Below are positions 1 to 64,000 of a stretch of DNA of 64,000 bases, piece after piece (positions within the stretch are counted from its first letter, which is position 1; each line of letters opens with the position of its first letter). Source of the stretch: a virus. The DNA is taken from IMG/VR virus record IMGVR_UViG_3300009506_000122, positions 1-64,000 of that record; one strand, written 5' to 3'. The notes under the pieces were generated by a model. That model saw nothing but the letters and a program-made list of their open reading frames with translations, was not told the origin of the DNA and searched no databases. The position numbers and the translations under genes are program-made.

Positions 1-1
1 T

Positions 2-799
2 GAAAAGGCAACAAGTAGTTTTTCTAAAGAAAAACTACATACTACTAAGAAATCAAAATTAAAAATCAAAAATAATAATTATAATTATAATTTAAATTTA
101 AAGTATGGGTCCGGGGAACTTGCGATTAAAGCTGTTGAATACTGGACAAACAATGGTGGAATGAAACATCGTATGGGGACAGCTACATACGAAAAATCGA
201 TTGAGCTATTAATAAAACTATTCGAAGGGAAAGCATTTAAACAAGTTCCAGACGATGCAATACCTTTCCCCAAGCTGAACAAGATAAAAAAGTTTTCCAT
301 AGAAGATTGGATGAGTGCTATCGATCATCTGAATATCGCCATGACTGACCCGAGATACAAACCCTATAACAAAGAAAAAGCCTTGAAGTGGAGAAAGAAA
401 TTAACTCTCCCCACATTCATATACAACCCGTTCGGTAGAGAGGGACAATCTCGCTCGATGTTTTTAGTGTATGTCAAAGGCGCAGAGCTTCTTAACCAAG
501 AGAAAGAAATCTATCCAGAATTTACTCGTGAGCTAACAAAAGCGTTTGACAGAATAGCCCTTCAACTAAGACCTCACCCCACACAAATCATATCCATAGC
601 TAACAAACTACCGTTACTGGCTAAGAAACACAGATGGAAGTGGGTGTCAAAGAGTGATGCGGCTAAAGTCTTTACGGATTTTATTGTAAATCACTTTGGG
701 GAATTAAGATTCAGTCCATTCTACATGTCCGCACCGTGGTTTATCTTCGAGTTCGAAAAATATCTTGACCAACAAGGTCTTATCACGCTGTACGAATAG
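2..799 (+). CDS. partial protein upstream of the helicase (N-terminus outside window)
   Basis: The reading frame is open from base 2 to the stop at 799, so the gene starts before the window; the ATG at 161 is internal. The visible part begins with a Lys/Asn/Tyr-rich linker (about residues 10-32 of the visible sequence), followed by a folded region containing GSGELAIKAVEYW and, further on, NPFGREGQSRSMFLVYVKG. I do not recognise the family. The linker-plus-domain layout and the position directly before the DnaB-like helicase resemble phage replisome organisers or helicase loaders, but this is only context. The gene ends 10 bases before the helicase start, so the two are probably co-transcribed. 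Confidence 0.75.
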   Translation, partial: EKATSSFSKEKLHTTKKSKLKIKNNNYNYNLNLKYGSGELAIKAVEYWTNNGGMKHRMGTATYEKSIELLIKLFEGKAFKQVPDDAIPFPKLNKIKKFSIEDWMSAIDHLNIAMTDPRYKPYNKEKALKWRKKLTLPTFIYNPFGREGQSRSMFLVYVKGAELLNQEKEIYPEFTRELTKAFDRIALQLRPHPTQIISIANKLPLLAKKHRWKWVSKSDAAKVFTDFIVNHFGELRFSPFYMSAPWFIFEFEKYLDQQGLITLYE

Positions 800-809
800 G
801 GAGACGTTA

Positions 810-2360
810 ATGCTATTGAAAGAGTTTAAGACCGAGACTACGGTCGAAAAGCAGATACTTACTGCTTTTATTGTTTCTGATGAATTGCTCCATCAGTTTG
901 CAGACATAACCAAATACGAATACTTTGAGAGCCACTATATTAGGGAGGTAATTAAATGGGTAGTTGAATATTACTTAAAGCACGAAAGAGCTCCTCGAAC
1001 ATACATTCAACAAATCTACGACTATAAGGTTGCAGATGGTAAAGTAGAAGCACCAGCCGCACAACTTATAGAACAGCTCCTCATAGAACTAAGCACACAA
1101 TTTGAAGTCCAAAACGAGGTTAATGTAGAATACCACGCTGAGATAATTGAGGAACATTATAGGGCTCGTGAGCTTGAGCTTCTGGCTAATCATGTACTTA
1201 ATCTGGTTAGTGAGGGCAGGTCTAAAGATGCAGAATTACTTGTTACTGGACATAATAAAGTAGCCCGATCTTTAGAGAGATTTATCAATCCCTTTGATGA
1301 GGACACTATTCGAAAAACGTTTGAAGAAAGGGCTAATGACTTCTTTAACTTCCCCGGTCAGTTAGGTACATTTCTCAGTCATTTTGAACGTGGATGGTTA
1401 GTAGGGTTATCTGGACCATTCAAACGTGGTAAGACATGGTATGCTCAGGAGTTTGCTGTTCAATCGATGCTAAGTTTCCGTAACGTTATGTTTTTTAGCC
1501 TTGAAATGTCTGAGAGGCAGATGAATGAGAGATTGTATAAGCGTCTAACTGTACTTGGAGATGAAGCAAGAACATATAATCTTCCCATATTCGATTGCAA
1601 GTACAATCAAGAAAACTCATGCACACGTCCAGAACGTGTTTGTAGAACTGGTTTGTTTGAAGAAAACGAATCATGGTCGTCTATTCCACCTCATTACAAT
1701 CCAGATATAGACTACCAAACATGCACAGAATGTAGGCATAACGGACAACTTGACAGATTTTACTTTCCTGCTGTTTGGTATGAGCAAGTAAAACGCCCAG
1801 CTTATGATGAAAGGCGTATAGCTCTAAAGCTAAGAAACATGCAGATGTATTTTCCGTATCTGAAATACAAATGCTATCCAAGATTCAGCGCAAACGTTTC
1901 TGATATTCGCCGAGACTTAAAGATGGTTGAATATCTGCATGATTTTATTCCAGATGTAATCGTGATAGACTACGCAGATATTCTAAAACCAGAAGACGGT
2001 ATAGAGGAAGGTTTTCAGAAAGAAGACAGAACTTGGATAGCATTAAGTCAACTTGCTATGGAACGCAACTGTCTTGTAGTAACTCCCACACAGGTAACTA
2101 AAGCTGGGCAAGATGCTCGTCAACAATCAGCTAAACATCAGGCTCGTTGGGTGGGCAAGCTTGGTCATGTTGACGTTATGTTAGCATTGAATCAGACCGA
2201 AGTAGAACAAAACAAAGGAATAATGAGGATATCACAGATAGCACACAGGCATGAGAAGTTTACTCCCTCGCTTAATTGTATCGTCTTACAAAACTTAGAC
2301 TTAGGACAACCCCATCTTGATAGTGAGATTCAAAGATTCGAGGAGAATGAAAATGATTGA
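810..2360 (+). CDS. dnaB: DnaB-like replicative DNA helicase with Cys-rich insertion
   Basis: About 516 residues. The start at 810 is chosen because GGGAG lies just upstream; the frame extends further 5' into the previous gene. The N-terminal third looks like a DnaB N-domain. The RecA-type motor follows with Walker A GPFKRGKTW (about 200-208), a FFSLEMS stretch and Walker B VIVIDYADIL (about 383-392). Between them, about residues 263-308, is an unusual insertion with at least five cysteines, including the pair CTEC, that could bind zinc. The role would be fork unwinding as a hexamer. The last bases overlap the start of the next gene. The assignment is strong; the insertion is not explained. 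Confidence 0.88.
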   Translation: MLLKEFKTETTVEKQILTAFIVSDELLHQFADITKYEYFESHYIREVIKWVVEYYLKHERAPRTYIQQIYDYKVADGKVEAPAAQLIEQLLIELSTQFEVQNEVNVEYHAEIIEEHYRARELELLANHVLNLVSEGRSKDAELLVTGHNKVARSLERFINPFDEDTIRKTFEERANDFFNFPGQLGTFLSHFERGWLVGLSGPFKRGKTWYAQEFAVQSMLSFRNVMFFSLEMSERQMNERLYKRLTVLGDEARTYNLPIFDCKYNQENSCTRPERVCRTGLFEENESWSSIPPHYNPDIDYQTCTECRHNGQLDRFYFPAVWYEQVKRPAYDERRIALKLRNMQMYFPYLKYKCYPRFSANVSDIRRDLKMVEYLHDFIPDVIVIDYADILKPEDGIEEGFQKEDRTWIALSQLAMERNCLVVTPTQVTKAGQDARQQSAKHQARWVGKLGHVDVMLALNQTEVEQNKGIMRISQIAHRHEKFTPSLNCIVLQNLDLGQPHLDSEIQRFEENEND

Positions 2361-3282
2361 CGACAACCCAATAACAGAAGATCGATTTTGGTGGATTCAA
2401 CAATTCTATGATCGATTTATGGCTATCATCTATGAACTTCCATTCTATGCAACGCTGTCATTTAGTGGAGGTATCGAATCATCAGCTATATTTTTTGGTC
2501 TAATCGAAAACGGCACACCACCTTACGAGTGCGTCACATTTCAAGTAGGATGTGACGAAACCAAGGATACTTACTATGCCAAAAAGATATGCAAGTACTA
2601 CGATGTTCCATTAGTCGTAGTAAAAATTCCCTTGATGTCAAGGGAGCAACTGATTAGCGAAGTAGCCAAGATTATCAAAATCATAAAAATCACTCGGAAT
2701 ATTGACATTCAATGCTGTCATGCCTACATGCACATGATTCCTAAAATAGATACCGCTAACATGATTACTGGTTTCTATGAGGATATTCACTATGAGGCTA
2801 ATAAAAAATTATTTATGATGTATAGGAAAATGAAAAAGGGTGAGATAGATCAAGAGTACTTCGAATCATACTACCGAGCAGGCAAAGAAGCTATCTTTCG
2901 TGGTCAAACACGAGCTGGCACAGTTCACAACTACATAACAATCGAAAACTTCCTAAATAAAAATGGGATAACACTATATTGTCCGTTCAAAGATAAAGTG
3001 TTGTTCGATATAACACAGGCATTGACGTTTGAAGAAACAAACTTCTTTAATGGGAAATTCAAAAAGAAATGGTTTATTACTCAGGTGATGTTTAAAAATT
3101 ACTTCGACAGATTTGGGAATCATAAGAACTCCAACTACATGCACACACAGGGAATGAAGCAGTACCATCAAAAAGTACTGCTTGAAGGTACTCCATACAA
3201 AGATACGATTGCAGTTTATAATAGGATTCATACTGGTCAAATAAGCGTTAGGAAAAAAATTACAGCCCCAACACTTTTTTGA
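2353..3282 (+). CDS. PP-loop ATP pyrophosphatase-like protein (asparagine synthase C-domain/QueC-like fold)
   Basis: About 309 residues. The start at 2353 follows GAGGAG by seven bases and overlaps the helicase stop. The N-terminal SFSGGIESSA (about residues 36-45) is a PP-loop, the ATP-adenylating signature of asparagine synthetase, GMP synthetase, QueC and PAPS reductase relatives. Such enzymes activate a carbonyl or phosphate by adenylation before amination or thiolation. The substrate is not evident: there is no glutaminase domain and no QueC zinc site that I can see. It stands two genes before a thymidylate-synthase-like protein and a radical SAM/DNA-methyltransferase fusion, so a role in nucleotide or DNA modification is plausible but inferred. 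Confidence 0.7.
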   Translation: MIDDNPITEDRFWWIQQFYDRFMAIIYELPFYATLSFSGGIESSAIFFGLIENGTPPYECVTFQVGCDETKDTYYAKKICKYYDVPLVVVKIPLMSREQLISEVAKIIKIIKITRNIDIQCCHAYMHMIPKIDTANMITGFYEDIHYEANKKLFMMYRKMKKGEIDQEYFESYYRAGKEAIFRGQTRAGTVHNYITIENFLNKNGITLYCPFKDKVLFDITQALTFEETNFFNGKFKKKWFITQVMFKNYFDRFGNHKNSNYMHTQGMKQYHQKVLLEGTPYKDTIAVYNRIHTGQISVRKKITAPTLF

Positions 3283-3292
3283 AAGATTTTTC

Positions 3293-3321
3293 TTGACAAG
3301 CTACTTGGGGTTGTATATGTT
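3293..3321 (+). promoter_or_regulatory. sigma70-like promoter
   Basis: TTGACA at 3293-3298, then a 17-base spacer, then TATGTT at 3316-3321. It lies in the only sizeable gap in this part of the + strand, upstream of the gene at 3379. The core CTTGACAAG is also found in two candidate promoters on the - strand (near 32545 and 62390). Confidence 0.5.
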
Positions 3322-3378
3322 GTGTCAATCTTGCTGTGTCGCAACCATTAATCCTTATCAAATTTAGAGGAGGTAACA

Positions 3379-3918
3379 ATGAGTAAGGAAGATCGTTTGC
3401 AAAAGCGTGTCGATGCTCTCGACAACGCACGACTAAAGGAACAAGTCAAGGTTATAAACGAGTTGGGAGTTGCTGACAAAATCAGACTCGTTGGTTTAAA
3501 GAAACTTGACATGGTCAATCAATTCACACTCGCTGTGGAAAAAGTCGCAGAAGTTCAGGGTGAGGAAGCTATTCCTGATACATGCTCTGATCTTTATAAC
3601 GACCTGCACACAGACGATGAATCCCCGCTTGACGCTGCCCCCGCTGAAACGCCTAAGAAAACTCCCCCGAAAAAAGCGGCTGGTGGTGAAGGTAAGAAAG
3701 CGGGCCCTCCGAAGAAGCCCCTTGACGAATATGGTACTCGGGAAGGGACGCTCGCTCACACTTTCGTTCAGGAAGTGAAGAAGAAACCCCAATCTATGGA
3801 AGATGTTCGTAAAGCTGACTGGAATCCTCGTGGGTATCACTTCAACGATACTCTCCGCCGTCTCGAAGCTGACAAAAAAGCCACTGTGAATAAAGACGGG
3901 GTTATCACCATCAAGTAG
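3379..3918 (+). CDS. hypothetical protein with Lys/Pro/Ala-rich linker
   Basis: 179 residues, preceded by a strong GAGGAGG site. The N-terminal 60 residues look helical and charged. Residues about 75-120 are a low-complexity acidic then Lys/Pro/Ala-rich linker (repeated PKK and PPKK). The C-terminal 60 residues (from about EYGTREGTLAHTF) look folded, with an Arg/Lys-rich surface. No family is recognised. A basic disordered linker between two small domains fits a DNA-associated accessory protein, but nothing proves this. It is the first gene behind the promoter at 3293. Confidence 0.75.
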   Translation: MSKEDRLQKRVDALDNARLKEQVKVINELGVADKIRLVGLKKLDMVNQFTLAVEKVAEVQGEEAIPDTCSDLYNDLHTDDESPLDAAPAETPKKTPPKKAAGGEGKKAGPPKKPLDEYGTREGTLAHTFVQEVKKKPQSMEDVRKADWNPRGYHFNDTLRRLEADKKATVNKDGVITIK

Positions 3919-3925
3919 GTACGTT

Positions 3926-4642
3926 ATGGACTTGATTAACGCTACGAGTCCAGCAGATGCTTGGGTAAAAGCCACCAAGCATTTGCTGGACAATGGTCAT
4001 TGGGTGCATGACATTGTTGAAATACTGAATGTCTGCATATCGATTAGCTCAGAACATTGGTCTTCACCCGAACATGCGGCTACATATAAGCTGTTCGACA
4101 AATTGTTTAGACAGGTGTTTGGGGATGAAAGAATCGATTATGCCTCATCTGTGACATTCATTCATCCACCCAAAGGTGGTCTGTTCGGCAAGCGTACCTA
4201 TGTGTTCTTGAACGATAGATGGAGAGACTCATACTGGGGTCGTATGGTAGCTTACCGTGGAGAAGTCAATCAAATTGAAAACGCAATCTACATGTTAAGT
4301 CAGGGGAAGAATATCAAACGCTGTCAGGTTATGGTATATGACCCTACTATCGATATGAAAAACATGTATAAACAACCATGCTTGCTTGGTATCGATTTCA
4401 AACCTCGAAACGGTAGGCTATTTACGACCGCTTTTTTTAGAAGTCAACGTGTATCTAAAAGTGGTTATGCGGACTACATAGCCCTTTGCAAACTCGCAAA
4501 GTATGTGGCAAAAGAATCAAAGTTAGAAGTCGGCACAGTAGATATAATCGCTTGTTCTCTGCATTTAACCAAAGAGAATCAAGAGCGAACCAAATCTCTC
4601 GAACTCTTAGACTTACTGGAACAAAACTCATGGCAATTCTGA
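3926..4642 (+). CDS. thymidylate synthase-family protein, possible dCMP hydroxymethylase
   Basis: 238 residues. The thymidylate synthase pattern is recognisable: YWGRMVAYRGEVNQIENAI (about 103-121), a Cys in KQPCLLGIDF (Cys152, equivalent to the catalytic Cys in PPCH), NGRLFTTAFFRSQR (Arg172-Ser173, equivalent to QRS) and EVGTVDIIACSLHL. The residue matching Asn177 of E. coli ThyA is Asp183 (in GYADYIAL). Asp here is the hallmark that lets T4 dCMP hydroxymethylase take cytosine nucleotides. The protein is divergent, so either dCMP hydroxymethylase/methylase activity or loss of activity is possible. The stop overlaps the start of the radical SAM/methyltransferase gene, suggesting coupled translation and a shared modification pathway. 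Confidence 0.72.
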   Translation: MDLINATSPADAWVKATKHLLDNGHWVHDIVEILNVCISISSEHWSSPEHAATYKLFDKLFRQVFGDERIDYASSVTFIHPPKGGLFGKRTYVFLNDRWRDSYWGRMVAYRGEVNQIENAIYMLSQGKNIKRCQVMVYDPTIDMKNMYKQPCLLGIDFKPRNGRLFTTAFFRSQRVSKSGYADYIALCKLAKYVAKESKLEVGTVDIIACSLHLTKENQERTKSLELLDLLEQNSWQF

Positions 4643-6891
4643 TTCAATTACCTAACACCGCATCCACTTCTAAGTACCCTAAAACTTTCCCTCACCCACT
4701 AAACCTTGCATCTATAATTAAGTCAGACGATGTTATTGTGGATATAGCTGTCTCTACATTTAGAAAGAGACAATCGGAAGTATTTGAAGCTATTGATAAT
4801 GTTATCAGCGACCTACTGTCTACTGATAAAATTATAGTTAATGCTGGAGACTTCCCACCTGATGCGGCTTACGCTGTTTATTACGACTATTTCTTCGATC
4901 ACATGACGTTCCCTTATAAAGCGGTAGGAACGTATGCTAAATTAAAAAGAGACTGGCTTGAAAAACGGTATAAAAATTTCTCGTTTTTAGAGGAAGATGT
5001 AGTTTACCCTAAGTATGACTCGATTGATTATAGTCTATATCCTAAGGTAGATAATAAAGTTAGGGCATCTATTAGAGCCTCTTGGGGTTGTCCAAGAAGT
5101 TGTAGTATGTGTCCTGTACCTACCTACTTCGATCACAAATATGTCTACTTCGATCCTAAAAAAGTAGCAGAAGAAATAAAATTTTTATATGAGAACAGGA
5201 ATATACGCTATTTCACATTCGTTGACGATAATCTCTCCCATCATCCCAAGTTCGTCAAACTTCTCCTCGAAATAAGAAAGCTAAAACTGAAAGGAGTTAC
5301 ATTTCATTGTCAAGAAGGTTTTGATCTTGGCACATTTGATATGAAGCGAGCAAGACTTATCAAGGCTTTAAACTTTGACGATGTTAAAATAGCCTTCGAA
5401 TCAGTAATACCACGGACTACTGAGCTTATTAACAAGTCAAGCATAAACCCAGATTCTATAAATAAAGTCTTGGACATAATCAACGAAACAGAACTCAATG
5501 TTAAGGCGTTCATGCTTCTTGGTCTTGACGAAACTGAGGAAGAGATCATTGAAAATTTGAAATTCTTTGCTCGGAACAAAATGACTCTCCGTATCAACAT
5601 CGTTCGTGACTATGGTAATTTACCAAAAGAAATTTTGGAAGCAAGAATGGACGATAAGAAGCTCAAACATTATAAGGCTCTCGCTTATGCGTCAAGTTTT
5701 TATACTGAGCGATTTGGGCTGAACATTTTCGAATGTGACGGTGAGGAGTTTGAACGCAAGACTGGTTTGAAATATGATGGTGTCGATACCATTACAGGCA
5801 AGACTAACTATGGTTTTCAAACGAGCAGGCTTGAAAAGGGCATAAAATGGTTCTTTAAAAAAGACATCGAAAGCAACGATGGCAAACAAATTAAATTGGT
5901 TTGCGATCATAAAGAAGACGCCACTACATGTGATCTACCAGAACAGGATACTACTAAAGGATTTACCGCTGATGCGCTCAAAAAAAGCAGAGAGATCAGG
6001 AAAGAGTTTATGGCTAAATTTGGTGTCGAAGGTAAAGTGCCTACTTCGATACTGATTCACGATAGAAAGGAATATAGATATGAAACCATTGATCTATCAG
6101 CTCAACGAAGGGGAGGTAATTACGTCCATCATTATCGACTTAACAGGCAAAAAATGCACGAGCGAGAAGACTATACCCCCGGGCTTGAAAAGACTGGTTT
6201 TGAAACGCAGGGAAGAACTGGATATATATCAGGATTTCCTCAAAACGTTGGGCGCTTCATCATTCAAATGTACTGTCCCGATCCCCCCGCCCTTATCTAC
6301 GATCCCTTTGCTGGGCATAATAGTCGTATGCAACTCTGCTTCAAACTCGGACACAATTATATTGGTGTAGATTGTTGTCACGAGTTTATGGAAGATAACA
6401 AGACAATCAAAGATATACTCTATGAGAGAAAGGGACAACAGCTTGTCGAGACTTGGGATCAATCAATCTTTCTGTTCGAACAGAGTTCCGAGAGTGTGCC
6501 TGCTGTGAAGGATGAAATTTGTGATTTCACTATAACATCACCTCCATATTGGGACTTAGAATACTACGGTCCAGAAGAGGAACAACTCGGTACCGGCAAG
6601 ACTTATGAACAGTTTTTAGACGGCATCGAACGTGTAGTAAAAGAAAACTTCCGGGTACTAAAGCCAGGTAGTTTTTGTGCTTGGTTCATCAATGACTTCC
6701 GCAAGAAAAAGAAATTCTATCCGTATCATTCTCATATCTACGAAATACTTATCAATGCAGGCTTTGAGGGATTCAATATCTATATAGTTGATCTTGGAGC
6801 TACTGTTAATCACATGTTTGTACAGGACATTCTTAATCATAAAATACTGCCAAAGAGACATGAGTACTGCATACTGGTTAAGAAACCGTAA
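4630..6891 (+). CDS. radical SAM enzyme fused to a DNA methyltransferase
   Basis: About 753 residues from the ATG at 4630, which overlaps the previous stop; an upstream in-frame extension runs through the preceding gene and is less likely. The N-terminal half carries a radical SAM cluster motif, GCPRSCSMCP (CX3CX2C, Cys154/158/161), and a TIM-barrel-like FVDDNL segment as in the B12-type radical SAM group, although no B12-binding domain is visible. The C-terminal half carries DPFAGHNSR (about 558) with GVD nearby, the SAM-binding motif, and then TSPPYW (about 636-641), the catalytic motif of N4-cytosine/N6-adenine methyltransferases. Motif I before motif IV is a permuted order relative to the common beta class. 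Such a fusion suggests DNA base modification by radical chemistry. Confidence 0.85.
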   Translation: MAILIQLPNTASTSKYPKTFPHPLNLASIIKSDDVIVDIAVSTFRKRQSEVFEAIDNVISDLLSTDKIIVNAGDFPPDAAYAVYYDYFFDHMTFPYKAVGTYAKLKRDWLEKRYKNFSFLEEDVVYPKYDSIDYSLYPKVDNKVRASIRASWGCPRSCSMCPVPTYFDHKYVYFDPKKVAEEIKFLYENRNIRYFTFVDDNLSHHPKFVKLLLEIRKLKLKGVTFHCQEGFDLGTFDMKRARLIKALNFDDVKIAFESVIPRTTELINKSSINPDSINKVLDIINETELNVKAFMLLGLDETEEEIIENLKFFARNKMTLRINIVRDYGNLPKEILEARMDDKKLKHYKALAYASSFYTERFGLNIFECDGEEFERKTGLKYDGVDTITGKTNYGFQTSRLEKGIKWFFKKDIESNDGKQIKLVCDHKEDATTCDLPEQDTTKGFTADALKKSREIRKEFMAKFGVEGKVPTSILIHDRKEYRYETIDLSAQRRGGNYVHHYRLNRQKMHEREDYTPGLEKTGFETQGRTGYISGFPQNVGRFIIQMYCPDPPALIYDPFAGHNSRMQLCFKLGHNYIGVDCCHEFMEDNKTIKDILYERKGQQLVETWDQSIFLFEQSSESVPAVKDEICDFTITSPPYWDLEYYGPEEEQLGTGKTYEQFLDGIERVVKENFRVLKPGSFCAWFINDFRKKKKFYPYHSHIYEILINAGFEGFNIYIVDLGATVNHMFVQDILNHKILPKRHEYCILVKKP

Positions 6892-6908
6892 TCACCGAGG
6901 AGGTGAAC

Positions 6909-7421
6909 ATGAGCATGGTCAGTATAAAAGTCTTTGATTTCAACGAGAATCAACTTGACATCCTGAAAAAACTTTACCAAAAACATCTGATTAAGGATAA
7001 CAAGTGGCACTTCTTTTGGGAAGGTGACTATACTCTTATTCGCTGTCAAGAAGTAATGGCTTCGAAAGTCATGCGATTCCTGAGATTTTACAAAGTAAGA
7101 AGTAAAAATGAAGGAGAATGGATAGACAACATTAATATAACCTTGAAATACCAAAATCAATTTCAGGATATATTTCATGGCTTCTCAATTATAGCTATGA
7201 AGTGTACGGATGAAGAAATCGACATGCTCCTTGATAGAATGGTTCATTGTTTTCTAAACAATGTAACAACCGTAGAGAGACGAGACGGAGACTATATATT
7301 TTGGGAACCCATGAAGATAATAACAAATGCAGTACAACGGGCGGTATTTATTGGTCAAATGATAGAAAGGAGCAAACATGGTTCTGTCAGAGAAAGAATC
7401 AAGGAAGGCAAAGGTGAATAG
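6909..7421 (+). CDS. hypothetical protein
   Basis: About 170 residues. GAGGAGGTG ends a few bases before the ATG at 6909, which I prefer over the GTG at 6903. The sequence is rich in aromatic and charged residues (KWHFFWEGDYTLIRC, RDGDYIFWEP) with no recognised motif and no membrane segment. The 3' end overlaps the next start by 44 bases, so it belongs to the same transcription unit. Function is unknown. Confidence 0.75.
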   Translation: MSMVSIKVFDFNENQLDILKKLYQKHLIKDNKWHFFWEGDYTLIRCQEVMASKVMRFLRFYKVRSKNEGEWIDNINITLKYQNQFQDIFHGFSIIAMKCTDEEIDMLLDRMVHCFLNNVTTVERRDGDYIFWEPMKIITNAVQRAVFIGQMIERSKHGSVRERIKEGKGE

Positions 7422-7623
7422 GTTATTCGAGCAGTTTTTGGGTGAGTTATGCGATCACATCAGAGTTGCAGGGGGAATAGGTGATCCTAACAGAATCAGA
7501 AAACAGAGTCTTGAGGAAATCTACAAAGAACTTGAACCCAACGATATTGTTATTGGATTCAGAAACAAACGAATGACTGGTCAATACCAACTCAGTCACC
7601 AAATGAGAGACATATTCGATTAG
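7378..7623 (+). CDS. small hypothetical protein
   Basis: 81 residues, with AAAGGAG 6-7 bases before the ATG at 7378. The protein is basic at its N-terminus and then mixed charged, ending QMRDIFD. No family is recognised. It overlaps the end of the preceding gene in another frame and is followed after nine bases by the next gene, a layout typical of phage early operons. Confidence 0.7.
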   Translation: MVLSEKESRKAKVNRLFEQFLGELCDHIRVAGGIGDPNRIRKQSLEEIYKELEPNDIVIGFRNKRMTGQYQLSHQMRDIFD

Positions 7624-7632
7624 GGGGATATT

Positions 7633-7941
7633 ATGGCTGAATACATATTTGATCGTGGTAAGTTTGGTAAGTACAATATCCCTGCTTGGGCTGGTCAAAC
7701 TCGTGCTTTGAAACTCGTTCGGCTTCTCGTGAAGCAGGGTTATTCTGGTATCGTGTACGAAGAAGGTCCATTAGAGTTTTATAACCAAGACAACTTTACA
7801 AGAAATCTTCGACACAACTTTATGAATACCTGGCGTTACAAGGATAGAATAATACTAAATAGAATAATCGAAAAGGGTTTAACTGGTCAATCACCTTCAC
7901 ACTATAAAGTCAAATTTAAGGAGAGACAAAATGAGAATTAA
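7633..7941 (+). CDS. small hypothetical protein upstream of sliding clamp
   Basis: 102 residues, start preceded by GGGGGAT. The sequence has a Trp/Arg-rich core (AWAGQTRALKLVRLLVKQGYSGIVYEEG) and a basic C-terminus. It overlaps the sliding clamp start by 11 bases, which suggests translational coupling. No recognisable domain. Confidence 0.7.
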   Translation: MAEYIFDRGKFGKYNIPAWAGQTRALKLVRLLVKQGYSGIVYEEGPLEFYNQDNFTRNLRHNFMNTWRYKDRIILNRIIEKGLTGQSPSHYKVKFKERQNEN

Positions 7942-9040
7942 AAAGGACGAGCTTCTTAAAATTTTAGAGATTTCCCGAATGGCTGTCGCTGGTTCAGATC
8001 ATCTTGAACAGCTTGGTCACTTTATCTTTGGGGGCGAAAATCTAATCACCTTCAACAATCGCCTGCTTATTTACTATCCATTCGAGACTGACTTTCAATG
8101 CTCTGTTGAATCCGAATTGTTTTACAAACAGATGCAGAAGTACAAGACCGCTGAGATTGAAATTCTTCTGAAAGGAAATCGTCTCGAAGTAGAGGGAAAG
8201 TTAGAGACCGCCAAGCTCGCTGTCACTCTCGAACAAGACAAAGAGATTTTCGGGATCATCGACACCATTCGGGATGAACAATTAAAGGTTGGGTATGTAA
8301 AAGTACCTACCGACTTTGCTAAAGCTGTTGATTTATGCTCCTACTCAGCGTCTAAGAACGCCGCAGATGGAACACTATGCTGTGTCTGTATTAGCGGAAA
8401 TACTGTCATGTCTACCGACAATTACCGAGCAACCCAATACACTTTGGAATCTGAAATGTCACCGAAAGACATACTACTGGACGCTCGAATCGCTAATGAG
8501 ATCAAGCGTTTCCAGATGAACGAGTTTGGTATTGGCGAAAACTGGTTGCACTTCAAGAATGAAGGTGGTGTAGTACTGAGCGCACGTCAGATATTTGGGG
8601 ACTACATGGACATCAGTTCCGCTTTTGATTTTGAAGGTAAGCGAATGAAATTACCAGACCAGACTTTAGAAGTCCTTGACTTCGTTAGTCCAGTTATTGC
8701 TAATGAACAACAGCTTGAAAGGAAAGCGTCAATCGTTATCAAAAACGGTGTGCTTACTGCTTGTGTTGACACTAACCGAGCTTGTGTAGAGAAAGGCGTT
8801 GAACTGATAGAACGGTATAAAGACTTGGATATGACGTTTGTTATTAACGTTGACTTTTTTAAGAATATCCTCGAACACACGTCTACCATGATATACGACA
8901 TAAATTCCGGTAGAGCGATGTTCAGGTCTAAAAACTTTAAACATTGTATTAGAATGATGCCAGAGATCAACACTCCAGAACAAGCTAAAGCCGCTGTCGA
9001 AGCAAGTGGGGAAGTTGAAGATGATGATATTCCTTTTTAA
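7931..9040 (+). CDS. dnaN: DNA polymerase sliding clamp (beta-clamp-like) ending in an SSB-type tip
   Basis: 369 residues, the usual length of a bacterial beta clamp; AAGGAGAG precedes the ATG. The fold is suggested by the three-part layout and segments such as GNTVMSTDNYRATQY and VKVPTDFAKAVDLC, which resemble DnaN repeats. It would tether the polymerase at 9139 and be loaded by the product of 12075. The oddity is the C-terminus: VEDDDIPF. This acidic tip ending DDDIPF is the classic C-terminal peptide of bacterial single-stranded DNA-binding proteins, which recruits partner proteins. It is not a known feature of clamps. Confidence 0.85.
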   Translation: MRIKKDELLKILEISRMAVAGSDHLEQLGHFIFGGENLITFNNRLLIYYPFETDFQCSVESELFYKQMQKYKTAEIEILLKGNRLEVEGKLETAKLAVTLEQDKEIFGIIDTIRDEQLKVGYVKVPTDFAKAVDLCSYSASKNAADGTLCCVCISGNTVMSTDNYRATQYTLESEMSPKDILLDARIANEIKRFQMNEFGIGENWLHFKNEGGVVLSARQIFGDYMDISSAFDFEGKRMKLPDQTLEVLDFVSPVIANEQQLERKASIVIKNGVLTACVDTNRACVEKGVELIERYKDLDMTFVINVDFFKNILEHTSTMIYDINSGRAMFRSKNFKHCIRMMPEINTPEQAKAAVEASGEVEDDDIPF

Positions 9041-9185
9041 TTGGTTAGAAAGTCCTTTACCTGACTATATTTGTAAGGTGGATTTGTTTTACTTTGCGTT
9101 AATCTGTTTAGCTTTAGGAGTTTTTATAGGTACTCGTTATGGAAGGTTTTTTCACAAGAGACGAAATAGAGAGGAACGCAGTTAG
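9021..9185 (+). CDS. candidate small membrane protein overlapping clamp and polymerase genes
   Basis: 54 residues. The ATG at 9021 follows GGGGAAG by six bases. The predicted peptide has a hydrophobic helix DLFYFALICLALGVFIGTRY followed by a strongly basic tail (RFFHKRRNREER), a typical single-span, positive-inside membrane protein. It fills the 98-base gap between the clamp stop and the polymerase start and overlaps both in another frame. No family is recognised. The ribosome site and topology support it, but the overlap keeps confidence moderate. Confidence 0.42.
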   Translation: MMIFLFNWLESPLPDYICKVDLFYFALICLALGVFIGTRYGRFFHKRRNREERS

Positions 9186-11748
9186 ACGTATTGACGCTGA
9201 CTCCGCATGTCTCGAATGTGGTCTATACACTAAATGCAAATCACCTAAGATGGAAGTACATGGTGAAGGCAAGTTAAATTGTCTGCTACTTGCAGAAGCT
9301 CCTGGGGGAGAAGAAGACGAGTATGGTCAACAACTTGTGGGACCTACTGGTAGTTTCTTTAAGAACAGGCTTTTAAAGAATCGCTTTTACTTGAAGACTG
9401 ACTTTTGGAGATTAAACGCAGTTAATTGCAGACCAACCACACCCAAAGGTACAAACAGAACTCCTACCACACATGAGATCGATTGTTGTAGACCAATGGT
9501 AATGGATACAATCGAAAAACTAAAGCCAAAATTTATCTGGCCGATGGGAGGTATAGCTCTTGAATCTTTGTTTAGCCAAGATTTTAAACGCTTGTCAATA
9601 GGTAGATGGCGTGGAACGTTTATACCAGATCAACAATACCAATGTTGGATTATGCCCCTATACCATCCCTCTTACCCTAACCGAGATAAATCAAACAGAA
9701 ACTTAAACGCCTTCTACGATCACGATTTAAAAAGAGCCCTCGATTTTGTTAGAGTGCAAACACCTCTTGATTTTCCAATATATCCTAATGGTAAAAAGAA
9801 TGTGGACGTTGTAACTGACTTTGATTCTATCATTTCGGCTCTCGATCACATATACAATAGTGCTAACCTTATACATATTGACTACGAGACTACTGGCTTA
9901 AAACCATATATACCAGGACACCGTATAGCATCGACAGCTATATCTATATTGGATAGAGTTATAGCTTTTCCTTATGAATATGGTTCATTTTTCACCAATA
10001 AACAAAGACTAAAAATAAAACGTGGTCTAAGAAAGATATGGAAAAATGAGAACATTAGAAAAGTGGCTCATAATGCTAAGTTTGAGCATATTTGGACTAC
10101 TACAATTCTCGATGTTGTGCCTGCTAATTGGTATTGGTGTACTCTACAAGGAGCTCATATCCAAGACAATCGACAGGCTTGGCCTTCGTTGAAGTTTCAA
10201 ACGTATATACACTTTGGTCAACGTGGTTGGGGGAAGAGTGTCAATAAATACCTTGAAGCGACAGATGGCCCATTTAACAACGTTGACAAATGTCCCTTGT
10301 CTGATCTGCTGTTATACAATGGACTTGATGTTTATTGGACTAACATGTTGCATCAGAAGCAGGAAGAATTTTATAATCATCCAGATAATAGTAGATTAAA
10401 GTTTGCCTTCGATTTGTTTAATGAAGGAAGCATTGTGCTTGCAGACGTTCAAAATAATGGAGTACATGTAGATGAGGAGTATTGTCATGCAGAACAAGAA
10501 AGATTCCAAAAGAGAATTGTCGTCATTGAAAAACGTATTTCTGGAAGCAAAGAGGCTAAACTCTTTGAGAGAAGAACGGGCCGCACTCTTTCCCTCAAAG
10601 ATAAAGACTACTCGGACAATGATTTACAAACATTGTTTTATGATATACTTAATCTCGGTCCTGAAAAGAAAGAGGGTCAACCAGCTCCTCCCAGAAAAGT
10701 GGACGAAGAAACTCTCCAAGATTTTGAATCAGAAGTTGCTGATCTCGTACTTAAACGTAGGAAGTTTAGGAAGATTGAAGGAACATATCTCGCACAATTC
10801 ATAAGGGAAACATATTATGGTATTATGTATCCTTGGTATGATCTTATTATTCCTGTATCATATCGTGGTTCGTCACATGATCCCAACTTTCAAAACATTC
10901 CCAAGAGAGACGAGCAAGCTAAAAAGGCTACCCGTAGAGCTATCATACCAAGTCCGGGTAATCAGTTATTAGAGTCTGACTTCTCTGGCATTGAGGTTTG
11001 TATAAATGCTTGCTACAATCAAGACCCAACGCTTATCGCTAACGTTACCGATCCGACTCAAGATATGCACAGAGATACAGCCGCTGATCTTTGGATGATA
11101 CCGATAAAAGAAGTCCACAAGAAAGTGAGATTCTATGCAAAGAACCAGTGGGTGTTTCCTCAGTTTTATGGTAGCTATTATGTTCAATGTGCTAAAAATC
11201 TTTGGCGCACAGCTAAACGGGAAGAATTAAAAACAAATTCTGGTAAACCCTTGCTTGACATTATGCGCTCGAAGGGTATAACTACTTACTCACAGTTTGA
11301 AGATCATTGTAAGGGAGTAGAAAGGAGCTTCTGGCAGGAACGATTCAAAGTTTATGCACAGTGGAAAAATGATATTCAACGCACTTATCAGAATCAAGGC
11401 TTCATAGAAACATTTCTCGGATTTCAATTCAAAACATATATGGGTAGGAACGAGTGTACTAACTATCCAGCTCAAGGTACAGCCTTTCACATTTTACTAT
11501 GGACTCTGATTCAAGTCCATAAAGAGATCAAAAAAAGACAAATGAAATCAAAGATCATAGGTCAGATTCACGATAGTATGATTACCGATGCTGTGCCGAG
11601 TGAAGTAAATGACCTAATCAAGATCATTGATTTTTATGGAACAAAGCGCACCGTTGAAACTTTTAAGTGGATATCGGTGCCTTTGAAGATCGACCACGAA
11701 CTGACTGGTGTAAACGAAAGTTGGTATCTAAAGAAGGAGGTGAAGTAA
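9139..11748 (+). CDS. family A DNA polymerase with N-terminal uracil-DNA glycosylase domain
   Basis: 869 residues in three parts. Residues 1-210 match family 4 (iron-sulfur) uracil-DNA glycosylases: Cys24/27/33, AEAPGGEEDEYGQQLVGPTG (52-71), NCRPTTPKGTNRTPTTHEID with following Cys, and LYHPSYP (184-190). Residues about 240-430 carry a 3'-5' exonuclease beginning HIDYETTGL (Asp248, Glu250). The polymerase palm shows SDFSGIEV (about 613-620) and QIHDSM (about 808-813). It copies the phage genome with the clamp and clamp loader nearby. A glycosylase-like N-domain is also reported for SPO1-type polymerases; whether it excises uracil here or only senses it is not visible. Confidence 0.9.
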   Translation: MEGFFTRDEIERNAVRRIDADSACLECGLYTKCKSPKMEVHGEGKLNCLLLAEAPGGEEDEYGQQLVGPTGSFFKNRLLKNRFYLKTDFWRLNAVNCRPTTPKGTNRTPTTHEIDCCRPMVMDTIEKLKPKFIWPMGGIALESLFSQDFKRLSIGRWRGTFIPDQQYQCWIMPLYHPSYPNRDKSNRNLNAFYDHDLKRALDFVRVQTPLDFPIYPNGKKNVDVVTDFDSIISALDHIYNSANLIHIDYETTGLKPYIPGHRIASTAISILDRVIAFPYEYGSFFTNKQRLKIKRGLRKIWKNENIRKVAHNAKFEHIWTTTILDVVPANWYWCTLQGAHIQDNRQAWPSLKFQTYIHFGQRGWGKSVNKYLEATDGPFNNVDKCPLSDLLLYNGLDVYWTNMLHQKQEEFYNHPDNSRLKFAFDLFNEGSIVLADVQNNGVHVDEEYCHAEQERFQKRIVVIEKRISGSKEAKLFERRTGRTLSLKDKDYSDNDLQTLFYDILNLGPEKKEGQPAPPRKVDEETLQDFESEVADLVLKRRKFRKIEGTYLAQFIRETYYGIMYPWYDLIIPVSYRGSSHDPNFQNIPKRDEQAKKATRRAIIPSPGNQLLESDFSGIEVCINACYNQDPTLIANVTDPTQDMHRDTAADLWMIPIKEVHKKVRFYAKNQWVFPQFYGSYYVQCAKNLWRTAKREELKTNSGKPLLDIMRSKGITTYSQFEDHCKGVERSFWQERFKVYAQWKNDIQRTYQNQGFIETFLGFQFKTYMGRNECTNYPAQGTAFHILLWTLIQVHKEIKKRQMKSKIIGQIHDSMITDAVPSEVNDLIKIIDFYGTKRTVETFKWISVPLKIDHELTGVNESWYLKKEVK

Positions 11749-11749
11749 T

Positions 11750-12073
11750 ATGCCTGGTAAAGGTACTAAGAGTGACGATTATAGCCACAATGCTTGGGTT
11801 ACGGTAAATGGTAAGCCGTGTTACGTTCAGCGTACCATTTTGTTCCAACCTGACAGCATTTCGTTTCCTGAAAAGTATCGAAACAAGCTCCCGTGCTTAG
11901 TCAAGATAGAGCAGGAGTACAAACGTGGCCCGCATAAAGGTGAACCGATGTATCCTGACCTTTACATGTTGCGGGAACACAACATTCTAACTAAAAATCT
12001 CCAGCTCATTCAAAGACGTAAATGTGATGGTTGGGTAATTCCTATTAACGAGTTAGAGAAAGCGAGGGTGTAA
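11750..12073 (+). CDS. small hypothetical protein between polymerase and clamp loader
   Basis: 107 residues, with AAGGAGGTG upstream inside the polymerase 3' end. It is rich in basic and aromatic residues (YVQRTILFQPDSISFP, KIEQEYKRGPHKGEPMYPDLY). No family is recognised. Position within the replisome block suggests an accessory replication role. It ends two bases before the clamp loader start. Confidence 0.72.
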   Translation: MPGKGTKSDDYSHNAWVTVNGKPCYVQRTILFQPDSISFPEKYRNKLPCLVKIEQEYKRGPHKGEPMYPDLYMLREHNILTKNLQLIQRRKCDGWVIPINELEKARV

Positions 12074-12074
12074 G

Positions 12075-13037
12075 ATGGCATTACAGCACGAGTATAGACC
12101 CGATTCGTTGGATTCATTCTTCGGGAATGATGTAACAATCAAAGCCGTGAAGTCTGCGGTAATGAGAGAACAGCCCCCGAAGTCATATTTAATCACAGGA
12201 CCTTCTGGTTGCGGCAAGACTACTTTAGCATACATCATTCGTGATTTGCTCGGCTGTACTCCAAGTGCCTTTCACGAGTTTGATGCTTCCGCTGATAGAG
12301 GTATTGACAAAATCAGAAAAATAAAGGAAGAATCTAAACTGCTTCCTATGACGGGGAATATACTTGTGCTGTTTTTTGACGAGTGCCATCAGATCACAGG
12401 AGCCGCTCAAGAAGCTATGTTGAAGCTACTTGAAGACCCTCCACCTCATGTGTTTTTAATACTTGCAACAACTGAACCAACTAAACTAAAAGATACTATT
12501 ATCCGACGTTGCACCCAGTTCGTGGTTGATCGATTAGACAGAACTAAAACCATTGAGTTGTTGACTCAGATAGCAGAAGCAGAGGGAAAAACTTGGCATA
12601 CTAAGAGACTGTATAGTAAAATATACAAAGTATGTTGGGGCAGTCCTGGTCAAGCAGTTAAGTTGCTCGATCAGGTCTTAGATATGAAGGATGAAGATTT
12701 AGCTATCGAAGCCCTTGCAAGTGTCACCTTTGATGAAACCCTTATCATTGATATTTGTAGGATGCTTACAAATAAAAGCGTTAAAGCCAAAGATAAATGG
12801 GAAAAGATTCGTGAGATGCTTAAAAAATTCAAGGGAGATGCAGAGTCAGCACGTCTTGCCATTCTCGGCTACCTAAATGCAATCTTGTTAAATACCGGAA
12901 GCATAATGATTGCAAAAGTTATGCAGTTATTCCTTGATTCATTTATGCACCAAGGGAAAGCTGGACTAACACTTGCTTTATTCTATGCTTGTCAAGACTT
13001 TGCGGATATGGAAGAAAAATCTCGTCAGCGAAAATAA
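12075..13037 (+). CDS. clamp loader ATPase (DnaX/RFC-like)
   Basis: 320 residues. It opens with HEYRPDSLDSFFGND, the RFC/DnaX box II-like start, then Walker A TGPSGCGKTT (41-50), Walker B FFDECH (100-105), sensor 1 ATTEP and a TIIRRC segment that matches the SRC arginine-finger region. Only one loader subunit is visible, so a homomeric or two-gene loader (as T4 gp44/gp62) is possible; a second subunit might be one of the unknown neighbours. It would load the clamp from 7931. Confidence 0.88.
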   Translation: MALQHEYRPDSLDSFFGNDVTIKAVKSAVMREQPPKSYLITGPSGCGKTTLAYIIRDLLGCTPSAFHEFDASADRGIDKIRKIKEESKLLPMTGNILVLFFDECHQITGAAQEAMLKLLEDPPPHVFLILATTEPTKLKDTIIRRCTQFVVDRLDRTKTIELLTQIAEAEGKTWHTKRLYSKIYKVCWGSPGQAVKLLDQVLDMKDEDLAIEALASVTFDETLIIDICRMLTNKSVKAKDKWEKIREMLKKFKGDAESARLAILGYLNAILLNTGSIMIAKVMQLFLDSFMHQGKAGLTLALFYACQDFADMEEKSRQRK

Positions 13038-13078
13038 CGCTTGACAAAATACGTTTAGAAGTGCTTTAAGGGGTAATT

Positions 13079-13597
13079 ATGAACAACGAAGACAACTATG
13101 AATTTGAGGATGATTTATTCATTGACCTGAATCGACTTGAATGGGAAGCTGGTCGTCAAGCTAATCTGTTTGGTAAGTGGGCTAAACGCTGGGCTCATGC
13201 TACCAAAAAAAGAGATAGGATCAATGAGCGAGTCAAAACAAAAAGAAGTGAACTTATCCTATACCTTCGTCAAAACTTCAAAGACGAAGGCTTTTCATCT
13301 GTACCTACCGGTCCACAAATCGAAGCATTTTATAGAGCGGATCAGGAATACAGGGTTTTAAAGCGAAAGGCTGTCGATGCTGAGTATGAGGTTAATATGC
13401 TCTGGATAGCTATGCGCTCGTTTGAGCATAAAAGATCAATGATTCAGGTTGAGGAAAAACTTTATGCTCAAGATTACTTTAGCACTCCCTATGAAGTCCG
13501 AGAGTTTAATGAAAAAGTCGAAAAAGAAATGGAAGATGCTCAGGACAACGCATTAGGGGATACTGATAGAATACCTAAAAAACTTGTAAGGAGGTAA
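13079..13597 (+). CDS. hypothetical coiled-coil protein with C-terminal KLVRR
   Basis: 172 residues, strongly charged and probably mostly helical. It stands directly before the ssDNA-binding protein. The last residues are KKLVRR; the codons for VRR (GTAAGGAGG) also form the ribosome site of the next gene. The same peptide ends or starts several other proteins in this window, some with other codons. A gene adjacent to the ssDNA-binding protein could be a mediator or helicase loader as in T4, but no motif proves it. Confidence 0.72.
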   Translation: MNNEDNYEFEDDLFIDLNRLEWEAGRQANLFGKWAKRWAHATKKRDRINERVKTKRSELILYLRQNFKDEGFSSVPTGPQIEAFYRADQEYRVLKRKAVDAEYEVNMLWIAMRSFEHKRSMIQVEEKLYAQDYFSTPYEVREFNEKVEKEMEDAQDNALGDTDRIPKKLVRR

Positions 13598-13602
13598 GTG
13601 TT

Positions 13603-14853
13603 ATGGGACTACCAAGACGCACCAAAGGATTTAGAGACAGAGCGGAAGAAGAAAAACAGTCCATGCAAAAAGATTATGAGGAGTCATACAATACTAAAGA
13701 TGATCGTGGTTTCGCTGTTGGTAGTTACTTCGATCTCGAATTAGTAAAGGAGTTAGGAGTACCAATATGGAGACCTGATATTGGTGACCACATCATAGAT
13801 GTTATCCCCTTCTATGCTGGTTGTCAACATCCATCAAAAGAAGAAGGGCAACTTACCTATAAAGTTGAGTTTTGGGGACACTCACGAATTGGTCCTATGA
13901 ACGACTTTTTTGTTTGTAAGGCTAACACATGGAAACTGCCCGACCCCATCTGCACATGGATGAAGCAAAATTATATAGAGGATAAGAAGAAGTACAACGC
14001 TATCAAGGCTTCAAGACGTTGCGCTTATCTTATCTGGTGCCATGACAATGAAGATCAAGAGAAACTCGGGATTCAGATTTTTGAGGTTAGTCACTATTTC
14101 TTTGAAAAAAAAGTCTCTGAAATATCTAAAAAACCTCGGGGTGGCGGTTTCGTTGACTGGTCACATTACGATACAGGTAGACATGTTTATTGGCAGATAA
14201 GCAAGAGTGGTTCATACGAAGATGCTACCGGAACAAAGCGTGACAGTATTGAATACGGTGGATTTCAGTTGCTACCGAGAGAGAATCCGAAGATACCGGA
14301 TCACATACTTGAACAATCGTTTGCTTTGGATGAAGTTTTAAAGATGCGACCCAGTGATGAGGAAGTTAGTACTGCGTTCTTTGGTACTGCTACTCCCCCA
14401 CCTGTAACAGAAAAACAAGAGACAAGTCGCCTACCTAAAAAGACTGCACTTGAAAGAGCAAGAGAAGCGGCAGAGCAAGAAGCTGAGGGTCCTTCTGATG
14501 AAGATGCCCCCTTCGAAGACTCCCCAAGTCAATCAACACCTTCGGTTGTAAGTGGTACTGAGGAATCACCGGAAATACCACCAGAACCAGAAGACGATGA
14601 ACCACCTCCCGAAGAACCAAAATCGTCAACACGAAAACCAGTTTCTGCGTCTGCTCAAACTGATTATGTTTGTCCCGCATCAGAAGTTGGTGGGGAATTT
14701 GGTGTCACCATCGAACAACTGGATGAATGTGATGATTGTGAAATTTGGGAAGCATGTTCTGACCAGAGTGACTTGTTGAAAACTGGTGGAAGTAAGACAA
14801 CTAAAACAGAAACAGAAGCTCCCAAAAAGGGTGGAAAGTTGGTGCGTAGATAA
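13603..14853 (+). CDS. phage single-stranded DNA-binding protein (T4 gp32-like)
   Basis: 416 residues. The core (about 40-240) contains DIGDHIIDVIPFYAG, FWGHSRIGP and a VCKANTWKLPDPICTW segment, the pattern of phage gp32-like proteins that coat single strands during replication and recombination. After about residue 260 comes a long Pro/Glu/Ser-rich tail, then a Cys-containing module (YVCPASEVGG and CDDCEIWEAC) and the terminal GGKLVRR. Here KLVRR is written AAG TTG GTG CGT AGA and so does not form a ribosome site, unlike its neighbour. The stop overlaps the RecA-like start. Start chosen by AAGGAGG upstream. Confidence 0.82.
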   Translation: MGLPRRTKGFRDRAEEEKQSMQKDYEESYNTKDDRGFAVGSYFDLELVKELGVPIWRPDIGDHIIDVIPFYAGCQHPSKEEGQLTYKVEFWGHSRIGPMNDFFVCKANTWKLPDPICTWMKQNYIEDKKKYNAIKASRRCAYLIWCHDNEDQEKLGIQIFEVSHYFFEKKVSEISKKPRGGGFVDWSHYDTGRHVYWQISKSGSYEDATGTKRDSIEYGGFQLLPRENPKIPDHILEQSFALDEVLKMRPSDEEVSTAFFGTATPPPVTEKQETSRLPKKTALERAREAAEQEAEGPSDEDAPFEDSPSQSTPSVVSGTEESPEIPPEPEDDEPPPEEPKSSTRKPVSASAQTDYVCPASEVGGEFGVTIEQLDECDDCEIWEACSDQSDLLKTGGSKTTKTETEAPKKGGKLVRR

Positions 14854-15992
14854 TGGGTAAACTAATTAAAAGAAGTAGTCCCAGAGAGGAAGAGTCATAC
14901 GGAGATCAAATCTCTGGGACTATCGAAAAAGACGTTGAGGACCTTGAAGACTCTGAGGTTCTTTATTCAAACGCTACCGAGGATTTATTACCTACCGGCT
15001 CCACCCTGTTAAATTGTGCGTGTAGTGATAATCCTCTTGGTGGCTTCGCCCTTGGGACTGTCGTCATTGGTATTGGCGACAGTTCCTCGGGTAAGTCATT
15101 TCTGATGTTAACCGCACTTGCTGAGGCATGCGCTCAACCCCGCTTCGATGATTACGATATGTACTATGACGATGCGGAAGCGGCTTTTAGTTTTGATGCT
15201 AACAAATTGTTTGGAAATGGTTTTATCTATGACGAAAAAACAAATAAAGGACGTGTTTATATGGTTGCAAGCGATACCGTTCAAGAGTTTTATGGAAGAA
15301 TGGTTCAAGCATTAGAAAACAAACGTCCTTTTATTTATGTTCTTGACAGTTATGATTTTCTGACTGAGGAAGAGGAGAAAGCACGTTCGGAAGTAACTCG
15401 TAAGAAAACATACGGGGAGAAGCTGACTAAAAAAGAACAGACAAGTAAGGGTGGATATAAAACTGAAAAAGTAAGAGTATTCGCCGAAGTCTTTAGACGT
15501 TGCAGACGGGAATTAAGGAACACAAAATCTTTGTTCATAGTTATCTTCCAAACAATCGATGCAATCAACGCTCAATTCGTATCTAAAACTCGTAGAGGAG
15601 GTAATGCTCCTAAGTTCGCCGCTTCTCACGAGTTGTGGCTAAGAGTTATTGACAGCTACGCAGATAAAGGTCTTGAGATTGGTATTGATTCTGGAGTTAA
15701 AGTAAAGAAAAACAAAATAACAGGAAAGGTTAGAGAAGTATCTTTTCCAATCTACTATGACTATGGTATAGACGATATTCGATCCTGTGTGGAATTTCTC
15801 GTTGAGCAAGGGTACTGGTCTCTTGATAAACGCACCATAGATTGTAGGCATTTAAACTTCAAAGGTACTATTGATAAAGTGATCGAGCATATTGAAAAAA
15901 ATTCACTTGAAGGCGAACTGAGACGCCATACAGGGATATGTTGGGTAAAAAGAGAAGACTCGGTAAAGATTAACAGAAAAAGGCGCTTCTAA
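14853..15992 (+). CDS. recA: RecA/UvsX-like recombinase
   Basis: 379 residues. Walker A is GIGDSSSGKSF (about 73-83); YYDDAEAAF and FIYVLDSYDFL (Walker B) follow, and IFQTIDAINAQF lies in the L1/L2 region with NAPKFAASHE. It should form filaments on single strands and drive strand exchange, helped by the neighbouring ssDNA-binding protein. The N-terminus begins MGKLIKRSS, a near copy of the KLVRR peptide that ends the preceding protein. It overlaps its neighbours at both ends, so translation is probably coupled. Confidence 0.87.
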   Translation: MGKLIKRSSPREEESYGDQISGTIEKDVEDLEDSEVLYSNATEDLLPTGSTLLNCACSDNPLGGFALGTVVIGIGDSSSGKSFLMLTALAEACAQPRFDDYDMYYDDAEAAFSFDANKLFGNGFIYDEKTNKGRVYMVASDTVQEFYGRMVQALENKRPFIYVLDSYDFLTEEEEKARSEVTRKKTYGEKLTKKEQTSKGGYKTEKVRVFAEVFRRCRRELRNTKSLFIVIFQTIDAINAQFVSKTRRGGNAPKFAASHELWLRVIDSYADKGLEIGIDSGVKVKKNKITGKVREVSFPIYYDYGIDDIRSCVEFLVEQGYWSLDKRTIDCRHLNFKGTIDKVIEHIEKNSLEGELRRHTGICWVKREDSVKINRKRRF

Positions 15993-16123
15993 TGGTTAAT
16001 AAAATTAAGTTGTTAATTCGAAAATGGAAGTTAAAAAGAGGATGGAAGAAGTATATCAAGACACAAGACCCTGAGGAAATTCTAAAAGTGGTACATAAAT
16101 ATCCGGAAGTTTTCAAAAAATGA
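15992..16123 (+). CDS. small basic protein between recombinase and exonuclease
   Basis: 43 residues; too short for most gene finders. The ATG overlaps the recombinase stop (TAATG) and its TGA overlaps the exonuclease start (ATGA), so it is translationally coupled on both sides. The N-terminal half is very basic (LLIRKWKLKRGWKKYIK). No homology is recognised. A DNA- or RNA-binding accessory role is possible. Confidence 0.6.
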   Translation: MVNKIKLLIRKWKLKRGWKKYIKTQDPEEILKVVHKYPEVFKK

Positions 16124-17001
16124 AATTAATTGTTGATTGTCCATACGTCTGTCACAAAGTAAGACACGGAATGAAGGGTGTTGATTTATCATCTGACTCC
16201 CTGCATGTCGAGGTTATCTTTGGCTTTTTGAAACAGTTGCTTATGATCTGCAAGAGGTTTCAAAATGTGGACGATTATATCTTTTGTTGGGACAGTCGTA
16301 AATCGCTGAGACGCAAGGACTACCCTGAGTACAAAGCGAATCGCAGAGACCGAGAGAGAACACCAGAGGAGAAAGAGTTTGACAGATCAACTTTAAATCA
16401 GTTTCAGGAAATAAGACGCTATGTACTCCCGGGTATGGGGTTCGTAAACAATTTTATACAGACGGGAATCGAGAGTGACGATATAATAGCCTCAGTCATT
16501 AAGTTTAATCCTGATAATGAGTACTTGCTTATCACTTCCGACGCTGACATGTACCAACTTCTTGGATATAATCTAAAAATATACAGTCTGCATACTCGAC
16601 AGATTATGGACGCTGAAAAATTCAAAGACAAGTATGGAATCAAACCAAATCAATGGATAGCGGCTAAAGCTATTGGTGGTTGTACTACTGATAATGTCTC
16701 AGGAATTAGGGGTGTCTCAGACCCAGCACACAGCGAAAAATCACTTGCTCTCCAATATCTAAGGGGAGAATTGACTAAAGGTAAGATTTATAAACGTATT
16801 CAATCAGAATATGGACAAGAGATCATTCAACGGAATATGAAATTAATCGCTCTACCGTACTGGAAAACTCAAAAGTTTGAAATCAATAGAAAGTCTCTTT
16901 GGCGCAAAGATTTTAGAAACACTTTCGAGTCCTATGAATTTTATTCTTTTCTGAAGGAAGACGAATTTAGAGTATGGACAAACATAATGAATCTAAATTA
17001 A
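16120..17001 (+). CDS. 5'-3' exonuclease / flap nuclease (T4 RNase H/T5 exonuclease-like)
   Basis: 293 residues. FCWDSRKSLRRKDYPEYKANR (about 65-85) is the signature of polymerase I-type 5' nucleases; IESDDIIAS and LLITSDADMYQLL supply the acidic metal ligands; a helix-hairpin-helix-like AKAIGGCTTDNVSGIRGV follows. It would remove RNA primers and flaps on the lagging strand, which the fused polymerase cannot do because it lacks this domain. It starts inside the preceding small gene. Confidence 0.88.
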   Translation: MKLIVDCPYVCHKVRHGMKGVDLSSDSLHVEVIFGFLKQLLMICKRFQNVDDYIFCWDSRKSLRRKDYPEYKANRRDRERTPEEKEFDRSTLNQFQEIRRYVLPGMGFVNNFIQTGIESDDIIASVIKFNPDNEYLLITSDADMYQLLGYNLKIYSLHTRQIMDAEKFKDKYGIKPNQWIAAKAIGGCTTDNVSGIRGVSDPAHSEKSLALQYLRGELTKGKIYKRIQSEYGQEIIQRNMKLIALPYWKTQKFEINRKSLWRKDFRNTFESYEFYSFLKEDEFRVWTNIMNLN

Positions 17002-17010
17002 GGGGATATC

Positions 17011-17517
17011 GTGAAAGTACTGAGCTTAGATTTAGCTACACAAACAGGTTGGGCAAGCTACGACAACGGAAACGTAGACTTAGGCACCGCAGACTTCAGC
17101 TTGAAGCGTGGCGAGTCGCCCGGAATGCGCTTCTTGAGATGCAGAAGTTGGTTAAGGGAAATGAAAAAACTCTTAGGCCCCATCGATCTGATAGTCTACG
17201 AACAGCCCCATCAAAGAGGCGGTCATCCGACACAAGTAGCAATGGGTCTTGTCGCAGAAGTGCTGTCTTTCGCGGCAAGAGCAAATATAGAAACCACTTC
17301 TTACCACGCAACCAACTTAAAAAAGTGGTCTACCGGAAAAGGGAATGCGAAGAAAGAAGAAATGATAAAGGAAGCTGAAAAGCGTGGATATACAGTTGCT
17401 AACGATGATGAGGCAGATGCAGTATTGATGTTGGAGAGAGCGTTAGATGATCTCCATATCAAAAAAAGCGACACAGCAAGGTCAACTACAAAATCCAAAC
17501 TTGTAAGGAGGACTTAA
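17011..17517 (+). CDS. ruvC: RuvC-like Holliday junction resolvase
   Basis: 168 residues from a GTG start behind GGGGAT. The RNase H-fold acidic residues are visible: LSLDLATQTGWA (Asp near residue 7), DLIVYEQPHQRGG (Glu near residue 65) and DDEADAVLML near residues 133-142. The family cuts four-way junctions formed by recombination-dependent replication, fitting the RecA-like, exonuclease and SbcCD neighbours. The C-terminus is SKLVRRT and its codons again carry the ribosome site (AAGGAGG) of the next gene. Confidence 0.83.
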   Translation: MKVLSLDLATQTGWASYDNGNVDLGTADFSLKRGESPGMRFLRCRSWLREMKKLLGPIDLIVYEQPHQRGGHPTQVAMGLVAEVLSFAARANIETTSYHATNLKKWSTGKGNAKKEEMIKEAEKRGYTVANDDEADAVLMLERALDDLHIKKSDTARSTTKSKLVRRT

Positions 17518-17519
17518 AA

Positions 17520-17699
17520 ATGGAATCTGTAAGTGATCTTGTTAAAGCGATCAAGGACATTGTTGAGGGTGCCGAGAAAGACGCTGAAAAATGCGACAAA
17601 GGTAATCGTCAGGCTGGTATTCGTGTTAGAAAAGCCATGCTTGATATTATTAATCTTGGCAAAGACACTCGTAAAAGGGTGATCGATAACCGAAGCTAA
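17520..17699 (+). CDS. histone H1-like protein (Hc1 family)
   Basis: 59 residues, behind AAGGAGG. The sequence contains VEGAEKDAEKCDKGNRQAG followed by IRVRKAMLDI and a basic end, the pattern of the bacterial/chlamydial histone H1-like Hc1 family (typically a run like EADAEKF, KGN, AAGTRVRKAM). It would bind and compact DNA or act as an architectural protein. It is missed by length cutoffs but has a strong ribosome site and stands at the end of the recombination block. Family match is from memory of the motif, not a search. Confidence 0.75.
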   Translation: MESVSDLVKAIKDIVEGAEKDAEKCDKGNRQAGIRVRKAMLDIINLGKDTRKRVIDNRS

Positions 17700-17750
17700 T
17701 TCCGAGATCGAGATTTGGGGGTCTTGACTGGAAAGGTCTTAACTGCTTGG

Positions 17751-17767
17751 TAATTGTCTTACAATTA
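17751..17767. repeat. short palindrome, 7-bp arms
   Basis: TAATTGT and ACAATTA separated by three bases. It lies in the 199-base gap after the histone-like gene. It could be an operator or a small hairpin; no U-tract follows. Confidence 0.45.
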
Positions 17768-17770
17768 GGG

Positions 17771-17807
17771 TAGTCACGCAACTTAGCAACCCAAGGGGTC
17801 GTGACTA
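17771..17807. repeat. inverted repeat, 8-bp arms, 21-base loop
   Basis: TAGTCACG at 17771-17778 pairs perfectly with CGTGACTA at 17800-17807. Together with the adjacent palindrome it occupies the only long non-coding gap in the replication block, before the gene at 17899. It may be a structured leader RNA or a protein-binding site. The remaining bases 17808-17898 show nothing beyond an AAGGAGGTG ribosome site near 17888-17895. Confidence 0.45.
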
Positions 17808-17898
17808 TGCCGATAAGTTACGTTAGTCGTAATTTCTTTTTGTAGTGCAGGATGACAGGTTGCAAGCAGAGACCCCCACAATCACCAAGGAGGTGAAC

Positions 17899-18216
17899 GT
17901 GAAAAAAATACCAACCAAGATTAGAGTCACCATGACCTATGATCGAACAATGAACGCTGATAGATTTTGGGATTGGGTAGACCTCACCATGTTTCAAATC
18001 AATCAAGGTAGACAAAAACGAATGGTCGAACTTGGTCAACTCACTTATGAACCAGTGACTCGGGACTGTTTTCTGAATCTTATCAAAGAAGGTCACTTAA
18101 AACTGCATGACGATTTAGGTCACTTTGGCTATCTTGATACCGTATTCACTTATGCAGTATTAGAGGAGAGGGACGAAGATGAAAGAGATCGAATTATTAA
18201 ACTTCCAGAGTCATAA
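17899..18216 (+). CDS. hypothetical protein upstream of SbcC-like ATPase
   Basis: About 105 residues from the GTG at 17899, chosen because AAGGAGGTG lies four bases upstream; a longer frame reaching 17845 lacks a ribosome site and runs through the repeat region. The protein is mixed charged and ends in an acidic/basic stretch LEERDEDERDRI. No motif recognised. It overlaps the SbcC-like start by 38 bases. Confidence 0.65.
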   Translation: MKKIPTKIRVTMTYDRTMNADRFWDWVDLTMFQINQGRQKRMVELGQLTYEPVTRDCFLNLIKEGHLKLHDDLGHFGYLDTVFTYAVLEERDEDERDRIIKLPES

Positions 18217-19297
18217 ACACTCTTATCTGGAATTTCATCCACGTTTTAATATAATTCGTGGGACATCACATCATGGTAAATCCTCTATAATCAGAGCAAT
18301 TCAGTGGGCTCTTACCAACACGCCACTGGGCGCAAAGTTTCGTAATTGGAGCGTATCTGGGAAAGATGGAGTCGAAGCTCATCTGTCTTTTGATTTCGGT
18401 TCTATTTCGAGGGTTCACAACTCAGGGTTCAACGGTTATATAACGAGAGAAGAGGACGTCTCAGGAGGCTACTCACACGAGAATGAATTTGAAGCTCTCC
18501 GTGGTGATGTGCCCCATGAGGTTCGAATGATCTCAGTCATGGATGAAACTAACATCTGGGGACAAGATGATGGGTATTTTCTGATTAAAGATACTCCGGG
18601 TAATGTCGCTCGAAAGCTGAACGAAAGAGCTGGTTTAGAAGACATAGATAGGGTAGCCAAAATATCTAAAGGTCTTATATCTGATTACGAAAACAAACTG
18701 ACCTTTGCTGATGAGGGACTAACAAGGGCTAAAGATAGACGCACATATCTATATGGCATAGCGAAACATAAAGAAGCTATTGAGGCCATCGATTCTTTGT
18801 TTAAAGAGTATGACTCCATACTCAGAAAACAAAAAGACCTCGAAGACAGAATAGAAACTATTACCGAAATTCAATCGGCAATCGATAAACGCAAACGGTT
18901 TCTTGCTTCAAAAGCAGACGTTGAGGAGATAGACAAACTTCTTGATAGACGTTTAAGATTAGCCGAAAAACATACTCGATTAAGATTATCTATCGAAAAC
19001 ATTGGTGAGATTACTACCTATATGGAAGAACTCAACAATGAGTTACAGTCCGAACCAGTAGTCAAAGAACTCCTAACACTCTTTGAAAAAAGGTTTGAGT
19101 TGCAAAAGCAAGCATTGGCAATAAGTAATATCTGGGACAAGATCGTTGTTATTGAAAAGGATATTCATGTTAAAGAGAATGAGATTGAGGTTATTAATAT
19201 ACATATAAAAGAACTAATGGAAAAGTATGAGGATGTTGCAGAATGTCCTACATGTGGGGCAATACGCTGTCATTGGGGACATGAAATAATAGAATAA
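18179..19297 (+). CDS. SbcC/Rad50-like ATPase, N-terminal half ending in a zinc hook
   Basis: 372 residues. It begins like SbcC/Rad50 (EIELLNFQSHKHSYLEF) with Walker A GTSHHGKSS (28-36), then a long coiled coil, and stops shortly after ECPTCG, the CXXC zinc hook that in Rad50 forms the coiled-coil apex. The second ATPase lobe is missing here and is found as a separate gene at 20712. With SbcD (19479) it would make a DNA-end processing nuclease like T4 gp46/gp47. AGAGG precedes the ATG. Confidence 0.82.
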   Translation: MKEIELLNFQSHKHSYLEFHPRFNIIRGTSHHGKSSIIRAIQWALTNTPLGAKFRNWSVSGKDGVEAHLSFDFGSISRVHNSGFNGYITREEDVSGGYSHENEFEALRGDVPHEVRMISVMDETNIWGQDDGYFLIKDTPGNVARKLNERAGLEDIDRVAKISKGLISDYENKLTFADEGLTRAKDRRTYLYGIAKHKEAIEAIDSLFKEYDSILRKQKDLEDRIETITEIQSAIDKRKRFLASKADVEEIDKLLDRRLRLAEKHTRLRLSIENIGEITTYMEELNNELQSEPVVKELLTLFEKRFELQKQALAISNIWDKIVVIEKDIHVKENEIEVINIHIKELMEKYEDVAECPTCGAIRCHWGHEIIE

Positions 19298-19308
19298 AGG
19301 AAATTAAA

Positions 19309-19482
19309 ATGAATCCAGCATTATTAATGTTAAAAGGGTACATTAGCGAATTTTCAGAGGAAGATCAAAGAGATATTAAGAATCTCGGCGATCAGATTTT
19401 GAAACTGGTTCACGATAATGGAGATAAAGGAGCACTCGCTCTCGCTTATGCTGGACTTGTAGTGCAAGGAGAAGAAGAATGA
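19309..19482 (+). CDS. small hypothetical protein between SbcC half and SbcD
   Basis: 57 residues, behind AAAGGAAAT, and its TGA overlaps the SbcD ATG. The sequence is helical and mostly acidic, with a hydrophobic GALALAYAGLVVQ segment near the end. No family recognised; similar small acidic proteins are common beside phage nuclease genes. Confidence 0.6.
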   Translation: MNPALLMLKGYISEFSEEDQRDIKNLGDQILKLVHDNGDKGALALAYAGLVVQGEEE

Positions 19483-20444
19483 AATTCTTAGTAACGGGTG
19501 ACTGGCATATTGATAAAGACAAGATCAAGACCCGAAAAGACAATGTTTTGGCTGCTTGTGCTGATAAGTTAGGACAGATATTTCAGATAGCAAAAAGCAA
19601 TAATTGTAAAGCTATCCTACAGCCAGGTGATTTCTTCGAGTCTCACAAAGCAAATGATTTCCTAAAACAGTTTGTTATCAATTTTCTAAAAAGTGACATG
19701 GCTCATATTCCAATCTATACTGTTTTTGGACAACATGATCTAAGATACCACAGCTCGGATATAGACAATACACCATTAAAAGTCTTACATTCAGCGGGAG
19801 TAGTCAGTCTATTGGGTGAAAAACCTCTAATTTATCCACAAGATCGTATCTATATTTATGGAGCTTCATGGTATGAAGAAATACCAGAGATGATCGAAAA
19901 ACTTGAAGGAACTAATATACTTGTCCTTCACAAAATGATCGTAGACGAAAAGATATGGGAAGGTCAAGAAGATCATACTTTCGGCAAGATACTACTTATG
20001 AAAAACAAGTACGACCTGATAGTTTCAGGCGACAATCACAAACATTTTATCATGCACAGTGGAACATCTGGCACAGTAGGTAAAAGATTCTTGATAAATT
20101 GTGGCTCTATGCTTAGAACTCGAATAGATCAAAAAGACCACAAGCCGTGCGTCTATATCTACAATACTAATCCTAAAACTAATGAACCCATTATTGAACA
20201 AGTCTACTTGGTAGTGGATGACTTCGAGAACGTCATAAAGATTGAGGAAGCAACTCGCATAAAAGCAGAGAACGAAAAGCTGAATCAGTTCGTGGACGCT
20301 TTAACAGTGGACACTCACTTGACAGGGATTAATTATAAACGCAACGTTTACGACTTTACACAAGAGAACAAAAAGACCATCGATAAGTCAACAAAAAGGT
20401 TTATTGATCTCGTCTTTGAAAAGTTAGGAGAGCAAAGTACTTAA
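19479..20444 (+). CDS. sbcD: SbcD/Mre11-like nuclease
   Basis: 321 residues. All phosphoesterase motifs are visible: GDWHID (7-12), GDFFES (50-55), GQHD (84-87, in place of the usual GNHD), LVLHK and SGDNHKHF. It cuts DNA ends and hairpins using two metal ions, driven by the split SbcC ATPase encoded on both sides. The Gln in the GNHD motif is a noticeable substitution; the catalytic His is kept. Confidence 0.87.
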   Translation: MKFLVTGDWHIDKDKIKTRKDNVLAACADKLGQIFQIAKSNNCKAILQPGDFFESHKANDFLKQFVINFLKSDMAHIPIYTVFGQHDLRYHSSDIDNTPLKVLHSAGVVSLLGEKPLIYPQDRIYIYGASWYEEIPEMIEKLEGTNILVLHKMIVDEKIWEGQEDHTFGKILLMKNKYDLIVSGDNHKHFIMHSGTSGTVGKRFLINCGSMLRTRIDQKDHKPCVYIYNTNPKTNEPIIEQVYLVVDDFENVIKIEEATRIKAENEKLNQFVDALTVDTHLTGINYKRNVYDFTQENKKTIDKSTKRFIDLVFEKLGEQST

Positions 20445-20470
20445 AATACTTAGAAAGGAGGTGAATCACC

Positions 20471-20725
20471 ATGAACGAAATAACCAAGATAATCGGTGAA
20501 GTAAAGAATCTTAAAAAAGCTCAGGAAGAAGCTAATCTCGAACTTAGCAAGTTTAGTGGACAGCTTGAACAAGAAATGAAGCGGCTCGAATCAGACTTTG
20601 GTTTAAAGAAAACATCAGAGGCTGAGGCTGAGTTAGAAAAACTAAAAACCAAACTTTCTAAGATCGACAGCTTGATCGTGGAAAAGTACAGAAAACTAAA
20701 GGATAACTACGATGTCTCTCCGTGA
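20471..20725 (+). CDS. short coiled-coil protein in the SbcCD cluster
   Basis: 84 residues behind a strong AAAGGAGGTG. The whole protein is a predicted coiled coil (heptad-like Leu/Lys/Glu pattern, e.g. AELEKLKTKLSKIDSLIVEKY). It overlaps the next gene by 14 bases. It may replace part of the descending SbcC coil that is missing because the ATPase is split. This is inference from position and composition. Confidence 0.7.
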   Translation: MNEITKIIGEVKNLKKAQEEANLELSKFSGQLEQEMKRLESDFGLKKTSEAEAELEKLKTKLSKIDSLIVEKYRKLKDNYDVSP

Positions 20726-21329
20726 CGAATTTTATGGTTTGTTAGTACCTGACTTCAACGACAAGATGTCGGAACTCAAACAAGTTGAGAAAACAATCAA
20801 GGAGCTGAAACAGAATATACTTGAGTGGCGAGAGATGGTTGAAGCAGGCAAAAAAGCCCAAATCATATTTCAGAGGATAGCGAAAGAGACCCAAAAGAAT
20901 CTCGAAGAACACATATCGAACCTCGTTACTCTTGCGCTGAAAGCTGTGTCCCCTGACTTTCCCAATTTCATAGCTGAAATGACAATTAGAAGGAATCAGC
21001 TTGAATGTGATTTATGGTTTGAAAAGTTTGGTAACAAAACACCTCCACTATTCAGCTCCGGTGGTGGTCCTAAAGATGTTGCTTCCTTCGCTCTGCTTGT
21101 AAGTTACTGGGCTATGGGAAGCAATCGTGCGTGTCTCGTGTTAGATGAACCATTCAGAAACGTGAGTCCTGATCTTCAAGGAAATATTGGTGACATGCTT
21201 AGGATGATATGTGACAAATTAAAATTGCAGTTGATTATGGTTTCACACGCTGATACAGTAAACGAAAGTGCAGACAGACAATTCCTTGTGGAACTTGAGG
21301 GTGACGAAAGCAAGGTGTCAACAGAATGA
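20712..21329 (+). CDS. SbcC/Rad50-like ATPase, C-terminal half
   Basis: 205 residues. A short N-terminal coiled coil (KQVEKTIKELKQNILEWREM) is followed by the C-terminal ATPase lobe: the signature-like LFSSGGGPKDVASFALL (about residues 115-131), Walker B CLVLDEPFRNVS and the downstream IMVSHAD switch His. It has no Walker A, which is supplied by the gene at 18179. The two halves would assemble into one ATPase head around SbcD. The stop overlaps the next ATG. Confidence 0.82.
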   Translation: MSLRDEFYGLLVPDFNDKMSELKQVEKTIKELKQNILEWREMVEAGKKAQIIFQRIAKETQKNLEEHISNLVTLALKAVSPDFPNFIAEMTIRRNQLECDLWFEKFGNKTPPLFSSGGGPKDVASFALLVSYWAMGSNRACLVLDEPFRNVSPDLQGNIGDMLRMICDKLKLQLIMVSHADTVNESADRQFLVELEGDESKVSTE

Positions 21330-21949
21330 AAAGGATAGATTATTGCAAGATAATTGAATCAGGAAAAATACCTGACAGAACCGAAAAAGCAAGACTTATT
21401 CTTGGAAAATACGGTCTGATAGGAGATTACAGATCGTCCTTTTTCTCAGAACTCCTTCATAATACGATTCGTGACAAGATTAGAGGAGTAGAAATAGGAG
21501 TAGATCATGGTAGATTTCTATTCCCATTAGCTAATAGACTCGGTACTAAACTTGATATTATGTACGGAGTAGACCCCTACTTTCCCTTCCCATCATTTAG
21601 ACCCCATTGGAATAAAATTTATTGGGATAACTTATATTATGGGGTTCTTCAAACAGCAAATCTGGTCGGTGAGAATGTTATCATAGTGAGAATGACCTCA
21701 GAAGATGCCGCTTGTATTCTTCCTGATGATTTCAATTTTGTTTATATTGATGCAAAGCACGATTATTACGGCGTTCTAACAGACATCAGTTTGTGGGAAG
21801 AAAAGATGGTTCATGGTGGAATTATTTCTGGTCACGATTACATATCAAAAGAAAGATACAAAGATGTGGGAATAGCAGTTAGACACTACGCTGAACACAT
21901 GGGCAGAGAATTACAAACATACAAAGGTAATTGGTATTGGGAAGTGTGA
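21326..21949 (+). CDS. class I SAM-dependent methyltransferase (Methyltransf_24/CmcI-like)
   Basis: 207 residues. GVEIGVDHGRF is the SAM-binding motif I, YGVDPYFPF the acidic strand 2 end, and FVYIDAKHDYYGVLTDISLWEEK with GGIISGHDY the pattern of small-molecule methyltransferases that act on sugars and antibiotics. It is on the + strand at the end of the replication operon but resembles the methyltransferase at 27234 in the glycan island, so it may modify glycans too. Substrate unknown. Confidence 0.75.
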   Translation: MKRIDYCKIIESGKIPDRTEKARLILGKYGLIGDYRSSFFSELLHNTIRDKIRGVEIGVDHGRFLFPLANRLGTKLDIMYGVDPYFPFPSFRPHWNKIYWDNLYYGVLQTANLVGENVIIVRMTSEDAACILPDDFNFVYIDAKHDYYGVLTDISLWEEKMVHGGIISGHDYISKERYKDVGIAVRHYAEHMGRELQTYKGNWYWEV

Positions 21950-22503
21950 TGAAAAAGACAATCCTTGAAGAACTCGAATTTGATCCTGAAAACATTTGGT
22001 ACATAAACACACCTGATGGTCGAGCAGACAATAACGGGTACGCAGCCCCATTTCCTATATGGTGGAAGACACACGATCTCAATGGTTGGGGCTATCTTAT
22101 CGGTGAACAACATCCACAAGGTCAATGGATTAATAAAAAACTTCAAAAATGGTATGAGGTTAAGTATGCTCATTCCGTTGATTTAAACAACGCAGATATA
22201 GTGCTTGATATATCGAAGGACATGTTACCTGAACCACTTGATTTCATATTTTGTATGGCTGTACTCGAACACCTTTACGATCCACTTGCCGCTATTCGCA
22301 ACATGTCAAAAGGTCTTACAGCAGGGGGTCTTCTCTCTATATCAGTTCCAGCAAATGGATTTAAACAGCATAGACGACCAATAGACTGTTACCGATTTAT
22401 GGAGGACGCTATGTATGCGTTCGCTAAAGTTGGCAACATCATGTTACTTGACTACACATCATGTCAAAAAGAATGGTGTGCTATATACAGGAAATTAAAG
22501 TAA
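21949..22503 (+). CDS. class I SAM-dependent methyltransferase (Methyltransf_11-like, degenerate motif I)
   Basis: About 184 residues from the ATG at 21949, which overlaps the previous stop (TGATG). DFIFCMAVLEHLYDPLAAI and GGLLSISVP are the post-motif segments of type 11 methyltransferases. The glycine-rich motif I is not clear; VDLNNADIVLDISKDM may be the motif II region. It may be inactive or bind SAM differently. Both neighbours overlap it, so it is part of the same operon. Confidence 0.65.
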   Translation: MKKTILEELEFDPENIWYINTPDGRADNNGYAAPFPIWWKTHDLNGWGYLIGEQHPQGQWINKKLQKWYEVKYAHSVDLNNADIVLDISKDMLPEPLDFIFCMAVLEHLYDPLAAIRNMSKGLTAGGLLSISVPANGFKQHRRPIDCYRFMEDAMYAFAKVGNIMLLDYTSCQKEWCAIYRKLK

Positions 22504-22757
22504 TGGAAATAATTCAATACATTTGCCAAATGATTCTTTACATGATTATTGTTGTGTGCGTGGCAGAGATCATTTGTTACAAGATTAAATACGCACATAA
22601 GGGTGAGCCCAAACAAATAAGAGTTATAATGAAGCAGGAAGATGGGGATCCAATACTTTTTGGATTAAAGGTGCAACATGAAGGACGGCAACGCAACGAG
22701 ACTGGGGTTCATGATGGTTGGGTATTCGATGGGTCTATGGGCGAAAAAAGACGTTGA
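22503..22757 (+). CDS. small single-span membrane protein
   Basis: 84 residues from the ATG at 22503 (TAATG overlap with the previous stop). Residues about 3-28 are hydrophobic (QYICQMILYMIIVVCVAEII), followed by a Lys-rich cytosolic-type tail. No family recognised. It is the first of a series of tiny membrane proteins. Confidence 0.6.
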   Translation: MEIIQYICQMILYMIIVVCVAEIICYKIKYAHKGEPKQIRVIMKQEDGDPILFGLKVQHEGRQRNETGVHDGWVFDGSMGEKRR

Positions 22758-22827
22758 TCGTTGGATACCGTGGTTCTTCTTTATCTTTGGTTTAATTCTA
22801 ATATTTGCGGAGGCGCTTGAATCATGA
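22678..22827 (+). CDS. tiny membrane protein
   Basis: 49 residues in another frame, overlapping the preceding gene by 80 bases. A basic N-terminal part is followed by a hydrophobic helix (IPWFFFIFGLILIFAEAL). Its TGA overlaps the ATG of the next gene (ATGA), which supports translation. A clear ribosome site is lacking beyond AAAGG about seven bases upstream. Confidence 0.45.
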   Translation: MKDGNATRLGFMMVGYSMGLWAKKDVDRWIPWFFFIFGLILIFAEALES

Positions 22828-22991
22828 CTACGATGCCGTGGGGAAAATATAAGGGTTTAAAAATTTACAAATTGCCTTCTTCTTATCTTAAATGGTTAGC
22901 TGAGAACTGTGATTGGGACGATAAAATCTGTGAAGAAGCCGATCAGGAATGGCAGTGGAGAGAAAAATACAACAAACATTTTGAACTTTAG
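22824..22991 (+). CDS. DUF3820-like small protein
   Basis: 55 residues. MPWGKYKGLKIYKLPSSYLKWL matches the small DUF3820 pattern (MPFGKYKG, LP, YLxWL), found in phages and attached to exonucleases in bacteria; the role is unknown but a link to nucleic acid processing is suspected. It starts within the stop of the previous gene behind GCGGAGG. Confidence 0.65.
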   Translation: MTTMPWGKYKGLKIYKLPSSYLKWLAENCDWDDKICEEADQEWQWREKYNKHFEL

Positions 22992-23000
22992 GAGGTGACT

Positions 23001-23273
23001 ATGGGGGAATTTTCAGTTATGTGGTTTTCTTTCGGATTGTTTATTGGAGTTTTACTTGGAACTACTACTTTAGCACTTATGTCCTCCGCAAGTAGTGAAG
23101 ACGATTTAGAGGAAAGGTTTCTGCACGAATTAAGAAAAGAGTGGTTTATGCAGAGACTTTACTTAATTTCTTTGGAGGTGAAAGGTGAGACACAAGAACA
23201 AAGATTGGAAGAATATCGCAAAATGGTGGGTTGCGAGTGGTGCAATAACAGGATACAAGTTAAATCCGAATAA
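23001..23273 (+). CDS. small membrane protein
   Basis: 90 residues from the ATG at 23001, behind TAGGAGGTG; the GTG six bases earlier lies inside the ribosome site. Residues about 5-28 form a hydrophobic helix (FGLFIGVLLGTTTLALM), followed by an acidic, helical tail with a CEWC pair near the end. Function unknown. Confidence 0.62.
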   Translation: MGEFSVMWFSFGLFIGVLLGTTTLALMSSASSEDDLEERFLHELRKEWFMQRLYLISLEVKGETQEQRLEEYRKMVGCEWCNNRIQVKSE

Positions 23274-23382
23274 AGAAATCAAAATCTATATTTCTGGTTT
23301 GTTATCTGGTCTTTGTATTGGTGCTTTTGTGGGGTTCGTATTAACTCTAATGATATTAGGAGGTGTAGGATGTTTAAGGTAG
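23185..23382 (+). CDS. small membrane protein (overlapping frame)
   Basis: 65 residues from a GTG behind GGAGGTGAAAG. It overlaps the preceding gene by 89 bases in another frame. A basic N-terminus is followed by a hydrophobic segment (ISGLLSGLCIGAFVGFVLTLMILGG). The strong ribosome site and membrane topology support it. Its end carries the ribosome site of the next gene. Confidence 0.55.
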   Translation: MRHKNKDWKNIAKWWVASGAITGYKLNPNKEIKIYISGLLSGLCIGAFVGFVLTLMILGGVGCLR

Positions 23383-23561
23383 GTGATAGAGTATTAATCC
23401 GATGTATCGACAGAAACTACGAACATAGTTATGTTGGCAGAGAAGGAACAATAAAGAGTGTTACTTCCCAAGAGCCAGAGAATCACTATCAGGTGGAATT
23501 AATCGGTGTTCCTTCAGCAACTCTAACCCTTTTTGACAACGAGCTCCTAAGTGCTAAGTAG
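23370..23561 (+). CDS. small beta-rich (SH3/KOW-like) protein
   Basis: 63 residues from the ATG at 23370, behind AGGAGGTG. MFKVGDRVLIRC, YVGREGTIKSV and a VELIGVPS segment have the pattern of small SH3-type barrels that bind nucleic acid or protein. It is the last + strand gene and overlaps the end of the converging - strand gene by 15 bases. Confidence 0.65.
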   Translation: MFKVGDRVLIRCIDRNYEHSYVGREGTIKSVTSQEPENHYQVELIGVPSATLTLFDNELLSAK

Positions 23562-23942
23562 TTGATAATGAGTTTCAGGATTTCGTCCTTCGAAGAAAGC
23601 GGGGGCTCCTCTTCGCCTGACTGATTCATAATAAACGTGGTCAGCGATCCAAGCCCTCGCTCGTCTTACCGTAAAGTTGCCTGAATTATCAAAGATGATT
23701 CGGAGCATATTGTTTAGGAATATACGATCTGCGATAGCTCGATGAACCTCAGTCTCACCTTCCCAAAATCGGTAATACCAATCGTGAACCCTACATGCTT
23801 CAACTACCGACAATCCCAAGATTCTATCGGGCACAAGATAATCACCTACATCACCAGGACCACACCCCAATGTCAACCATTCTTCTGGGAACTTGTCTCG
23901 ATACTCAAAGCATTTAGGTTCAGCATAGAGTTTCAGTATCAT
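23547..23942 (-). CDS. HDWYY-motif phage protein (DUF1353/phospholipase A2-like)
   Basis: 131 residues behind GAGAGGTG. ACRVHDWYYRFW followed by a helix with ADRIFLNNML and later RRARAWIADHVYYESVRRRGAPAF matches the general layout of DUF1353-type phage proteins and, in the C-x2-HD-x2-Y core with GCGPG upstream, resembles phospholipase A2 catalytic sites. It may act on membranes at entry or lysis; the activity is unproven. It is the last gene of the - strand late region. Confidence 0.6.
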   Translation of the reverse strand: MILKLYAEPKCFEYRDKFPEEWLTLGCGPGDVGDYLVPDRILGLSVVEACRVHDWYYRFWEGETEVHRAIADRIFLNNMLRIIFDNSGNFTVRRARAWIADHVYYESVRRRGAPAFFEGRNPETHYQLLST

Positions 23943-23963
23943 TTTTCACCTCTCATAAAAATA

Positions 23964-23993
23964 AGTATTGATAGCTCTATATTTAGCAATACT
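23964..23993. repeat. inverted repeat, 7-bp arms
   Basis: AGTATTG at 23964-23970 pairs with CAATACT at 23987-23993 around a 16-base AT-rich loop. It lies in the 112-base gap upstream of the gene at 23942 and downstream of the glycan island, so it might be a weak terminator or a protein site. The rest of the gap shows nothing clear. Confidence 0.35.
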
Positions 23994-24054
23994 CGCTTCG
24001 CCAGGCGCTCAAATTTAAGACTTTTTTAAAAACTAATAGCACGATAAGGGTAAT

Positions 24055-24678
24055 TTATGATAGATCACTTCCACGAGCAACCAGTTTAGATTGATAAAAA
24101 CGATACCCAAAATTTTCAATGTCAGCCTGATACATTTGAGCTACCTTAGACCTTGTTATATCATTGTAAAATAGAGAATAATGCTCATGTTCCGTTTGCA
24201 TAAGATGTTCTAAAGGCTCTACCTTTAGTCCTAACTTTTCTCTGACATAATCAAAATCTTTTCTTAGGTTTTCAAATCTACCTACGAAGTCAACATACTT
24301 CCATTCCTTGTGATATGCGAAGGCTGTTTGACTTACTGCGTGATTCCTGATGTCGTCTCTTGTCTCACATATCTTCTCAAAGTTTAGGACAAATTCTTCA
24401 AATGAAGGTATAGGTCCTACCCAACGATCCGCTAAAGGAGAACCCTTTCTTGTGGGTGTGTATGTTGTAAAGTAGACATACAGAGACACAAATCTATCCC
24501 AAGGGTTTCTAACGAAAGTGAACTTGAAAGCCTCTTCAAACCAATCAAACGTGACCTCTTCTAAAAACCTTATAAATCCAGTCTTGTTTGTCCTCATGTT
24601 TAGCGTGACGTAGTTCGGTTGAAGATACCCTCTGTGGAGAGTCGTGCTTGCGTTCTTCGGTATTCGGAAGAATATCAT
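24055..24678 (-). CDS. carbohydrate sulfotransferase-like protein
   Basis: About 207 residues from the ATG at 24678, preceded by AAGGAG; a longer frame to 24744 lacks a ribosome site. FRIPKNASTTLHR at the N-terminus is the 5'-phosphosulfate loop, and FTFVRNPWDRFVSLYVYF the 3'-phosphate-binding loop, of PAPS-dependent family 2 sulfotransferases. These transfer sulfate from PAPS to sugar hydroxyls or amines. It is the last gene of the glycan island, and a second sulfotransferase is at 28872. Sulfation of phage glycans is the inferred role. Confidence 0.82.
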   Translation of the reverse strand: MIFFRIPKNASTTLHRGYLQPNYVTLNMRTNKTGFIRFLEEVTFDWFEEAFKFTFVRNPWDRFVSLYVYFTTYTPTRKGSPLADRWVGPIPSFEEFVLNFEKICETRDDIRNHAVSQTAFAYHKEWKYVDFVGRFENLRKDFDYVREKLGLKVEPLEHLMQTEHEHYSLFYNDITRSKVAQMYQADIENFGYRFYQSKLVARGSDLS

Positions 24679-24831
24679 CTTCGGCTCCTTCATCACAACG
24701 CAGGGTAGCATCAAAACTGCTTTGAAATTTTTGGCGGTAAGCATCTTTATCCCCCATATTAAATCCGTTAAAGTTAAGAACAGTCTCCGCTAAAATCTCC
24801 ATGACTATTCGACTACTTATCCCAACTCCAT

Positions 24832-25881
24832 TTATATAGATGGTGGAGCCCAGATTTGAACCCACTCGTCTATCGTCATTTTTTGACGTGCTTTTATATG
24901 TTCCCTTTGATTTTTGCATTTAACTATGACCTCATCAAACATACGTTTTAGCACTTCAGGACGCCCCTTCGCTATGCTGATGAAACGATTACCAACCTCT
25001 TTCCCCCCGAAAAGATAGGTTGCTAAAATTCTGTTTCTAATGTGGTCGTCATAGTTCCAACTATACCCTCTCTTTTCTCCATGGTGACACAACACGCCGT
25101 TAGGGTATATCCATTTTTTGTAACCCAAAACAGCAAGGGTGTAGTTCATAAAATTCTCACCACCTCCGTATATGCCAAGTTCGCTTGGCCAGCCCCCTAA
25201 CTCGTTGTAAATCTTTTTGGACATCATCATTCCACATGTACTCATGCAGGGTACTTCATACGGGTTTTCTTCTGGTCTAAACGCACTAAACGTATAATGA
25301 ATACCCGCTGGTTTACCTTCATAACGTTCCACGACCAGCTTGTAAATAAGTCTGTGCCATTCTAAAATTTTGTAAGTCAAAGGAAGATGTAACGTACCGT
25401 TGATTTCTTCCTCATGTTCCACATAATACTTAAACATATTATAGATTGAATCTCGTCCTACAATACAATGAGAATCAACAAACATGAGGTAATCCCCTGT
25501 GGCTTGGTCACACCCAAATCTCTTTGAATTCCAGTGACTAAGTTTATCTTTATACTCGAAATACTGTAACCACTGATGTCCTCTCGAACATGCTTTAAGA
25601 GAACCCCCACCTTTATCTTCTTCAAATGAGTTCATAACAAGATCGAAGATCGCTTTTAAATGACCGTCACTTCTATATCCTGTCTTTAAAAGGTGTGCTT
25701 GTAGTTTTTCAAGTTCAATAGCCGTTTGCGCTTTGTGTTGTGTCTCCACCTCAGGACAATAGTTATTTACTGTGATGATTTCAAAGTCTGCCCTGTCTCG
25801 AAGTTCTTCCCCTAAGTTTCTGATCGTGAACATGACCTGAGGATATTCATTAACATAGGGAACGATTATTGATAATTTCAT
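24832..25881 (-). CDS. family GT-A glycosyltransferase resembling polypeptide GalNAc-transferases
   Basis: 349 residues. The N-terminus KLSIIVPYVNEYPQVMFTI is a nucleotide-sugar-binding GT2-type start. The metal motif is MFVDSHC (DSH at 136-138), the D-x-H form that characterises GT27 polypeptide N-acetylgalactosaminyltransferases (LDSHC in animals), not the usual DxD. Further on, LGIYGGGENFMNYTLAVLGY (GGGEN 239-243) matches the WGGEN acceptor-site motif of the same family, and His266-His267 could be the later metal/His ligand. GT27 enzymes start mucin-type O-glycans on Ser/Thr. There is no lectin domain. Thr/Ser-rich virion proteins are encoded a few kilobases away. Confidence 0.8.
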   Translation of the reverse strand: MKLSIIVPYVNEYPQVMFTIRNLGEELRDRADFEIITVNNYCPEVETQHKAQTAIELEKLQAHLLKTGYRSDGHLKAIFDLVMNSFEEDKGGGSLKACSRGHQWLQYFEYKDKLSHWNSKRFGCDQATGDYLMFVDSHCIVGRDSIYNMFKYYVEHEEEINGTLHLPLTYKILEWHRLIYKLVVERYEGKPAGIHYTFSAFRPEENPYEVPCMSTCGMMMSKKIYNELGGWPSELGIYGGGENFMNYTLAVLGYKKWIYPNGVLCHHGEKRGYSWNYDDHIRNRILATYLFGGKEVGNRFISIAKGRPEVLKRMFDEVIVKCKNQREHIKARQKMTIDEWVQIWAPPSI

Positions 25882-25893
25882 AATAACTCCTTT

Positions 25894-26661
25894 CTAAACC
25901 TTTTTCCAGTGAGTAAACCACTCTACATTTACGCCACCTGTTTTCTCGTAACCATGTTGTCTCATCCAATCCCTTCCAATATCATTAATCCCCCTACCAC
26001 TATTTTGCGGCTGAAAGATTCCAAATCGTCTACCAATCACATGCTTCTTTACAAAGTCTGGATAATAGTGAAACTGCTTTTCAGGATTGCGAGTTGGATT
26101 TATATCTTCCGCAGCGGCTCTTAACCAGTCACCGTCATTTAAAGATGGGTGACCACACCAGCCTACTGGCACAATACCCTTTTCTTCAATCTCGAAGAAG
26201 TCCCCATTCCAGAAAGCGAAAAACTTGCCCCACATCTTTGTCTCGTTCTCTTTACTGATAAATTGATTGAGCCTCAGATGAACAAGATTTTCATGGTTCT
26301 CAAATATGGATACCATCTTACGGAAGTCGTGTTCATAGTTGACAACCCAATCTTCCTCAAGGTGAAAGACAAATTTAGAGGTTGACTTCTTAATACCCCA
26401 CAACCAAGCAGTAGGAAAGTGTGGGTCTTTCACGTTCATTTCATAGTTGTCCTTACCAAACAAGTCTTTGACAATCTCTTGAATTTGATAGACCCTATAA
26501 TCAGCTATCTCCTCATTTTCTTCCCCTGCTTTGTCTACGTTGATATAGATTTTGGCAAAGTTAGCATCGTCTTTCCATAATCTATCACAAAACGATACCA
26601 ATGTCCTATTCAACAATTCTGGTCGTAAGGTAGCTACAACAGCAACATCAAAGTTATCCAT
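25894..26661 (-). CDS. glycosyltransferase (GT-A fold)
   Basis: 255 residues. FDVAVVATLRPELLNRTLVSF is a GT-A nucleotide-binding start, and FVFHLEEDWVV provides the acidic metal-binding motif. The C-terminal NDIGRDWMRQHGYEKTGGVNVEWFTHW is conserved in phage and bacterial glycosyltransferases of this kind, as far as I recall. It overlaps the following methyltransferase start. It would extend or decorate the glycan; donor and acceptor are unknown. Confidence 0.75.
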   Translation of the reverse strand: MDNFDVAVVATLRPELLNRTLVSFCDRLWKDDANFAKIYINVDKAGEENEEIADYRVYQIQEIVKDLFGKDNYEMNVKDPHFPTAWLWGIKKSTSKFVFHLEEDWVVNYEHDFRKMVSIFENHENLVHLRLNQFISKENETKMWGKFFAFWNGDFFEIEEKGIVPVGWCGHPSLNDGDWLRAAAEDINPTRNPEKQFHYYPDFVKKHVIGRRFGIFQPQNSGRGINDIGRDWMRQHGYEKTGGVNVEWFTHWKKV

Positions 26662-27274
26662 TTGTCCACCTCTTCCTGTATATTAAACAGTTTTGAAAAA
26701 ATGCTCGAATACCATCTTTATGTTTCCATGGGGAAAGATAGACTCTAAAACGGTCTTCAAGCAACGGTTCTTTCGCATACCCCATATCTTCAAACTTTTG
26801 ATTCCAGTACTCGAAGGGCTGACAGTTGTAATGATGATGTCCTTTCTGTCCTGGTGGAGCGGCTGAAATTACGATATTATACGAAAGATTGCATAGGTTC
26901 TTTACAAACATATCCGCATATTCCTCTTGAATATGCTCTGCTACTTCAAAACAGGATAGTATTTCATATCTTTTAACAATCATAAATTTGTGAACCGATT
27001 CTCTTAGATCACAAAAGGTCACACGCTCTCGTGGACATTCTAAGAATGGAAGAGCTTCTTCGGAACCCTCGATACCATAAGCATCCCACCCACGTCTTAA
27101 CCCCTCATTCACAAGATCACCGATAGCGCAACCTACATCGATATAATCAACGAATGACATTGAATCCAAATTAAAAGTTTTTTCGATAGCGTTGAGTACA
27201 TGAGGAGCTCTCCAACTCAACTTGTACCTACGACTAAAGAAGCCTTTCCCGTATTCCTTCGCAACTGGCGTCAT
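26654..27274 (-). CDS. class I SAM-dependent methyltransferase
   Basis: About 206 residues from the ATG at 27274; an in-frame ATG at 27292 is also possible and neither has a strong ribosome site, so coupling to the overlapping upstream gene is likely. FVDYIDVGCAIGDLVNEG is motif I (GCAIGD), AYGIEGSEEAL the acidic strand 2 end, and ILSCFEVAEHIQEEYADMF the type 11/23 post-motif. APPGQKGHHHYN follows. These enzymes methylate sugars or lipids. Together with the neighbouring glycosyltransferases it probably O-methylates the glycan. Confidence 0.75.
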   Translation of the reverse strand: MTPVAKEYGKGFFSRRYKLSWRAPHVLNAIEKTFNLDSMSFVDYIDVGCAIGDLVNEGLRRGWDAYGIEGSEEALPFLECPRERVTFCDLRESVHKFMIVKRYEILSCFEVAEHIQEEYADMFVKNLCNLSYNIVISAAPPGQKGHHHYNCQPFEYWNQKFEDMGYAKEPLLEDRFRVYLSPWKHKDGIRAFFQNCLIYRKRWTNG

Positions 27275-27815
27275 TGTTATCCATCCACCCATGTGTCTTG
27301 GCTTTTCTAATTATTGTTAAACCAGCTCTTGGTCCTGGTAGGGTTACCATTTCAAGTTTATAAGAACTGTTTCTTAAACTTCTAACTGCTTTCCATGCAC
27401 TCCCACAATATCTTTTTTGACATAATTTCTCATTTATTGGATAGGTATCGTGAAGAAATATCAAACCAGTATGTTCAGGGACATACACTTCTAACCCTAT
27501 AAAGTCCCGCAATACTTGTCGTTTGCTATGGTCACCATCAATAAAAAGAAAGTCTATGACTTTATCCTCTTGTTTGCCCCATTCTTGAACAAAGTCGTCA
27601 CTTGACATTTGAAAGTGTATAGCTCCCTTCTTTTTGTAAATACCTCTAAAAGGAGCTATATCTACCGCAACTGCTCTTTCTACAAGGGGAGCTACCCTAT
27701 TATAAACATATCCCTTTTTAACTCCTATCTCACAATATGTTTTGGGTTTAAATAGCATTACTAACTCAAGAATTAAGTCCCTAAACTCTTGATATTTTTG
27801 TCCCTTTTCGTGCAT
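27234..27815 (-). CDS. class I SAM-dependent methyltransferase (Methyltransf_24)
   Basis: 193 residues. KTYCEIGVKKGYVYNRV is motif I; VAVDIAPFRG and DFLFIDGDHSKRQVLRDF are the type 24 signature, with GLIFLHDTY after it, the pattern of sugar and macrolide O-methyltransferases that use a metal. It resembles the enzyme at 21326. It overlaps both neighbours, so the island is translated as a tightly coupled operon. Confidence 0.78.
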   Translation of the reverse strand: MHEKGQKYQEFRDLILELVMLFKPKTYCEIGVKKGYVYNRVAPLVERAVAVDIAPFRGIYKKKGAIHFQMSSDDFVQEWGKQEDKVIDFLFIDGDHSKRQVLRDFIGLEVYVPEHTGLIFLHDTYPINEKLCQKRYCGSAWKAVRSLRNSSYKLEMVTLPGPRAGLTIIRKAKTHGWMDNNDASCEGIRERLL

Positions 27816-28927
27816 AGTCTTAAAAATTCCTTCTTTGCTTCGAGCGTAGGTTTGGTATTATTTCTCATAAAATCAAATACGAACCTTATGTTAGGGTAAC
27901 ATGCTTCTTTAAAGCCTTGATTCTGTTTAAAGAAGTTAGCCACAAATTTTCGATTAGGAGTTTTGGACAATAGCTTGTGCATAAGTTCAACAACTTGTTC
28001 GGTATTATTAACATCTTTGGGAGTCAACGATACGTTTTCATCACAAACTGTTGGACTATGGTAACGTCTGCTCCCAACAATTAGAGGTAGACCAGAAGCA
28101 AGAGCTTCGAGAGCGCCCCTATCACCCTGACCATGAGTGCCAAGAAACATGCCAATTTTAGAGCGATTAAAAACGTTTGCGTTCAAATTCTCACGGGACA
28201 GCATACCTGTAATAGTGACATTTAATCCATGATCGTGAATCTTCGTCATTATCTTTGAGGTCTGAACACCACGAGTGCCAAACCCAGGAAGTATGGCTTT
28301 TAAATTCTTACCATACTTCTCCTTGTATGCTATAAGTGCGTTGATAACACGCCATTGACCCTTCTTGTCGTGAATATGAGAAGCACCTATACAAACATCA
28401 TAAAAGATAGTTTGATCCATAGGGTAGAATATGCTTTCGTCTATCGGTTTTTTGTAATAGTACCATACCCTATTATGTCGGTCAATCTCCGTATTTTCAT
28501 ACAAATCCCACAGAATAATATCCCAAAATGTCCAACGTTCCCTACCAGTATTTGCATTGTAACACATCAGCCAATTCTTATTTTTGTGAAATGTTAAGAA
28601 CTCGTGCCACCCTCTAAATCCACCTCTGACATAGATTATTGTATCAGGTTTCACAAATTGATACACCCACTTGATTGAGGGGCATACATACCCAACAATA
28701 CCACGACCCCAATCAGCGAACCCCGGACCTCTATTCGACTCATAAAATACCATGACATCGTCCACAACACCTGTTCGCTTCAACTCTGAAAGCATTAGAA
28801 ATGTTCCTTCAGATTTCATAGCATCTGTATATTTATCGATACATGGATAGTTTGGGTCCCAGTTGCTAATTTCAGATTGGGGCGCACTCCCCTGGCTCAT
28901 ATACAGATAAACAACTTTTAAACTCAT
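27773..28927 (-). CDS. glycosyltransferase family 4-like (GT-B)
   Basis: 384 residues. The C-terminal half carries DRGALEALASGLPLIVGSRR, the EALA-G-P motif that binds the nucleotide-sugar in GT4 enzymes, and VTITGMLSRENLNANVFNRSK upstream. The N-terminal half has the acceptor domain (TIIYVRGGFRGWHEFL). Retaining sugar transfer from a nucleotide donor is expected. It overlaps the sulfotransferase gene before it by 56 bases. Confidence 0.78.
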   Translation of the reverse strand: MSLKVVYLYMSQGSAPQSEISNWDPNYPCIDKYTDAMKSEGTFLMLSELKRTGVVDDVMVFYESNRGPGFADWGRGIVGYVCPSIKWVYQFVKPDTIIYVRGGFRGWHEFLTFHKNKNWLMCYNANTGRERWTFWDIILWDLYENTEIDRHNRVWYYYKKPIDESIFYPMDQTIFYDVCIGASHIHDKKGQWRVINALIAYKEKYGKNLKAILPGFGTRGVQTSKIMTKIHDHGLNVTITGMLSRENLNANVFNRSKIGMFLGTHGQGDRGALEALASGLPLIVGSRRYHSPTVCDENVSLTPKDVNNTEQVVELMHKLLSKTPNRKFVANFFKQNQGFKEACYPNIRFVFDFMRNNTKPTLEAKKEFLRLCTKRDKNIKSLGT

Positions 28928-29594
28928 GGATTAACCTCTTTCTTGCCTTATAGTAAAATGCGATATCCTTCTTATTCAAATTAGCACAGTAACATTTCTC
29001 CTCTGGTGTGCCCCACTTAAACCACTGTCGTTTCAGTCTTCTCGTATTTCTTCGGTAGTATGGAGGTATCTCATGCCCAATTACTTGAGATAAAACACAA
29101 AGACTTTCTTCGTACATTTCCATTATCCCAATAAAAGCAAAGTCGTCAACATCATAGTCGCCCACATAATTTTTAAAAACCTCGTTATGATTATCACAGT
29201 ACCATGTAAAGTCCCTCTTTTCGAGTATGACCTCTTTATGTAGGGGACTTGATCTTCCAGTTATTCGTTTCTGTTTGATTACCGAATATTCAGATTCCAT
29301 TCTTGATACCGGATGTCTTAACCATGTTATATACGGTCTTTTCAAAAAGCTGTATTTATCTACGTTAATGTGTCCATGAACAACATCAGCATTAGCCAAA
29401 TGTCTTGAATTGTAATACTTTAGTCTGCCATGAACAAACACAGAATCTTCACTTTTGTCCCAAAGAAACCTTTCCCCATAGATGTCTTGAAATATAAAAC
29501 CGAGTGTAGTACCTCCACATTTATGAACGTGAATAGATACAAATTCACTTATTGGCTTCTTCCCTAACAAATTTATTCCAGAATCCTCGCTCAT
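28872..29594 (-). CDS. carbohydrate sulfotransferase-like protein (second copy)
   Basis: 240 residues. SIHVHKCGGTTLGFIFQDI is the 5'-phosphosulfate loop in the form of heparan- and chondroitin-type sulfotransferases (HIPKTGGT), and YITWLRHPVSRMESEYS the 3'-phosphate loop. PAPS would come from the host. It is unlike the enzyme at 24055, so two different positions may be sulfated. No signal peptide or membrane anchor is visible, so it acts in the cytoplasm. Confidence 0.82.
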   Translation of the reverse strand: MSEDSGINLLGKKPISEFVSIHVHKCGGTTLGFIFQDIYGERFLWDKSEDSVFVHGRLKYYNSRHLANADVVHGHINVDKYSFLKRPYITWLRHPVSRMESEYSVIKQKRITGRSSPLHKEVILEKRDFTWYCDNHNEVFKNYVGDYDVDDFAFIGIMEMYEESLCVLSQVIGHEIPPYYRRNTRRLKRQWFKWGTPEEKCYCANLNKKDIAFYYKARKRLIHEFKSCLSVYEPGECAPI

Positions 29595-30237
29595 GCTTTA
29601 AAACCCCCTTATAATTCAAACTGGCCGAAACATTATTAACTCCCGGTATGTGGTAAATAAAGCATGGATACAGTTGAACAAAAGCTAAACCAAGTTTGTG
29701 TATAATATGATGCCCTATCCAATTATCCCCAAAGAATATATTGTAATGATCGGGAATCAAAGGTACTGCATTGGCTACTTCTCGCTTCATTAGTACCGCA
29801 GAGCATTTACCTTTGCCTGTACCAAGAAGAAGACCTCTCAAATGCTCCAGCCGAATGTTTTTGGTTTTTATTGGTCTTCTTTTTTCTTGTTGTATGATTT
29901 CTGGAACTACTGCACCAGCTTCAACACCGTCATATTTTATATTTAATCCGTATACCATCTTCTCTACCATTGTAGGTTCGAGTCTGTAATCATCACCCAA
30001 AATTCCACAGTAAGTGTCTTCGAGTCTCAGAGCTATATTCCAAACTGGATTAGTACCAAGATTCTTACTGGGACGTTCTACCACAAGATCGTATAGGTAT
30101 TTGGTATTACTAAAATATTGCGTAGAATTATCCACCAGTATTACACGAGTTGGGAGCAACGTCTGATTGTTCAGATCATGCAGTACCCTTCTCACCATTA
30201 TTGGTCGCATAGATGGTATGACAAATGATATGGTCAT
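29545..30237 (-). CDS. glycosyltransferase family 2-like
   Basis: 230 residues. TISFVIPSMRPIMVRRVLHDL is the GT2 nucleotide-binding start, VILVDNST the next strand, and CGILGDDYRLEP contains the DxD-type metal motif (GDD). The length is that of a minimal GT-A domain. The start overlaps the radical SAM gene upstream (stop/start). Substrate unknown. Confidence 0.78.
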   Translation of the reverse strand: MTISFVIPSMRPIMVRRVLHDLNNQTLLPTRVILVDNSTQYFSNTKYLYDLVVERPSKNLGTNPVWNIALRLEDTYCGILGDDYRLEPTMVEKMVYGLNIKYDGVEAGAVVPEIIQQEKRRPIKTKNIRLEHLRGLLLGTGKGKCSAVLMKREVANAVPLIPDHYNIFFGDNWIGHHIIHKLGLAFVQLYPCFIYHIPGVNNVSASLNYKGVLKHERGFWNKFVREEANK

Positions 30238-31202
30238 ATAAATCTTCGGTGTCTTAGAGGAAGATATTGACTCCCTCTTGCGTTCTCATAAACCTTAGCA
30301 TAGTTTGAGTACCGACAAGATGCACCACACATGCTGAGATCTGGTTTAAATACTGGTCTCCACTTAGAATATATCTCTAAAAGATTCATGTGGTTTAAAT
30401 CACCAATCTCAAACTGGGGCTTTCCTCTATGAATACAGCAATAGTAGATTTTCCCAGTAGCATTTAGAACACCGATTAAACCAGCGATCTTACACGCTGT
30501 CAAGGAATTTCGATCTATATTGTATCGCTCAGTAACAAAGAACTTATCTCTATTCAAGCCCTTCATTTCAGCTTCTATATCACAGTTCCTAACTTCTGGT
30601 TTGACTTGTGCATAGTGAGCTCCTACAGACTTCGAGAGTTCGTAAAAATCATCCACTTCTTTCCTATTATAATCTGTAACAACAAACGCAAGACCCACGT
30701 CTGTTACATTCTTATCAACCACATGTTTTACATTTTCGATTATTCGATTGAAGTGTTTGGTGTGCTTTGTTTGATAGTATGTCTCAGCATTAGACGTGTC
30801 CAAACTGACTCTAACAAATTCTAACTCTCCCAACACCTCTCCAATCTTATCAAGAAATATGCCATTGGTGACTAAACCACATTTTATTCCTAAACGGGTA
30901 GCAAACTTCACCATATCTACAATCTTAGGATTCATTAATGGTTCACCACCACCAGTAAATGTGATCGATTTAACACCAGTACGATAAAAATCCCAGACCG
31001 CTTTCACATATAAATCATACGACAAATGAACCCTATGATTTTTAATGTGAAAGGCAAACATGCAAAAGTCACAATCATTTTGACATGTGTTGGAAGCATC
31101 TATTTCGAAGGATACTGGTAACTGATAACGATTCTCCATAAGATTATCTACTTCCCGTAGAAAGAACAGTATCTTATGCCCGAAACCCACTTCATTATTC
31201 AT
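30234..31202 (-). CDS. radical SAM enzyme with Cys-rich C-terminus (SPASM-like)
   Basis: About 322 residues from the ATG at 31202, behind GGAGGT that overlaps the end of the previous gene. SNTCQNDCDFCMFAFH is a CX3CX2C radical SAM cluster motif; ITFTGGGEPLMNP is the GGE SAM-binding motif; SLDTSNAETY follows. The C-terminal CGASCRYSNYAK and the earlier CKIAG and YYCCIHRG segments supply additional cysteines for an auxiliary cluster as in SPASM/twitch proteins. Such enzymes modify peptides, sugars or nucleosides. Its place in the middle of the glycan operon suggests radical modification of a sugar or of the protein acceptor. Confidence 0.82.
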   Translation of the reverse strand: MNNEVGFGHKILFFLREVDNLMENRYQLPVSFEIDASNTCQNDCDFCMFAFHIKNHRVHLSYDLYVKAVWDFYRTGVKSITFTGGGEPLMNPKIVDMVKFATRLGIKCGLVTNGIFLDKIGEVLGELEFVRVSLDTSNAETYYQTKHTKHFNRIIENVKHVVDKNVTDVGLAFVVTDYNRKEVDDFYELSKSVGAHYAQVKPEVRNCDIEAEMKGLNRDKFFVTERYNIDRNSLTACKIAGLIGVLNATGKIYYCCIHRGKPQFEIGDLNHMNLLEIYSKWRPVFKPDLSMCGASCRYSNYAKVYENARGSQYLPLRHRRFI

Positions 31203-31204
31203 AA

Positions 31205-32470
31205 CTACCTCCAAGTCATAGATTCAGCAAATAAGGGCTCATACTCATTAAAATATAAGTTGTCATAATTATACTGCTGTCGCATCCAAGTTTTGGCCAT
31301 AACTGCATCGTCTTGACGCATACGACCGAGAATGATAGTTGAAAGGTCTTCATAATACTTCCCCGCATTTTTGTGATGGACTTCATGGTGATAAGAACCA
31401 AAGTCAAAGTACAATCCATAACCACCACCGACTTCGCCCAACATTCTTAGCGACTTATTAACCATAGGTATGACAGCACTTGACAAGACAGCTTCTGGAT
31501 ATACTAAACCAAATGATTCTTCTCGGGTAGGAAAGATGAAAAGATTGGCGCAGAGCATAAGCTCCCTTAAAAATTGCTTATGAATCCCAGCGTCAAATTT
31601 AGGTGATTCAAAATCATTGGTGAATATCACTTCCACATCTGGTATTAAACCAGCTTGTGTTGCAAGTCGTTTGTAGTTTTCAACATTCTCTTTCTGTTGT
31701 CTACCAGTAGCCCATTGTGCGGCTACTACCAAACACACGGTGCGATTTCTTTTTTTGATCTCAGACATGATGATTATAACTTCCCGAACACGTTTAGCTG
31801 ATAGTCTATCCACAGAAGCAGGATAGATTTTAACAATGTCAGCGTTCATAACACCCGGATACTTCTGAATAAATCGACATGTGTCCTCGTGAAAGTCAAA
31901 CCATGTTCTCAGGTCTTTGATATGGTGAATACACCGAACATGCTCTAAAGCGCCTTGATATTGTTCAGCAACCAATATCTTGTCTGTATTGTTGGGGTAA
32001 ATCATCTTGTGAAATGGTCCCCACTCTGCTACTTTCCACCAATCTTTAGCCGCGGTAGGCACGCTGTGAATCCAGTGAAACCAACGAGTCTTCGGCAAGA
32101 ACGGTGTCGCTTTGAGAATACCAAGACCATACGGCATATTCCACCCTGTAAACAAAAAGTCATGGGTCAGAACAAGTCGAACATCTTTTAATTCCTCGCA
32201 CAGCATTTCAGAGGTTTCATCAATCGTTCTCTGATGATCCTCTGTCAAGTCTACTCTCGATTTGTAATCGATCAAGTGGGCAAATGGGATTTTCTTCTTA
32301 ATTGTAATGCCAGGTGGAATTGTTTTTTCATTGAAACGAGTACAGGTATATAAATCAACCTCATGACCATGTTCGGTCAACATTCTGTACTGATCTGTCA
32401 CAATGCCTGTTAAAGAGTAAGATGGGTTAAAGTCCTGAAATGTGGTGAGAATTGCTACTTTGTCATTCAT
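31205..32470 (-). CDS. glycosyltransferase family 4-like (GT-B), first gene of the glycan island
   Basis: 421 residues behind GGAGAAA. KVAILTTFQDFNPSYSLTGIV and VVAAQWATGRQQKENV are GT-B features, and FIFPTREESFGLVYPEAVLSSAVIPMV is the GT4 EX7E donor-binding motif. It is the first gene downstream of a promoter-like element at 32520-32548, so it probably heads the operon that ends at 24055. Confidence 0.8.
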   Translation of the reverse strand: MNDKVAILTTFQDFNPSYSLTGIVTDQYRMLTEHGHEVDLYTCTRFNEKTIPPGITIKKKIPFAHLIDYKSRVDLTEDHQRTIDETSEMLCEELKDVRLVLTHDFLFTGWNMPYGLGILKATPFLPKTRWFHWIHSVPTAAKDWWKVAEWGPFHKMIYPNNTDKILVAEQYQGALEHVRCIHHIKDLRTWFDFHEDTCRFIQKYPGVMNADIVKIYPASVDRLSAKRVREVIIIMSEIKKRNRTVCLVVAAQWATGRQQKENVENYKRLATQAGLIPDVEVIFTNDFESPKFDAGIHKQFLRELMLCANLFIFPTREESFGLVYPEAVLSSAVIPMVNKSLRMLGEVGGGYGLYFDFGSYHHEVHHKNAGKYYEDLSTIILGRMRQDDAVMAKTWMRQQYNYDNLYFNEYEPLFAESMTWR

Positions 32471-32519
32471 CGGATTTCTCCTTCACTTATTGGGGTTAAT
32501 AAATGATTGCTTTGAAACT

Positions 32520-32548
32520 TCGATACAATCTAATGGTTCTCTTGTCAA
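32520..32548 (-). promoter_or_regulatory. sigma70-like promoter for the glycan island
   Basis: Read on the - strand: TTGACA (32548-32543), a 17-base spacer, then TATCGA (32525-32520). It lies in the 85-base gap between the structural genes and the first glycosyltransferase. The -35 sits in CTTGACAAG, shared with the element at 3293. The -10 is imperfect. Confidence 0.45.
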
Positions 32549-32555
32549 GTCTTTT

Positions 32556-32882
32556 TTATGACCGGGGCTTCTCTTTTACATATAGGAATACATCTTTTTC
32601 AAAAAGATTATTTTGGTTTGTTCCCATTTTAAAGGTAATACAATATGGAGACGCAGTTTCAACACCCTCATCGGCTTTTATGCGTTGATACAATTTCAAC
32701 CCATCAGAAGAAACAGAAGGATTTCCCTGCAACAAATCAGCGGCATCAGTACCATCTTTATCCTGACAAGTCACCTCAGAACTGATTGCCGTAATCTGTT
32801 CACCTGTTTGAGCAACATTAGCAATCCCACCATAAATGCTAAAAGTTTCAGAAGCCTGTTTTGTTAATTGACTAATCGCCAT
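32556..32882 (-). CDS. small putative virion protein next to the Thr-rich protein
   Basis: 108 residues, behind AAGGAGAT. SETFSIYGGIANVAQTGEQIT and a later SPYCITFKMG look like a compact beta protein; proteins of this size and position often accompany phage fibre genes. It overlaps the end of the Thr-rich gene by 11 bases. No firm family. Confidence 0.6.
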   Translation of the reverse strand: MAISQLTKQASETFSIYGGIANVAQTGEQITAISSEVTCQDKDGTDAADLLQGNPSVSSDGLKLYQRIKADEGVETASPYCITFKMGTNQNNLFEKDVFLYVKEKPRS

Positions 32883-34029
32883 AATGATCTCCTTCTGGGT
32901 CTATTTCAAACCCGAATTGTATTTCTTCTCGTTCAAAACCAAACTCAATCGCCTCACGCTCAAAGCCATACATAGCAAATTGTATCGGTGGACCTGTTGT
33001 AGTTGTACTAAACGTACTCGTGGATGACATTGTCGAGGTCGTTGTGCTAAACGTACTCGTGGAACTTGCTGTCGAACTCGTTGAGGACGATGTGCTAACA
33101 GTACTTGTGGTCGTGCTGGTTGTTGATGTAGACGAAGACGAAGACACCGTTGAGGACGTAGTACTCGTAGTCGTACTGGTCGTTGAGGACGTAGTTGTAG
33201 TAGTGGTCGTCATTGAATCGTCAAGGACCAGTCTATCTATATACAGAAAATGTCCTACCGTACCAGGCCAGTCGTGAATGATCTGTAATCTAAACTCTCC
33301 GTTCTGAACATAGTTGTTAGTGTATATAAACCATGATCTTTGCTCGTCTGAGGCTCTGCTTATCAGTTGATTATAGGGTAAATCAACCCATTGTGCCTGA
33401 GTAAAATTCCAAGCTCTGACGAAGACCTGATGTGCAGGATTTCCACTATAATACCCTTCAAATCTGACACCAAACGAAGGTATTGACGGGATATTTTCAA
33501 AGTGAAACTCGTAATTATACCCCGGATTAGCAACTGTTTCATTCAGTACCAGATATGTTCCATCAGCAATCCTTGTGTCTTCTACCGATCCGCTGTTTAC
33601 CGATCCAGCATTTATTACAAGGTGATTGACATAGTACCATGGAATACCCGTTGTCGTGGTTGTGGACGTGGTACTGCTTGACGTACTCGTGGTCAACGTG
33701 CTTGTCGTAGTCGTTGTGGATGTCGTTGACGAAGTCGTGGTTGAGAACGTGGTTGATGTTGTCGAGGACGTGGTAGTTGATACCGTACTCGAAGTAGTGG
33801 ATGTGGTAGTGCTTGTCGTGGACGTGGTACTCGAAGTCGAAGACGTTGTTTCACTTGTGGTTGTGGACGTCTGTGTACTCGTAGTGGATGAAGTCGTGGT
33901 CGTAGTTGTAGTACTTGTGGTGGAAGTTTCACCAGGTTCAGTTGTAGTGGTCGTGCTGAATGTCGAAGTTGTGGTTGACGTAGTCGTAGACGTAGTACTC
34001 GAAGTCTCCGACGTTGTCGTGGTGGACAT
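32872..34029 (-). CDS. Thr/Ser-rich virion protein, C-terminal part (frameshifted from the gene at 34217-37063)
   Basis: The part from the first ATG codes 385 residues, but the frame is open far upstream and continues the Thr-rich reading of the gene at 34217. Removing one copy of the 16-bp duplication at 34212-34243 joins both into one protein of about 1391 residues. This part holds Thr/Ser tract, a globular beta domain (about 150-275, starting IPWYYVNHLVINAG, possibly carbohydrate-binding), another Thr/Ser tract, and a C-terminal tip with a short repeat (GFEREAIEF, GFEREEIQF, GFEID). The ATG at 34029 is itself inside the tract, so it is a poor start. Likely an exposed appendage or fibre. 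Confidence 0.65.
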   Translation of the reverse strand: MSTTTTSETSSTTSTTTSTTTSTFSTTTTTEPGETSTTSTTTTTTTSSTTSTQTSTTTSETTSSTSSTTSTTSTTTSTTSSTVSTTTSSTTSTTFSTTTSSTTSTTTTTSTLTTSTSSSTTSTTTTTGIPWYYVNHLVINAGSVNSGSVEDTRIADGTYLVLNETVANPGYNYEFHFENIPSIPSFGVRFEGYYSGNPAHQVFVRAWNFTQAQWVDLPYNQLISRASDEQRSWFIYTNNYVQNGEFRLQIIHDWPGTVGHFLYIDRLVLDDSMTTTTTTTSSTTSTTTSTTSSTVSSSSSTSTTSTTTSTVSTSSSTSSTASSTSTFSTTTSTMSSTSTFSTTTTGPPIQFAMYGFEREAIEFGFEREEIQFGFEIDPEGDHYGD

Positions 34030-34211
34030 TGTGGTTGTTGTAGTAGAACTCGAGGACGTTGTAGATGTCTGAGTAGTCGTAGACGTAGTACTCGAAGTCG
34101 AGGACGTTGTCTCACTTGTAGTAGTTGAGGACTGAGTTGTTGTGGTTGAGCTGGTTGTTGTTGTAGTCGTTGTGGACGTAGTAGACGTTTCACCAGGCTC
34201 AGTCGTAGTTG

Positions 34212-34243
34212 TGGTACTAAAGGTTGATGGTACTAAAGGTTGA
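34212..34243. repeat. 16-bp perfect tandem duplication causing a frameshift
   Basis: TGGTACTAAAGGTTGA occurs twice in direct tandem (34212-34227 and 34228-34243). 16 is not a multiple of three. On the - strand the second copy brings in the stop that ends the upstream frame as STFSTINL, while a single copy would read STFSTTTTTEPGETS and continue for another 440 residues. Confidence 0.9.
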
Positions 34244-37063
34244 CGTGGTCGTGGACGTAGTACTCGTAGTCGAGGACGTTGTCTCGCTCGTGGTGGTACT
34301 GCTAAAGGTTGACGTAGTGGAGGACGTGGTCGTGGACGTAGTGGTACTGGTCGTAGTCGTGGTCGATGTCGATGTTTCTGTACTTGTGGTCGTGGATGTG
34401 ATAGTACTGGTCGTGCTTGACGTGGTTGTTGTCAAAGTTGACGTAGTCGTGGACGTGGTGGTACTTGACGTGGACGTAGTTGTACTTGACGTGGAACTGG
34501 TGGTCTCACTCGTGGTTGTTGTGCTGAATGTAGATGTTGTGGAGCTTGTGGTAGTCGTAGTAGTCGTGGATGAAGTACTTGTCTCACCAGGCTCCGTTGT
34601 GGTTGTTGTGCTGAAAGTTGACGTTGAAGACATCGTACTCGTAGTCGAGGACGATGTAGTGGACGTTGTCGAAGACGTGGTTGACGTAGTCGTAATTGAC
34701 GTTGTCGAGGTCGTGGATGAGGTACTCGAAGTTGAGGTTGTACTCGTAGTCGTGGTCGTGGTCGAGAATGTTGTAGTAGAACTGATTGTACTTGTGGTGG
34801 ATGAAGTCGTGGTTGACGTAGTCGTGGTTGTAGTACTTGTAGTGGTCGTAGCACCAGTATCCCAATTCAAAATAACGATACCAGAATCATTACTACTATT
34901 GGTAATATCTGTCCAGTCACAAGAAATAGCATCAGTAGAATTATACCGCTGAATAAGGGCAGTTGCTCCACCAGGCGTAACACTTCCCTGATAATATTCA
35001 ACCTCATCAAGTGTAAAATCCCCACTTGGAGTTGGGTCTGTCACTTGATCGTAAATATTAACAACTGATAGTATCCAATCCCCAACTTGATCTGGAGTAG
35101 CACTACCAGTAGTAATATCAGTATCAAGGCTGTAATCCGCTATTGGATCAACTTGAGATACGCCACTTAAAGCATACACGAATACAGAACTAAAAGATGT
35201 GTTTACTGTGAATGTATGACCACTACCTACTGTTGGATTTAAGCAGTAATAGAACGTAACATACTGACCACCAGTTGTATCTGATGGTCCAAGCTCGGTC
35301 CAACTATTACCTTTACTATCTTCAAAACTGTGGGTTACATTATAAAACGCAACGCCCACAATTATAAAATCAGCTCCAGTAGTGTCTATTGCTCCAGTGA
35401 CATTAGCAGTAGCCCCAGAAGCCTTTACTTGAGCAACTATGTCAATAAGAGGGGCAGGAGGACCAGTAGTAGTCGTAGTCGAGGTTGTCGAGGTCGTGGT
35501 ACTCGAAGTTGTAGACGACCGTGTAGTCGTGGACGTGGTACTCGAAGTTGAGGTTGTACTCGAAGTTGAGGATGTAGTAGTTGAAGACTTAGTAACCGTA
35601 GTCGTGGACGTGGTACTCGTAGTCGAGGTTGTCGAGGTCGTAGTTGTAGGTTGTTTCGTGGGTTCTTCATAAGTGTCAGTCCTAATGGTGATATTATCAA
35701 TGAAGCCCTCAACTGTTTGAGAGTCCCCACCAAACATACCTACCATTAATTCATCTACTGTCCACGATTGAGCGGAACCAGTAATACCACCAGAACCTAT
35801 CACATCACCATTTATTTTAGCTTCCCAAGTGTAATCACTTAAATCCCATTTTAATTGAAATACATAACGACTACCTACTCTAAGTTTTGGTCCAGGTATA
35901 TAATTAGAAGTCCCATCATGACTAACCACAATTTGAACAATAGCATCCCCAGCACCTTTATAAAGCATAAATTGTCCGGGGCTATTGACACCGCCAGCAC
36001 CATACAATCTTAGAAAATACTTCTCATTTCCACCGGTAGTAATACCACTTCCATGATGATATTCAGCGGTCACAAAAACTGTGCTAAGATTTCCTAAACC
36101 AAGATGTTCTACATAAGCATCTCTCCTTGTGCTTGAATCGTCATAACATTGAGCCCTCAAACATTGACTATCCCACCCTTGAGGATATCCCAAATTAGAT
36201 GTTGCATAATCCTCATCCATGACACAGTTAGCATGTTCAAGCGTCTCTCCCTCGCTCCATGTTTCTTCATACCCTGAACCTTCAAATCTTTCATCCCAAA
36301 CAACCGCAGGTACTGGTTCAGTTGTGGTTGTAGAGGTCGTAGTACTGGTGGTTGTCGAGGTCGTACTACTTGAGGACGTAGTACTTGAGGTCATAGTACT
36401 GGTGGTTGTAGAGGACGTACTACTGGTGGTTGAAGTCGTAGACGAGGTCGTAGACGAAGACACCGTTGAGGACGTAGTACTCGTAGTCGAGGACGTGGTA
36501 GTTGTAGTACTTGTAGTGGACGTTATTGAATAAATTGTAACTGTGGAAGCAACGGTGTTATTTAATGGTGTATTACCATTGGTTACGTTGACTACCCTAA
36601 AAGAATAGACACCTCCTGCAACAGCATTTTCTGGGGATAGTCCCCATTGAGCTTCAATCCAGTCGCCAGAAGATATACTCAAAGTACCTGAATCTGGGAG
36701 AGTATTATCACTCTCATTCATGCGGGCAGTGCCAGTCCCACCGCAACCTGCGGGAGCTGTGGCAATTCTCAGAGTTCCAGTACCATCATCAGAAGCTATC
36801 CCACTTACATCAGTCCAACATATTTCTGAGACATCTGAAACATCATTCCAACCCAAAGCATCACGTTGCCATTGAAGTTTTACTTGGGCGGCATTGGGAG
36901 CTTTATTACATGCTAAAGTTAAAGAATACCCAATTTGAACACACAGAATAAACTTATCAGTTGTTAGCCAATCAGTAAAAACGCCATTATCAGCAGTTTG
37001 TCCAGTCCAGTCTTCACCGGCAAGACGAGAGTTGGCGTGGGTATCAATGTAATAAGTTCCCAT
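34217..37063 (-). CDS. giant mucin-like Thr/Ser-rich virion protein, N-terminal part
   Basis: 948 residues. Order of parts: N-terminal beta domain (about 1-180), Thr/Ser tract, a lectin-like beta domain (about 255-475, from VVWDERFEGSGYEETW), Thr/Ser tract, a second beta domain (about 540-740, from PLIDIVAQVKASG), then about 200 residues of Thr/Ser with occasional Thr-Glu-Pro-Gly-Glu spacers. Codons for Thr and Ser vary freely, so selection is on the protein, not on a DNA microsatellite. The frame is cut by a 16-bp duplication. Beads on flexible mucin-like strings suggest a fibre or decoration and a natural target for the O-glycosylation genes that follow. Confidence 0.75.
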   Translation of the reverse strand: MGTYYIDTHANSRLAGEDWTGQTADNGVFTDWLTTDKFILCVQIGYSLTLACNKAPNAAQVKLQWQRDALGWNDVSDVSEICWTDVSGIASDDGTGTLRIATAPAGCGGTGTARMNESDNTLPDSGTLSISSGDWIEAQWGLSPENAVAGGVYSFRVVNVTNGNTPLNNTVASTVTIYSITSTTSTTTTTSSTTSTTSSTVSSSTTSSTTSTTSSTSSTTTSTMTSSTTSSSSTTSTTTSTTTSTTTTEPVPAVVWDERFEGSGYEETWSEGETLEHANCVMDEDYATSNLGYPQGWDSQCLRAQCYDDSSTRRDAYVEHLGLGNLSTVFVTAEYHHGSGITTGGNEKYFLRLYGAGGVNSPGQFMLYKGAGDAIVQIVVSHDGTSNYIPGPKLRVGSRYVFQLKWDLSDYTWEAKINGDVIGSGGITGSAQSWTVDELMVGMFGGDSQTVEGFIDNITIRTDTYEEPTKQPTTTTSTTSTTSTTSTTTVTKSSTTTSSTSSTTSTSSTTSTTTRSSTTSSTTTSTTSTTTTTGPPAPLIDIVAQVKASGATANVTGAIDTTGADFIIVGVAFYNVTHSFEDSKGNSWTELGPSDTTGGQYVTFYYCLNPTVGSGHTFTVNTSFSSVFVYALSGVSQVDPIADYSLDTDITTGSATPDQVGDWILSVVNIYDQVTDPTPSGDFTLDEVEYYQGSVTPGGATALIQRYNSTDAISCDWTDITNSSNDSGIVILNWDTGATTTTSTTTTTTSTTTSSTTSTISSTTTFSTTTTTTSTTSTSSTSSTTSTTSITTTSTTSSTTSTTSSSTTSTMSSTSTFSTTTTTEPGETSTSSTTTTTTTSSTTSTFSTTTTSETTSSTSSTTTSTSSTTTSTTTSTLTTTTSSTTSTITSTTTSTETSTSTTTTTSTTTSTTTSSTTSTFSSTTTSETTSSTTSTTSTTTSTFSTINL

Positions 37064-37073
37064 GATTTAATTC

Positions 37074-37433
37074 CTATATATCGATTAGGTCATGTTCGAT
37101 AGTACAGTCTGGCGAATTAGCTTTTAATGGGTCTTGCAAACACCGAAATGGTCTATCAAATTTTGCTTGACATTTCCACTGACCATGGGCATTTCTTTCA
37201 AGCATGTTGCACTTTCCTTCATCGTCATTACCATACGGACTATGAGGATAATCAAGACAACAATCCCCACAAAAATTGCATCTGACCCGTTTAATTTCTA
37301 TGGGATTACCTGGCACACGATGAACTAACATTTCCAGGCCAGCAATCAACGAAATTTCCTGATCTTGAGCCCAATCGGGAAGATTCAAGATCATGTCTTT
37401 CACGGCTTTTTTGAATTTAGTATAGCTTGCCAT
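37074..37433 (-). CDS. Cys-rich protein (YkgJ-like metal-binding)
   Basis: 119 residues behind GGGAG. RVRCNFCGDCCLDYPHSPY has the CXXCXXCC layout of YkgJ-type proteins, thought to bind zinc or an iron-sulfur cluster, and further Cys residues follow (GKCNMLE, WKCQAKF, FRCLQDP). The family role is unknown. It lies between a secreted protein and the giant Thr-rich protein and is preceded by a strong hairpin. Confidence 0.68.
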   Translation of the reverse strand: MASYTKFKKAVKDMILNLPDWAQDQEISLIAGLEMLVHRVPGNPIEIKRVRCNFCGDCCLDYPHSPYGNDDEGKCNMLERNAHGQWKCQAKFDRPFRCLQDPLKANSPDCTIEHDLIDI

Positions 37434-37445
37434 TTTTAGTCTCCC

Positions 37446-37471
37446 GGTAGGGAGAGCGAACTCTCCCTACC
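37446..37471. terminator. perfect 11-bp hairpin with 4-base loop
   Basis: GGTAGGGAGAG (37446-37456) and CTCTCCCTACC (37461-37471) around CGAA; on the - strand the loop is TTCG. No U-run follows in the - direction, where GGGAG, the ribosome site of the gene at 37433, begins just after the stem. It may be a partial terminator, an RNA-stability element or a translational attenuator. Confidence 0.55.
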
Positions 37472-37489
37472 ATACATTCCCGTCACTAA

Positions 37490-37927
37490 CTACCCTGTAC
37501 TTGCAGGTTTCAGGTTTCGAATTACCCCGGGAGGTACATAAAACCTTATACCGAAAGGGTCCCCGGTACCATCTCCATTAACATCCCCTGCTATGTTAGG
37601 ATCGTCAGACCAACCTACCACACTTTCGAGAGACGTAGAAGCATCAATAATTCTCCAAGTTTTAACACCTACATAATACTGCCCCTCATTAGTCAGCGTG
37701 ATTACAGTTTGAAGTTCTGAACCTCTCCAAACAGAGACAGGATTTGCCTTGTTCGGATCTGTCAAAGCGTTGGCTATAAAAACTTCATACTCAACAGACC
37801 CAGAATCAACTGCAACAGGATCCCATGTAACTGTCGTTTGATTTGCAGTATGCCATGTTAAAGCGTATAACTGTGTTACAGGAATAAAGAAAAGCAGAAC
37901 GAACCAGATTAAGAATTTCTTTTTCAT
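37490..37927 (-). CDS. secreted FN3/Ig-like protein
   Basis: About 145 residues from the ATG at 37927 behind GGAGGT. A signal peptide is clear: KKKFLIWFVLLFFIPVTQLYA. The mature part (ALTWHTANQTTVTWDPV, YEVFIANAL, TNEGQYYVGVKTW) has the strand pattern of a fibronectin type III domain. A phage protein with a signal peptide may stay on the host envelope for superinfection exclusion, or have been taken from a host gene. It lies downstream of the lysis genes. Confidence 0.72.
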   Translation of the reverse strand: MKKKFLIWFVLLFFIPVTQLYALTWHTANQTTVTWDPVAVDSGSVEYEVFIANALTDPNKANPVSVWRGSELQTVITLTNEGQYYVGVKTWRIIDASTSLESVVGWSDDPNIAGDVNGDGTGDPFGIRFYVPPGVIRNLKPASTG

Positions 37928-38054
37928 TGACGTTACCTCCAAAATAAGTTAATATTTGTTTTAGACTTGGGGACTTCGCTATATTGGCAAGGTAATTGCG
38001 ATTACTCATTTAATCGACTTATTGTCCGCCGTTGCCATAGCTAAGCCCCCTTGT

Positions 38055-38240
38055 CTATTCTGGAATGTCAGGTAAGGGTGTAGCCACGTTCTTATTGAAC
38101 CGTTCTCGTTCAGAGTTGAGTAACTCCTCGAGCTGTTCATCAGTTAATCCCGCCTGACGTCCAGAAGCGAAGTAGATTTGTAAACCTAACTTCGCAAGCT
38201 CCGTAAGGGCTGCTACTGTTACCGAAACCGCTGGTGCCAT
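38055..38240 (-). CDS. small hypothetical protein in the lysis region
   Basis: 61 residues behind AGGAGGTG. The N-terminal half is hydrophobic and helical (VSVTVAALTELAKLGLQIYF), the C-terminal half charged (LTDEQLEELLNSERERFNK). Similar small proteins occur next to phage holin genes. Function unknown. Confidence 0.6.
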   Translation of the reverse strand: MAPAVSVTVAALTELAKLGLQIYFASGRQAGLTDEQLEELLNSERERFNKNVATPLPDIPE

Positions 38241-38260
38241 GTAAACACCTCCTTTCTTCC

Positions 38261-38614
38261 TTATTGCACAACCATTGTCTGGAGTTGTGTTAGAAGATTA
38301 TAGATTTGCTGTTCCTGTGCAAGTGTTGGATTACCAAGCTGAACTCCTTGATCGTATGCAGGAATCAAAAGTTGCAACGTTTCAAGAATAGGCTTTTTAG
38401 ATCGCAACACTTTCTTCTGACCCTCTGTCAGATTAGGATTAGCTGCCATTATCATGTAGTCCTCGTGCTGTGCGTTGTAGACCTGGTACATATACGCCAA
38501 TTTCTGCTTAGGTGTCATTTCAGACCACGAGGGCGCATTTTTAGCAGTACACGCCGATAATAGCAGTAAAAGGATTAAGAGTAAAGACACGATTGTAAAT
38601 TTTTTTCTAACCAT
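38261..38614 (-). CDS. lipoprotein in the lysis region (possible o-spanin)
   Basis: About 117 residues from the ATG at 38614, behind GGGAGG. The N-terminus RKKFTIVSLLLILLLLLSAC has the basic end, hydrophobic core and LSAC lipobox of a lipoprotein, with Cys as the acylated residue. The mature part is helical and Gln-rich. Its position directly after the holin candidate and endolysin suggests an outer-membrane lysis or spanin-like protein; it is longer than typical Rz1. Confidence 0.68.
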   Translation of the reverse strand: MVRKKFTIVSLLLILLLLLSACTAKNAPSWSEMTPKQKLAYMYQVYNAQHEDYMIMAANPNLTEGQKKVLRSKKPILETLQLLIPAYDQGVQLGNPTLAQEQQIYNLLTQLQTMVVQ

Positions 38615-38915
38615 CACTACTACCTCCCTTACCATTTAGTTGTTTCACTTGTAGCTCCAAACTCTCCTTGTCTGTTTGTGCCTTTGAACTTCTAAAAGCC
38701 CAAACAACGATAGGATAAATTACGGAACCAAGCAAAAAACCAAGAATAGTGTCAACTATTCTCATGTTCTCTTGTGGAACATGAGTAAAGGTTACTCCAT
38801 AGAAGTAACCCGACACCAAGAGAATGATAATAGTTGAGAAGATCATCTCAAACAATCCTCTTTTTTTCACGATTGGTTTTTTGCCTTCCTTAGCCGACGT
38901 TTTACTATCTTCCAT
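38607..38915 (-). CDS. holin-like membrane protein
   Basis: 102 residues behind AAGGAGGT. Two hydrophobic helices are visible: FSTIIILLVSGYFYGVTF and ILGFLLGSVIYPIVVWAF, followed by the FRSSKAQTDKES tail typical of small two-span phage holin-like proteins. It would form the membrane lesion timing lysis. Neighbours are an M15 peptidase and a lipoprotein. Confidence 0.68.
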   Translation of the reverse strand: MEDSKTSAKEGKKPIVKKRGLFEMIFSTIIILLVSGYFYGVTFTHVPQENMRIVDTILGFLLGSVIYPIVVWAFRSSKAQTDKESLELQVKQLNGKGGSSDG

Positions 38916-38926
38916 TTCAAACCTCC

Positions 38927-39364
38927 TTAGGGATGAATTAATTTAACGCCCAGCTTCTTCTTATCGTGATTTCTACAATCAATATGAAGCCAAGTAACGT
39001 CTAATTCGATTGCGGTTATATATTTAAACGCATACTTATCGTTACTTCGAATATCGAGCCTGACCTCTTCCGCTTCAACGTTTTTGAATTTACAATCTAA
39101 TGCTCTTCCAAATCTGTGCTGACTAAAAACAGCACCAACGGTACAGTTATGCGGTCTAAATCCTCGATAATTATTTGCATTGTCAGTTCTCCACAACCAA
39201 TCATTGACCACCATAGTACCATACCGTTCTCGAAGCATGTCGGCTGTAAAGAGGATTCTGTTATCGATTAATATCCACATCATATCCCCAAGTTGTGGAT
39301 AAACTTCTTTGTAGTAATCTCGGGGAAACATTTCTTGCAGTTTAAAATATTTAGGAATATACAT
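38927..39364 (-). CDS. M15-type peptidase, endolysin candidate
   Basis: About 145 residues; the ATG at 39364 overlaps the previous stop (TGATG). SQHRFGRALDCKF (His83, Asp90) and WLHID (His127, Asp129) give the zinc ligands and catalytic residues of D-Ala-D-Ala carboxypeptidase/L-Ala-D-Glu endopeptidase (peptidase M15) enzymes used as endolysins. No signal peptide, so release needs the holin. Confidence 0.8.
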   Translation of the reverse strand: MYIPKYFKLQEMFPRDYYKEVYPQLGDMMWILIDNRILFTADMLRERYGTMVVNDWLWRTDNANNYRGFRPHNCTVGAVFSQHRFGRALDCKFKNVEAEEVRLDIRSNDKYAFKYITAIELDVTWLHIDCRNHDKKKLGVKLIHP

Positions 39365-39828
39365 CACCTTTTCTTCCTGTTAAAGTTAGAATCATCGTTC
39401 ATAGGATACTTATTAACATGCTTAAAAACTTGATCCATAAGTATCTTCTGTTCACTTGTGACCTCATCAACACGTTTGATAAGCTGGTTCGTTTCACCTT
39501 CATGCTTACTCAAATCAGCCTTAATCTCAAACTTTACAATTTCCAGATTCCTTCTCATTTCTCCAACTGAGGTGTACGTTGACAGTTGCATTCCTAACAT
39601 AAAAATCAGTACAGTAATCAGTACAGAGACCAAGACATAGAACGGTTTTACTTTCAATCTCGTATCAACCTCCTTAAATAGTTTTTCCGTCGTGTCGCAT
39701 TGACGATTCAGCTTCGTGCAAACAAATTCCAAGTCTTTTGTCGCCTTTATCAAGTCCTCTCTAAGACCTGGATGCTGGTCACAAAGTTCGCATTTTCGAA
39801 TGCCTGATTGATCTTTTTCATCAGTCAA
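39364..39828 (-). CDS. membrane-anchored coiled-coil protein
   Basis: 154 residues. An N-terminal Cys pair (CELC), a helical stretch, a single hydrophobic helix (FYVLVSVLITVLIFMLGMQL, about 74-93) and a C-terminal coiled coil. This is the layout of an i-spanin or of an adaptor for the lysis system; other roles are possible. It lies directly upstream of the endolysin. Confidence 0.6.
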   Translation of the reverse strand: MTDEKDQSGIRKCELCDQHPGLREDLIKATKDLEFVCTKLNRQCDTTEKLFKEVDTRLKVKPFYVLVSVLITVLIFMLGMQLSTYTSVGEMRRNLEIVKFEIKADLSKHEGETNQLIKRVDEVTSEQKILMDQVFKHVNKYPMNDDSNFNRKKR

Positions 39829-39845
39829 GTTATATCACCTCCTTT

Positions 39846-40130
39846 CTATACCGTAGAGACCACAACTGTGGTCGTGTTTACGTTTGTTCCCCCTGCGACA
39901 GGCGGATAAGTTGTCGTGGTTGATGATGTAGCCGTCGTAGTCGTTGAGGAGGTTGTTGTTGATTGTGTGTTCGTTGTGGTAGTAGAGGACGTTGTGGAAC
40001 TCATAGTGGTTGTCGTTCTCTCGTCTAACCACTCGATTGTCTGATACGTCACACGAACATTAGGGGAATTAAAATCTTCTTCCAAATATTCTATGGACGT
40101 ATAAGTATTTCTAACTGTGACATTAGGCAT
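39846..40130 (-). CDS. small virion protein with internal Thr/Ser tract
   Basis: 94 residues. The first 38 residues form a short two-repeat beta unit (TVRNTYTSIEYLEEDF, then VRVTYQTIEWLDER). A Thr/Ser tract of about 35 residues follows, then PPVAGGTNVNTTTVVVSTV. The tract shares composition with the tails of the main virion proteins. Confidence 0.65.
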   Translation of the reverse strand: MPNVTVRNTYTSIEYLEEDFNSPNVRVTYQTIEWLDERTTTTMSSTTSSTTTTNTQSTTTSSTTTTATSSTTTTYPPVAGGTNVNTTTVVVSTV

Positions 40131-40139
40131 TTATATTTC

Positions 40140-41207
40140 CTAAGGTGCTGTTGTCGTAGTCGTGGAAGTTGTACTTGTCGTGGTAGTTCCAAGATAAGTT
40201 GCTTCTATCCCAGCTTCCATACTATTTAATTTTGCTTGTGTCCAGGGGTTGGAATCATTGGGATCATCATCCCAACAGTCAAAGATAAAACTATATGTTG
40301 CTCCTAATGTTCTTTCTCCTACTGACGCACTATAATCGGAGCCTCCTTGTCTAACAAAATGTCTTACTTTACCCGGAGCAATATCTCCATATCTCTTTAC
40401 CATTGACTTAATCTGCATGCCTTTAATAACGTTCGCTGATGGGGCAGTTATTGTATAGGAGTCTTTCTGTCCTTCTGTATCGGATTCATTATAAGATGAA
40501 TCTCCATCTGGAGCTACTTCATCAATTTCAACATAATGATCCCCAGCACCAAGAGGAGACCACTCAGTATAACTACCGTCAGCGTCAGGCATTACCCCTA
40601 ACACCTTGCAAGGACCATGTCTTGTGTCGCTGTCAATATAAAAATCATTGAAGTAAGTCACCCATCCAAGATTATAAACTCCAGCTAAATAAACTCGATC
40701 AATTAAATTTGTGCCCTTACTTGTATCCACAGACGTGTACTCTGCTGAAAGTTCATTGTCTATCCAAACTCTAAATTCTCCAGTAGTATCGTGTATTTTA
40801 GCGTACACTTCCATATAATGCCAAGTATAGTTTTGATAAGGAATACTACCCGCCGCACCAAGAACCGCACTATTAAAACGAACTCCAAGTGGATAACGGG
40901 CGGTGTTCCAACACACATTACAATGAATTGTACTCTGGTAAGCGAATCCAACAAAGCAATGGTTTGTCCAATATGATGGATCAGTAGCAGTATTGACGTA
41001 AAAAGAAAACCCCACATACATGTCCGCTCTCGCAAGAGAAGCAGGCAGAATTAATATTTGATCCGCTGTATTTGTTCTAAACGAAGATTGGGAATGTGGA
41101 CTTCTATAAATACCAGTACTTATTTGAAGATTATTACTTCCATTCCACAACGTTCTATGATTAGCTGTGTCTATATTTTGAAAGCTATCCAGAAATAATA
41201 AAGCCAT
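40140..41207 (-). CDS. lectin-like tail protein with Thr/Ser C-terminus
   Basis: 355 residues. The first 200 residues have the beta-sandwich pattern of concanavalin-like domains (LFLDSFQNIDTANHRTLWN, YVGFSFYVNTATDPSYWTN, FRVWIDNELSAEYT, DFYIDSD), which often bind glycans. The second half resembles phage tail proteins of unknown role. It ends TTTTSTTSTTTTTAP, a short Thr/Ser tail. Probably an adsorption protein. Confidence 0.7.
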   Translation of the reverse strand: MALLFLDSFQNIDTANHRTLWNGSNNLQISTGIYRSPHSQSSFRTNTADQILILPASLARADMYVGFSFYVNTATDPSYWTNHCFVGFAYQSTIHCNVCWNTARYPLGVRFNSAVLGAAGSIPYQNYTWHYMEVYAKIHDTTGEFRVWIDNELSAEYTSVDTSKGTNLIDRVYLAGVYNLGWVTYFNDFYIDSDTRHGPCKVLGVMPDADGSYTEWSPLGAGDHYVEIDEVAPDGDSSYNESDTEGQKDSYTITAPSANVIKGMQIKSMVKRYGDIAPGKVRHFVRQGGSDYSASVGERTLGATYSFIFDCWDDDPNDSNPWTQAKLNSMEAGIEATYLGTTTTSTTSTTTTTAP

Positions 41208-41217
41208 TATATCTCTC

Positions 41218-41802
41218 CTATGCCGTAGTGGTTGTAGATGTAGTACTACTTGTTGAGGAAGTAGTTGTACTGGATGTAGTCGTTACGGTATAAACGTTCC
41301 TTGTTCCTGCAAGACACCAAGCAAGGTTTGCTAATGTAGCATCAGGAGAAGCTGGGGCCACGATAGTTAAAATTTGACCCGGAGTAAATGTCGTATTCAA
41401 AGCACAAGCGAAGGTAGCTGTCGTTCCTCCTGCTCCAAATGTAGCTGTCGCAAATTCTACACCGCCTTTTCTCAAACTAAAGATAGCCGTAGCTGTCGCC
41501 GCAACTGACGCTATCATCTTACTCAGAGACATGCCAGCTTCGAACATAACGTTCCTTACAAATGGAAAACGCATAATGGTAAGACTACCAGTAGGACTAC
41601 CATTATAAGAACCACCTATATCGTAGGAAGAATCAAAGTATTCAAGAGCAGATTCTCCACTACCGACCCTCGGTATCTTGCCCTTTTTTCCAGTAAAGCT
41701 ACCACCAAAAACAGCATCAAGCTCCGCTAAAGGAGCGTTCATATCGCTGTCTTCATACGTGGTTACCCCATCTTGATATGGTGTATGATGATCGGTCGTC
41801 AT
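41218..41802 (-). CDS. structural protein with Thr/Ser C-terminus
   Basis: 194 residues. DAVFGGSFTGKKGKIPRVGSGESALEY and the beta-rich centre (EFATATFGAGGTTATFACALNTTF) suggest a small virion beta protein. The last 21 residues are only Thr and Ser apart from a final Ala. Position among tail genes supports a tail-tip or fibre role. Confidence 0.66.
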   Translation of the reverse strand: MTTDHHTPYQDGVTTYEDSDMNAPLAELDAVFGGSFTGKKGKIPRVGSGESALEYFDSSYDIGGSYNGSPTGSLTIMRFPFVRNVMFEAGMSLSKMIASVAATATAIFSLRKGGVEFATATFGAGGTTATFACALNTTFTPGQILTIVAPASPDATLANLAWCLAGTRNVYTVTTTSSTTTSSTSSTTSTTTTA

Positions 41803-42113
41803 TATCTAACCCCCATTTCTTTGATTTTATCGAACACTTCCATCACTTGTTCTTTTCCTTGAAATTCTTTGCCAACAAACAGATTCTTCATAAGTTCCGT
41901 TTGCAATTCAAACATTTTGTTCACATTAGTTTTAGACTTATCAGATAAGTCTATATGGTTTACCACACTCTCCAGTAGCTTCGTCATATAACCAAGTGAC
42001 TTCTGTATATCACTCAGCATGTCTTTAATATTTTTAAGCTCACTGGCGGACTCTGAGACGATCATCACCCCTTGATTATGACTGGGGACCACGTTTCCAA
42101 CAATATCACTCAT
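41802..42113 (-). CDS. small coiled-coil tail-region protein
   Basis: 103 residues behind GGAGGTAATCC. Mostly helical (ASELKNIKDMLSDIQKSLGYMTKLLESVV). No family. The stop overlaps the start of the gene at 41802. Confidence 0.62.
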   Translation of the reverse strand: MSDIVGNVVPSHNQGVMIVSESASELKNIKDMLSDIQKSLGYMTKLLESVVNHIDLSDKSKTNVNKMFELQTELMKNLFVGKEFQGKEQVMEVFDKIKEMGVR

Positions 42114-42124
42114 TGGATTACCTC

Positions 42125-43255
42125 CTATATAGGACTACCTCCTGAATCTAATAGAACAAGTACGAAAGAATAAGCATAACCACCAACTTCATACAATAAT
42201 GGAACAGAAGATTCGGATGCTGACTGGTCTCTTTCGAACTTGAAAGACCCAGTCGTGCTGACATACGATTCGGCGTAATCTGATCGCCAACCAGTATAAG
42301 AACCATATACCTGACCAAAAGCCCCCATATTAGTGAGCTTCCCTCTCATTCCTGCAAAATTCCAAACTGTGCCGTATTGATCGTAAACAGTTATAACTAT
42401 ATCACAATATGGTTGAGGGGGTGGTGTTGGATTCCACTCTAACTCGTCGTCTACCGTAACCCATGATCCAGATATAGATATATCCACAGAACTATAAATT
42501 GGGGAAGAGTAAGATTTCCCAATCATATCATCGGTAACAACTGTATCTCCATAAAATACTAAGACCCAATCAACTAACACATGTCCTGAAGGTACTGTGG
42601 GCATAGTAGGCACAGTAGTTGAAAAATTGACCGCTGTGCCAGAAATAACATCGATCTCATTATCATGAGGACCAACTACCAAAATATCATATCTACCATA
42701 CTTAGGAGTAGCTGGTGCCGCAGGTATGGTGACAACATAATACTGTCCACCCATAGTGACAGCATCACTACCCATGAGTAAGGGAGCAGGATCATCCATA
42801 GTGTAAAAGAAATTATTTGTCTCAGACCATATATATAATCCATTATTATATCGGTAAGTACCCGGATTTACTCTAACTGTCATAGTTGTTGGATCAGTAG
42901 CTAAGACTTCCATACCAGACAAAACGACATCTGTTAAATCAACCGAAGGTAAAGAACTCCCTGCTCCAATAGGTGTTGGAATAGCTCTACCAGTACCGAT
43001 TACTTCAACATATCCCTTATTACCACGTCTATGTCTAATAGTAACAGCCGCACCAGGTTTTAGATAAGATGGTGCGGCAGTCAAAACCTGATGGTAGTGG
43101 GATTTGAGTAAAGTATCAGAACCTTGTATCTTGACGTTGACAATGTTATTAGCTGAATCAACAGACCACACAACAGCGTCCCGTTCTTCTACTCGTTTTC
43201 TCACTCGGCGATCAATAACACCGATTCCTACTTTTTTACCATAAAGTCTTGGCAT
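42125..43255 (-). CDS. tail protein (baseplate or fibre-like)
   Basis: About 376 residues from the ATG at 43255 (overlaps the previous stop as TAATG). The N-terminus is basic (PRLYGKKVGIGVIDRRVRKRV), then an OB-like part (VVWSVDSANNIVNVKIQGSDTLLKSHYHQVL, cut here by description) and long beta-rich sequence. The order behind the large tail protein suggests a tail-tip protein. Confidence 0.65.
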   Translation of the reverse strand: MPRLYGKKVGIGVIDRRVRKRVEERDAVVWSVDSANNIVNVKIQGSDTLLKSHYHQVLTAAPSYLKPGAAVTIRHRRGNKGYVEVIGTGRAIPTPIGAGSSLPSVDLTDVVLSGMEVLATDPTTMTVRVNPGTYRYNNGLYIWSETNNFFYTMDDPAPLLMGSDAVTMGGQYYVVTIPAAPATPKYGRYDILVVGPHDNEIDVISGTAVNFSTTVPTMPTVPSGHVLVDWVLVFYGDTVVTDDMIGKSYSSPIYSSVDISISGSWVTVDDELEWNPTPPPQPYCDIVITVYDQYGTVWNFAGMRGKLTNMGAFGQVYGSYTGWRSDYAESYVSTTGSFKFERDQSASESSVPLLYEVGGYAYSFVLVLLDSGGSPI

Positions 43256-46200
43256 TAGTAGATTCTCCACCCTTCAATGTAATCCATCATATCTTCTTTT
43301 ATTCTGAGAGTCCTTTTTAAGGTAGCTACCAATATCTGCATAGAAACCTGAGTATAAGGATGTTTCACAACAATCATGTCAAGCAATTCATCCTGTAAAT
43401 GAGCAATCTTGTTTAATTTAATTCTCTCCCTTTGATACCTTAATATGTTTAATTCAAGTTCTGCAACTCTTTGGCATTCTGCTACTGAGTAACAAAATGG
43501 GTCTTCAATCTCCTCGATAACTGGTTGTTGATTCAGAATATTCATAGCATCCGTATCGGTAGCAATATACTGAATCGTTTGTTTTTCCTCACCGACTGGC
43601 TGAGCCCAAATTTCTATGTCATAAGTGGCTGTCGCTAATACTGCATAACATAATAGGCTTATAAAAACATTTGTTGCGAACACAAATGGACCACAATAAA
43701 CACAATGAATAGCGGCAGCCCCCAATGCTAACGTACCAATAGCAAGTCCAACAACATAAGGTATCAAATTAGGACCTTCAATCGTCACTTCAACCCAAAG
43801 TTCATCCGTCGTATCAGTAGCCGTTATTTCTTCCCCTCCACCACCTTTAAAAAGAAAGTACCTAAAATCTTTGGTACTTATGATTGGATTAAGATATGGA
43901 TTTCTACAAGTCTTCGTTCTCTCCTCATTATACCAGACTTGCTTAGTAATCGTTTCGTTCCACCAACCACATGTTCCACTGACATTGGTAATCAACTCAG
44001 GGTCATAAACGACCTCTATAAAATCATGCGTTTCTCCTATAACTCGTAATTGATTGACGAAATTAGAAAAAGAAGTATCTGGAGTATAGTCAAGTATTTG
44101 AATATCGTTCGGATAAGTGTGATCTATTCCTGCGGTAAAATCGATTTTTTTAGGACTAAATACTCCAGTATTTGTAAAGAAACTGGCATACCCAAGATGA
44201 TCGGTAAGGTCTTTAATTATATCATATATGGTTTCATCAGACCACTGATGCCAAATCTCATGTGAATTATCGAAGTTTGGAATACTATAATCTGCACCAG
44301 ACAATACAGTCCAACTATCAAGAATATCCTCAATTATTGCTTTGGGTTGCGCCTCATCATAATAATCAGACAAAACAACTCTTGCATCCCTCCACAAAGA
44401 ATCTATGGTTCGACACTTCACCTCTAATACTGGATATTGACCCCTTCTGTGGGTAAGCTGTATTTCCTCTACAAAATATATACCTTGATCGACCCAATAA
44501 GGAGTTCCACTAATATCTTCACCCAACTTGACTTTTATCTTACGTCCTCTTCTAAACATGTAAGAATAACTTGAAAAGCTATTTTGAGGATCATAAAGAT
44601 GTCCGTTAGCAAGAGAAAACGTCAACTCAGAAGGAGTATCAATAGCGTGAGCTATTTCAAGGGTTTCAACAAGATCATCGGAAACGTCTGTTTCCGACTC
44701 ATCGTTATCCCAGTAAAAGTCTTCTTTATCGTTTTGATAGTCACGATGTTGCCACCAAGCCCACATAATATCATTTTCATCCACAGCAGTAACAATATCT
44801 TTTTCAAAGTAGCCTTCGGTAAGATCACTTATTGCTCCTAAACCAAGATCAGTAACAACCTTAGTTCCCGTAGCAAAAGCCCCCTTATAATAGTGTCCAT
44901 TTATATTAAAACGTCTGATACCATAGTATCCTTGTGATGGACAAGCTACATAGACATCCTGCGAAGAAACATCGTAAGCTATACGATAACAATAAGCATC
45001 CGTCATTCCCATATTGAAGCCGGGTAATTGTCCGGGGGTAGAATAATTCTCACTCCAGATTTCAAAACTTTGAGAACCAGTATGATACCTGATAGCGCCA
45101 TCAAGACCTGCTATCCAAATGTAGTTGTTCCCAATATCAGAAAAGTCGTAGTCGTAAAAAGAGTATTGGTCTTTCGAATCATACCCAGGACGAATTACAG
45201 CTCGACTGTTGGTTAGCATATCATAAGTATAAAGACCTCTCCAACTACCATGACCGCCAAGACTTGAATATGTGAAGGAACCATATATCTTGTTATCGTA
45301 AACATACGCTGAAAACAATCCATTATAAGGAAAGTTAGCATCATTATCGTAACACATTTGAAATTGAAGGATACCAGTATCAGCGTCATATACAAGTATG
45401 CCCCCATTACCACCAATGCCTCTTGCTCTTACCGCTACAATAACTCTGTCCTCTTTACAAAATCTAATATACTCCATATCTGCGCTGTTACTACCAACCC
45501 AACCATAGGTACTATTTAAAATAGAAGAACTTCCTCTAAACAATTCATTCCAAGTATAGTACCCCGTACCTGGATCAGGAGACTCAGTCAAATCAATATA
45601 TCCACAGCAATAATCATTCGAATATAAATAACCATCATACATCCATATATACAGACGATCTTGAGCCGCATCTACCATACAGGCTTTTATACCGAACTGC
45701 GAAACCCAATGACTTGATTCTTCAACATAAACGTTTTCTGTCCACCCATAAGTAGGACAGTCTGCATTAGTGCCCAACATATATTCAGTAACCTTATCGG
45801 TAACCCCATCATACTCACAAACGATCACCCTCCCAATACTCTTTCCGGTACACTTCTCATGCCATCTTACAAGATACTTTCCATCACTCCATTGATTAAA
45901 AACAGACATGAAAAGTAAACTGTTTGGATCATACCCGGGAGTAGTGGTCGAAGTATAATTTTTAACTACCGACATATCATCTGGGTCACCAACCCACATA
46001 CCTGTAATAGCTTTAAGTCCTCCACCAGTATAAGCTCCAGTTAAATAAAAATTATTGTTGTATAAATGTATAGACTGAGCATAAATATTGCCACCATCGT
46101 ATATGATGCCTGGGGTATTCTTATCAAACAAAACAAACAAAGCAGTTTCGTGGAAAGTAAAGTACACACCAGAACTTTTTTCCGCAACAACGGGGTGTTC

Positions 46201-47040
46201 CCCGGCTATACCAACCGTCAAGTAATTTGATACCATCGTCGGAACAGCCCAAGTTGCACCATCATCTTGTGAAACCGTATAGAAAACATTTGAAGTTTCG
46301 TATCCAGAAGCGGCATCCACACCTGTAACAAACTCGAAACTAAGTGCTATATCCCCATCACTCAAATAGATAGCATGTGGATTACCGTACCGAGCCGCAT
46401 TACCAAGACTTGCTGGTGTGATGTCTACCCAACCAGACCAAGATGATATATCGCTGTCTGAGGCTGTATTCACGGAGAGATAGTAGTTACCTAAAGAATC
46501 ATCATACCATCCCATAAACAACATGTGATTTCCAGTATTGGGATTATACATTAGATATAAACCATGAACTACATCATTATAATCCAGAAGAGTAGGAGTA
46601 TAAACTATTGTGTGATCCCAACCAGTGCCAGAAAAAGGGACATTAGTAACCCTTACACGCCAGCGACTTGAATAATTAAAAGTCCACGCTACAAGCATGT
46701 CCCCATTCAATCTTTCGGAACATGTTAAATACTTAGGGTAAGTACCCGCTTCCCACCACGCCTTACCATCGATCAAATACTCTGTCCAAAACGTTCTGTC
46801 TGGATCAGTTTTCATATATCGAAACCGTTCAGAATCATCTCCACGATATGAAACTAACACAAGAGCTCCTGAACTATGATATTTCAAATCCAGATCAAGA
46901 TTGTCACCTTCATACAGAGACATATTATTCCCATCAAATGGAATAGTATTGGCAAAAGACGTAGTGACTATTTGTGCAATAGGCACTCTTTCAATACCAT
47001 TTAAACGAGTCTGTAATGTGCCGTCTAATGTTAAGGACAT
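43255..47040 (-). CDS. large tail protein with sialidase-like propeller and hub-like C-terminus
   Basis: 1261 residues. The first 730 are beta-propeller-like; SQDDGATWAVP near residue 255 is an Asp-box (SxDxGxTW) as in sialidases and related glycan hydrolases or binders. Residues about 790-1070 look like a phage tail hub (WVDQGIYFVEEIQLTHRRGQ, LDSWTVLSGADYSIPNF). A hydrophobic segment (VVGLALGTLALGAAAIHCVYC-like, about 1120-1160) follows. Situated after the tape measure, it is probably the central tail-tip protein that contacts host glycans. Catalytic residues of a true sialidase are not evident. Confidence 0.72.
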   Translation of the reverse strand: MSLTLDGTLQTRLNGIERVPIAQIVTTSFANTIPFDGNNMSLYEGDNLDLDLKYHSSGALVLVSYRGDDSERFRYMKTDPDRTFWTEYLIDGKAWWEAGTYPKYLTCSERLNGDMLVAWTFNYSSRWRVRVTNVPFSGTGWDHTIVYTPTLLDYNDVVHGLYLMYNPNTGNHMLFMGWYDDSLGNYYLSVNTASDSDISSWSGWVDITPASLGNAARYGNPHAIYLSDGDIALSFEFVTGVDAASGYETSNVFYTVSQDDGATWAVPTMVSNYLTVGIAGEHPVVAEKSSGVYFTFHETALFVLFDKNTPGIIYDGGNIYAQSIHLYNNNFYLTGAYTGGGLKAITGMWVGDPDDMSVVKNYTSTTTPGYDPNSLLFMSVFNQWSDGKYLVRWHEKCTGKSIGRVIVCEYDGVTDKVTEYMLGTNADCPTYGWTENVYVEESSHWVSQFGIKACMVDAAQDRLYIWMYDGYLYSNDYCCGYIDLTESPDPGTGYYTWNELFRGSSSILNSTYGWVGSNSADMEYIRFCKEDRVIVAVRARGIGGNGGILVYDADTGILQFQMCYDNDANFPYNGLFSAYVYDNKIYGSFTYSSLGGHGSWRGLYTYDMLTNSRAVIRPGYDSKDQYSFYDYDFSDIGNNYIWIAGLDGAIRYHTGSQSFEIWSENYSTPGQLPGFNMGMTDAYCYRIAYDVSSQDVYVACPSQGYYGIRRFNINGHYYKGAFATGTKVVTDLGLGAISDLTEGYFEKDIVTAVDENDIMWAWWQHRDYQNDKEDFYWDNDESETDVSDDLVETLEIAHAIDTPSELTFSLANGHLYDPQNSFSSYSYMFRRGRKIKVKLGEDISGTPYWVDQGIYFVEEIQLTHRRGQYPVLEVKCRTIDSLWRDARVVLSDYYDEAQPKAIIEDILDSWTVLSGADYSIPNFDNSHEIWHQWSDETIYDIIKDLTDHLGYASFFTNTGVFSPKKIDFTAGIDHTYPNDIQILDYTPDTSFSNFVNQLRVIGETHDFIEVVYDPELITNVSGTCGWWNETITKQVWYNEERTKTCRNPYLNPIISTKDFRYFLFKGGGGEEITATDTTDELWVEVTIEGPNLIPYVVGLAIGTLALGAAAIHCVYCGPFVFATNVFISLLCYAVLATATYDIEIWAQPVGEEKQTIQYIATDTDAMNILNQQPVIEEIEDPFCYSVAECQRVAELELNILRYQRERIKLNKIAHLQDELLDMIVVKHPYTQVSMQILVATLKRTLRIKEDMMDYIEGWRIY

Positions 47041-47041
47041 T

Positions 47042-47404
47042 TTATACCTGTGATCGAATGTTTAATGTTAGCTCCACATCTTTTCTTACTGGAATAGCTT
47101 CGAGTCCATATTGAACGTACTTACCAACTAAATCCTCAACTATGACATTATAAGTGTTACCGTCTTGAGGATTAAAAACTACGCTGTCGGTCGATAAATA
47201 TTTAGTTCTGAGATTGTCCCAAAATGTTTCGGTGATATTATCCCATCTCAAAACTACCGACAAATCTTGAATATTTGCAGCCCATTGAAATATGGCTTCC
47301 CCACCGTATGTCATTACTTTAGCAACGACTTTTTTAGCTTCGACTAAATCCATTTCTTGAGGATTCTCAGGAAATGTGTAGCTGTCGAGAATCATCTTGT
47401 TCAT
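47042..47404 (-). CDS. tail protein between tape measure and hub
   Basis: 120 residues. YTFPENPQEMDLVEAKKVVAKV at the N-terminus and the remaining beta pattern (TLNIRSQV end) resemble small distal-tail proteins of siphoviruses. The family is not certain. It overlaps nothing and sits nine bases from the tape measure. Confidence 0.62.
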   Translation of the reverse strand: MNKMILDSYTFPENPQEMDLVEAKKVVAKVMTYGGEAIFQWAANIQDLSVVLRWDNITETFWDNLRTKYLSTDSVVFNPQDGNTYNVIVEDLVGKYVQYGLEAIPVRKDVELTLNIRSQV

Positions 47405-47413
47405 AGTTGCTCC

Positions 47414-50400
47414 TTACATAGAGTATTTTCTCATAGTTTTTAGGACAGCTTCTTCAATCTCACCTGGCAAGTATCGTGCGGCTCGATCAGTCATACCACC
47501 ATTGACATTTACAGGAACATTAATCGAAGTACCTTGTGCCATCATACCAAGAGCCTGCATTTGTTTAGGAGTAAAAACCCCTTCATTCTTTTTGAGTATC
47601 GCAGGAAACTCATCAGGCATCAAACCACCATGTAGTTTAACTGCAAACGGGGCTTTTATTCTTCTCGTAGGTGCGCCCCCCTCTCCCCACATACCCCCAC
47701 TATGAAAACCAAACATACCACCAAGACCACCTAACGCTTGCATCATAGCTCGCTTAGCCATCATCTCAGCAAGCCATCTCAACATGTCACGAGCGAAATC
47801 TTGAAAAGCCTCTTTAGCTGTCTTAGTACCAGTTAGAAAGTCTCCCCACATATCACCAAAACCATCAGCAAGTTTTTGAGGTAATTCACTTCCAAATCTC
47901 TCAAAAAATTCAGCGTTGGTTTCCATCTTACCAAAGAAGTCTTTCCAACCTTCTTTTATACTTTCCCATGCAGTTCTTGATTCTCTTGTGACCGTCTCAT
48001 TATAATCTTTCCATTCTATTCCACCTCTTACCATTAGTCCTCTGAGTTTGGCAAAGTAATCTTCTGCTGAAATTTCCCCTCTACGATACCTTTCCTCCAA
48101 TTCTTCCACTTCTTGCTTAGCAAGTTCTTCGTCATATTTTCGTGCTTCTTCCTTCAGCTTCTTTTCACGTTCGAGCCATTCCTCTTCACTTAAACGATCT
48201 TTTTCCATACCCACTTTTGATGGGCCACTCGGTAGCTCGGTATAACCTATTTTTGAAACCCCCGCCGCTTCTCTGATTTTCTTTATAGATTTTTCCATTT
48301 CTTCTTTACTAATAAGATTACCGGGAGCTAAACCTTTATCTATAAGAGCCTGCATTTGGAGATAATAGTCATACCATAATTCGGCTAATAATTGCTTTTT
48401 CACTTTCTGATCGGTAAAGTTATCTTCTATCGCCTTAGCAAGCTCCTCATATTGTGTCTTCAACTTGTGAAATTCTGTATCTGTGCCAGTACCCTCTACT
48501 TTAAAGCGCAACTCTTCCAGCTTCTTTAGAATTTTTTCTCGCTCGTCTAATTTCTTGCCCTCTTTATTCTTCCACTCATTGTACTCTTTCCAAAAATACT
48601 TCTTCTGCATTTCGAAAGAATACTCAGCCCACTTTTCTGAGGAATCAAAGTCGGCTCGTTTTTCTCTTTCAAGAAACTTATAAAACTTAGACCAGCCATT
48701 CATAGCTTTAGTCCAAAATTGTTCTTCAAACTCAAACGCCCCTTCTGGGGATAGTGCTTCATAAATTTCCCTAAACCCCAGTTTTTTCATAATGTCTATA
48801 CGTTGAGCATATAAGTCGGCTCGTCTTTTCATGGCTATTTCATTAAGAGCCGCTATTTTCATATACTCCTTTTTTATTTCTTCTAAGACAGTTTTTACAA
48901 CTTGCTCATTTCCAGCCCACTGACTCACATACTCATTTATTTGACCCATTATATCCAGAGAAGATTCATCAACAACACCAGCCAACTTATAACGTGGGAT
49001 ACCTTTAGTAACACCCTCCATAACCTTCTCTAAATTCTCCCACATTTCCGTATAGCTCTTACCATCTTCGTGAACTCTCCACAAATCTTGAGCCCACCCT
49101 TGTACTATCTGACGAATAGCTTCATACTCTTTTTCTGTTCCTTTCAGAGTACCATAATATTCCAAGAAGTTGTTATTAAACTTCTTTCTACCTTCCTCCA
49201 TACTCTCCCAAGTCTTTAACGCTTTTCCCATACTGTCAGCCATGCCAGCAAGTCTCGAAACAGAATCAGCCCAAATTTGATCTAACTTGGTTTTCTCAAA
49301 TTCTTTAACGATTTTTAATAGTTCCTCGAGACTCTTGCCAGAACTGTCTATCGCCTGTTTTAAATCTGGATGTGATTGGGTTAAACGTTGAACTATCGCA
49401 TCATATTCTTCTGAACCCTCCTTTGTATTTTTAAGTTGCATACGATAGTTATCCAGACTTGCGGTAACACCTCTGTTAATAGCTATCGATTTTTCGAGCT
49501 CCCTGTTCAACTTTGCCTGTTGTCCTTCAGCTTGATACATTATAGCAATTAGAGCGCCAATCGCTATTATTCCTAAACCTATCGGTCCGGTGAAGAAAGC
49601 CGCAATACCTCCACCAACAGTAGTTATAGCAAATCCGATAGCTTGAATTGCTAATTTCAAAGCGAATAGTGTGGATATTAAAACAGCCGCATTAGCAATT
49701 ACCTGACCTAAACCAGTCTTAGAAAAAGCGATTATTGCGGTAGTTGCTGACCTTAACATATCAACGAAAACACCAAAACCACCTCCCCCACCAGCCTCTC
49801 CCATAACAATAGCAAGCTCTTTCAGTTGGTCAGTTAAGTTTTTCACTTTAAACCCAAGACCTTCTGCTTGTCTTTCCATCATCTTTTGCGCGGCACCGAT
49901 CTCCTTAGCATTTGCTAACATTCGATCCCATTCACCATCCAACTTCATATATGAATTGACAAGAATAGCAGCCGCTTGAGCGCCACGAAGACCAAAAAGA
50001 GAATAAGCCTTCGACATGTCAACTGTGCCCTTATTAAAGTCAAACATTACGGTAGTCAACTTCCTGATCTGATTTTCAAACCAACCAGATTCGCCGGTAG
50101 CTTTATCTAACTCTAAACCGTATTCGGACATAGCTGTGCGAAGTTTAGCATTTGGAGCAAGCAATCTCGCAAGCACTTGACGTAAACCAGTACCGATAGT
50201 ACTTGCTCTTAATCCACTATTAGCAAGTATCATCATAGTTTGGGTTGTTTGTTCAAGAGATAGTCCTGCTTGCGCGGCACCAGCACCAACATAGTTAAAT
50301 GCTGTGCGGAGTTTGTCTATGGTGAGTTTCGATTTATTGACAGCGTTTGCAAAAACGTCGGCTACCCTTCGAGTTTCACCGGCATCGATGTTAAACGCTC

Positions 50401-51031
50401 TGAGTGCGGTTGTTACAAGGTCTGTAACATTTTTAAAATCGCTGAGAGTACCAGCGGCTAAGTCAGATACCGCTTCAACTGCTTTTATGGACTCCCCTGC
50501 TGATAAACCAGCTTGACCAAGGAGTACCATACCCTCTGCAATTTCAGTTGAGGAAAATTTGGTTCTAATAGCAGTTTTACCGATAACATCACGCATGGCT
50601 GCAATTTCACCAGACGTGGCCCCGGTAATAGCTTTTAAATTTGCTAACGCTTGATCGAAAGTTATTATTTCCCGAACGCCAATTCCTAAACCACTTATAA
50701 GACCACTGAACAAGCGTCCCGCTACCGTATATACCGCAACAACTTTAAAGGATTGAATGAGTCTTTTTAAACCGCCCTGTATGCCACCAATTTGTTTATT
50801 AAATCTTTCGCCAGAAGAACTTGTACTATCAAGAGCTTTTCCAGCTTGTGCTGTGGCACTTTTTAGACTGGCTAAAGAAGCCTCAGTCTTTTTTGCGGCT
50901 TTATCAACTTTATCAAAACCTTGCTGAAAGCCAGTTACGATTGTACTAAGACGCCGTATTATTCTCTTAAAGTTCGGGTCCTCTCTGGCTTTAAAAAGTA
51001 CACCAAGAGTTAAGTCAGATGGATCAGGCAT
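47414..51031 (-). CDS. tail tape measure protein
   Basis: 1205 residues. The N-terminal third is the TP901-type tape measure region (LANLKAITGATSGEIAAMRD, GEMVLLGQAGLSAGE-like, VFANAVNKSKLTIDKLRTAF), with a hydrophobic segment (VIANAAVLISTLFALKLAI, GPIGLGIIAIGALIAIMY, about 430-520), then long charged coiled coil. At about 0.15 nm per residue the tail would be near 180 nm (inference). The gene follows the frameshifted chaperones, the usual order. Confidence 0.88.
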   Translation of the reverse strand: MPDPSDLTLGVLFKAREDPNFKRIIRRLSTIVTGFQQGFDKVDKAAKKTEASLASLKSATAQAGKALDSTSSSGERFNKQIGGIQGGLKRLIQSFKVVAVYTVAGRLFSGLISGLGIGVREIITFDQALANLKAITGATSGEIAAMRDVIGKTAIRTKFSSTEIAEGMVLLGQAGLSAGESIKAVEAVSDLAAGTLSDFKNVTDLVTTALRAFNIDAGETRRVADVFANAVNKSKLTIDKLRTAFNYVGAGAAQAGLSLEQTTQTMMILANSGLRASTIGTGLRQVLARLLAPNAKLRTAMSEYGLELDKATGESGWFENQIRKLTTVMFDFNKGTVDMSKAYSLFGLRGAQAAAILVNSYMKLDGEWDRMLANAKEIGAAQKMMERQAEGLGFKVKNLTDQLKELAIVMGEAGGGGGFGVFVDMLRSATTAIIAFSKTGLGQVIANAAVLISTLFALKLAIQAIGFAITTVGGGIAAFFTGPIGLGIIAIGALIAIMYQAEGQQAKLNRELEKSIAINRGVTASLDNYRMQLKNTKEGSEEYDAIVQRLTQSHPDLKQAIDSSGKSLEELLKIVKEFEKTKLDQIWADSVSRLAGMADSMGKALKTWESMEEGRKKFNNNFLEYYGTLKGTEKEYEAIRQIVQGWAQDLWRVHEDGKSYTEMWENLEKVMEGVTKGIPRYKLAGVVDESSLDIMGQINEYVSQWAGNEQVVKTVLEEIKKEYMKIAALNEIAMKRRADLYAQRIDIMKKLGFREIYEALSPEGAFEFEEQFWTKAMNGWSKFYKFLEREKRADFDSSEKWAEYSFEMQKKYFWKEYNEWKNKEGKKLDEREKILKKLEELRFKVEGTGTDTEFHKLKTQYEELAKAIEDNFTDQKVKKQLLAELWYDYYLQMQALIDKGLAPGNLISKEEMEKSIKKIREAAGVSKIGYTELPSGPSKVGMEKDRLSEEEWLEREKKLKEEARKYDEELAKQEVEELEERYRRGEISAEDYFAKLRGLMVRGGIEWKDYNETVTRESRTAWESIKEGWKDFFGKMETNAEFFERFGSELPQKLADGFGDMWGDFLTGTKTAKEAFQDFARDMLRWLAEMMAKRAMMQALGGLGGMFGFHSGGMWGEGGAPTRRIKAPFAVKLHGGLMPDEFPAILKKNEGVFTPKQMQALGMMAQGTSINVPVNVNGGMTDRAARYLPGEIEEAVLKTMRKYSM

Positions 51032-51443
51032 TTCGTTTCTCCTGAGACCACATTCTCAAAGCACCTATACCAAGGAAGTGTTTTTTCATTCTCGTAGTCA
51101 TTTCGTCACGTTCTTCCTTGCTCAGATGCTTGTAAGAATCTGGGTTACCAAACATAGTCGGAGTTTCAGTTTTTTTGGACTTCACGGGAACTTTGGGTTC
51201 ATCTTTAAAAGTAGCCCCCATGATCCTCGCTTGATTCTTCCAACTCTCGAGGTCTCTTTTTCGCCAATGATTATAGAGAACCGTTACTTGTCCTAATGTT
51301 AGTCCGCCTTCTCGGAATCTTTTTTGGTAGATGTCTTCAAGTCGGTATCCGTAGATTTGACAGACTGCTGTAACGGCCTCTTCGAGGTCTGAATCGTCTC
51401 CGCTTGATTCATCATCTTCTCGAAGAGGCCCCTCACTTTTTTT
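51024..51443 (-). CDS. tail assembly chaperone, frameshift extension (T-like)
   Basis: The frame ending at 51024 is open from the slippery site at 51437-51443 onwards; the ATG at 51221 is internal. Read in the -1 frame after the heptamer it gives EGPLREDDESSGDDSDLEEAV-type acidic linker and a helical domain (YGYRLEDIYQKRFREGG, VLYNHWRKRDLESWK), ending FLGIGALRMWSQEKRNA. This would be the T part of a G-T fusion as in lambda, made by a minority of ribosomes. It overlaps the tape measure start by eight bases. Confidence 0.75.
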   Translation of the reverse strand, partial: KKSEGPLREDDESSGDDSDLEEAVTAVCQIYGYRLEDIYQKRFREGGLTLGQVTVLYNHWRKRDLESWKNQARIMGATFKDEPKVPVKSKKTETPTMFGNPDSYKHLSKEERDEMTTRMKKHFLGIGALRMWSQEKRNA

Positions 51444-51811
51444 ATTAGGGACTCATAATTCTGTTCAAAGACGATTTCTGCAATATCGACCGCTTGAGTA
51501 TTAGTTATATCCTTTAGTAATTCCTCTACGTTTTCTTTGTCTGTATCAACAATATATCCCAAAATCAATGGAATATTTTGTTCTAAGAGTCCAATAGCAA
51601 TAGCCGCCGTTTCTACATCATCTCCAGCAGAACCAAACGCTGTAAATGCTTCTTTAATAACACTTGTAGTGGCGAGTTGATCTCCAAGACTCATGGGATA
51701 GACCTTGAGTTCCCTCAGATTGCGACGGCCTATTTTAGTCGTCGCAATCTGGGGATTAAGTTTCTTACTGTCCTCAGCCGGCATTTTGTTTCTCCTAACG
51801 AGTTTCTTCAT
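51299..51811 (-). CDS. tail assembly chaperone (G-like)
   Basis: 170 residues from the first ATG (51811), which begins MKKLVRRNK; the ATG at 51780 (MPAEDSKK) has TTAGGAGA at the right distance and is the likelier start (about 160 residues). A folded part follows (RNLRELKVYPMSLGDQLATT), and the C-terminus after the slippery site is basic and Ser/Thr-rich. G-type chaperones bind the tape measure during tail assembly. The sequence before the inner start carries the recurring KLVRR peptide. Confidence 0.78.
   Translation of the reverse strand: MKKLVRRNKMPAEDSKKLNPQIATTKIGRRNLRELKVYPMSLGDQLATTSVIKEAFTAFGSAGDDVETAAIAIGLLEQNIPLILGYIVDTDKENVEELLKDITNTQAVDIAEIVFEQNYESLIKKVRGLFEKMMNQAETIQTSKRPLQQSVKSTDTDLKTSTKKDSEKAD
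51437..51443 (-). promoter_or_regulatory. -1 ribosomal frameshift slippery heptamer
   Basis: On the - strand the bases are A AAA AAA followed by G, in frame as ATA AAA AAA GTG. This is a canonical X XXY YYZ heptamer. A -1 slip continues as AAA AGT GAG into the open frame that ends at 51024, exactly the position between the major tail protein and the tape measure where lambda-like phages place this switch. Confidence 0.75.
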
Positions 51812-51815
51812 AGCC

Positions 51816-52460
51816 TTATGAAGTTGTTGTGGTTGACGAAGTTGAAGTCGTGGTTGTCATTGTGCCTTGTCCGTCATCCCAGTAGATACGACCTAAAGGT
51901 TTGTCGTCCCAAGCCGCATGACCACCAGACATACCACTATCCGCACGTTTTGCTTCAATGGTAATCGGAACTGCGGCGATTTCTTCCGTCTGAAAGTCTA
52001 CTTCAGGAGCAGACAGAACTTGCGCTCTCGGGAAGATAATCGTCATGGTGTTTACCGCATCAGGAAACGTGTAAACAGCTTCCATTCTGACATACTGCGG
52101 CGTAGCTAAAGCACCGAGCCCGATACTTCCCGAATGTGCGGCTGAATACTCAGACGCAGACGGATCAAGCCCTTTAGCAAGCGCCATATTCGCAGGAGTC
52201 AACTCTTTAAACGAACATTCGAGCATAGCAGACTCCCGCAAAGGAAACACCGCATCTTCAAGTAACGGATACCCCGATTCTAATTTGTAAAACTCTTGGT
52301 TCAGGGTCAGCTTGGTGTTAGCAAGCGCACCAATAGAATCGGTTGAAGCAAGAATAGGTCGAATCTGCCCCACAAAGGTGGCAGAGTTACCGATCCTTAT
52401 TTGAGCAAGTCCCAACGGGACTGTCGTGGTGTCCTTGGTAGTTGGTCCAGTTCTTGGCAT
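51816..52460 (-). CDS. major tail tube protein with Thr/Ser C-terminus
   Basis: 214 residues. The core (VPLGLAQIRIGNSATFVGQI, QEFYKLESGYPLLEDA, LECSFKELTPANMALAKGL) has the pattern of siphovirus tube proteins, and the gene lies immediately before the chaperones. The last 14 residues are MTTTTSTSSTTTTS, so the tube surface would carry a Thr/Ser fringe on every subunit. Behind GGAGGTGAGG. Confidence 0.8.
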   Translation of the reverse strand: MPRTGPTTKDTTTVPLGLAQIRIGNSATFVGQIRPILASTDSIGALANTKLTLNQEFYKLESGYPLLEDAVFPLRESAMLECSFKELTPANMALAKGLDPSASEYSAAHSGSIGLGALATPQYVRMEAVYTFPDAVNTMTIIFPRAQVLSAPEVDFQTEEIAAVPITIEAKRADSGMSGGHAAWDDKPLGRIYWDDGQGTMTTTTSTSSTTTTS

Positions 52461-52756
52461 TAGTCCTCACCTCCTTTCTCTGTTGGATTTATCTCTGCCG
52501 GTAGAGATTCGACCTGTTCATCGATTGCTTCCTTAGCTTGTGGAAAAAAGTTAAAGATATTCCAATGATCTGGATTGTCTCGTCTGCATGATCGGCGCAG
52601 ACACCTCATTTTAAGATTCCCATGAATGTGCATTTCAACAGGAACAAATTTTTTATTTTTACCAAACACGAAATACCACAGACCATTGGGCCTTCGCTCA
52701 ATGAGAATCTTGCCGCATTTTTCGCATCGATAAAATAGCTTCTTAGAGCGTGACAT
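52460..52756 (-). CDS. small zinc-ribbon-like protein
   Basis: 98 residues. FYRCEKCGKILIERR and, 40 residues later, MRCLRRSCRRDNP give two Cys pairs that could bind one zinc. Com-type phage regulators look similar, but the match is not firm. Its stop overlaps the major tail protein start. Confidence 0.6.
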   Translation of the reverse strand: MSRSKKLFYRCEKCGKILIERRPNGLWYFVFGKNKKFVPVEMHIHGNLKMRCLRRSCRRDNPDHWNIFNFFPQAKEAIDEQVESLPAEINPTEKGGED

Positions 52757-52805
52757 TTTAATTACCCTTGTCTTGATATTCGTTTAAAAAGATCGTTTAA
52801 ATTTG

Positions 52806-52820
52806 AGCTCCTGAGGAGCT
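52806..52820. repeat. 6-bp hairpin between tail genes
   Basis: AGCTCC and GGAGCT around TGA. In the - direction it is followed by CAAATTT, so a weak terminator or processing site is possible. It lies in a 69-base gap. Confidence 0.35.
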
Positions 52821-52825
52821 GTGTT

Positions 52826-53299
52826 TTATATTTTAGAAGCAAAGCGCAACGTTAAATAAATCACTTTGAACTTAGACTCGTCTTCCGCAATTAAAACACC
52901 GGATTCTATAATGTCTTGAACCACTATACCACCAATCTTTACCCAAGGAGTAGGTGCTTCATAACTTCGATAGAAGTCTATTGATTTAATTCCAGTACCT
53001 TCGATAGTGGTAAAGTATCCTATAACTTTATCACATAGTTGGGCAAGTCTAAATCCTTCATTATCTTGACGAGTACAACATCGGATTTCTACGCTCGCTC
53101 TGCTGAGATCATCCCTGTAAAAATCTCCAAAACGAACATTGAGCCAAGTTGTAAGCTCCATATTATTCGCTAACTTTGGTTTAGACAAAGCAGGATCAAA
53201 ACTAATCGGCACTTTTTCTATCGTCCACATGGTATCAACGATGTACTTTTTCATGCTATCCTTAAAATTAGCTTCTCGTGCTGTTGGGTCGAGAGCCAT
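52826..53299 (-). CDS. tail terminator/completion protein candidate
   Basis: 157 residues. The beta-alpha pattern with LSRASVEIRCCTRQDNEG and a late VVQDIIESGVL is like small tail-terminator proteins of siphoviruses, and the position before the tail tube gene fits. Its start overlaps the preceding stop. Confidence 0.62.
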   Translation of the reverse strand: MALDPTAREANFKDSMKKYIVDTMWTIEKVPISFDPALSKPKLANNMELTTWLNVRFGDFYRDDLSRASVEIRCCTRQDNEGFRLAQLCDKVIGYFTTIEGTGIKSIDFYRSYEAPTPWVKIGGIVVQDIIESGVLIAEDESKFKVIYLTLRFASKI

Positions 53300-53511
53300 T
53301 ACACTTCCCTCCTCAGCATTTCTTCTGTCAGTTTATCGAGTTTGGGAAAGAAGTCACCGATTACATAATCCTTAGCTTTCAGCATGTCTTCTTCCGAAAC
53401 ATCTCCTTGAAACTCACAGTTGTCAAGAAAGTCAAGCAACTTCTGAACCTGAGTTAATGACAACTCGATTCTAACATGCCAATCTTTCGGATATACTTCT
53501 AAGATGTCCAT
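53299..53511 (-). CDS. small head-tail region protein
   Basis: 70 residues, helical and acidic (LTQVQKLLDFLDNCEFQGD). Start and stop overlap neighbours. No family. Confidence 0.58.
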   Translation of the reverse strand: MDILEVYPKDWHVRIELSLTQVQKLLDFLDNCEFQGDVSEEDMLKAKDYVIGDFFPKLDKLTEEMLRREV

Positions 53512-53915
53512 TACAGTCGCCTCAAAAAGTTTGCAATTCTTTCGTCTTTTTGGGTTGGTGATAAAAACTTACCAGACAGAATCATATTTTTTATATCTTT
53601 AGCCATCTTGTTTTCTCGTCTGATTCTGCCTTGAGAAACCATCTTGTTTTTCATGTGAAGGTCAAGAAGTCTGCTTTTACATGACCAATATATCTGCGTG
53701 TAAAGGTATCTCTCCCTGATTTGAGAATCTTCAGGAAGAGACTCACAATATTTCCTGATTTCAAGATTCATACCTCTTGAAAAATGTCCCCACTTCAAAC
53801 TGAGGCGTCCCTCTTTTCCCTTTAATTCGTTAAATTTAATGTCGATTTGTTCAATAAATTGCTCCGGTGAATATTCTGGATAAAAATTTCTTATAGGTTC
53901 ATTATTCATCGCCAA
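53511..53915 (-). CDS. hypothetical head-tail region protein
   Basis: 134 residues, helical and basic toward the C-terminus. No motif recognised. It lies between two probable connector genes and overlaps both ends, so it is translated with them. Confidence 0.6.
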   Translation of the reverse strand: MAMNNEPIRNFYPEYSPEQFIEQIDIKFNELKGKEGRLSLKWGHFSRGMNLEIRKYCESLPEDSQIRERYLYTQIYWSCKSRLLDLHMKNKMVSQGRIRRENKMAKDIKNMILSGKFLSPTQKDERIANFLRRL

Positions 53916-54481
53916 CTCCTCCCGATTAGGTCTTTAGATTCTTTTACTCGTTTCGGGAATCCCCCACGTTGATACTCGACTTTTGTTGGTCTAAAAATTG
54001 GTCTTGCAGGATGATTATATCCTGCATAGACTCCCCCATATTCATTGACATAAGCATACATATTTATCGATTTTGGTTTACCTGCCCCGGGAGGCATGAG
54101 CCAAGAACTACCAGGAACCATTCCAGCGTTAGGTGGTAAACCACCAATCCATCGTTGTGGATGTCTATCTCGATAAACTGTTAATGATTTGATTATTTCT
54201 CCCCTCATAATCCAAAAACCACGCATCATAAAATACTGAGATTTCCACTTTTCATACTTTGGATTATAAGGAGCTGATCCACCTAAATGCTTTTGACTCA
54301 TTATATTTTTGGTCAGTAGATTGACATAGTCAACAGCTCCTCGATAGGGGAGCTCTTTCTTTTCTCTATCCACAGCACGTTGCACTCTTCCTAAAGCTCT
54401 AACATATCTGCGGACATCATTTGGATCGAATAGTATTTCGAGACTAATCAACGTATAACCATCCACCAATGAGTTTTTCAA
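53906..54481 (-). CDS. head-tail joining protein (HK97 gp10-like)
   Basis: 191 residues. The N-terminal helical part is followed by YAYVNEYGGVYAGYNHPARPIF, close to the EYG and ARPF(x)RP signature of HK97 gp10/virion morphogenesis proteins that complete the neck. Position before the terminator candidate fits. Confidence 0.66.
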   Translation of the reverse strand: MKNSLVDGYTLISLEILFDPNDVRRYVRALGRVQRAVDREKKELPYRGAVDYVNLLTKNIMSQKHLGGSAPYNPKYEKWKSQYFMMRGFWIMRGEIIKSLTVYRDRHPQRWIGGLPPNAGMVPGSSWLMPPGAGKPKSINMYAYVNEYGGVYAGYNHPARPIFRPTKVEYQRGGFPKRVKESKDLIGRSWR

Positions 54482-54851
54482 ACTTGCATTTCTCTGAATT
54501 AAACGGTAAAGGTTGACTTTTAATATCAGGATTTAATTTCAAATTACTGCTGAATAATCTTGGCTCAAAAACAACCTTACCGTCACCTCTTGCCATGAAT
54601 AAGGAAAACATATCAATATCACGAGAATAAAGCAAAACTGATCTAATATCGGCAATAAGTCGTGGATCAAACCACTCGTTGTCATAAGCAACAGCATAGA
54701 ACAACGATTTTTTAATGGTACTATTGATTTGAGACCAGCTCCGAGCCGCATAGTGCTGATGAACAATCGACATAGAGCTTTCCACGGTACGTTTAGCCTT
54801 CTCCTCATTCAGTAATCCCTTTCTCGGGACAATGAATAAATCCATTAACAT
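54444..54851 (-). CDS. hypothetical protein in the head-tail region
   Basis: 135 residues. Basic and hydrophobic mix (VESSMSIVHQHYAARSWSQI) without a known domain. The start has no clear ribosome site; translation may be coupled to the gene at 54854. The end overlaps the next gene by 38 bases. Confidence 0.58.
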   Translation of the reverse strand: MLMDLFIVPRKGLLNEEKAKRTVESSMSIVHQHYAARSWSQINSTIKKSLFYAVAYDNEWFDPRLIADIRSVLLYSRDIDMFSLFMARGDGKVVFEPRLFSSNLKLNPDIKSQPLPFNSEKCKFEKLIGGWLYVD

Positions 54852-54853
54852 AG

Positions 54854-55546
54854 CTATGCCGTAGTTGTGGTTGTAGACGTTGTTGTAGAGGTAGTTGAGC
54901 TTGTTGAGGTTGTTGTAGTTGATGGTGCGGGACGTGAATCTTCACCAACCTCAAAAACATCTACTCCTTCGTAACGTCTCGGTTTAATCGTTTCAACACG
55001 ATAGTATGATGTAGAGGTTAGTCGAATACGGTCAAGCGTTTGCACACGCAAAGATTCGGGCAGGTAGAGTTCGTGTACTTCGAGTCCTAAGTACCCTAAC
55101 TCCTCATCTGTGACAAGATCATGACCATATAGTGGGGTCGTCAAAAGTCCATAAACTCGACCCTTCACCATTTGCCACGTTGTTAATTTCTGGTAGTTCG
55201 AATCCCAATTATCTGACTCATAAGGTCGGATTATGTCAAGTACAACATTACATTTATAAAGAACCACATCGTACTTGATTATTGAGTCCTCAAACATCAT
55301 TGGGGTTATGTTCATTACGATGTAAATGTCCCCAGTCGTAATAAACTGAACATAATCTCCACCGACAGCTAACGTGTTGTATGGAAACCACGCTTCAAGG
55401 AAGAACTCACGAATAAAAGGTTTAGTTACCTGACTATTCGCTTTAAAATATGTTTTCTCCCCTGTTAAATCTCCGCTGTCTCGAAGTATCTTATATGAAG
55501 TGCCTACCTCATCCAATACTTCTTCGATGTCAGGACCTATCGTCAT
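54854..55546 (-). CDS. head-tail connector-region protein with Thr/Ser C-terminus
   Basis: 230 residues. Beta-rich with KITFRDSGDLTGEKTYF-like and VTDEELGYLGLEVHELYLP segments. No firm family. The C-terminus changes to Pro then 22 residues almost entirely Thr and Ser, ending TTTTTA, as in the other virion proteins. This points to an exposed C-terminus on the particle. Confidence 0.65.
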   Translation of the reverse strand: MTIGPDIEEVLDEVGTSYKILRDSGDLTGEKTYFKANSQVTKPFIREFFLEAWFPYNTLAVGGDYVQFITTGDIYIVMNITPMMFEDSIIKYDVVLYKCNVVLDIIRPYESDNWDSNYQKLTTWQMVKGRVYGLLTTPLYGHDLVTDEELGYLGLEVHELYLPESLRVQTLDRIRLTSTSYYRVETIKPRRYEGVDVFEVGEDSRPAPSTTTTSTSSTTSTTTSTTTTTA

Positions 55547-55549
55547 TGG

Positions 55550-55999
55550 TTAATTCTCTTTAGGATCAAACTCAACCAGTTGTTCATCATCGTATGTGAT
55601 GTCCGTACCATATTCAGCATAAGCAAATCCAGCATCAATTTTAGTACCAAACATCTTATACGAATCGACTCCAGCAAACAGATCAGGACGTTCTTCTTGA
55701 AATGTTTCGAACTGTTTGTCCTCCATCTCTATCAGTTTGCTATAATGATCGAACCTGTGTTGCAGGTTGATTTGCTCGAATTTGAACTTGTGTGCGCTCT
55801 CGGTTAGAAGATAAAAAAACAAATGACGTTTGGCTCGTTTCTTGACCCAGTATTCAACTAAGTTACCAGAAACAGGAAATGAGCTATCAAACTCTCTGAT
55901 AGAATCGTCAGCGGCATTTTCGTAGTCTTCAGGAACTAAATACTGATGAAGACCCTTTACCTCTTTCTCCAGCTTCAAAAGTAACTCTTGTTTGGTCAT
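55550..55999 (-). CDS. head-tail connector candidate
   Basis: 149 residues, helical (KEVKGLHQYLVPEDYENAADD, WVKKRAKRHLFFYLLTES), ending acidic. Position and helical pattern suggest an adaptor below the portal. No family assigned. Confidence 0.6.
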   Translation of the reverse strand: MTKQELLLKLEKEVKGLHQYLVPEDYENAADDSIREFDSSFPVSGNLVEYWVKKRAKRHLFFYLLTESAHKFKFEQINLQHRFDHYSKLIEMEDKQFETFQEERPDLFAGVDSYKMFGTKIDAGFAYAEYGTDITYDDEQLVEFDPKEN

Positions 56000-56002
56000 T
56001 TG

Positions 56003-56344
56003 TTATCTCCTAACAAGTTTCGACTTTCTCTTTTTTGGTAAAACAGCGGCCTCTACCTCCCGCTTTTCTTTTTGTAGAGCTTCCTCTAACGAAGCTCTGG
56101 TTGAGACAGACGTTTTAATATCGTTTGTTGTCGAAGTCTGTACAGGATTATTTGTTTTCTTAGGTGGAATTATTTTCTCCTCAGATTGCTGTGTTATTTC
56201 CACCGTTCCCGTGCCTCTTGCAATCTCAAGCATCAATTCGGCTGGTATAGAGGGGTACTCCCTGTTCGGGAAGTAAGACCCCTCTATCCATACCGTCTTG
56301 CCAAACTTGAGGGTTTTTAACAGCTTGACTTGTTCGACTTTCAT
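56003..56344 (-). CDS. small protein after the capsid gene, ending KLVRR
   Basis: 113 residues behind GGAGGAG. A short beta part (VEQVKLLKTLKFGKTVWIEG, cut by description) with PNREYPSIPAELMLEIARG leads to a disordered Lys/Pro-rich tail ending PKKRKSKLVRR. The KLVRR codons (AAA CTT GTT AGG AGA) overlap the ribosome site of the gene at 55999. The protein may be a head completion protein. Confidence 0.65.
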   Translation of the reverse strand: MKVEQVKLLKTLKFGKTVWIEGSYFPNREYPSIPAELMLEIARGTGTVEITQQSEEKIIPPKKTNNPVQTSTTNDIKTSVSTRASLEEALQKEKREVEAAVLPKKRKSKLVRR

Positions 56345-56361
56345 CGATTACTCCTCCCTTA

Positions 56362-57687
56362 TTAGGTGGAAGTTGTGGTTGAGGTTGAACTCGTGGTAGT
56401 CGTTGTGCTTGTTGCAGACTCACCAGCTCTGGAAGTAACATCAATGGAGTAAATTGCATCCGTATGATACAGAACAGGCAAACCTTTGTCTTGCACCCGA
56501 ATCCACGTACCCTCGGGGTCCCACTCATCTTTACGATCTGTGTAAAGACCCCAATGACGACCAAGTCCGAAGGGGGCTTGGATGTACCGACTAATCGGGG
56601 TTCCCTCTACGGAAGATGCCATCATTATGAATTTGTCACCCGGCACATAGTACCGTTGCATGGTAACATAATCCTCACCGGCTACATAGCTGTTGGTGAA
56701 CGGGTATTCGATTTGGATTTGATTGGTGAACTTGTTGACAGACAGAATGTAACGTTGCTCGTATGTATCCGCATTGCTACGATCCCAGATCGTCAGTTTT
56801 TCGTATGCGTCAAAATCCGACGCATCGTTCACTTGAATCCATGTGGTAGACCCGCCGGTTACAGCACCGGTGATCTCGGCTTTGACCTCATACATCTCAT
56901 CGTAAATGATAAAGTTCTTGATGTCGAGGAGAGTGCCGATTACCTTGGCGTTGACAAGAGCAAGGGCATCGATGCCAGGGCCAGCCATCAGAGTGCCGTT
57001 ACCAAAAGCATTGGTTTGCAACAGAGCGCGGATCGAAGAATCTTTACCAATCATATCAAGGACTTGGCTGTTGCAGATAGCAATATCCACTACTCCACCG
57101 TTTGCTTCGGCAATCTTGCGTTTACCGTCTTTAACGTCACCCAAAATGTCCTTACTACCACCAGTATCCCAGTAGTAAGACGAGCCAAGGGTAACACGAT
57201 GATCGGACGGGATACCATAGTTAATGGTGACCATATACCCGCCCTTTACTTGGTAGCTGAAACCGTTGTTGATGAACATGTTGGAGAACATCCACTCTTT
57301 TCTCCTATTTGCTCGGTTTACGATGTCAGCTAAGTTATCCGCCAACGTATCAGCGGCAGACTGATACGCTGAATCTGTACCCGGTTTACGAAGATTGTTT
57401 AAAAACTCCTCGTCAAAATACCGCTTTTCTTTCCAATAAGCGGCGGTCGCTTGATGCTGTGCGACGCCGTGCGGTGCAGAAACGGGTGCAGGCGCTCCCG
57501 GGGGAACGAACGGAACCATACCTCTTCCACCTCTTTGCGATTCCCACTTAATTGTGTCGGACTCCGCATTTCGTGTTCCGGGGAAGAGACTTGAGAACAT
57601 CAGGTTGGGTGCCGCTTTGAACCTCGTAATGAAGTCCTGTAGTACTTCCAACCTGAGAATGGGTATTTCAGAAGCTCCACGTGGCAT
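56362..57687 (-). CDS. major capsid protein (lambda gpE-like) with Thr/Ser C-terminus
   Basis: 441 residues behind a very strong AAGGAGGTG. The N-terminus (LRLEVLQDFITRFKAAPN), AAYWKEKRYFDEEFLNNLR and DRANRRKEWMFSNMFI-type segments, and KFIMMASSVEGTPISRYIQ are typical of the lambda E-type capsid family, and the gene order protease/scaffold, decoration, capsid supports it. The last 18 residues are ATSTTTTTSSTSTTTST, unlike known capsid C-termini, so every capsomer would carry hundreds of hydroxyl side chains in total. Confidence 0.85.
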   Translation of the reverse strand: MPRGASEIPILRLEVLQDFITRFKAAPNLMFSSLFPGTRNAESDTIKWESQRGGRGMVPFVPPGAPAPVSAPHGVAQHQATAAYWKEKRYFDEEFLNNLRKPGTDSAYQSAADTLADNLADIVNRANRRKEWMFSNMFINNGFSYQVKGGYMVTINYGIPSDHRVTLGSSYYWDTGGSKDILGDVKDGKRKIAEANGGVVDIAICNSQVLDMIGKDSSIRALLQTNAFGNGTLMAGPGIDALALVNAKVIGTLLDIKNFIIYDEMYEVKAEITGAVTGGSTTWIQVNDASDFDAYEKLTIWDRSNADTYEQRYILSVNKFTNQIQIEYPFTNSYVAGEDYVTMQRYYVPGDKFIMMASSVEGTPISRYIQAPFGLGRHWGLYTDRKDEWDPEGTWIRVQDKGLPVLYHTDAIYSIDVTSRAGESATSTTTTTSSTSTTTST

Positions 57688-57708
57688 AAGTTTTCACCTC
57701 CTTCCGTA
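57683..57708 (-). promoter_or_regulatory. duplicated strong ribosome-binding leader (copy 1, capsid gene)
   Basis: This 26-base stretch, containing GGAAGGAGGTGAAAACTTATG on the - strand, is identical to 58401-58426 before the neighbouring gene. Both probably ensure very high expression of the two most abundant head proteins. Confidence 0.75.
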
Positions 57709-57715
57709 GAGAATT

Positions 57716-58405
57716 TTAACGAATATACATGTACTGTCCAAACGAAGCGGCGCTCAGGTCTGTCTTAGCGGCCGCATCAACGTTTGTCAGCAAGCCTTCG
57801 TAAAGGACGCAGTTACCGAGAATCAAGGTAGCGACAGCTCCCTTGGCATTAACTCCCAGACCACAGTCCACAGATTTTTCAAGAATACCAACACAGTCGG
57901 AATAGTTATTGGTATTGTCCCCAGCCTCGACTGCAAGATACGCTTTCCTTGCCGCAGTAAAAGATGTACCGCCGGTAGCTGTCGTGACTGTAATAGCGGC
58001 ACGACTCAGATCAGTTGTTCGATCAATAGCGGTAATTGCGCCAAGGTTTTCAGCAGCCGTTGTGTTATCGTTAATGATAACATCGTCTCCCACATTGAAT
58101 TTATAGCTATCTTCCTGCGAGACATACAGGATAGAAGCTGTCGTACCAGAATCCGCAACAAGGTAAGCCCTACCAGGATGCTTTTCAGCGCCCGTAAAAA
58201 CGGTAGGGTTATAAGGTACAAGTTTGTCACGACCGCCAGCAACGCCAGCAGACTTATTCAAAGCGAGCGCAGTCCCGATTTTCAACAAACCGTATCCCGC
58301 TTGCAACGTGACAGGTACTTTCAGAGCAGCCATCGGTTCCGAGTAGTAAAGGTTCCGATAGTCGTCTTGAACTCCTCGAATGATTGAAGGAATATCAGTC
58401 GGCAT
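57716..58405 (-). CDS. capsid decoration-like protein
   Basis: 229 residues, between scaffold and capsid genes like lambda D. Beta-rich, with Ala/Thr/Gly segments (VPVTLQAGYGLLKIGTALAL, RAYLVADSGTTASILYVSQED). It is longer than lambda D. The leader before the start is the same as for the capsid gene, so it is probably made in large amounts. Confidence 0.7.
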   Translation of the reverse strand: MPTDIPSIIRGVQDDYRNLYYSEPMAALKVPVTLQAGYGLLKIGTALALNKSAGVAGGRDKLVPYNPTVFTGAEKHPGRAYLVADSGTTASILYVSQEDSYKFNVGDDVIINDNTTAAENLGAITAIDRTTDLSRAAITVTTATGGTSFTAARKAYLAVEAGDNTNNYSDCVGILEKSVDCGLGVNAKGAVATLILGNCVLYEGLLTNVDAAAKTDLSAASFGQYMYIR

Positions 58406-58426
58406 AAGTTTTCACCTCCTTCCGTA
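58401..58426 (-). promoter_or_regulatory. duplicated strong ribosome-binding leader (copy 2, decoration gene)
   Basis: Identical to the 26 bases at 57683-57708; contains GGAAGGAGGTGAAAAC and the start codon. Confidence 0.75.
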
Positions 58427-58435
58427 TAGGAATTT

Positions 58436-58957
58436 TTAAGCCGTTGCTTGCTGACCCGCTCGGGATAGCAGATCGTTTGAAAGTTTCGTATTTTCTTCCG
58501 CACTAACAGGAGCTTTGCCACCGTCTGCTTTGCGCTCGACAGAGCCCAAACCCGAAACAGACTGATTGGAGAGTTTACCTTCCCAATCTTTAATCTCCTC
58601 GTTAATCGCGGCAGAAAACGCCTCAACGTCAAGAACATCGTCTTTGACGAATTTCTTGAAGGAAACCATTCTCTTGACTTTCTCATGGAGATAGTCGTCA
58701 ATGTCAGATTCCGCTAACTTCTCAGCCCAGATTCTATCAGCATGGTCTTCCCTCTCACGTTCCTCACGGAGAGCGTCTTTCTTCTCCAGACCAGCGAGAC
58801 GCTTTTCGTTATCAGCGTTCTTTTGCTCCAGAGCATCTTTCTCAGCCGTGAATTGTGCCCGTTCCTTGTCAAATTCCTTGTTCAAGGCGACTTTCACCTC
58901 CTCAGACAGTTGGGTGACAAGATCAGGGTGTTTTTGTTTCAATTCATCCAGATTCAT
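58436..58957 (-). CDS. nested scaffold protein (internal start)
   Basis: 173 residues from an in-frame ATG preceded by GGAAGGAGGTGAAATT, one of the best ribosome sites in the window. It encodes the coiled-coil part only (MNLDELKQKHPDLVTQLSEE, QKNADNEKRLAGLEKK). Separate production of scaffold from the 3' end of a protease gene is known from lambda Nu3. It should be present in excess over the protease. Confidence 0.7.
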   Translation of the reverse strand: MNLDELKQKHPDLVTQLSEEVKVALNKEFDKERAQFTAEKDALEQKNADNEKRLAGLEKKDALREEREREDHADRIWAEKLAESDIDDYLHEKVKRMVSFKKFVKDDVLDVEAFSAAINEEIKDWEGKLSNQSVSGLGSVERKADGGKAPVSAEENTKLSNDLLSRAGQQATA

Positions 58958-59617
58958 AATTTCACCTCCTTCCTCATTGAAATATTGTGTGTCCTCTGAC
59001 TTTGCGAATTGAGTACCCTCATGGGTCTCCTCAAGCGCATTTTCTATATATTCGACATCTTCGGTGGCTTCTCTCGAAAACGCAGAGGACTTCGTTGACG
59101 AATCCCACCCGAAAACGCAGACAGACGCCTCTTTGAACTCACACTTTCTCCAGACAGTACCCGGACCACGCATCGTGAACCCATTTACTTCTGTCGTTTC
59201 GTCCTTCATGAGGCGCTGGATTTCAGTAGGTTTTGCATAAATGCTTGCTTGGTAAGGAAAGCCATCAGAAGACAATCTCGCAAACTCATTCGCCGCTTCT
59301 GTGTCTACAAGATGGGTCTTCTCAGGTACAAGCTCCAACTTATTGTCTTCAATATCAGGTTTCCCATTGTGAAAGCCAACTTTCCTTGCGGTATCGTGAT
59401 TTTCAAGTATTGGGAACTTCCCGCTACCGAATTTGATCCCGCTAAGATCAATGGCTAAATCACCCCAATACCAATGTCCCTTGATGATTTTCCCATTGTA
59501 AGCCGTCATTTGAATACGCATCGGTTTGTCTTCACCGTCTTTAAAAGCAAACGCATGAAAACCTTCCTCAACAAAACGAAGCGCACCCTTTGGGACTTTT
59601 TCAGTTGTGACTTCCAT
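58436..59617 (-). CDS. nested protease-plus-scaffold protein (alternative internal start)
   Basis: About 393 residues from the ATG at 59617, behind AAGGAGAAACAA. It would lack the ChaB-like and Cys-rich N-terminal modules and start with EVTTEKVPKGALRFVEEGF, the natural start of a prohead protease. Whether both starts are used is not decided by sequence. Confidence 0.5.
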   Translation of the reverse strand: MEVTTEKVPKGALRFVEEGFHAFAFKDGEDKPMRIQMTAYNGKIIKGHWYWGDLAIDLSGIKFGSGKFPILENHDTARKVGFHNGKPDIEDNKLELVPEKTHLVDTEAANEFARLSSDGFPYQASIYAKPTEIQRLMKDETTEVNGFTMRGPGTVWRKCEFKEASVCVFGWDSSTKSSAFSREATEDVEYIENALEETHEGTQFAKSEDTQYFNEEGGEIMNLDELKQKHPDLVTQLSEEVKVALNKEFDKERAQFTAEKDALEQKNADNEKRLAGLEKKDALREEREREDHADRIWAEKLAESDIDDYLHEKVKRMVSFKKFVKDDVLDVEAFSAAINEEIKDWEGKLSNQSVSGLGSVERKADGGKAPVSAEENTKLSNDLLSRAGQQATA

Positions 59618-60076
59618 TTGTTTCTCCTTCTTTTTGCAGGCTGCAAGCCCCGGCCAATGTCTGCAAACACAAGCCTTTATACCTGCTGGTTTAGGTGCGT
59701 GTCGAGCATAACCTATCGCGGCTATCGCTCTCGCACGAGTGTTGACGGGATAAGTACCTTTAGGTGCCCCACCAGCCGGTCCACAAAATGGACCTTTCTT
59801 ATACTTACCCGCATTACTGCCACCCTTTTTCTTCCTATCTTCGGTGACACCAAAGTACTCATTGTGACGGTCAAGATCATCAAAAGTCCAAATGCTGTCA
59901 ATATCAACAAGATCAAACTTGCTGTTAGCAATTCGGATAGCTTTTCCCTCACAGTCTTTTCCACCCTCAGATTGACATTCCTTAAGAACACCATTTGCGA
60001 TACTGACCCACTTTTTCTTCTGTGCAGGAGTTAGACCTTTTTTAAAACCGTCAACGTCTTTGACAGTCCACGGCAT
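58436..60076 (-). CDS. prohead protease/scaffold polyprotein with ChaB-like N-terminus
   Basis: 546 residues. Residues 1-50 (WTVKDVDGFKKGLTPAQKKK) are ChaB-like; 90-150 carry the FCGPAGGAPKGTYPVNTRAR and CVCRHWPGL module seen at the N-terminus of many phage proteases. Residues about 155-330 form the protease-like part (FPILENHD, TMRGPGTVWRKCEF). From about 374 a coiled-coil scaffold follows. Two strong internal ribosome sites with ATGs at 59617 and 58957 make nested shorter products likely. It parallels lambda C/Nu3. Confidence 0.78.
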   Translation of the reverse strand: MPWTVKDVDGFKKGLTPAQKKKWVSIANGVLKECQSEGGKDCEGKAIRIANSKFDLVDIDSIWTFDDLDRHNEYFGVTEDRKKKGGSNAGKYKKGPFCGPAGGAPKGTYPVNTRARAIAAIGYARHAPKPAGIKACVCRHWPGLAACKKKEKQMEVTTEKVPKGALRFVEEGFHAFAFKDGEDKPMRIQMTAYNGKIIKGHWYWGDLAIDLSGIKFGSGKFPILENHDTARKVGFHNGKPDIEDNKLELVPEKTHLVDTEAANEFARLSSDGFPYQASIYAKPTEIQRLMKDETTEVNGFTMRGPGTVWRKCEFKEASVCVFGWDSSTKSSAFSREATEDVEYIENALEETHEGTQFAKSEDTQYFNEEGGEIMNLDELKQKHPDLVTQLSEEVKVALNKEFDKERAQFTAEKDALEQKNADNEKRLAGLEKKDALREEREREDHADRIWAEKLAESDIDDYLHEKVKRMVSFKKFVKDDVLDVEAFSAAINEEIKDWEGKLSNQSVSGLGSVERKADGGKAPVSAEENTKLSNDLLSRAGQQATA

Positions 60077-60079
60077 GAC

Positions 60080-61747
60080 TTACTCCTTAGATTTGGGTAA
60101 AGGTGTCGAACGCTTGACGAGCTTCTTCCCTGCTGGCTTACTTTGAACTGATTTCTTACCTGGTTCACCTTCAACTGATTCTTGAACGCTCTCAGCGTCC
60201 ACACCGGCTGAGTAAATCAACTCAGGGTATCGCTCGTCTTCGGTAGCTTTAAGCAATCTCAGTCTTCCATAACCACCAAAACCCATTCTTCTCGCTACTT
60301 CGCTGTGAGGAATACCAATTTGCTCTGCTACCGGACCATGTTTCGTACCAAGTAATCCTTTAGCTCTTGCTTCGTAGTCTATTACCTCAGATGTCGGAAA
60401 AGAGACTTCAAGCAAATGCTCAGGAGCTTTACTGACTTGTTCAAACTGGGGTTCTCCTTTGTCGCTGAAACTTGTGGCTTCTCTGACTTTGAACTTAGTT
60501 GGAAATCTCGTTACCTTGCTTCGTAGGTAGAAGATGCCTGCCCAAAACTCGTATTTCACAAACCTCTCAAAATAAGCGATCTCGTCACTCATCCTATCAG
60601 AATATGGGCCACGAGATGCTTTAACGCTCGCATAAGGAGCTCTTGAAGCTCCAGTACTTATATCTTCGGGCTCGTTTAAGCCTGCTGTAATCAGATTTAA
60701 AATGTCGGTATCTTCTTCCTTGATTTTAGATAACTGAGGGTAAGTCGCTTGCAAAGTACAGCCAGGTGGTAGGACAAGTGTGCTACCGGGAGTCTTTTTA
60801 GCCATGATCCCAGTCTTGCGTCTTTCTTCGTCTGAAAGACTAAGCCACAATTTGAACGTTCTCGGGTCTTCTATCTGTACTGTCCAGACATAAGCTCCCG
60901 CAGACTTTTTATGATCGATTTCATATTTTTTGAGGTTCTCGTAATGGTTTAACCATTCGATTGTCGTTCTCAGATAACCAATAGCTCTACGAGTCAAGAA
61001 CCCCTTATCCCATGCAACTACGAATCGATAATAGCCACCAAAGGGTTTAAACGCTTTATTCTTTGATTTGGCTCTGTATTGGTACTTATCATTAACATCA
61101 TTGTGATTTGATACCGCCTTTACAAAATCGGGGTATTTAGCCACATAGATGCTCGGTACTTGGTCATATTCTCGAAAGGGGATTACCTTCGAGCTTGTGC
61201 GTTGTATTCGGACATTATAAAAGACAGGGGTTAATACTTTGGTAGGATGAAAAATGATACCAGAACCATCATCTCCACTGGTATCTATTGTTGATGGATC
61301 GATAAAATCTACCTCTACAAACCCATCTGGATGTAGTGTTAGCATTAAAAAAAGCTCGCCTTCAACTTCTGCACGAGCTACAAATTTTGGCCACATATTA
61401 TAAAGTCTGTTTCGCCAGTCAAATGTGACCTCATCAATTACGTCCTGAATTTGTCTTATTTCTGACCAAAAACCAAAACCATTACCACATACTCTTCCAG
61501 CAAGACCTCTAACTGCGGTATTGACTTGAGGATTGCGCTGAAATTTCTCCCAACACTGGGATTGTAAAGACTTTCTATCCTGATTTGAGTCTTCTTTACC
61601 TTCTGGATTTACAGGAAAACCATCAGGGTCTTTACGCTTTCCGTCACTCTCATCATACTGCCACGGCATTGCAAATGTCATGTTAGCCATGACATCGTCC
61701 GGTATGTTCATAATATATTCAGATATTTCTTGCTGTTGCAAAATCAA
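60080..61747 (-). CDS. portal protein
   Basis: 555 residues. The start is TTG (61747 or 61741), just behind GGGGG and overlapping the previous stop. WEKFQRNPQVNTAVRGLAGRV, LFLMLTLHPDGFVEVDFIDP and KIKEEDTDILNLITAGLNEP are typical of phage portals, the DNA gate between terminase and capsid. The C-terminus is disordered with KKLVKRSTPLPKSKE, a variant of the KLVRR peptide. It follows the terminase by two small genes. Confidence 0.82.
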   Translation of the reverse strand: MILQQQEISEYIMNIPDDVMANMTFAMPWQYDESDGKRKDPDGFPVNPEGKEDSNQDRKSLQSQCWEKFQRNPQVNTAVRGLAGRVCGNGFGFWSEIRQIQDVIDEVTFDWRNRLYNMWPKFVARAEVEGELFLMLTLHPDGFVEVDFIDPSTIDTSGDDGSGIIFHPTKVLTPVFYNVRIQRTSSKVIPFREYDQVPSIYVAKYPDFVKAVSNHNDVNDKYQYRAKSKNKAFKPFGGYYRFVVAWDKGFLTRRAIGYLRTTIEWLNHYENLKKYEIDHKKSAGAYVWTVQIEDPRTFKLWLSLSDEERRKTGIMAKKTPGSTLVLPPGCTLQATYPQLSKIKEEDTDILNLITAGLNEPEDISTGASRAPYASVKASRGPYSDRMSDEIAYFERFVKYEFWAGIFYLRSKVTRFPTKFKVREATSFSDKGEPQFEQVSKAPEHLLEVSFPTSEVIDYEARAKGLLGTKHGPVAEQIGIPHSEVARRMGFGGYGRLRLLKATEDERYPELIYSAGVDAESVQESVEGEPGKKSVQSKPAGKKLVKRSTPLPKSKE

Positions 61748-62073
61748 CCCCCTTTACCGGTCGTTTGTTTAATGAGTTGATCTTCTTGCTTACGCAACTT
61801 ATCAAGTTTGTCCTTCAACCTCTTATACTCCTCACGATCATCTGAATTTGTCCATTTATAACAGTTATCACTTCCGTTTCGTTCTTCAAGTCTCCACATT
61901 CTACCTTGAATTTCTTGAATAGCGTGGGAAGTAAAATGAAGTTGTTGACTGGCTTTAACAAATAAAACATCGGACGACTTTGCAAAGTATTCATTCGCAC
62001 CGAAAGCCATTCCGAAAAGTACAAAAATAGCGATGGTCACCTCAATGACCTCTTTTTTAAACGCTAAAGCCAT
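61744..62073 (-). CDS. small membrane protein before the portal
   Basis: About 109 residues from the ATG at 62073, behind AAGGTG. One hydrophobic helix (VTIAIFVLFGMAFGANEYF) followed by a charged coiled coil (SDDREEYKRLKDKLDKLRKQ). No family. A membrane protein in this position is unusual for a head operon. Confidence 0.62.
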   Translation of the reverse strand: MALAFKKEVIEVTIAIFVLFGMAFGANEYFAKSSDVLFVKASQQLHFTSHAIQEIQGRMWRLEERNGSDNCYKWTNSDDREEYKRLKDKLDKLRKQEDQLIKQTTGKGG

Positions 62074-62082
62074 AAACACACC

Positions 62083-62256
62083 TTAGGACTCTTTACAAAT
62101 AGCATCTTCAAAGACAGTTTGATGGTGTTTATGACACCATCCCCAACAATACCAATGTGAGCCAGTCTGTCCCTGACTACGGTAACTATCGAAGCTCTGA
62201 CAATCCTTACAGCGGTCGTGACTCGTGATTTTCAACTCCACATCCGAATCAGACAT
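62083..62256 (-). CDS. small Cys/His-rich protein
   Basis: 57 residues, below common length limits. HDRCKDCQSFDSYRSQGQTG and WYCWGWCHKHH give a CXXC and CXXXCXXHH-like arrangement able to bind zinc. AAGG lies upstream. Small zinc proteins are common near terminase genes, but the role is unknown. Confidence 0.55.
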   Translation of the reverse strand: MSDSDVELKITSHDRCKDCQSFDSYRSQGQTGSHWYCWGWCHKHHQTVFEDAICKES

Positions 62257-62280
62257 AATCACGCCTTCGATAATTAGTTC

Positions 62281-62316
62281 GTTCGGGGTGAGGAAAGGAG
62301 TAAACTCACCCCGAAC
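62281..62316. terminator. perfect 12-bp hairpin upstream of the head operon
   Basis: GTTCGGGGTGAG (62281-62292) and CTCACCCCGAAC (62305-62316) around a 12-base loop (GAAAGGAGTAAA). It lies just downstream of the promoter-like element at 62361-62391 in the - direction, so it would be in the 5' leader of the head transcript, as an attenuator or an RNA-stability element. Confidence 0.6.
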
Positions 62317-62360
62317 TTAGGAGGATATATGAGGTAGCTAAACCCCGGTTACCCACTCCT

Positions 62361-62391
62361 ATGATACCAAATACATGGACCCCCTTGTCAA
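62361..62391 (-). promoter_or_regulatory. candidate late promoter
   Basis: On the - strand: TTGACA (62391-62386) and TATCAT (62366-62361), spacer 19 bases, slightly long. The -35 lies in CTTGACAAG, as in the elements at 3293 and 32545. It would start the head and tail transcript after the terminase gene. Confidence 0.42.
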
Positions 62392-62410
62392 GAACTTTTT
62401 TTCACTTTTT

Positions 62411-64000
62411 TTAATATTTTGCAAGAAGTCCCTGTCCTGGTGAGAAGAAGCCAAATCCCGCACTTGATCTTCTCAGTCGAAAACTGTCAAAACCTAATTC
62501 TCTACCACCATATAAACCCCATCCTGTTGCATAGACTGAATCATCTTGTATTCCCCCTCTTTCAAACTTCTCCCTACTACCAAATACATAGGCTGATGTT
62601 GTAGGGTCAGAGGATTTAGTCCAATGATCGAAAGCACCCATTTCTTCCCGTAAGATGTCTTCTGTTTTCGAGCCCGGTGTTGGGATATGTGGGGCTTTAA
62701 AACGTCCTTCTTTACAGCAGATATAGAACTCTTTAAAGGCTGCTTTTTGTCTGTCGTAGTTTGGATAGATCGCTTCGAATTTGATTGTTCTTTCTTCACA
62801 CCAACCTCCTATGTCCCAAGCACCCCAACGTTCTGAGCATACCACATCTATCCCGTCATACTCTATATCTAATAAATCCATAGTCTCTTTGACAGCATTA
62901 ACCGCATGATTTTCCACATTCATAAGATATAAAAGTACATAAAAGTACTTGGGAGCTGCTTCTGAGAGTCTTGCCGTAAGAGGATTGGTCTTACTACCAA
63001 TTAACCCCTTAGCAATAGCCACCAATACCGTTCGAGCTTGTCCCCTTACAGCGAGAGGATCCCCGAAGTCTAATCCTACCAATATAGCCCAATCAGTATC
63101 AAATACCTTAGACAACTCCATCAACATGTCAAAAGTTACAGGATAGTTGCTATTTGCATCTATTCTGGCTATATTGTCGAGGTAATACATTCGATTGTCT
63201 ATTTCCTGTATCTGATTATATAGGAAATCAGTATCAAATCCCTTTTCAGAATTTGAATCAACGCTGTTTAGTATGTCGTTCCTTCGTGTGACAGCTTCCA
63301 TGATCTTCGCATTATTCAAATAATCCCCATCGATAGCTATAATTCTCATAGCGTCAATCAATTCCTGAGTAAATATCTGAGTGCGACCAGCTTCCCATGT
63401 GTTTAAGAAATATCGCTCGAACTCACCGAATGGAAATTTTGCCTTGTAATCTGCAAGTTGTCCAGCCGTCATGTGGGGGTTCATGTAGTCGTCAATGTCC
63501 CCAGTTTTAGAGGCTCGGTAGTTAAAAAACACAGTATGGGTTTGTTTGGTGACGTAGTTTTCGTAGAGTTGATAGAGGACGTGGGTCTTCTCGCTCACAG
63601 TCGAGTCGATTACCCCAAGTGCGTTAGGCATGTTTCTTATACTACCGTCAAGCTGGACGAAGAACTTGGGCTTCTTCATGTCAAAGATTTCTGAAAATGT
63701 GTATCCCGTAATATTTGACACGATACCGCTAAAGGATGATATAGAACGAATCAAAGATCGAATCTGTCCATCAGTACCTTTGAGCCTTATCTCTTTCTCC
63801 TGTATATTACGTTTTCCTACCGCAGTTAATAGATTAGGTGAATTTAAGATAATATCCCGCATGATGTCATAATGAACGAACTTGACCTGATCCTTACTAT
63901 TCGCACCCAACATTATCTGCTGACGAGGGAAGTTAAAGAACTTCCATAACTGAATAAGACATGCTAAGAGACTCTTACCTTCACCACGTTGCCAACAGAG
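62411..64000 (-). CDS. terminase large subunit (N-terminus beyond window)
   Basis: The frame is open from the stop at 62411 to the window edge (530 codons); the ATG at 63913 is internal. The edge sequence contains WQRGEGKSLLACLIQLW, the Walker A of the packaging ATPase. VLVGLDFGDP-type and DGIDVVCSERWGAWD segments hold acidic residues of the C-terminal RNase H-fold nuclease. The protein cuts and pumps DNA into the prohead. The C-terminus ends GFGFFSPGQGLLAKY. Confidence 0.82.
   Translation of the reverse strand, partial: LCWQRGEGKSLLACLIQLWKFFNFPRQQIMLGANSKDQVKFVHYDIMRDIILNSPNLLTAVGKRNIQEKEIRLKGTDGQIRSLIRSISSFSGIVSNITGYTFSEIFDMKKPKFFVQLDGSIRNMPNALGVIDSTVSEKTHVLYQLYENYVTKQTHTVFFNYRASKTGDIDDYMNPHMTAGQLADYKAKFPFGEFERYFLNTWEAGRTQIFTQELIDAMRIIAIDGDYLNNAKIMEAVTRRNDILNSVDSNSEKGFDTDFLYNQIQEIDNRMYYLDNIARIDANSNYPVTFDMLMELSKVFDTDWAILVGLDFGDPLAVRGQARTVLVAIAKGLIGSKTNPLTARLSEAAPKYFYVLLYLMNVENHAVNAVKETMDLLDIEYDGIDVVCSERWGAWDIGGWCEERTIKFEAIYPNYDRQKAAFKEFYICCKEGRFKAPHIPTPGSKTEDILREEMGAFDHWTKSSDPTTSAYVFGSREKFERGGIQDDSVYATGWGLYGGRELGFDSFRLRRSSAGFGFFSPGQGLLAKY

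Follow-up and report, generated by a model that had tools for sequence, protein, structure and literature searches.

The fusion gene and its junction

The window, the 64,000 nt stretch of virus record IMGVR_UViG_3300009506_000122 that was analysed, contains a frame of 753 uninterrupted codons, with an ATG at 4630, coding sequence to 6888, and a TAA at 6889-6891 (Table 1). Given the base composition of the frame, 753 codons would stay free of stops by chance with a probability of about 6e-24, and in GC3 and codon usage both halves match the neighbouring phage genes. A radical SAM domain and an amino-type DNA methyltransferase domain both match Pfam above the curated cut-offs within this single frame, in agreement with the original prediction of one polypeptide carrying both.

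Table 1. Features of the fusion gene and the genes upstream of it (window positions).
Feature	Position	Strand	Evidence
PP-loop ATP pyrophosphatase-like protein, SGGIESS	2350..3282	+	weak QueC / Asn synthase matches
Conserved small gene between the PP-loop and TS-like genes	3379..3918	+	relatives' gene order
Thymidylate-synthase-like (TS-like) gene, 238 aa	3926..4642	+	domain and structure-profile matches, alignment with T4 gp42
Fusion gene, 753 aa: N-terminal radical SAM, C-terminal amino-type DNA methyltransferase	4630..6891	+	open frame, domain matches, codon statistics, start/stop analysis
N-terminal 147 residues, no Pfam match, low-confidence model	4630..5070	+	Pfam search, model
Radical SAM core, residues 153-312	5086..5565	+	Pfam, phage alignment, model, Foldseek
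Radical SAM C-terminal extension and linker, no family match	5566..5937	+	Pfam search
DNA methyltransferase half, residues 443-753	5956..6888	+	Pfam, PHROG, alignment, solved relatives, model, fold search, PADLOC
Motif I DPFAGHNSRM, residues 558-567	6301-6330	+	alignment
Motif IV TSPPYW, residues 636-641	6535-6552	+	alignment

In alignments, the first residues of the free-standing relatives of the methyltransferase fall near position 437-443 of the window protein. There is no ATG, GTG, or TTG in frame between codons 424 and 460 of the fusion gene, so the old methyltransferase start is gone. Intact relatives start at the very junction at which the window lacks a start codon, and we take the joined gene to be a real domain fusion. 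Codon 461 (6010) is an in-frame ATG preceded at 8 nt by AGGA, and some free methyltransferase without the conserved N-terminal helix could be made from it besides the fusion. The order helicase, small genes, methyltransferase, clamp, PolA, clamp loader is common to the window and to loci L005, L006, L008, and L014 of related phages, which makes an assembly chimera unlikely.

The radical SAM half

The Pfam Radical_SAM match has an E value of 1.4e-16 and scores 61.5 bits against a cut-off of 29.5. The cluster motif, GCPRSCSMCPVP, has the CX3CX2C spacing that had been predicted, with cysteines C154, C158, and C161; together with the Pfam match this places the protein in the radical SAM superfamily, with a canonical domain. 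The core also has DDN at 199-201 (after strand 2), FES at 256-258 (strand 4), and GLDET near 298-302, at strand 5. The AlphaFold2 model is weak (pLDDT 45, pTM 0.49) and was used for strand order and general fold only; in it the core, modelled at low confidence, has six alternating strand/helix units with the strands in order, as would be expected of a partial (beta/alpha)6 TIM barrel.

The nearest solved relative of the core is AprD4 (6fd2), both in sequence (6.6e-4) and as the top Foldseek match in fold (7e-6), and MgmA (9ccb) is also among the Foldseek matches. The top NCBIfam matches are of the B12 type, PhpK (1.4e-10) and BchE (1.2e-9), both far under the cut-offs. The core is similar in sequence and fold to AprD4, MgmA, BchE, and PhpK, but unlike these AprD4-like and B12-type enzymes the window protein has no detectable B12-binding domain and is joined to a DNA methyltransferase. 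Residues 1-147 have no Pfam match to a B12-binding domain even at an E value of 10, and since these residues match nothing a cobalamin domain is unsupported.

Among phage proteins, the radical SAM half is distantly related to the family phrog_9298 (hhalign probability 96.5, E 7e-10), and the GCxRxCxxCxVP, DxN, Q/E-G-x-D, and iAf motifs of that family (L031, L037-L047) align with it. A direct match is lacking, however, as no PHROG profile, that of phrog_9298 included, matches the radical SAM half at E values up to 1.

The methyltransferase half

The Pfam N6_N4_Mtase model matches two stretches in the last 200 residues, the best at 632-707 (E 4.4e-13, 50.1 bits against a cut-off of 26.7). With a motif IV of the (S/D/N)PP(Y/F) type, this identifies the C-terminal half as a complete amino (N4C/N6A) DNA methyltransferase. 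The motifs follow the order I, then IV, and HEY is also present. Both motifs of the original prediction, TSPPYW and DPFAG, are there, the latter as part of DPFAGHNSRM and not of a plain DPFAGxGT. PADLOC assigns this half to its Type II methyltransferase models (2.9e-19), and the solved relatives are the putative DNA methylase TTHA0409 (2zie, 2.9e-16) and the cytosine-N4 DNA methyltransferase 8s9n (1.6e-5). In the model the methyltransferase core has a pLDDT of mostly 82-96. Methyltransferase-type names head its viral fold matches (BFVD), several of them named cytosine-N4 methyltransferase; for the unnamed BFVD entry A0A8S5VSZ6 (747 aa) 729 columns were aligned at an rmsd of 27, too poor to interpret. 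The SPPYW motif and the profile match to 8s9n point indirectly to a possible cytosine N4 target.

Relatives were found in 19 viral loci (L004-L022), and 13 sequences including that of the window were aligned. TSPPY is invariant in 13/13, while motif I reads FAGHNSRM, against the expected FxGxG, in the aligned members that cover it, with the exception of L017 (FMGQGIQM). This GHN in place of GxG makes ordinary use of SAM by the methyltransferase half uncertain. The window and L004 copies are 77% identical with a dN of 0.14 and saturated dS, which places the family under strong purifying selection. In four loci, L018 (6276-10397), L019, L020, and L021, the homologue is interrupted by three inteins, two of which are at motif I and motif IV, which is consistent with functional active sites.

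The free-standing phage methyltransferases (phrog_12517, phrog_498, and L004-L022, with Mycobacterium phage Vincenzo gp1 and Bacillus phage G gp294) have the same fold, the same I-then-IV order, and TSPPYW. The closest metagenomic ones are 38-77% identical to the methyltransferase half. None of these free-standing proteins was seen with a radical SAM domain, whereas the window copy forms the C-terminal part of a fusion.

Upstream neighbours

The end of the TS-like gene overlaps the start of the fusion gene by 13 nt. Its product has the MilA CMP 5-hydroxymethylases as best solved relatives (1.2e-5), and in the alignment with phage homologues it keeps Cys152 (catalytic), Arg172-Ser173, and an Asp aligned with the Asp of T4 gp42. 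A catalytic Cys, a phosphate-binding Arg-Ser, and an Asp replacing the Asn of thymidylate synthase are features of the dCMP hydroxymethylase type, the Asp at this position being the residue that selects cytosine in the TS family, and the product is likely to be dCMP/CMP 5-hydroxymethylase-like. These residues are shared with T4 gene 42 dCMP hydroxymethylase and MilA, although the window protein is only 14-24% identical to the aligned phage proteins and no other part of the T4 hydroxymethylcytosine pathway was seen. In a scan that was not exhaustive, neither a dCTPase nor a dNMP kinase gene, both of which T4 needs for hydroxymethylcytosine DNA, was among the genes covered.

In phages with thymidine hypermodification (Salmonella phage ViI, Pseudomonas phage M6, and Glutamicibacter phage Montesquieu), TS-like hydroxymethylation is followed by tailoring enzymes, an arrangement similar to the one proposed here. 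Unlike these, the window combines a TS homologue of the cytosine type with a fused methyltransferase, and there is no alpha-glutamyl/putrescinyl thymine pyrophosphorylase among the genes scanned. In the case of the small gene 5' of the TS-like gene, a relative in L005 likewise precedes the methyltransferase.

A variable island in related phages

The methyltransferase adjoins helicase, clamp, and PolA in a variable island, the other genes of which encode base-chemistry enzymes. A PALP gene is present in the island of L006, L007, L008, L010, and L014, and a second methyltransferase in that of L006, L008, and L010. In L007 the PALP gene lies between two radical SAM genes of the SPL-like (DNA photolyase-type) class (3450-7034) in the same island as the methyltransferase, so that, judging from the gene content, radical SAM enzymes accompany the methyltransferase in at least two different forms. 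Across these loci the methyltransferase is thus the fixed element, and the base-chemistry enzymes beside it vary. In L005 and similar relatives there is no radical SAM, TS-like, or PALP gene adjoining it, and loci of this type, having no radical SAM gene beside the methyltransferase, suggest that the methyltransferase half works without a radical step.

The PALP-fold (PLP-dependent) enzyme recurs near this methyltransferase family, and is also found in L032 (1406-2275) and in Mycobacterium phage AlanGrant (gp1/gp2); in Montesquieu there is a PALP gene near the TS-like gene. It is possible that this enzyme is an unrecognised partner in DNA modification.

Other features of the window were also recorded. 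At 9139-11748 a uracil-DNA glycosylase domain precedes, in one fused protein, a DNA polymerase of family A that has a 3'-5' exonuclease, and relatives such as L005, L006, and L008 have a similar long polymerase. The minus-strand region 24055-32470, between late genes, encodes glycosyltransferases, two sulfotransferases, small SAM methyltransferases, and an unlinked radical SAM protein (30237-31214). Long Thr/Ser-rich (TTSTTTT) stretches or tails are present in the late proteins of 32872-37063 and in those of several other late genes.

Searches for other fusions

The original prediction had come with a proposal to look for the fusion in other phages, and within the limits of the scans none was found. 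No radical SAM domain is present in the methyltransferase relatives from other phage contigs, and tblastn against 50,697 phage records gave no second fusion. Neither did close-relative scans of IMG/VR, for which the queries were the fusion protein as a whole, its radical SAM half alone, two DNA patterns of the cysteine motif, and the two genes upstream, nor close-relative pattern scans of 84,980 prokaryote genomes. None of the plasmid matches of the radical SAM half extends past the radical SAM core. The pattern scans match exact short stretches, which distant copies would escape. The searches cover phage GenBank records well but are poor at finding distant copies in IMG/VR and GTDB. The record of the closest relative, L004, opens within the methyltransferase gene and does not reach the junction.

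A literature search for a radical SAM domain fused to a DNA base methyltransferase found no report, and we know of no such enzyme. Both domains are of known kinds; the collections and the literature searched gave no example of their fusion.

Proposed function and alternatives

The joining of a radical enzyme to a DNA methylase, with a cytosine-altering gene adjoining, suggests that the virus probably places an unusual mark on its DNA. We consider that there is about an even chance that the fusion is a bifunctional phage enzyme that hypermodifies a base, probably cytosine, in the DNA of the phage itself. The C-terminal half would bind duplex DNA and SAM, flip out an amino-bearing base, most likely cytosine, and most likely methylate it. 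The N-terminal half would reduce another molecule of SAM at its [4Fe-4S] cluster, and the resulting 5'-deoxyadenosyl radical would alter the same base at the methyl, the 5-hydroxymethyl, or a ring carbon. Cytidylate hydroxymethylated at C5 would likely come from the product of the TS-like gene, which is coupled to the fusion gene by the overlap, and activation or amidation of an intermediate may fall to the PP-loop enzyme. A more specific and more tentative proposal is that one polypeptide generates a doubly altered cytosine, with N4 altered by polar SAM chemistry and C5, or the group transferred, by radical SAM chemistry, the base having been hydroxymethylated beforehand by the TS-like partner. 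To our knowledge neither such a base nor such a type of enzyme has been described.

The continuous frame, the cofactor and catalytic motifs, the fusion at the point where free-standing relatives start, the TS-like active-site residues, and the overlap are all read directly from the sequence. From domain identity and context, which support the hypermodification reading, we infer the activity of each half, the target base, the step order, the product, and protection against restriction. The original prediction had proposed DNA base modification, either by methyl transfer and then a radical step or by a radical reaction aimed by a methyltransferase-type DNA reader. The modification itself gains from the cytosine-type TS homologue, the PP-loop ATPase, and the placement among replication genes, but no sequence result shows the methyl-then-radical order. 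A radical-first order, a radical modification steered by the methyltransferase, and two independent activities are each possible. Against hypermodification, no second fusion was found that would show the joined form to have been kept by selection. The relatives of the L005 type, the lack of dCTPase and dNMP kinase genes among those scanned, and the GHN variant of motif I also speak against it.

It is unlikely, if by no means far-fetched, that the C-terminal half protects DNA as an ordinary N4C/N6A methyltransferase and that the radical SAM half acts elsewhere, on a nucleotide, protein, or cofactor, the two having been joined by loss of a stop and a start and being merely co-expressed. This would fit the other intact loci, in all of which the methyltransferase has no radical SAM domain, and the scatter of radical SAM genes in other contexts in these phages, such as the unlinked gene of the window. 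The lost junction start makes the joined product obligatory, however, save for the possible internal start at codon 461, and base modification is what the TS-like and PP-loop genes beside it would fit.

The methyltransferase half may instead be a DNA-binding, base-flipping reader, or carry out a non-methyl transfer, leaving the radical SAM half as the only or main source of base modification. This is kept alive by motif I, where GHNSRM instead of GxGT in nearly the whole family is unusual for methyl transfer from SAM, and by the SPL-like enzymes, a DNA-acting class of radical SAM enzymes, in the island of L007. The invariance of the catalytic TSPPY, on the other hand, suggests that amino-group chemistry has been retained, and we regard a reader as quite improbable.

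A B12-dependent radical SAM methylase combined with the DNA methyltransferase into a C-methylation plus N-methylation machine, to which the PhpK, BchE, and MgmA matches might point, was rejected as very improbable: no B12 domain was found, the compared phage radical SAM group also has a short N-terminus, and AprD4, the top fold match, belongs to a group that we take to work without cobalamin. That the halves are separate genes with the stop hidden by a sequencing or assembly error, the outcome that was to count against the original prediction, is suggested by the single metagenomic record with no second copy of the junction, but was likewise rejected as highly unlikely given one frame with no frameshift, like codon usage, the gene order of the relatives on either side, and the start codon lost where free-standing homologues begin.

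The known activities of radical SAM enzymes include the tailoring of RNA and the repair of DNA. Should the fusion prove to modify DNA, phages would be shown to use radical chemistry directly on polymer DNA to make new bases, and an enzyme encoded by one gene would be a convenient handle for the discovery of such a base and of its role against restriction.

Follow-up and report, generated by a model that had tools for sequence, protein, structure and literature searches.

Gene and phage setting

The stretch of DNA analysed here, referred to as the window, comprises 64,000 nucleotides (positions 1 to 64,000) of the IMG/VR virus record IMGVR_UViG_3300009506_000122, which has 67,201 bases in total. 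An open reading frame of its minus strand (25881 to 24832) encodes a protein of 349 aa, predicted to be a GT27-like glycosyltransferase:

24832–25881, minus strand: predicted GT27-like glycosyltransferase, GT-A fold, no lectin domain, 349 aa (open reading frame with Shine-Dalgarno sequence, PF00535, AF2 model, fold match)

The limits 24832–25881 proposed in the first-pass annotation, which was made from the letters alone, hold exactly, the coding strand being the minus strand; the plus strand across these positions contains many stops. The gene starts with ATG and is preceded by a strong Shine-Dalgarno sequence (AAAGGAG). Its product matches PF00535 (E 4.6e-10) and has no membrane segment. Annotation of this protein by Pfam, PHROGs and NCBIfam alone yields only a generic GT2 assignment.

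The bacteriophage origin assumed in the same annotation is borne out by the genes of TerL, portal, major capsid protein, tape measure and DNA polymerase on the same contig. The tailed-phage module (TerL, portal, Phage_cap_E capsid, major tail, tape measure) is located on the minus strand, upstream of the cassette described below. A 131-aa open reading frame (23547–23942, minus strand) with a CGPG...HD pattern is weakly matched by prokaryotic phospholipase A2 (PF09056, E 0.008) and DUF1353, and has a homologue in the tail-bearing contig G398.

Glycosylation cassette

In the window, as in related contigs, the GT27-like gene closes a conserved cassette located downstream of the tail genes. The order of the core genes is constant: a 421-aa GT4-like glycosyltransferase, a 384-aa GT-B enzyme, a 212-aa methyltransferase, a 255-aa glycosyltransferase and the GT27-like enzyme. 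Homologues of these genes, named in the same order, were found in 40, 30, 30, 33 and 49 of 49 loci, the final figure following from the way the loci were chosen. The genes of this region in the window, all on the minus strand, are the following:

31205–32470, minus strand: 421-aa GT-B/GT4-like glycosyltransferase, first cassette gene (weak PF00534; 40/49 loci)
30234–31214, minus strand: radical SAM protein (PF04055, E 4.5e-19)
29545–30237, minus strand: GT2-like glycosyltransferase, 230 aa (weak PF00535; 13/49 loci)
28872–29594, minus strand: sulfotransferase, PF03567 (E 4e-5, above the Pfam cut-off)
27773–28927, minus strand: GT-B glycosyltransferase, cassette gene (PF00534 just below the cut-off; 30/49 loci)
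27234–27815, minus strand: methyltransferase, PF13578 (Pfam; 10/49 loci)
26654–27292, minus strand: methyltransferase, cassette gene (weak, PF13489-like; 30/49 loci)
25894–26661, minus strand: 255-aa probable GT-A glycosyltransferase with an EEDW motif, cassette gene (33/49 loci)
24055–24744, minus strand: sulfotransferase, phrog_3347 galactose-3-O-sulfotransferase (PF03567, PHROGs)

No Pfam or PDB match was obtained for the 255-aa protein. Beyond the core cassette, the window contains two sulfotransferases, the radical SAM protein, another glycosyltransferase and another methyltransferase. The natural reading of this gene content, which remains an inference, is that the glycan product is elaborated, methylated and sulfated. 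Relatives of the radical SAM protein occur in 3 of the 49 loci, and the models that match it best are those of MoaA and of SPASM-type maturases.

Threonine- and serine-tailed virion proteins

Six proteins of the window end in Thr/Ser runs, the major capsid and major tail proteins being among them, and two large proteins consist of 45–51% Ser+Thr. The Thr/Ser-rich proteins are listed below:

56362–57687, minus strand: major capsid protein (PF03864, phrog_29) with a C-terminal Thr/Ser tail (Pfam, PHROGs)
54854–55546, minus strand: head-tail region protein, designated T230, with a C-terminal Thr/Ser tail
51816–52460, minus strand: major tail protein (phrog_117) with a C-terminal Thr/Ser tail
41218–41802, minus strand: tail protein with a C-terminal Thr/Ser tail
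40140–41207, minus strand: virion-module protein with a C-terminal Thr/Ser tail
39846–40130, minus strand: 94-aa protein, 48% Ser+Thr
34217–37063, minus strand: 948-aa protein with folded segments and mucin-like Ser/Thr stalks, 45% Ser+Thr
32872–34029, minus strand: mucin-like protein, 51% Ser+Thr

The tail of the capsid protein includes the sequence GESATSTTTTTSSTSTTTST. Codons are fully mixed within the Thr/Ser runs, all four Thr and six Ser codons being in use; the tails are therefore selected as protein sequence, and their origin as nucleotide repeats or by slippage is ruled out.

The phage of locus L221 (IMGVR_UViG_3300010413_000107) is nearly identical to that of the window, with 100% identity of the capsid protein. 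The mucin-like protein encoded at 34217–37063 is 95% identical there and differs in length, so that Ser/Thr stalks may evolve fast.

Predicted fold and active site

Modelling by AF2 with 53 sequences of the phage family gave pLDDT 95.2 and pTM 0.92; a model built with five sequences (pLDDT 60) was discarded. In a Foldseek search of the PDB the best 50 chains were all GalNAc-transferases (GalNAc-Ts), with a best E of 2e-15. The comparison of folds proposed at first pass was carried out by VIA-align, where GalNAc-T2 (6nqt_F) ranks first (Z 29.4, rmsd 2.7, 282 residues), and the 29 GalNAc-T entries listed have Z of 25.5–29.4 and rmsd of 2.5–3.0 over 272–288 residues. The best matches outside GT27 are WrtF (Z 20.9), heparosan synthase (20.3) and the chondroitin polymerase K4CP (19.9). 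These and other GT-A enzymes have the fold in common with the phage protein, but at Z of 19–21, and all GalNAc-T structures listed outrank every other glycosyltransferase. A bacterial GT2 as the best structural match, which would have refuted the assignment according to the first-pass annotation, was thus not encountered. The whole model covers the catalytic domain of GalNAc-T2; it aligns to residues 136–439 only, ending before the lectin domain, in agreement with the compact, lectin-free architecture that had been suggested. Identity of the phage enzyme to GalNAc-Ts is only 11–16%. A 36-residue insertion follows the second beta strand (aa 51–86); it is missing in several relatives and differs in sequence in others.

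Two motifs had originally been singled out as counterparts of the GalNAc-T metal and acceptor motifs. Both are present, in order and about 100 residues apart as in GalNAc-Ts, and HHGEKRGY can be added to them as a third conserved element:

25465–25482, minus strand, aa 134–139: FVDSHC, DxH metal motif with D136 and H138 (D and H in 53/53 sequences; aligned to DSHC/DCHC of GalNAc-Ts)
25150–25170, minus strand, aa 238–244: YGGGENF, counterpart of GalNAc-T WGGEN (GGE in 53/53; aligned to WGGEN/WGGEQ)
25063–25086, minus strand, aa 266–273: HHGEKRGY, counterpart of the GHxFRKxxPY loop (H266 and Y273 in 53/53; aligned to GHIFRKRSPY of PGANT9)

The 53 phage sequences agree without exception in N40, S115-H116-W117, K120, D136, H138, Y196, G217, G240-G241-E242, H266 and Y273. 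Since this set includes D136, H138, G240-G241-E242, H266 and Y273, the motifs are more than chance resemblances. At the position of WGGEN, GGE is invariant, N is found in 38 of 53 sequences, and W is replaced by Y plus one extra G. In sequence alignments with GalNAc-Ts, D136 and H138 correspond to DxH, H266 to the histidine of GHxF and Y273 to the tyrosine of PY. In GALNT1, Asp209 and His211 (DxH) form the metal site together with His344 (PMC4202792). Judging from the alignment, without inspection of coordinates, H266 is likely to be the third metal ligand of the phage enzyme. The closest bacterial GT2s have DxD in nearly all cases, not DxH.

Relation to GT27 and GT2 families

Sequence evidence for formal membership in GT27 is weaker than that of the fold. 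When the profile of the 53 phage sequences was compared with the PDB, the top seven matches were GalNAc-Ts (E 3.9e-11 to 1.2e-8), with GALNT10 at E 3.9e-11 and both motifs in register. In hhalign, a generic bacterial GT2 profile gave 8.9e-28 vs. 7e-16 for GalNAc-T fragments, the profiles being unequal in depth and length. The phylogeny called for at first pass separates the phage and GalNAc-T group from bacterial GT2 with a support of 82/84. The tree rests on 238 columns and 17 GT2 sequences, its support is below the usual bar, and its branches are long. The grouping is therefore only suggestive and strict GT27 membership is not settled: the GT27-like reading is supported by the fold, whereas the sequence evidence is suggestive rather than decisive, which is why the enzyme is named "GT27-like" here.

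The good scores of generic GT2 profiles against this family leave room for an ordinary GT2-type enzyme acting on host surface polysaccharide or LPS, with a change of receptor or superinfection exclusion as the result and the tails serving as unmodified stalks. Surface-modifying glycosyltransferases are common in phages. Such a role is nevertheless very unlikely. The enzyme lacks a membrane segment, no flippase or GtrA/B-like partner was noted in the cassette, and the gene is located downstream of tail genes and is missing, with every other cassette gene, from the tail-less relatives considered below; the fold gap to any GT2 exceeds 4 Z units.

Co-occurrence of tails and cassette

Relatives for the comparison of tails were fetched by capsid sequence alone. 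The tail-less relatives constitute the sole comparison set, with no random-phage control. Tails are all-or-none per genome: where the capsid protein is tailed, the major tail protein and T230 are tailed too, and where it is not, these two stop close to their final conserved residue. The tails of locus L274 escaped the automatic threshold.

Ser/Thr runs occur in 13 of the 15 contigs of at least 40 kb that carry the GT27-like gene. The remaining two were examined as possible carriers without tails by the strict Ser/Thr screen: the fourteenth, G449, has short Thr tails on two virion proteins, and G450 is devoid of any marker virion proteins. Conversely, the GT27-like gene is found in eight of nine tail-bearing contigs of at least 60 kb, and the ninth (G045) stops 37 bases past the 255-aa cassette gene. 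In all three tail-bearing contigs lacking the GT27-like gene (G045, G397, G398), the contig ends inside the cassette. No cassette gene was found in seven tail-less relatives (31–67 kb, with homologous capsid and tail proteins). Downstream of the gene for the capsid protein or T230, these contigs cover 17–35 kb, and in carriers the transferase is located about 21–32 kb downstream. Not all seven are therefore fully informative. The association of the enzyme with Thr/Ser-tailed virion proteins, which are its likely acceptors, was not made in the first-pass annotation.

On the capsid tree, tailed and tail-less phages form two clades, the sole exception (L293) being cut by a contig end. The split of the Phage_cap_E lineage is a single event, and co-occurrence within it therefore counts once. 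Such a single gain or loss of tails is compatible with tails and cassette being linked only through shared phage lineage, the tails acting as flexible spacers, and poly-Thr tails are indeed also known from phages without the GT27-like gene. The exact poly-Thr-Ala-stop pattern is rare (only 91 stretches in 2.9 million contigs), and among the 78 contigs tested the GT27-like gene is found in six (about three lineages), the whole collection containing 55 loci; in the other 72 of 78, many of them fragments, no copy is detectable. Mere shared lineage is given very little credence all the same, as Thr tails are also found in cassette carriers of a different virion lineage, whose capsid and major tail proteins are unrelated to those above (phrog_687 structural, phrog_807 major tail); moreover, tails are all-or-none across several proteins per genome, and the cassette genes are all missing together from tail-less relatives.

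Poly-Thr C-terminal tails were also observed in many unrelated phage contigs without the GT27-like gene (L100–L179), some of them, in phages of 190–256 kb, with TTTTTTTNAPTTTTTTTHAP repeats.

Distribution and possible hosts

Iterated alignment searches of IMG/VR revealed 55 loci with 33–54% identity. Scans of IMG/VR and plasmids with the single protein found no relatives, and alignment searches were needed. Several phages contain more than one GT27-like copy, in tandem or otherwise (L069:5696-7734; L084:8961-11008; L095:6416-8238 and 9995-10942), as if the family were diversifying for different acceptors or steps.

Copies of the gene are also present in two Deltaproteobacteria/Desulfobacteraceae assemblies. 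When 297 genomes were sampled from the phylum to which one such assembly belongs, a true member (E < 1e-130) was present in just two, and the matches that followed were ordinary GT2s with E of about 1e-11 at best; the family thus looks phage-borne. The open reading frames of the Desulfobacteraceae contig, read by eye, comprise phage tail genes on the left and host metabolic genes on the right, which suggests a prophage edge and hosts among sulfate-reducing bacteria. The window virus infects sediment bacteria.

The sole relative found in an isolated phage is gp2 of Tunturiibacter phage Tunturi_4 (PP885687.1; L002:1567-2565), which has 24% identity and is encoded between terminase and portal. 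Like the window enzyme, it has a DxH-type motif (DNHC) and HWSGKRGY; unlike it, it has YAGEE instead of YGGGEN. No Thr tails were seen within the first 22 kb of Tunturi_4. With no relative found in any other isolated phage, it is a possible laboratory model.

Comparison with known systems

The GT27 enzymes compared are human GalNAc-T2, T4, T10 and T12, Drosophila PGANT9 and Toxoplasma GalNAc-T3. In common with the phage enzyme they have the GT-A catalytic-domain fold, DxH, the third metal histidine, GGE(N) and the tyrosine of the following loop, and likely a Thr/Ser-rich peptide acceptor. In the phage enzyme, in turn, DDxS is replaced by (D/N)NxC and REGLxRxR by LSHWxxK; it lacks the lectin domain and any secretory or membrane anchor, and it is phage-borne.

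In serine-rich repeat glycoproteins, a glycosyltransferase cassette (GtfA/GtfB) lies beside Ser/Thr-rich acceptor genes and O-glycosylation is cytoplasmic. Unlike in the phage, the initiator is a GT4 pair, and it is adhesins of the cell wall, not virions, that are modified.

To our knowledge, neither a GT27-like fold nor dedicated Thr/Ser tails at the C-terminus occur in the glycosylation systems of mycobacteriophages, a direct comparison not having been made. Glycosylation of virions is established for Che8, Corndog and related phages, and phage glycosyltransferase and methyltransferase genes near structural genes likewise go together with glycosylated virion proteins (Freeman et al. 2023, cited in PMC11256854; PMC4351075).

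According to a review of 2014, no bacterial equivalent of polypeptide GalNAc-transferases had been identified (PMC4202792). In the open-access literature, to which the search was confined, neither Thr-tailed virions nor an enzyme resembling GalNAc-Ts was found to be reported for viruses of prokaryotes, and this absence proves little.

Proposed function

The predicted fold of the enzyme is that of the animal transferases by which mucin glycans are initiated; in related viruses it travels with Thr/Ser-tailed capsid and tail proteins, and these phages therefore probably sugar-coat their own particles, much as mucins are built in animals. The preferred reading is phage-encoded mucin-type O-glycosylation of virion tails, in which the GT27-like enzyme transfers a UDP-sugar to Thr/Ser. 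A probability of roughly 0.7 is assigned to it; chemistry, donor and acceptor are inferred, and there are no biochemical data. The claim on the acceptor side is derived from the similarity of the predicted fold and from genomic association. Directly supported by the analysis are the fold, the conservation of the catalytic pattern and of the cassette, the Thr/Ser tails, and the occurrence of these tails together with the cassette.

The enzyme would be a cytoplasmic, metal-dependent GT-A transferase of the polypeptide GalNAc-transferase type, its retaining transfer activity being inferred as well. It would most likely bind a UDP-sugar (UDP-GalNAc or UDP-GlcNAc) by means of a metal coordinated by D136, H138 and H266, and move the sugar to Thr/Ser of virion proteins encoded by the phage itself (major capsid, major tail and other tail proteins), within their C-terminal tails and mucin-like stalks. 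The glycan would then be extended, methylated and sulfated by the two GT-B enzymes, one or two further glycosyltransferases, the methyltransferases and, in this phage, the sulfotransferases. The particle would exit the cell wearing a mucin-type O-glycan coat; virion glycans and their benefit to the phage are inferred. A role in DNA glycosylation was set aside, since the fold and the link to tails point elsewhere.

That the GT27-like enzyme adds the first sugar is likewise an inference. The tails could instead be primed by the 421-aa GT4-like enzyme, the GT27-like enzyme extending the glycan. The 421-aa gene is the first of the cassette and nearly as conserved (40/49 loci), it is present in tail-bearing contigs that end short of the GT27-like gene, and a precedent is provided by GtfA, a GT4 enzyme acting on the Ser/Thr-rich streptococcal Ser-rich repeat proteins. 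Its product, however, matches generic GT-B models only, whereas in the GT27-like enzyme the fold match to dedicated polypeptide transferases extends through the C-terminal half, on the acceptor side, and even GalNAc-Ts that prefer prior glycosylation still modify peptide Thr/Ser. Initiation by the 421-aa enzyme is thus considered unlikely.

Biological meaning

A soluble, lectin-free enzyme of this fold, about 310–350 aa long and encoded in one genome with its likely acceptors, offers a testable prokaryotic mucin-type system and is a practical candidate for producing mucin-like proteins in bacteria. If true, the preferred reading explains why several virion proteins of one phage have Thr/Ser tails of the same kind, and it suggests a sugar shield on environmental phages. 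The broader proposal, in which phages run a full mucin-type pathway on dedicated tails and the initiating enzymes form a sister lineage of animal GT27 in viruses of prokaryotes, is tentative and somewhat doubtful at present. The phage enzyme might provide a root for the GT27 tree, and if the sister-lineage reading is true, GT27 chemistry predates or lies outside eukaryotes.
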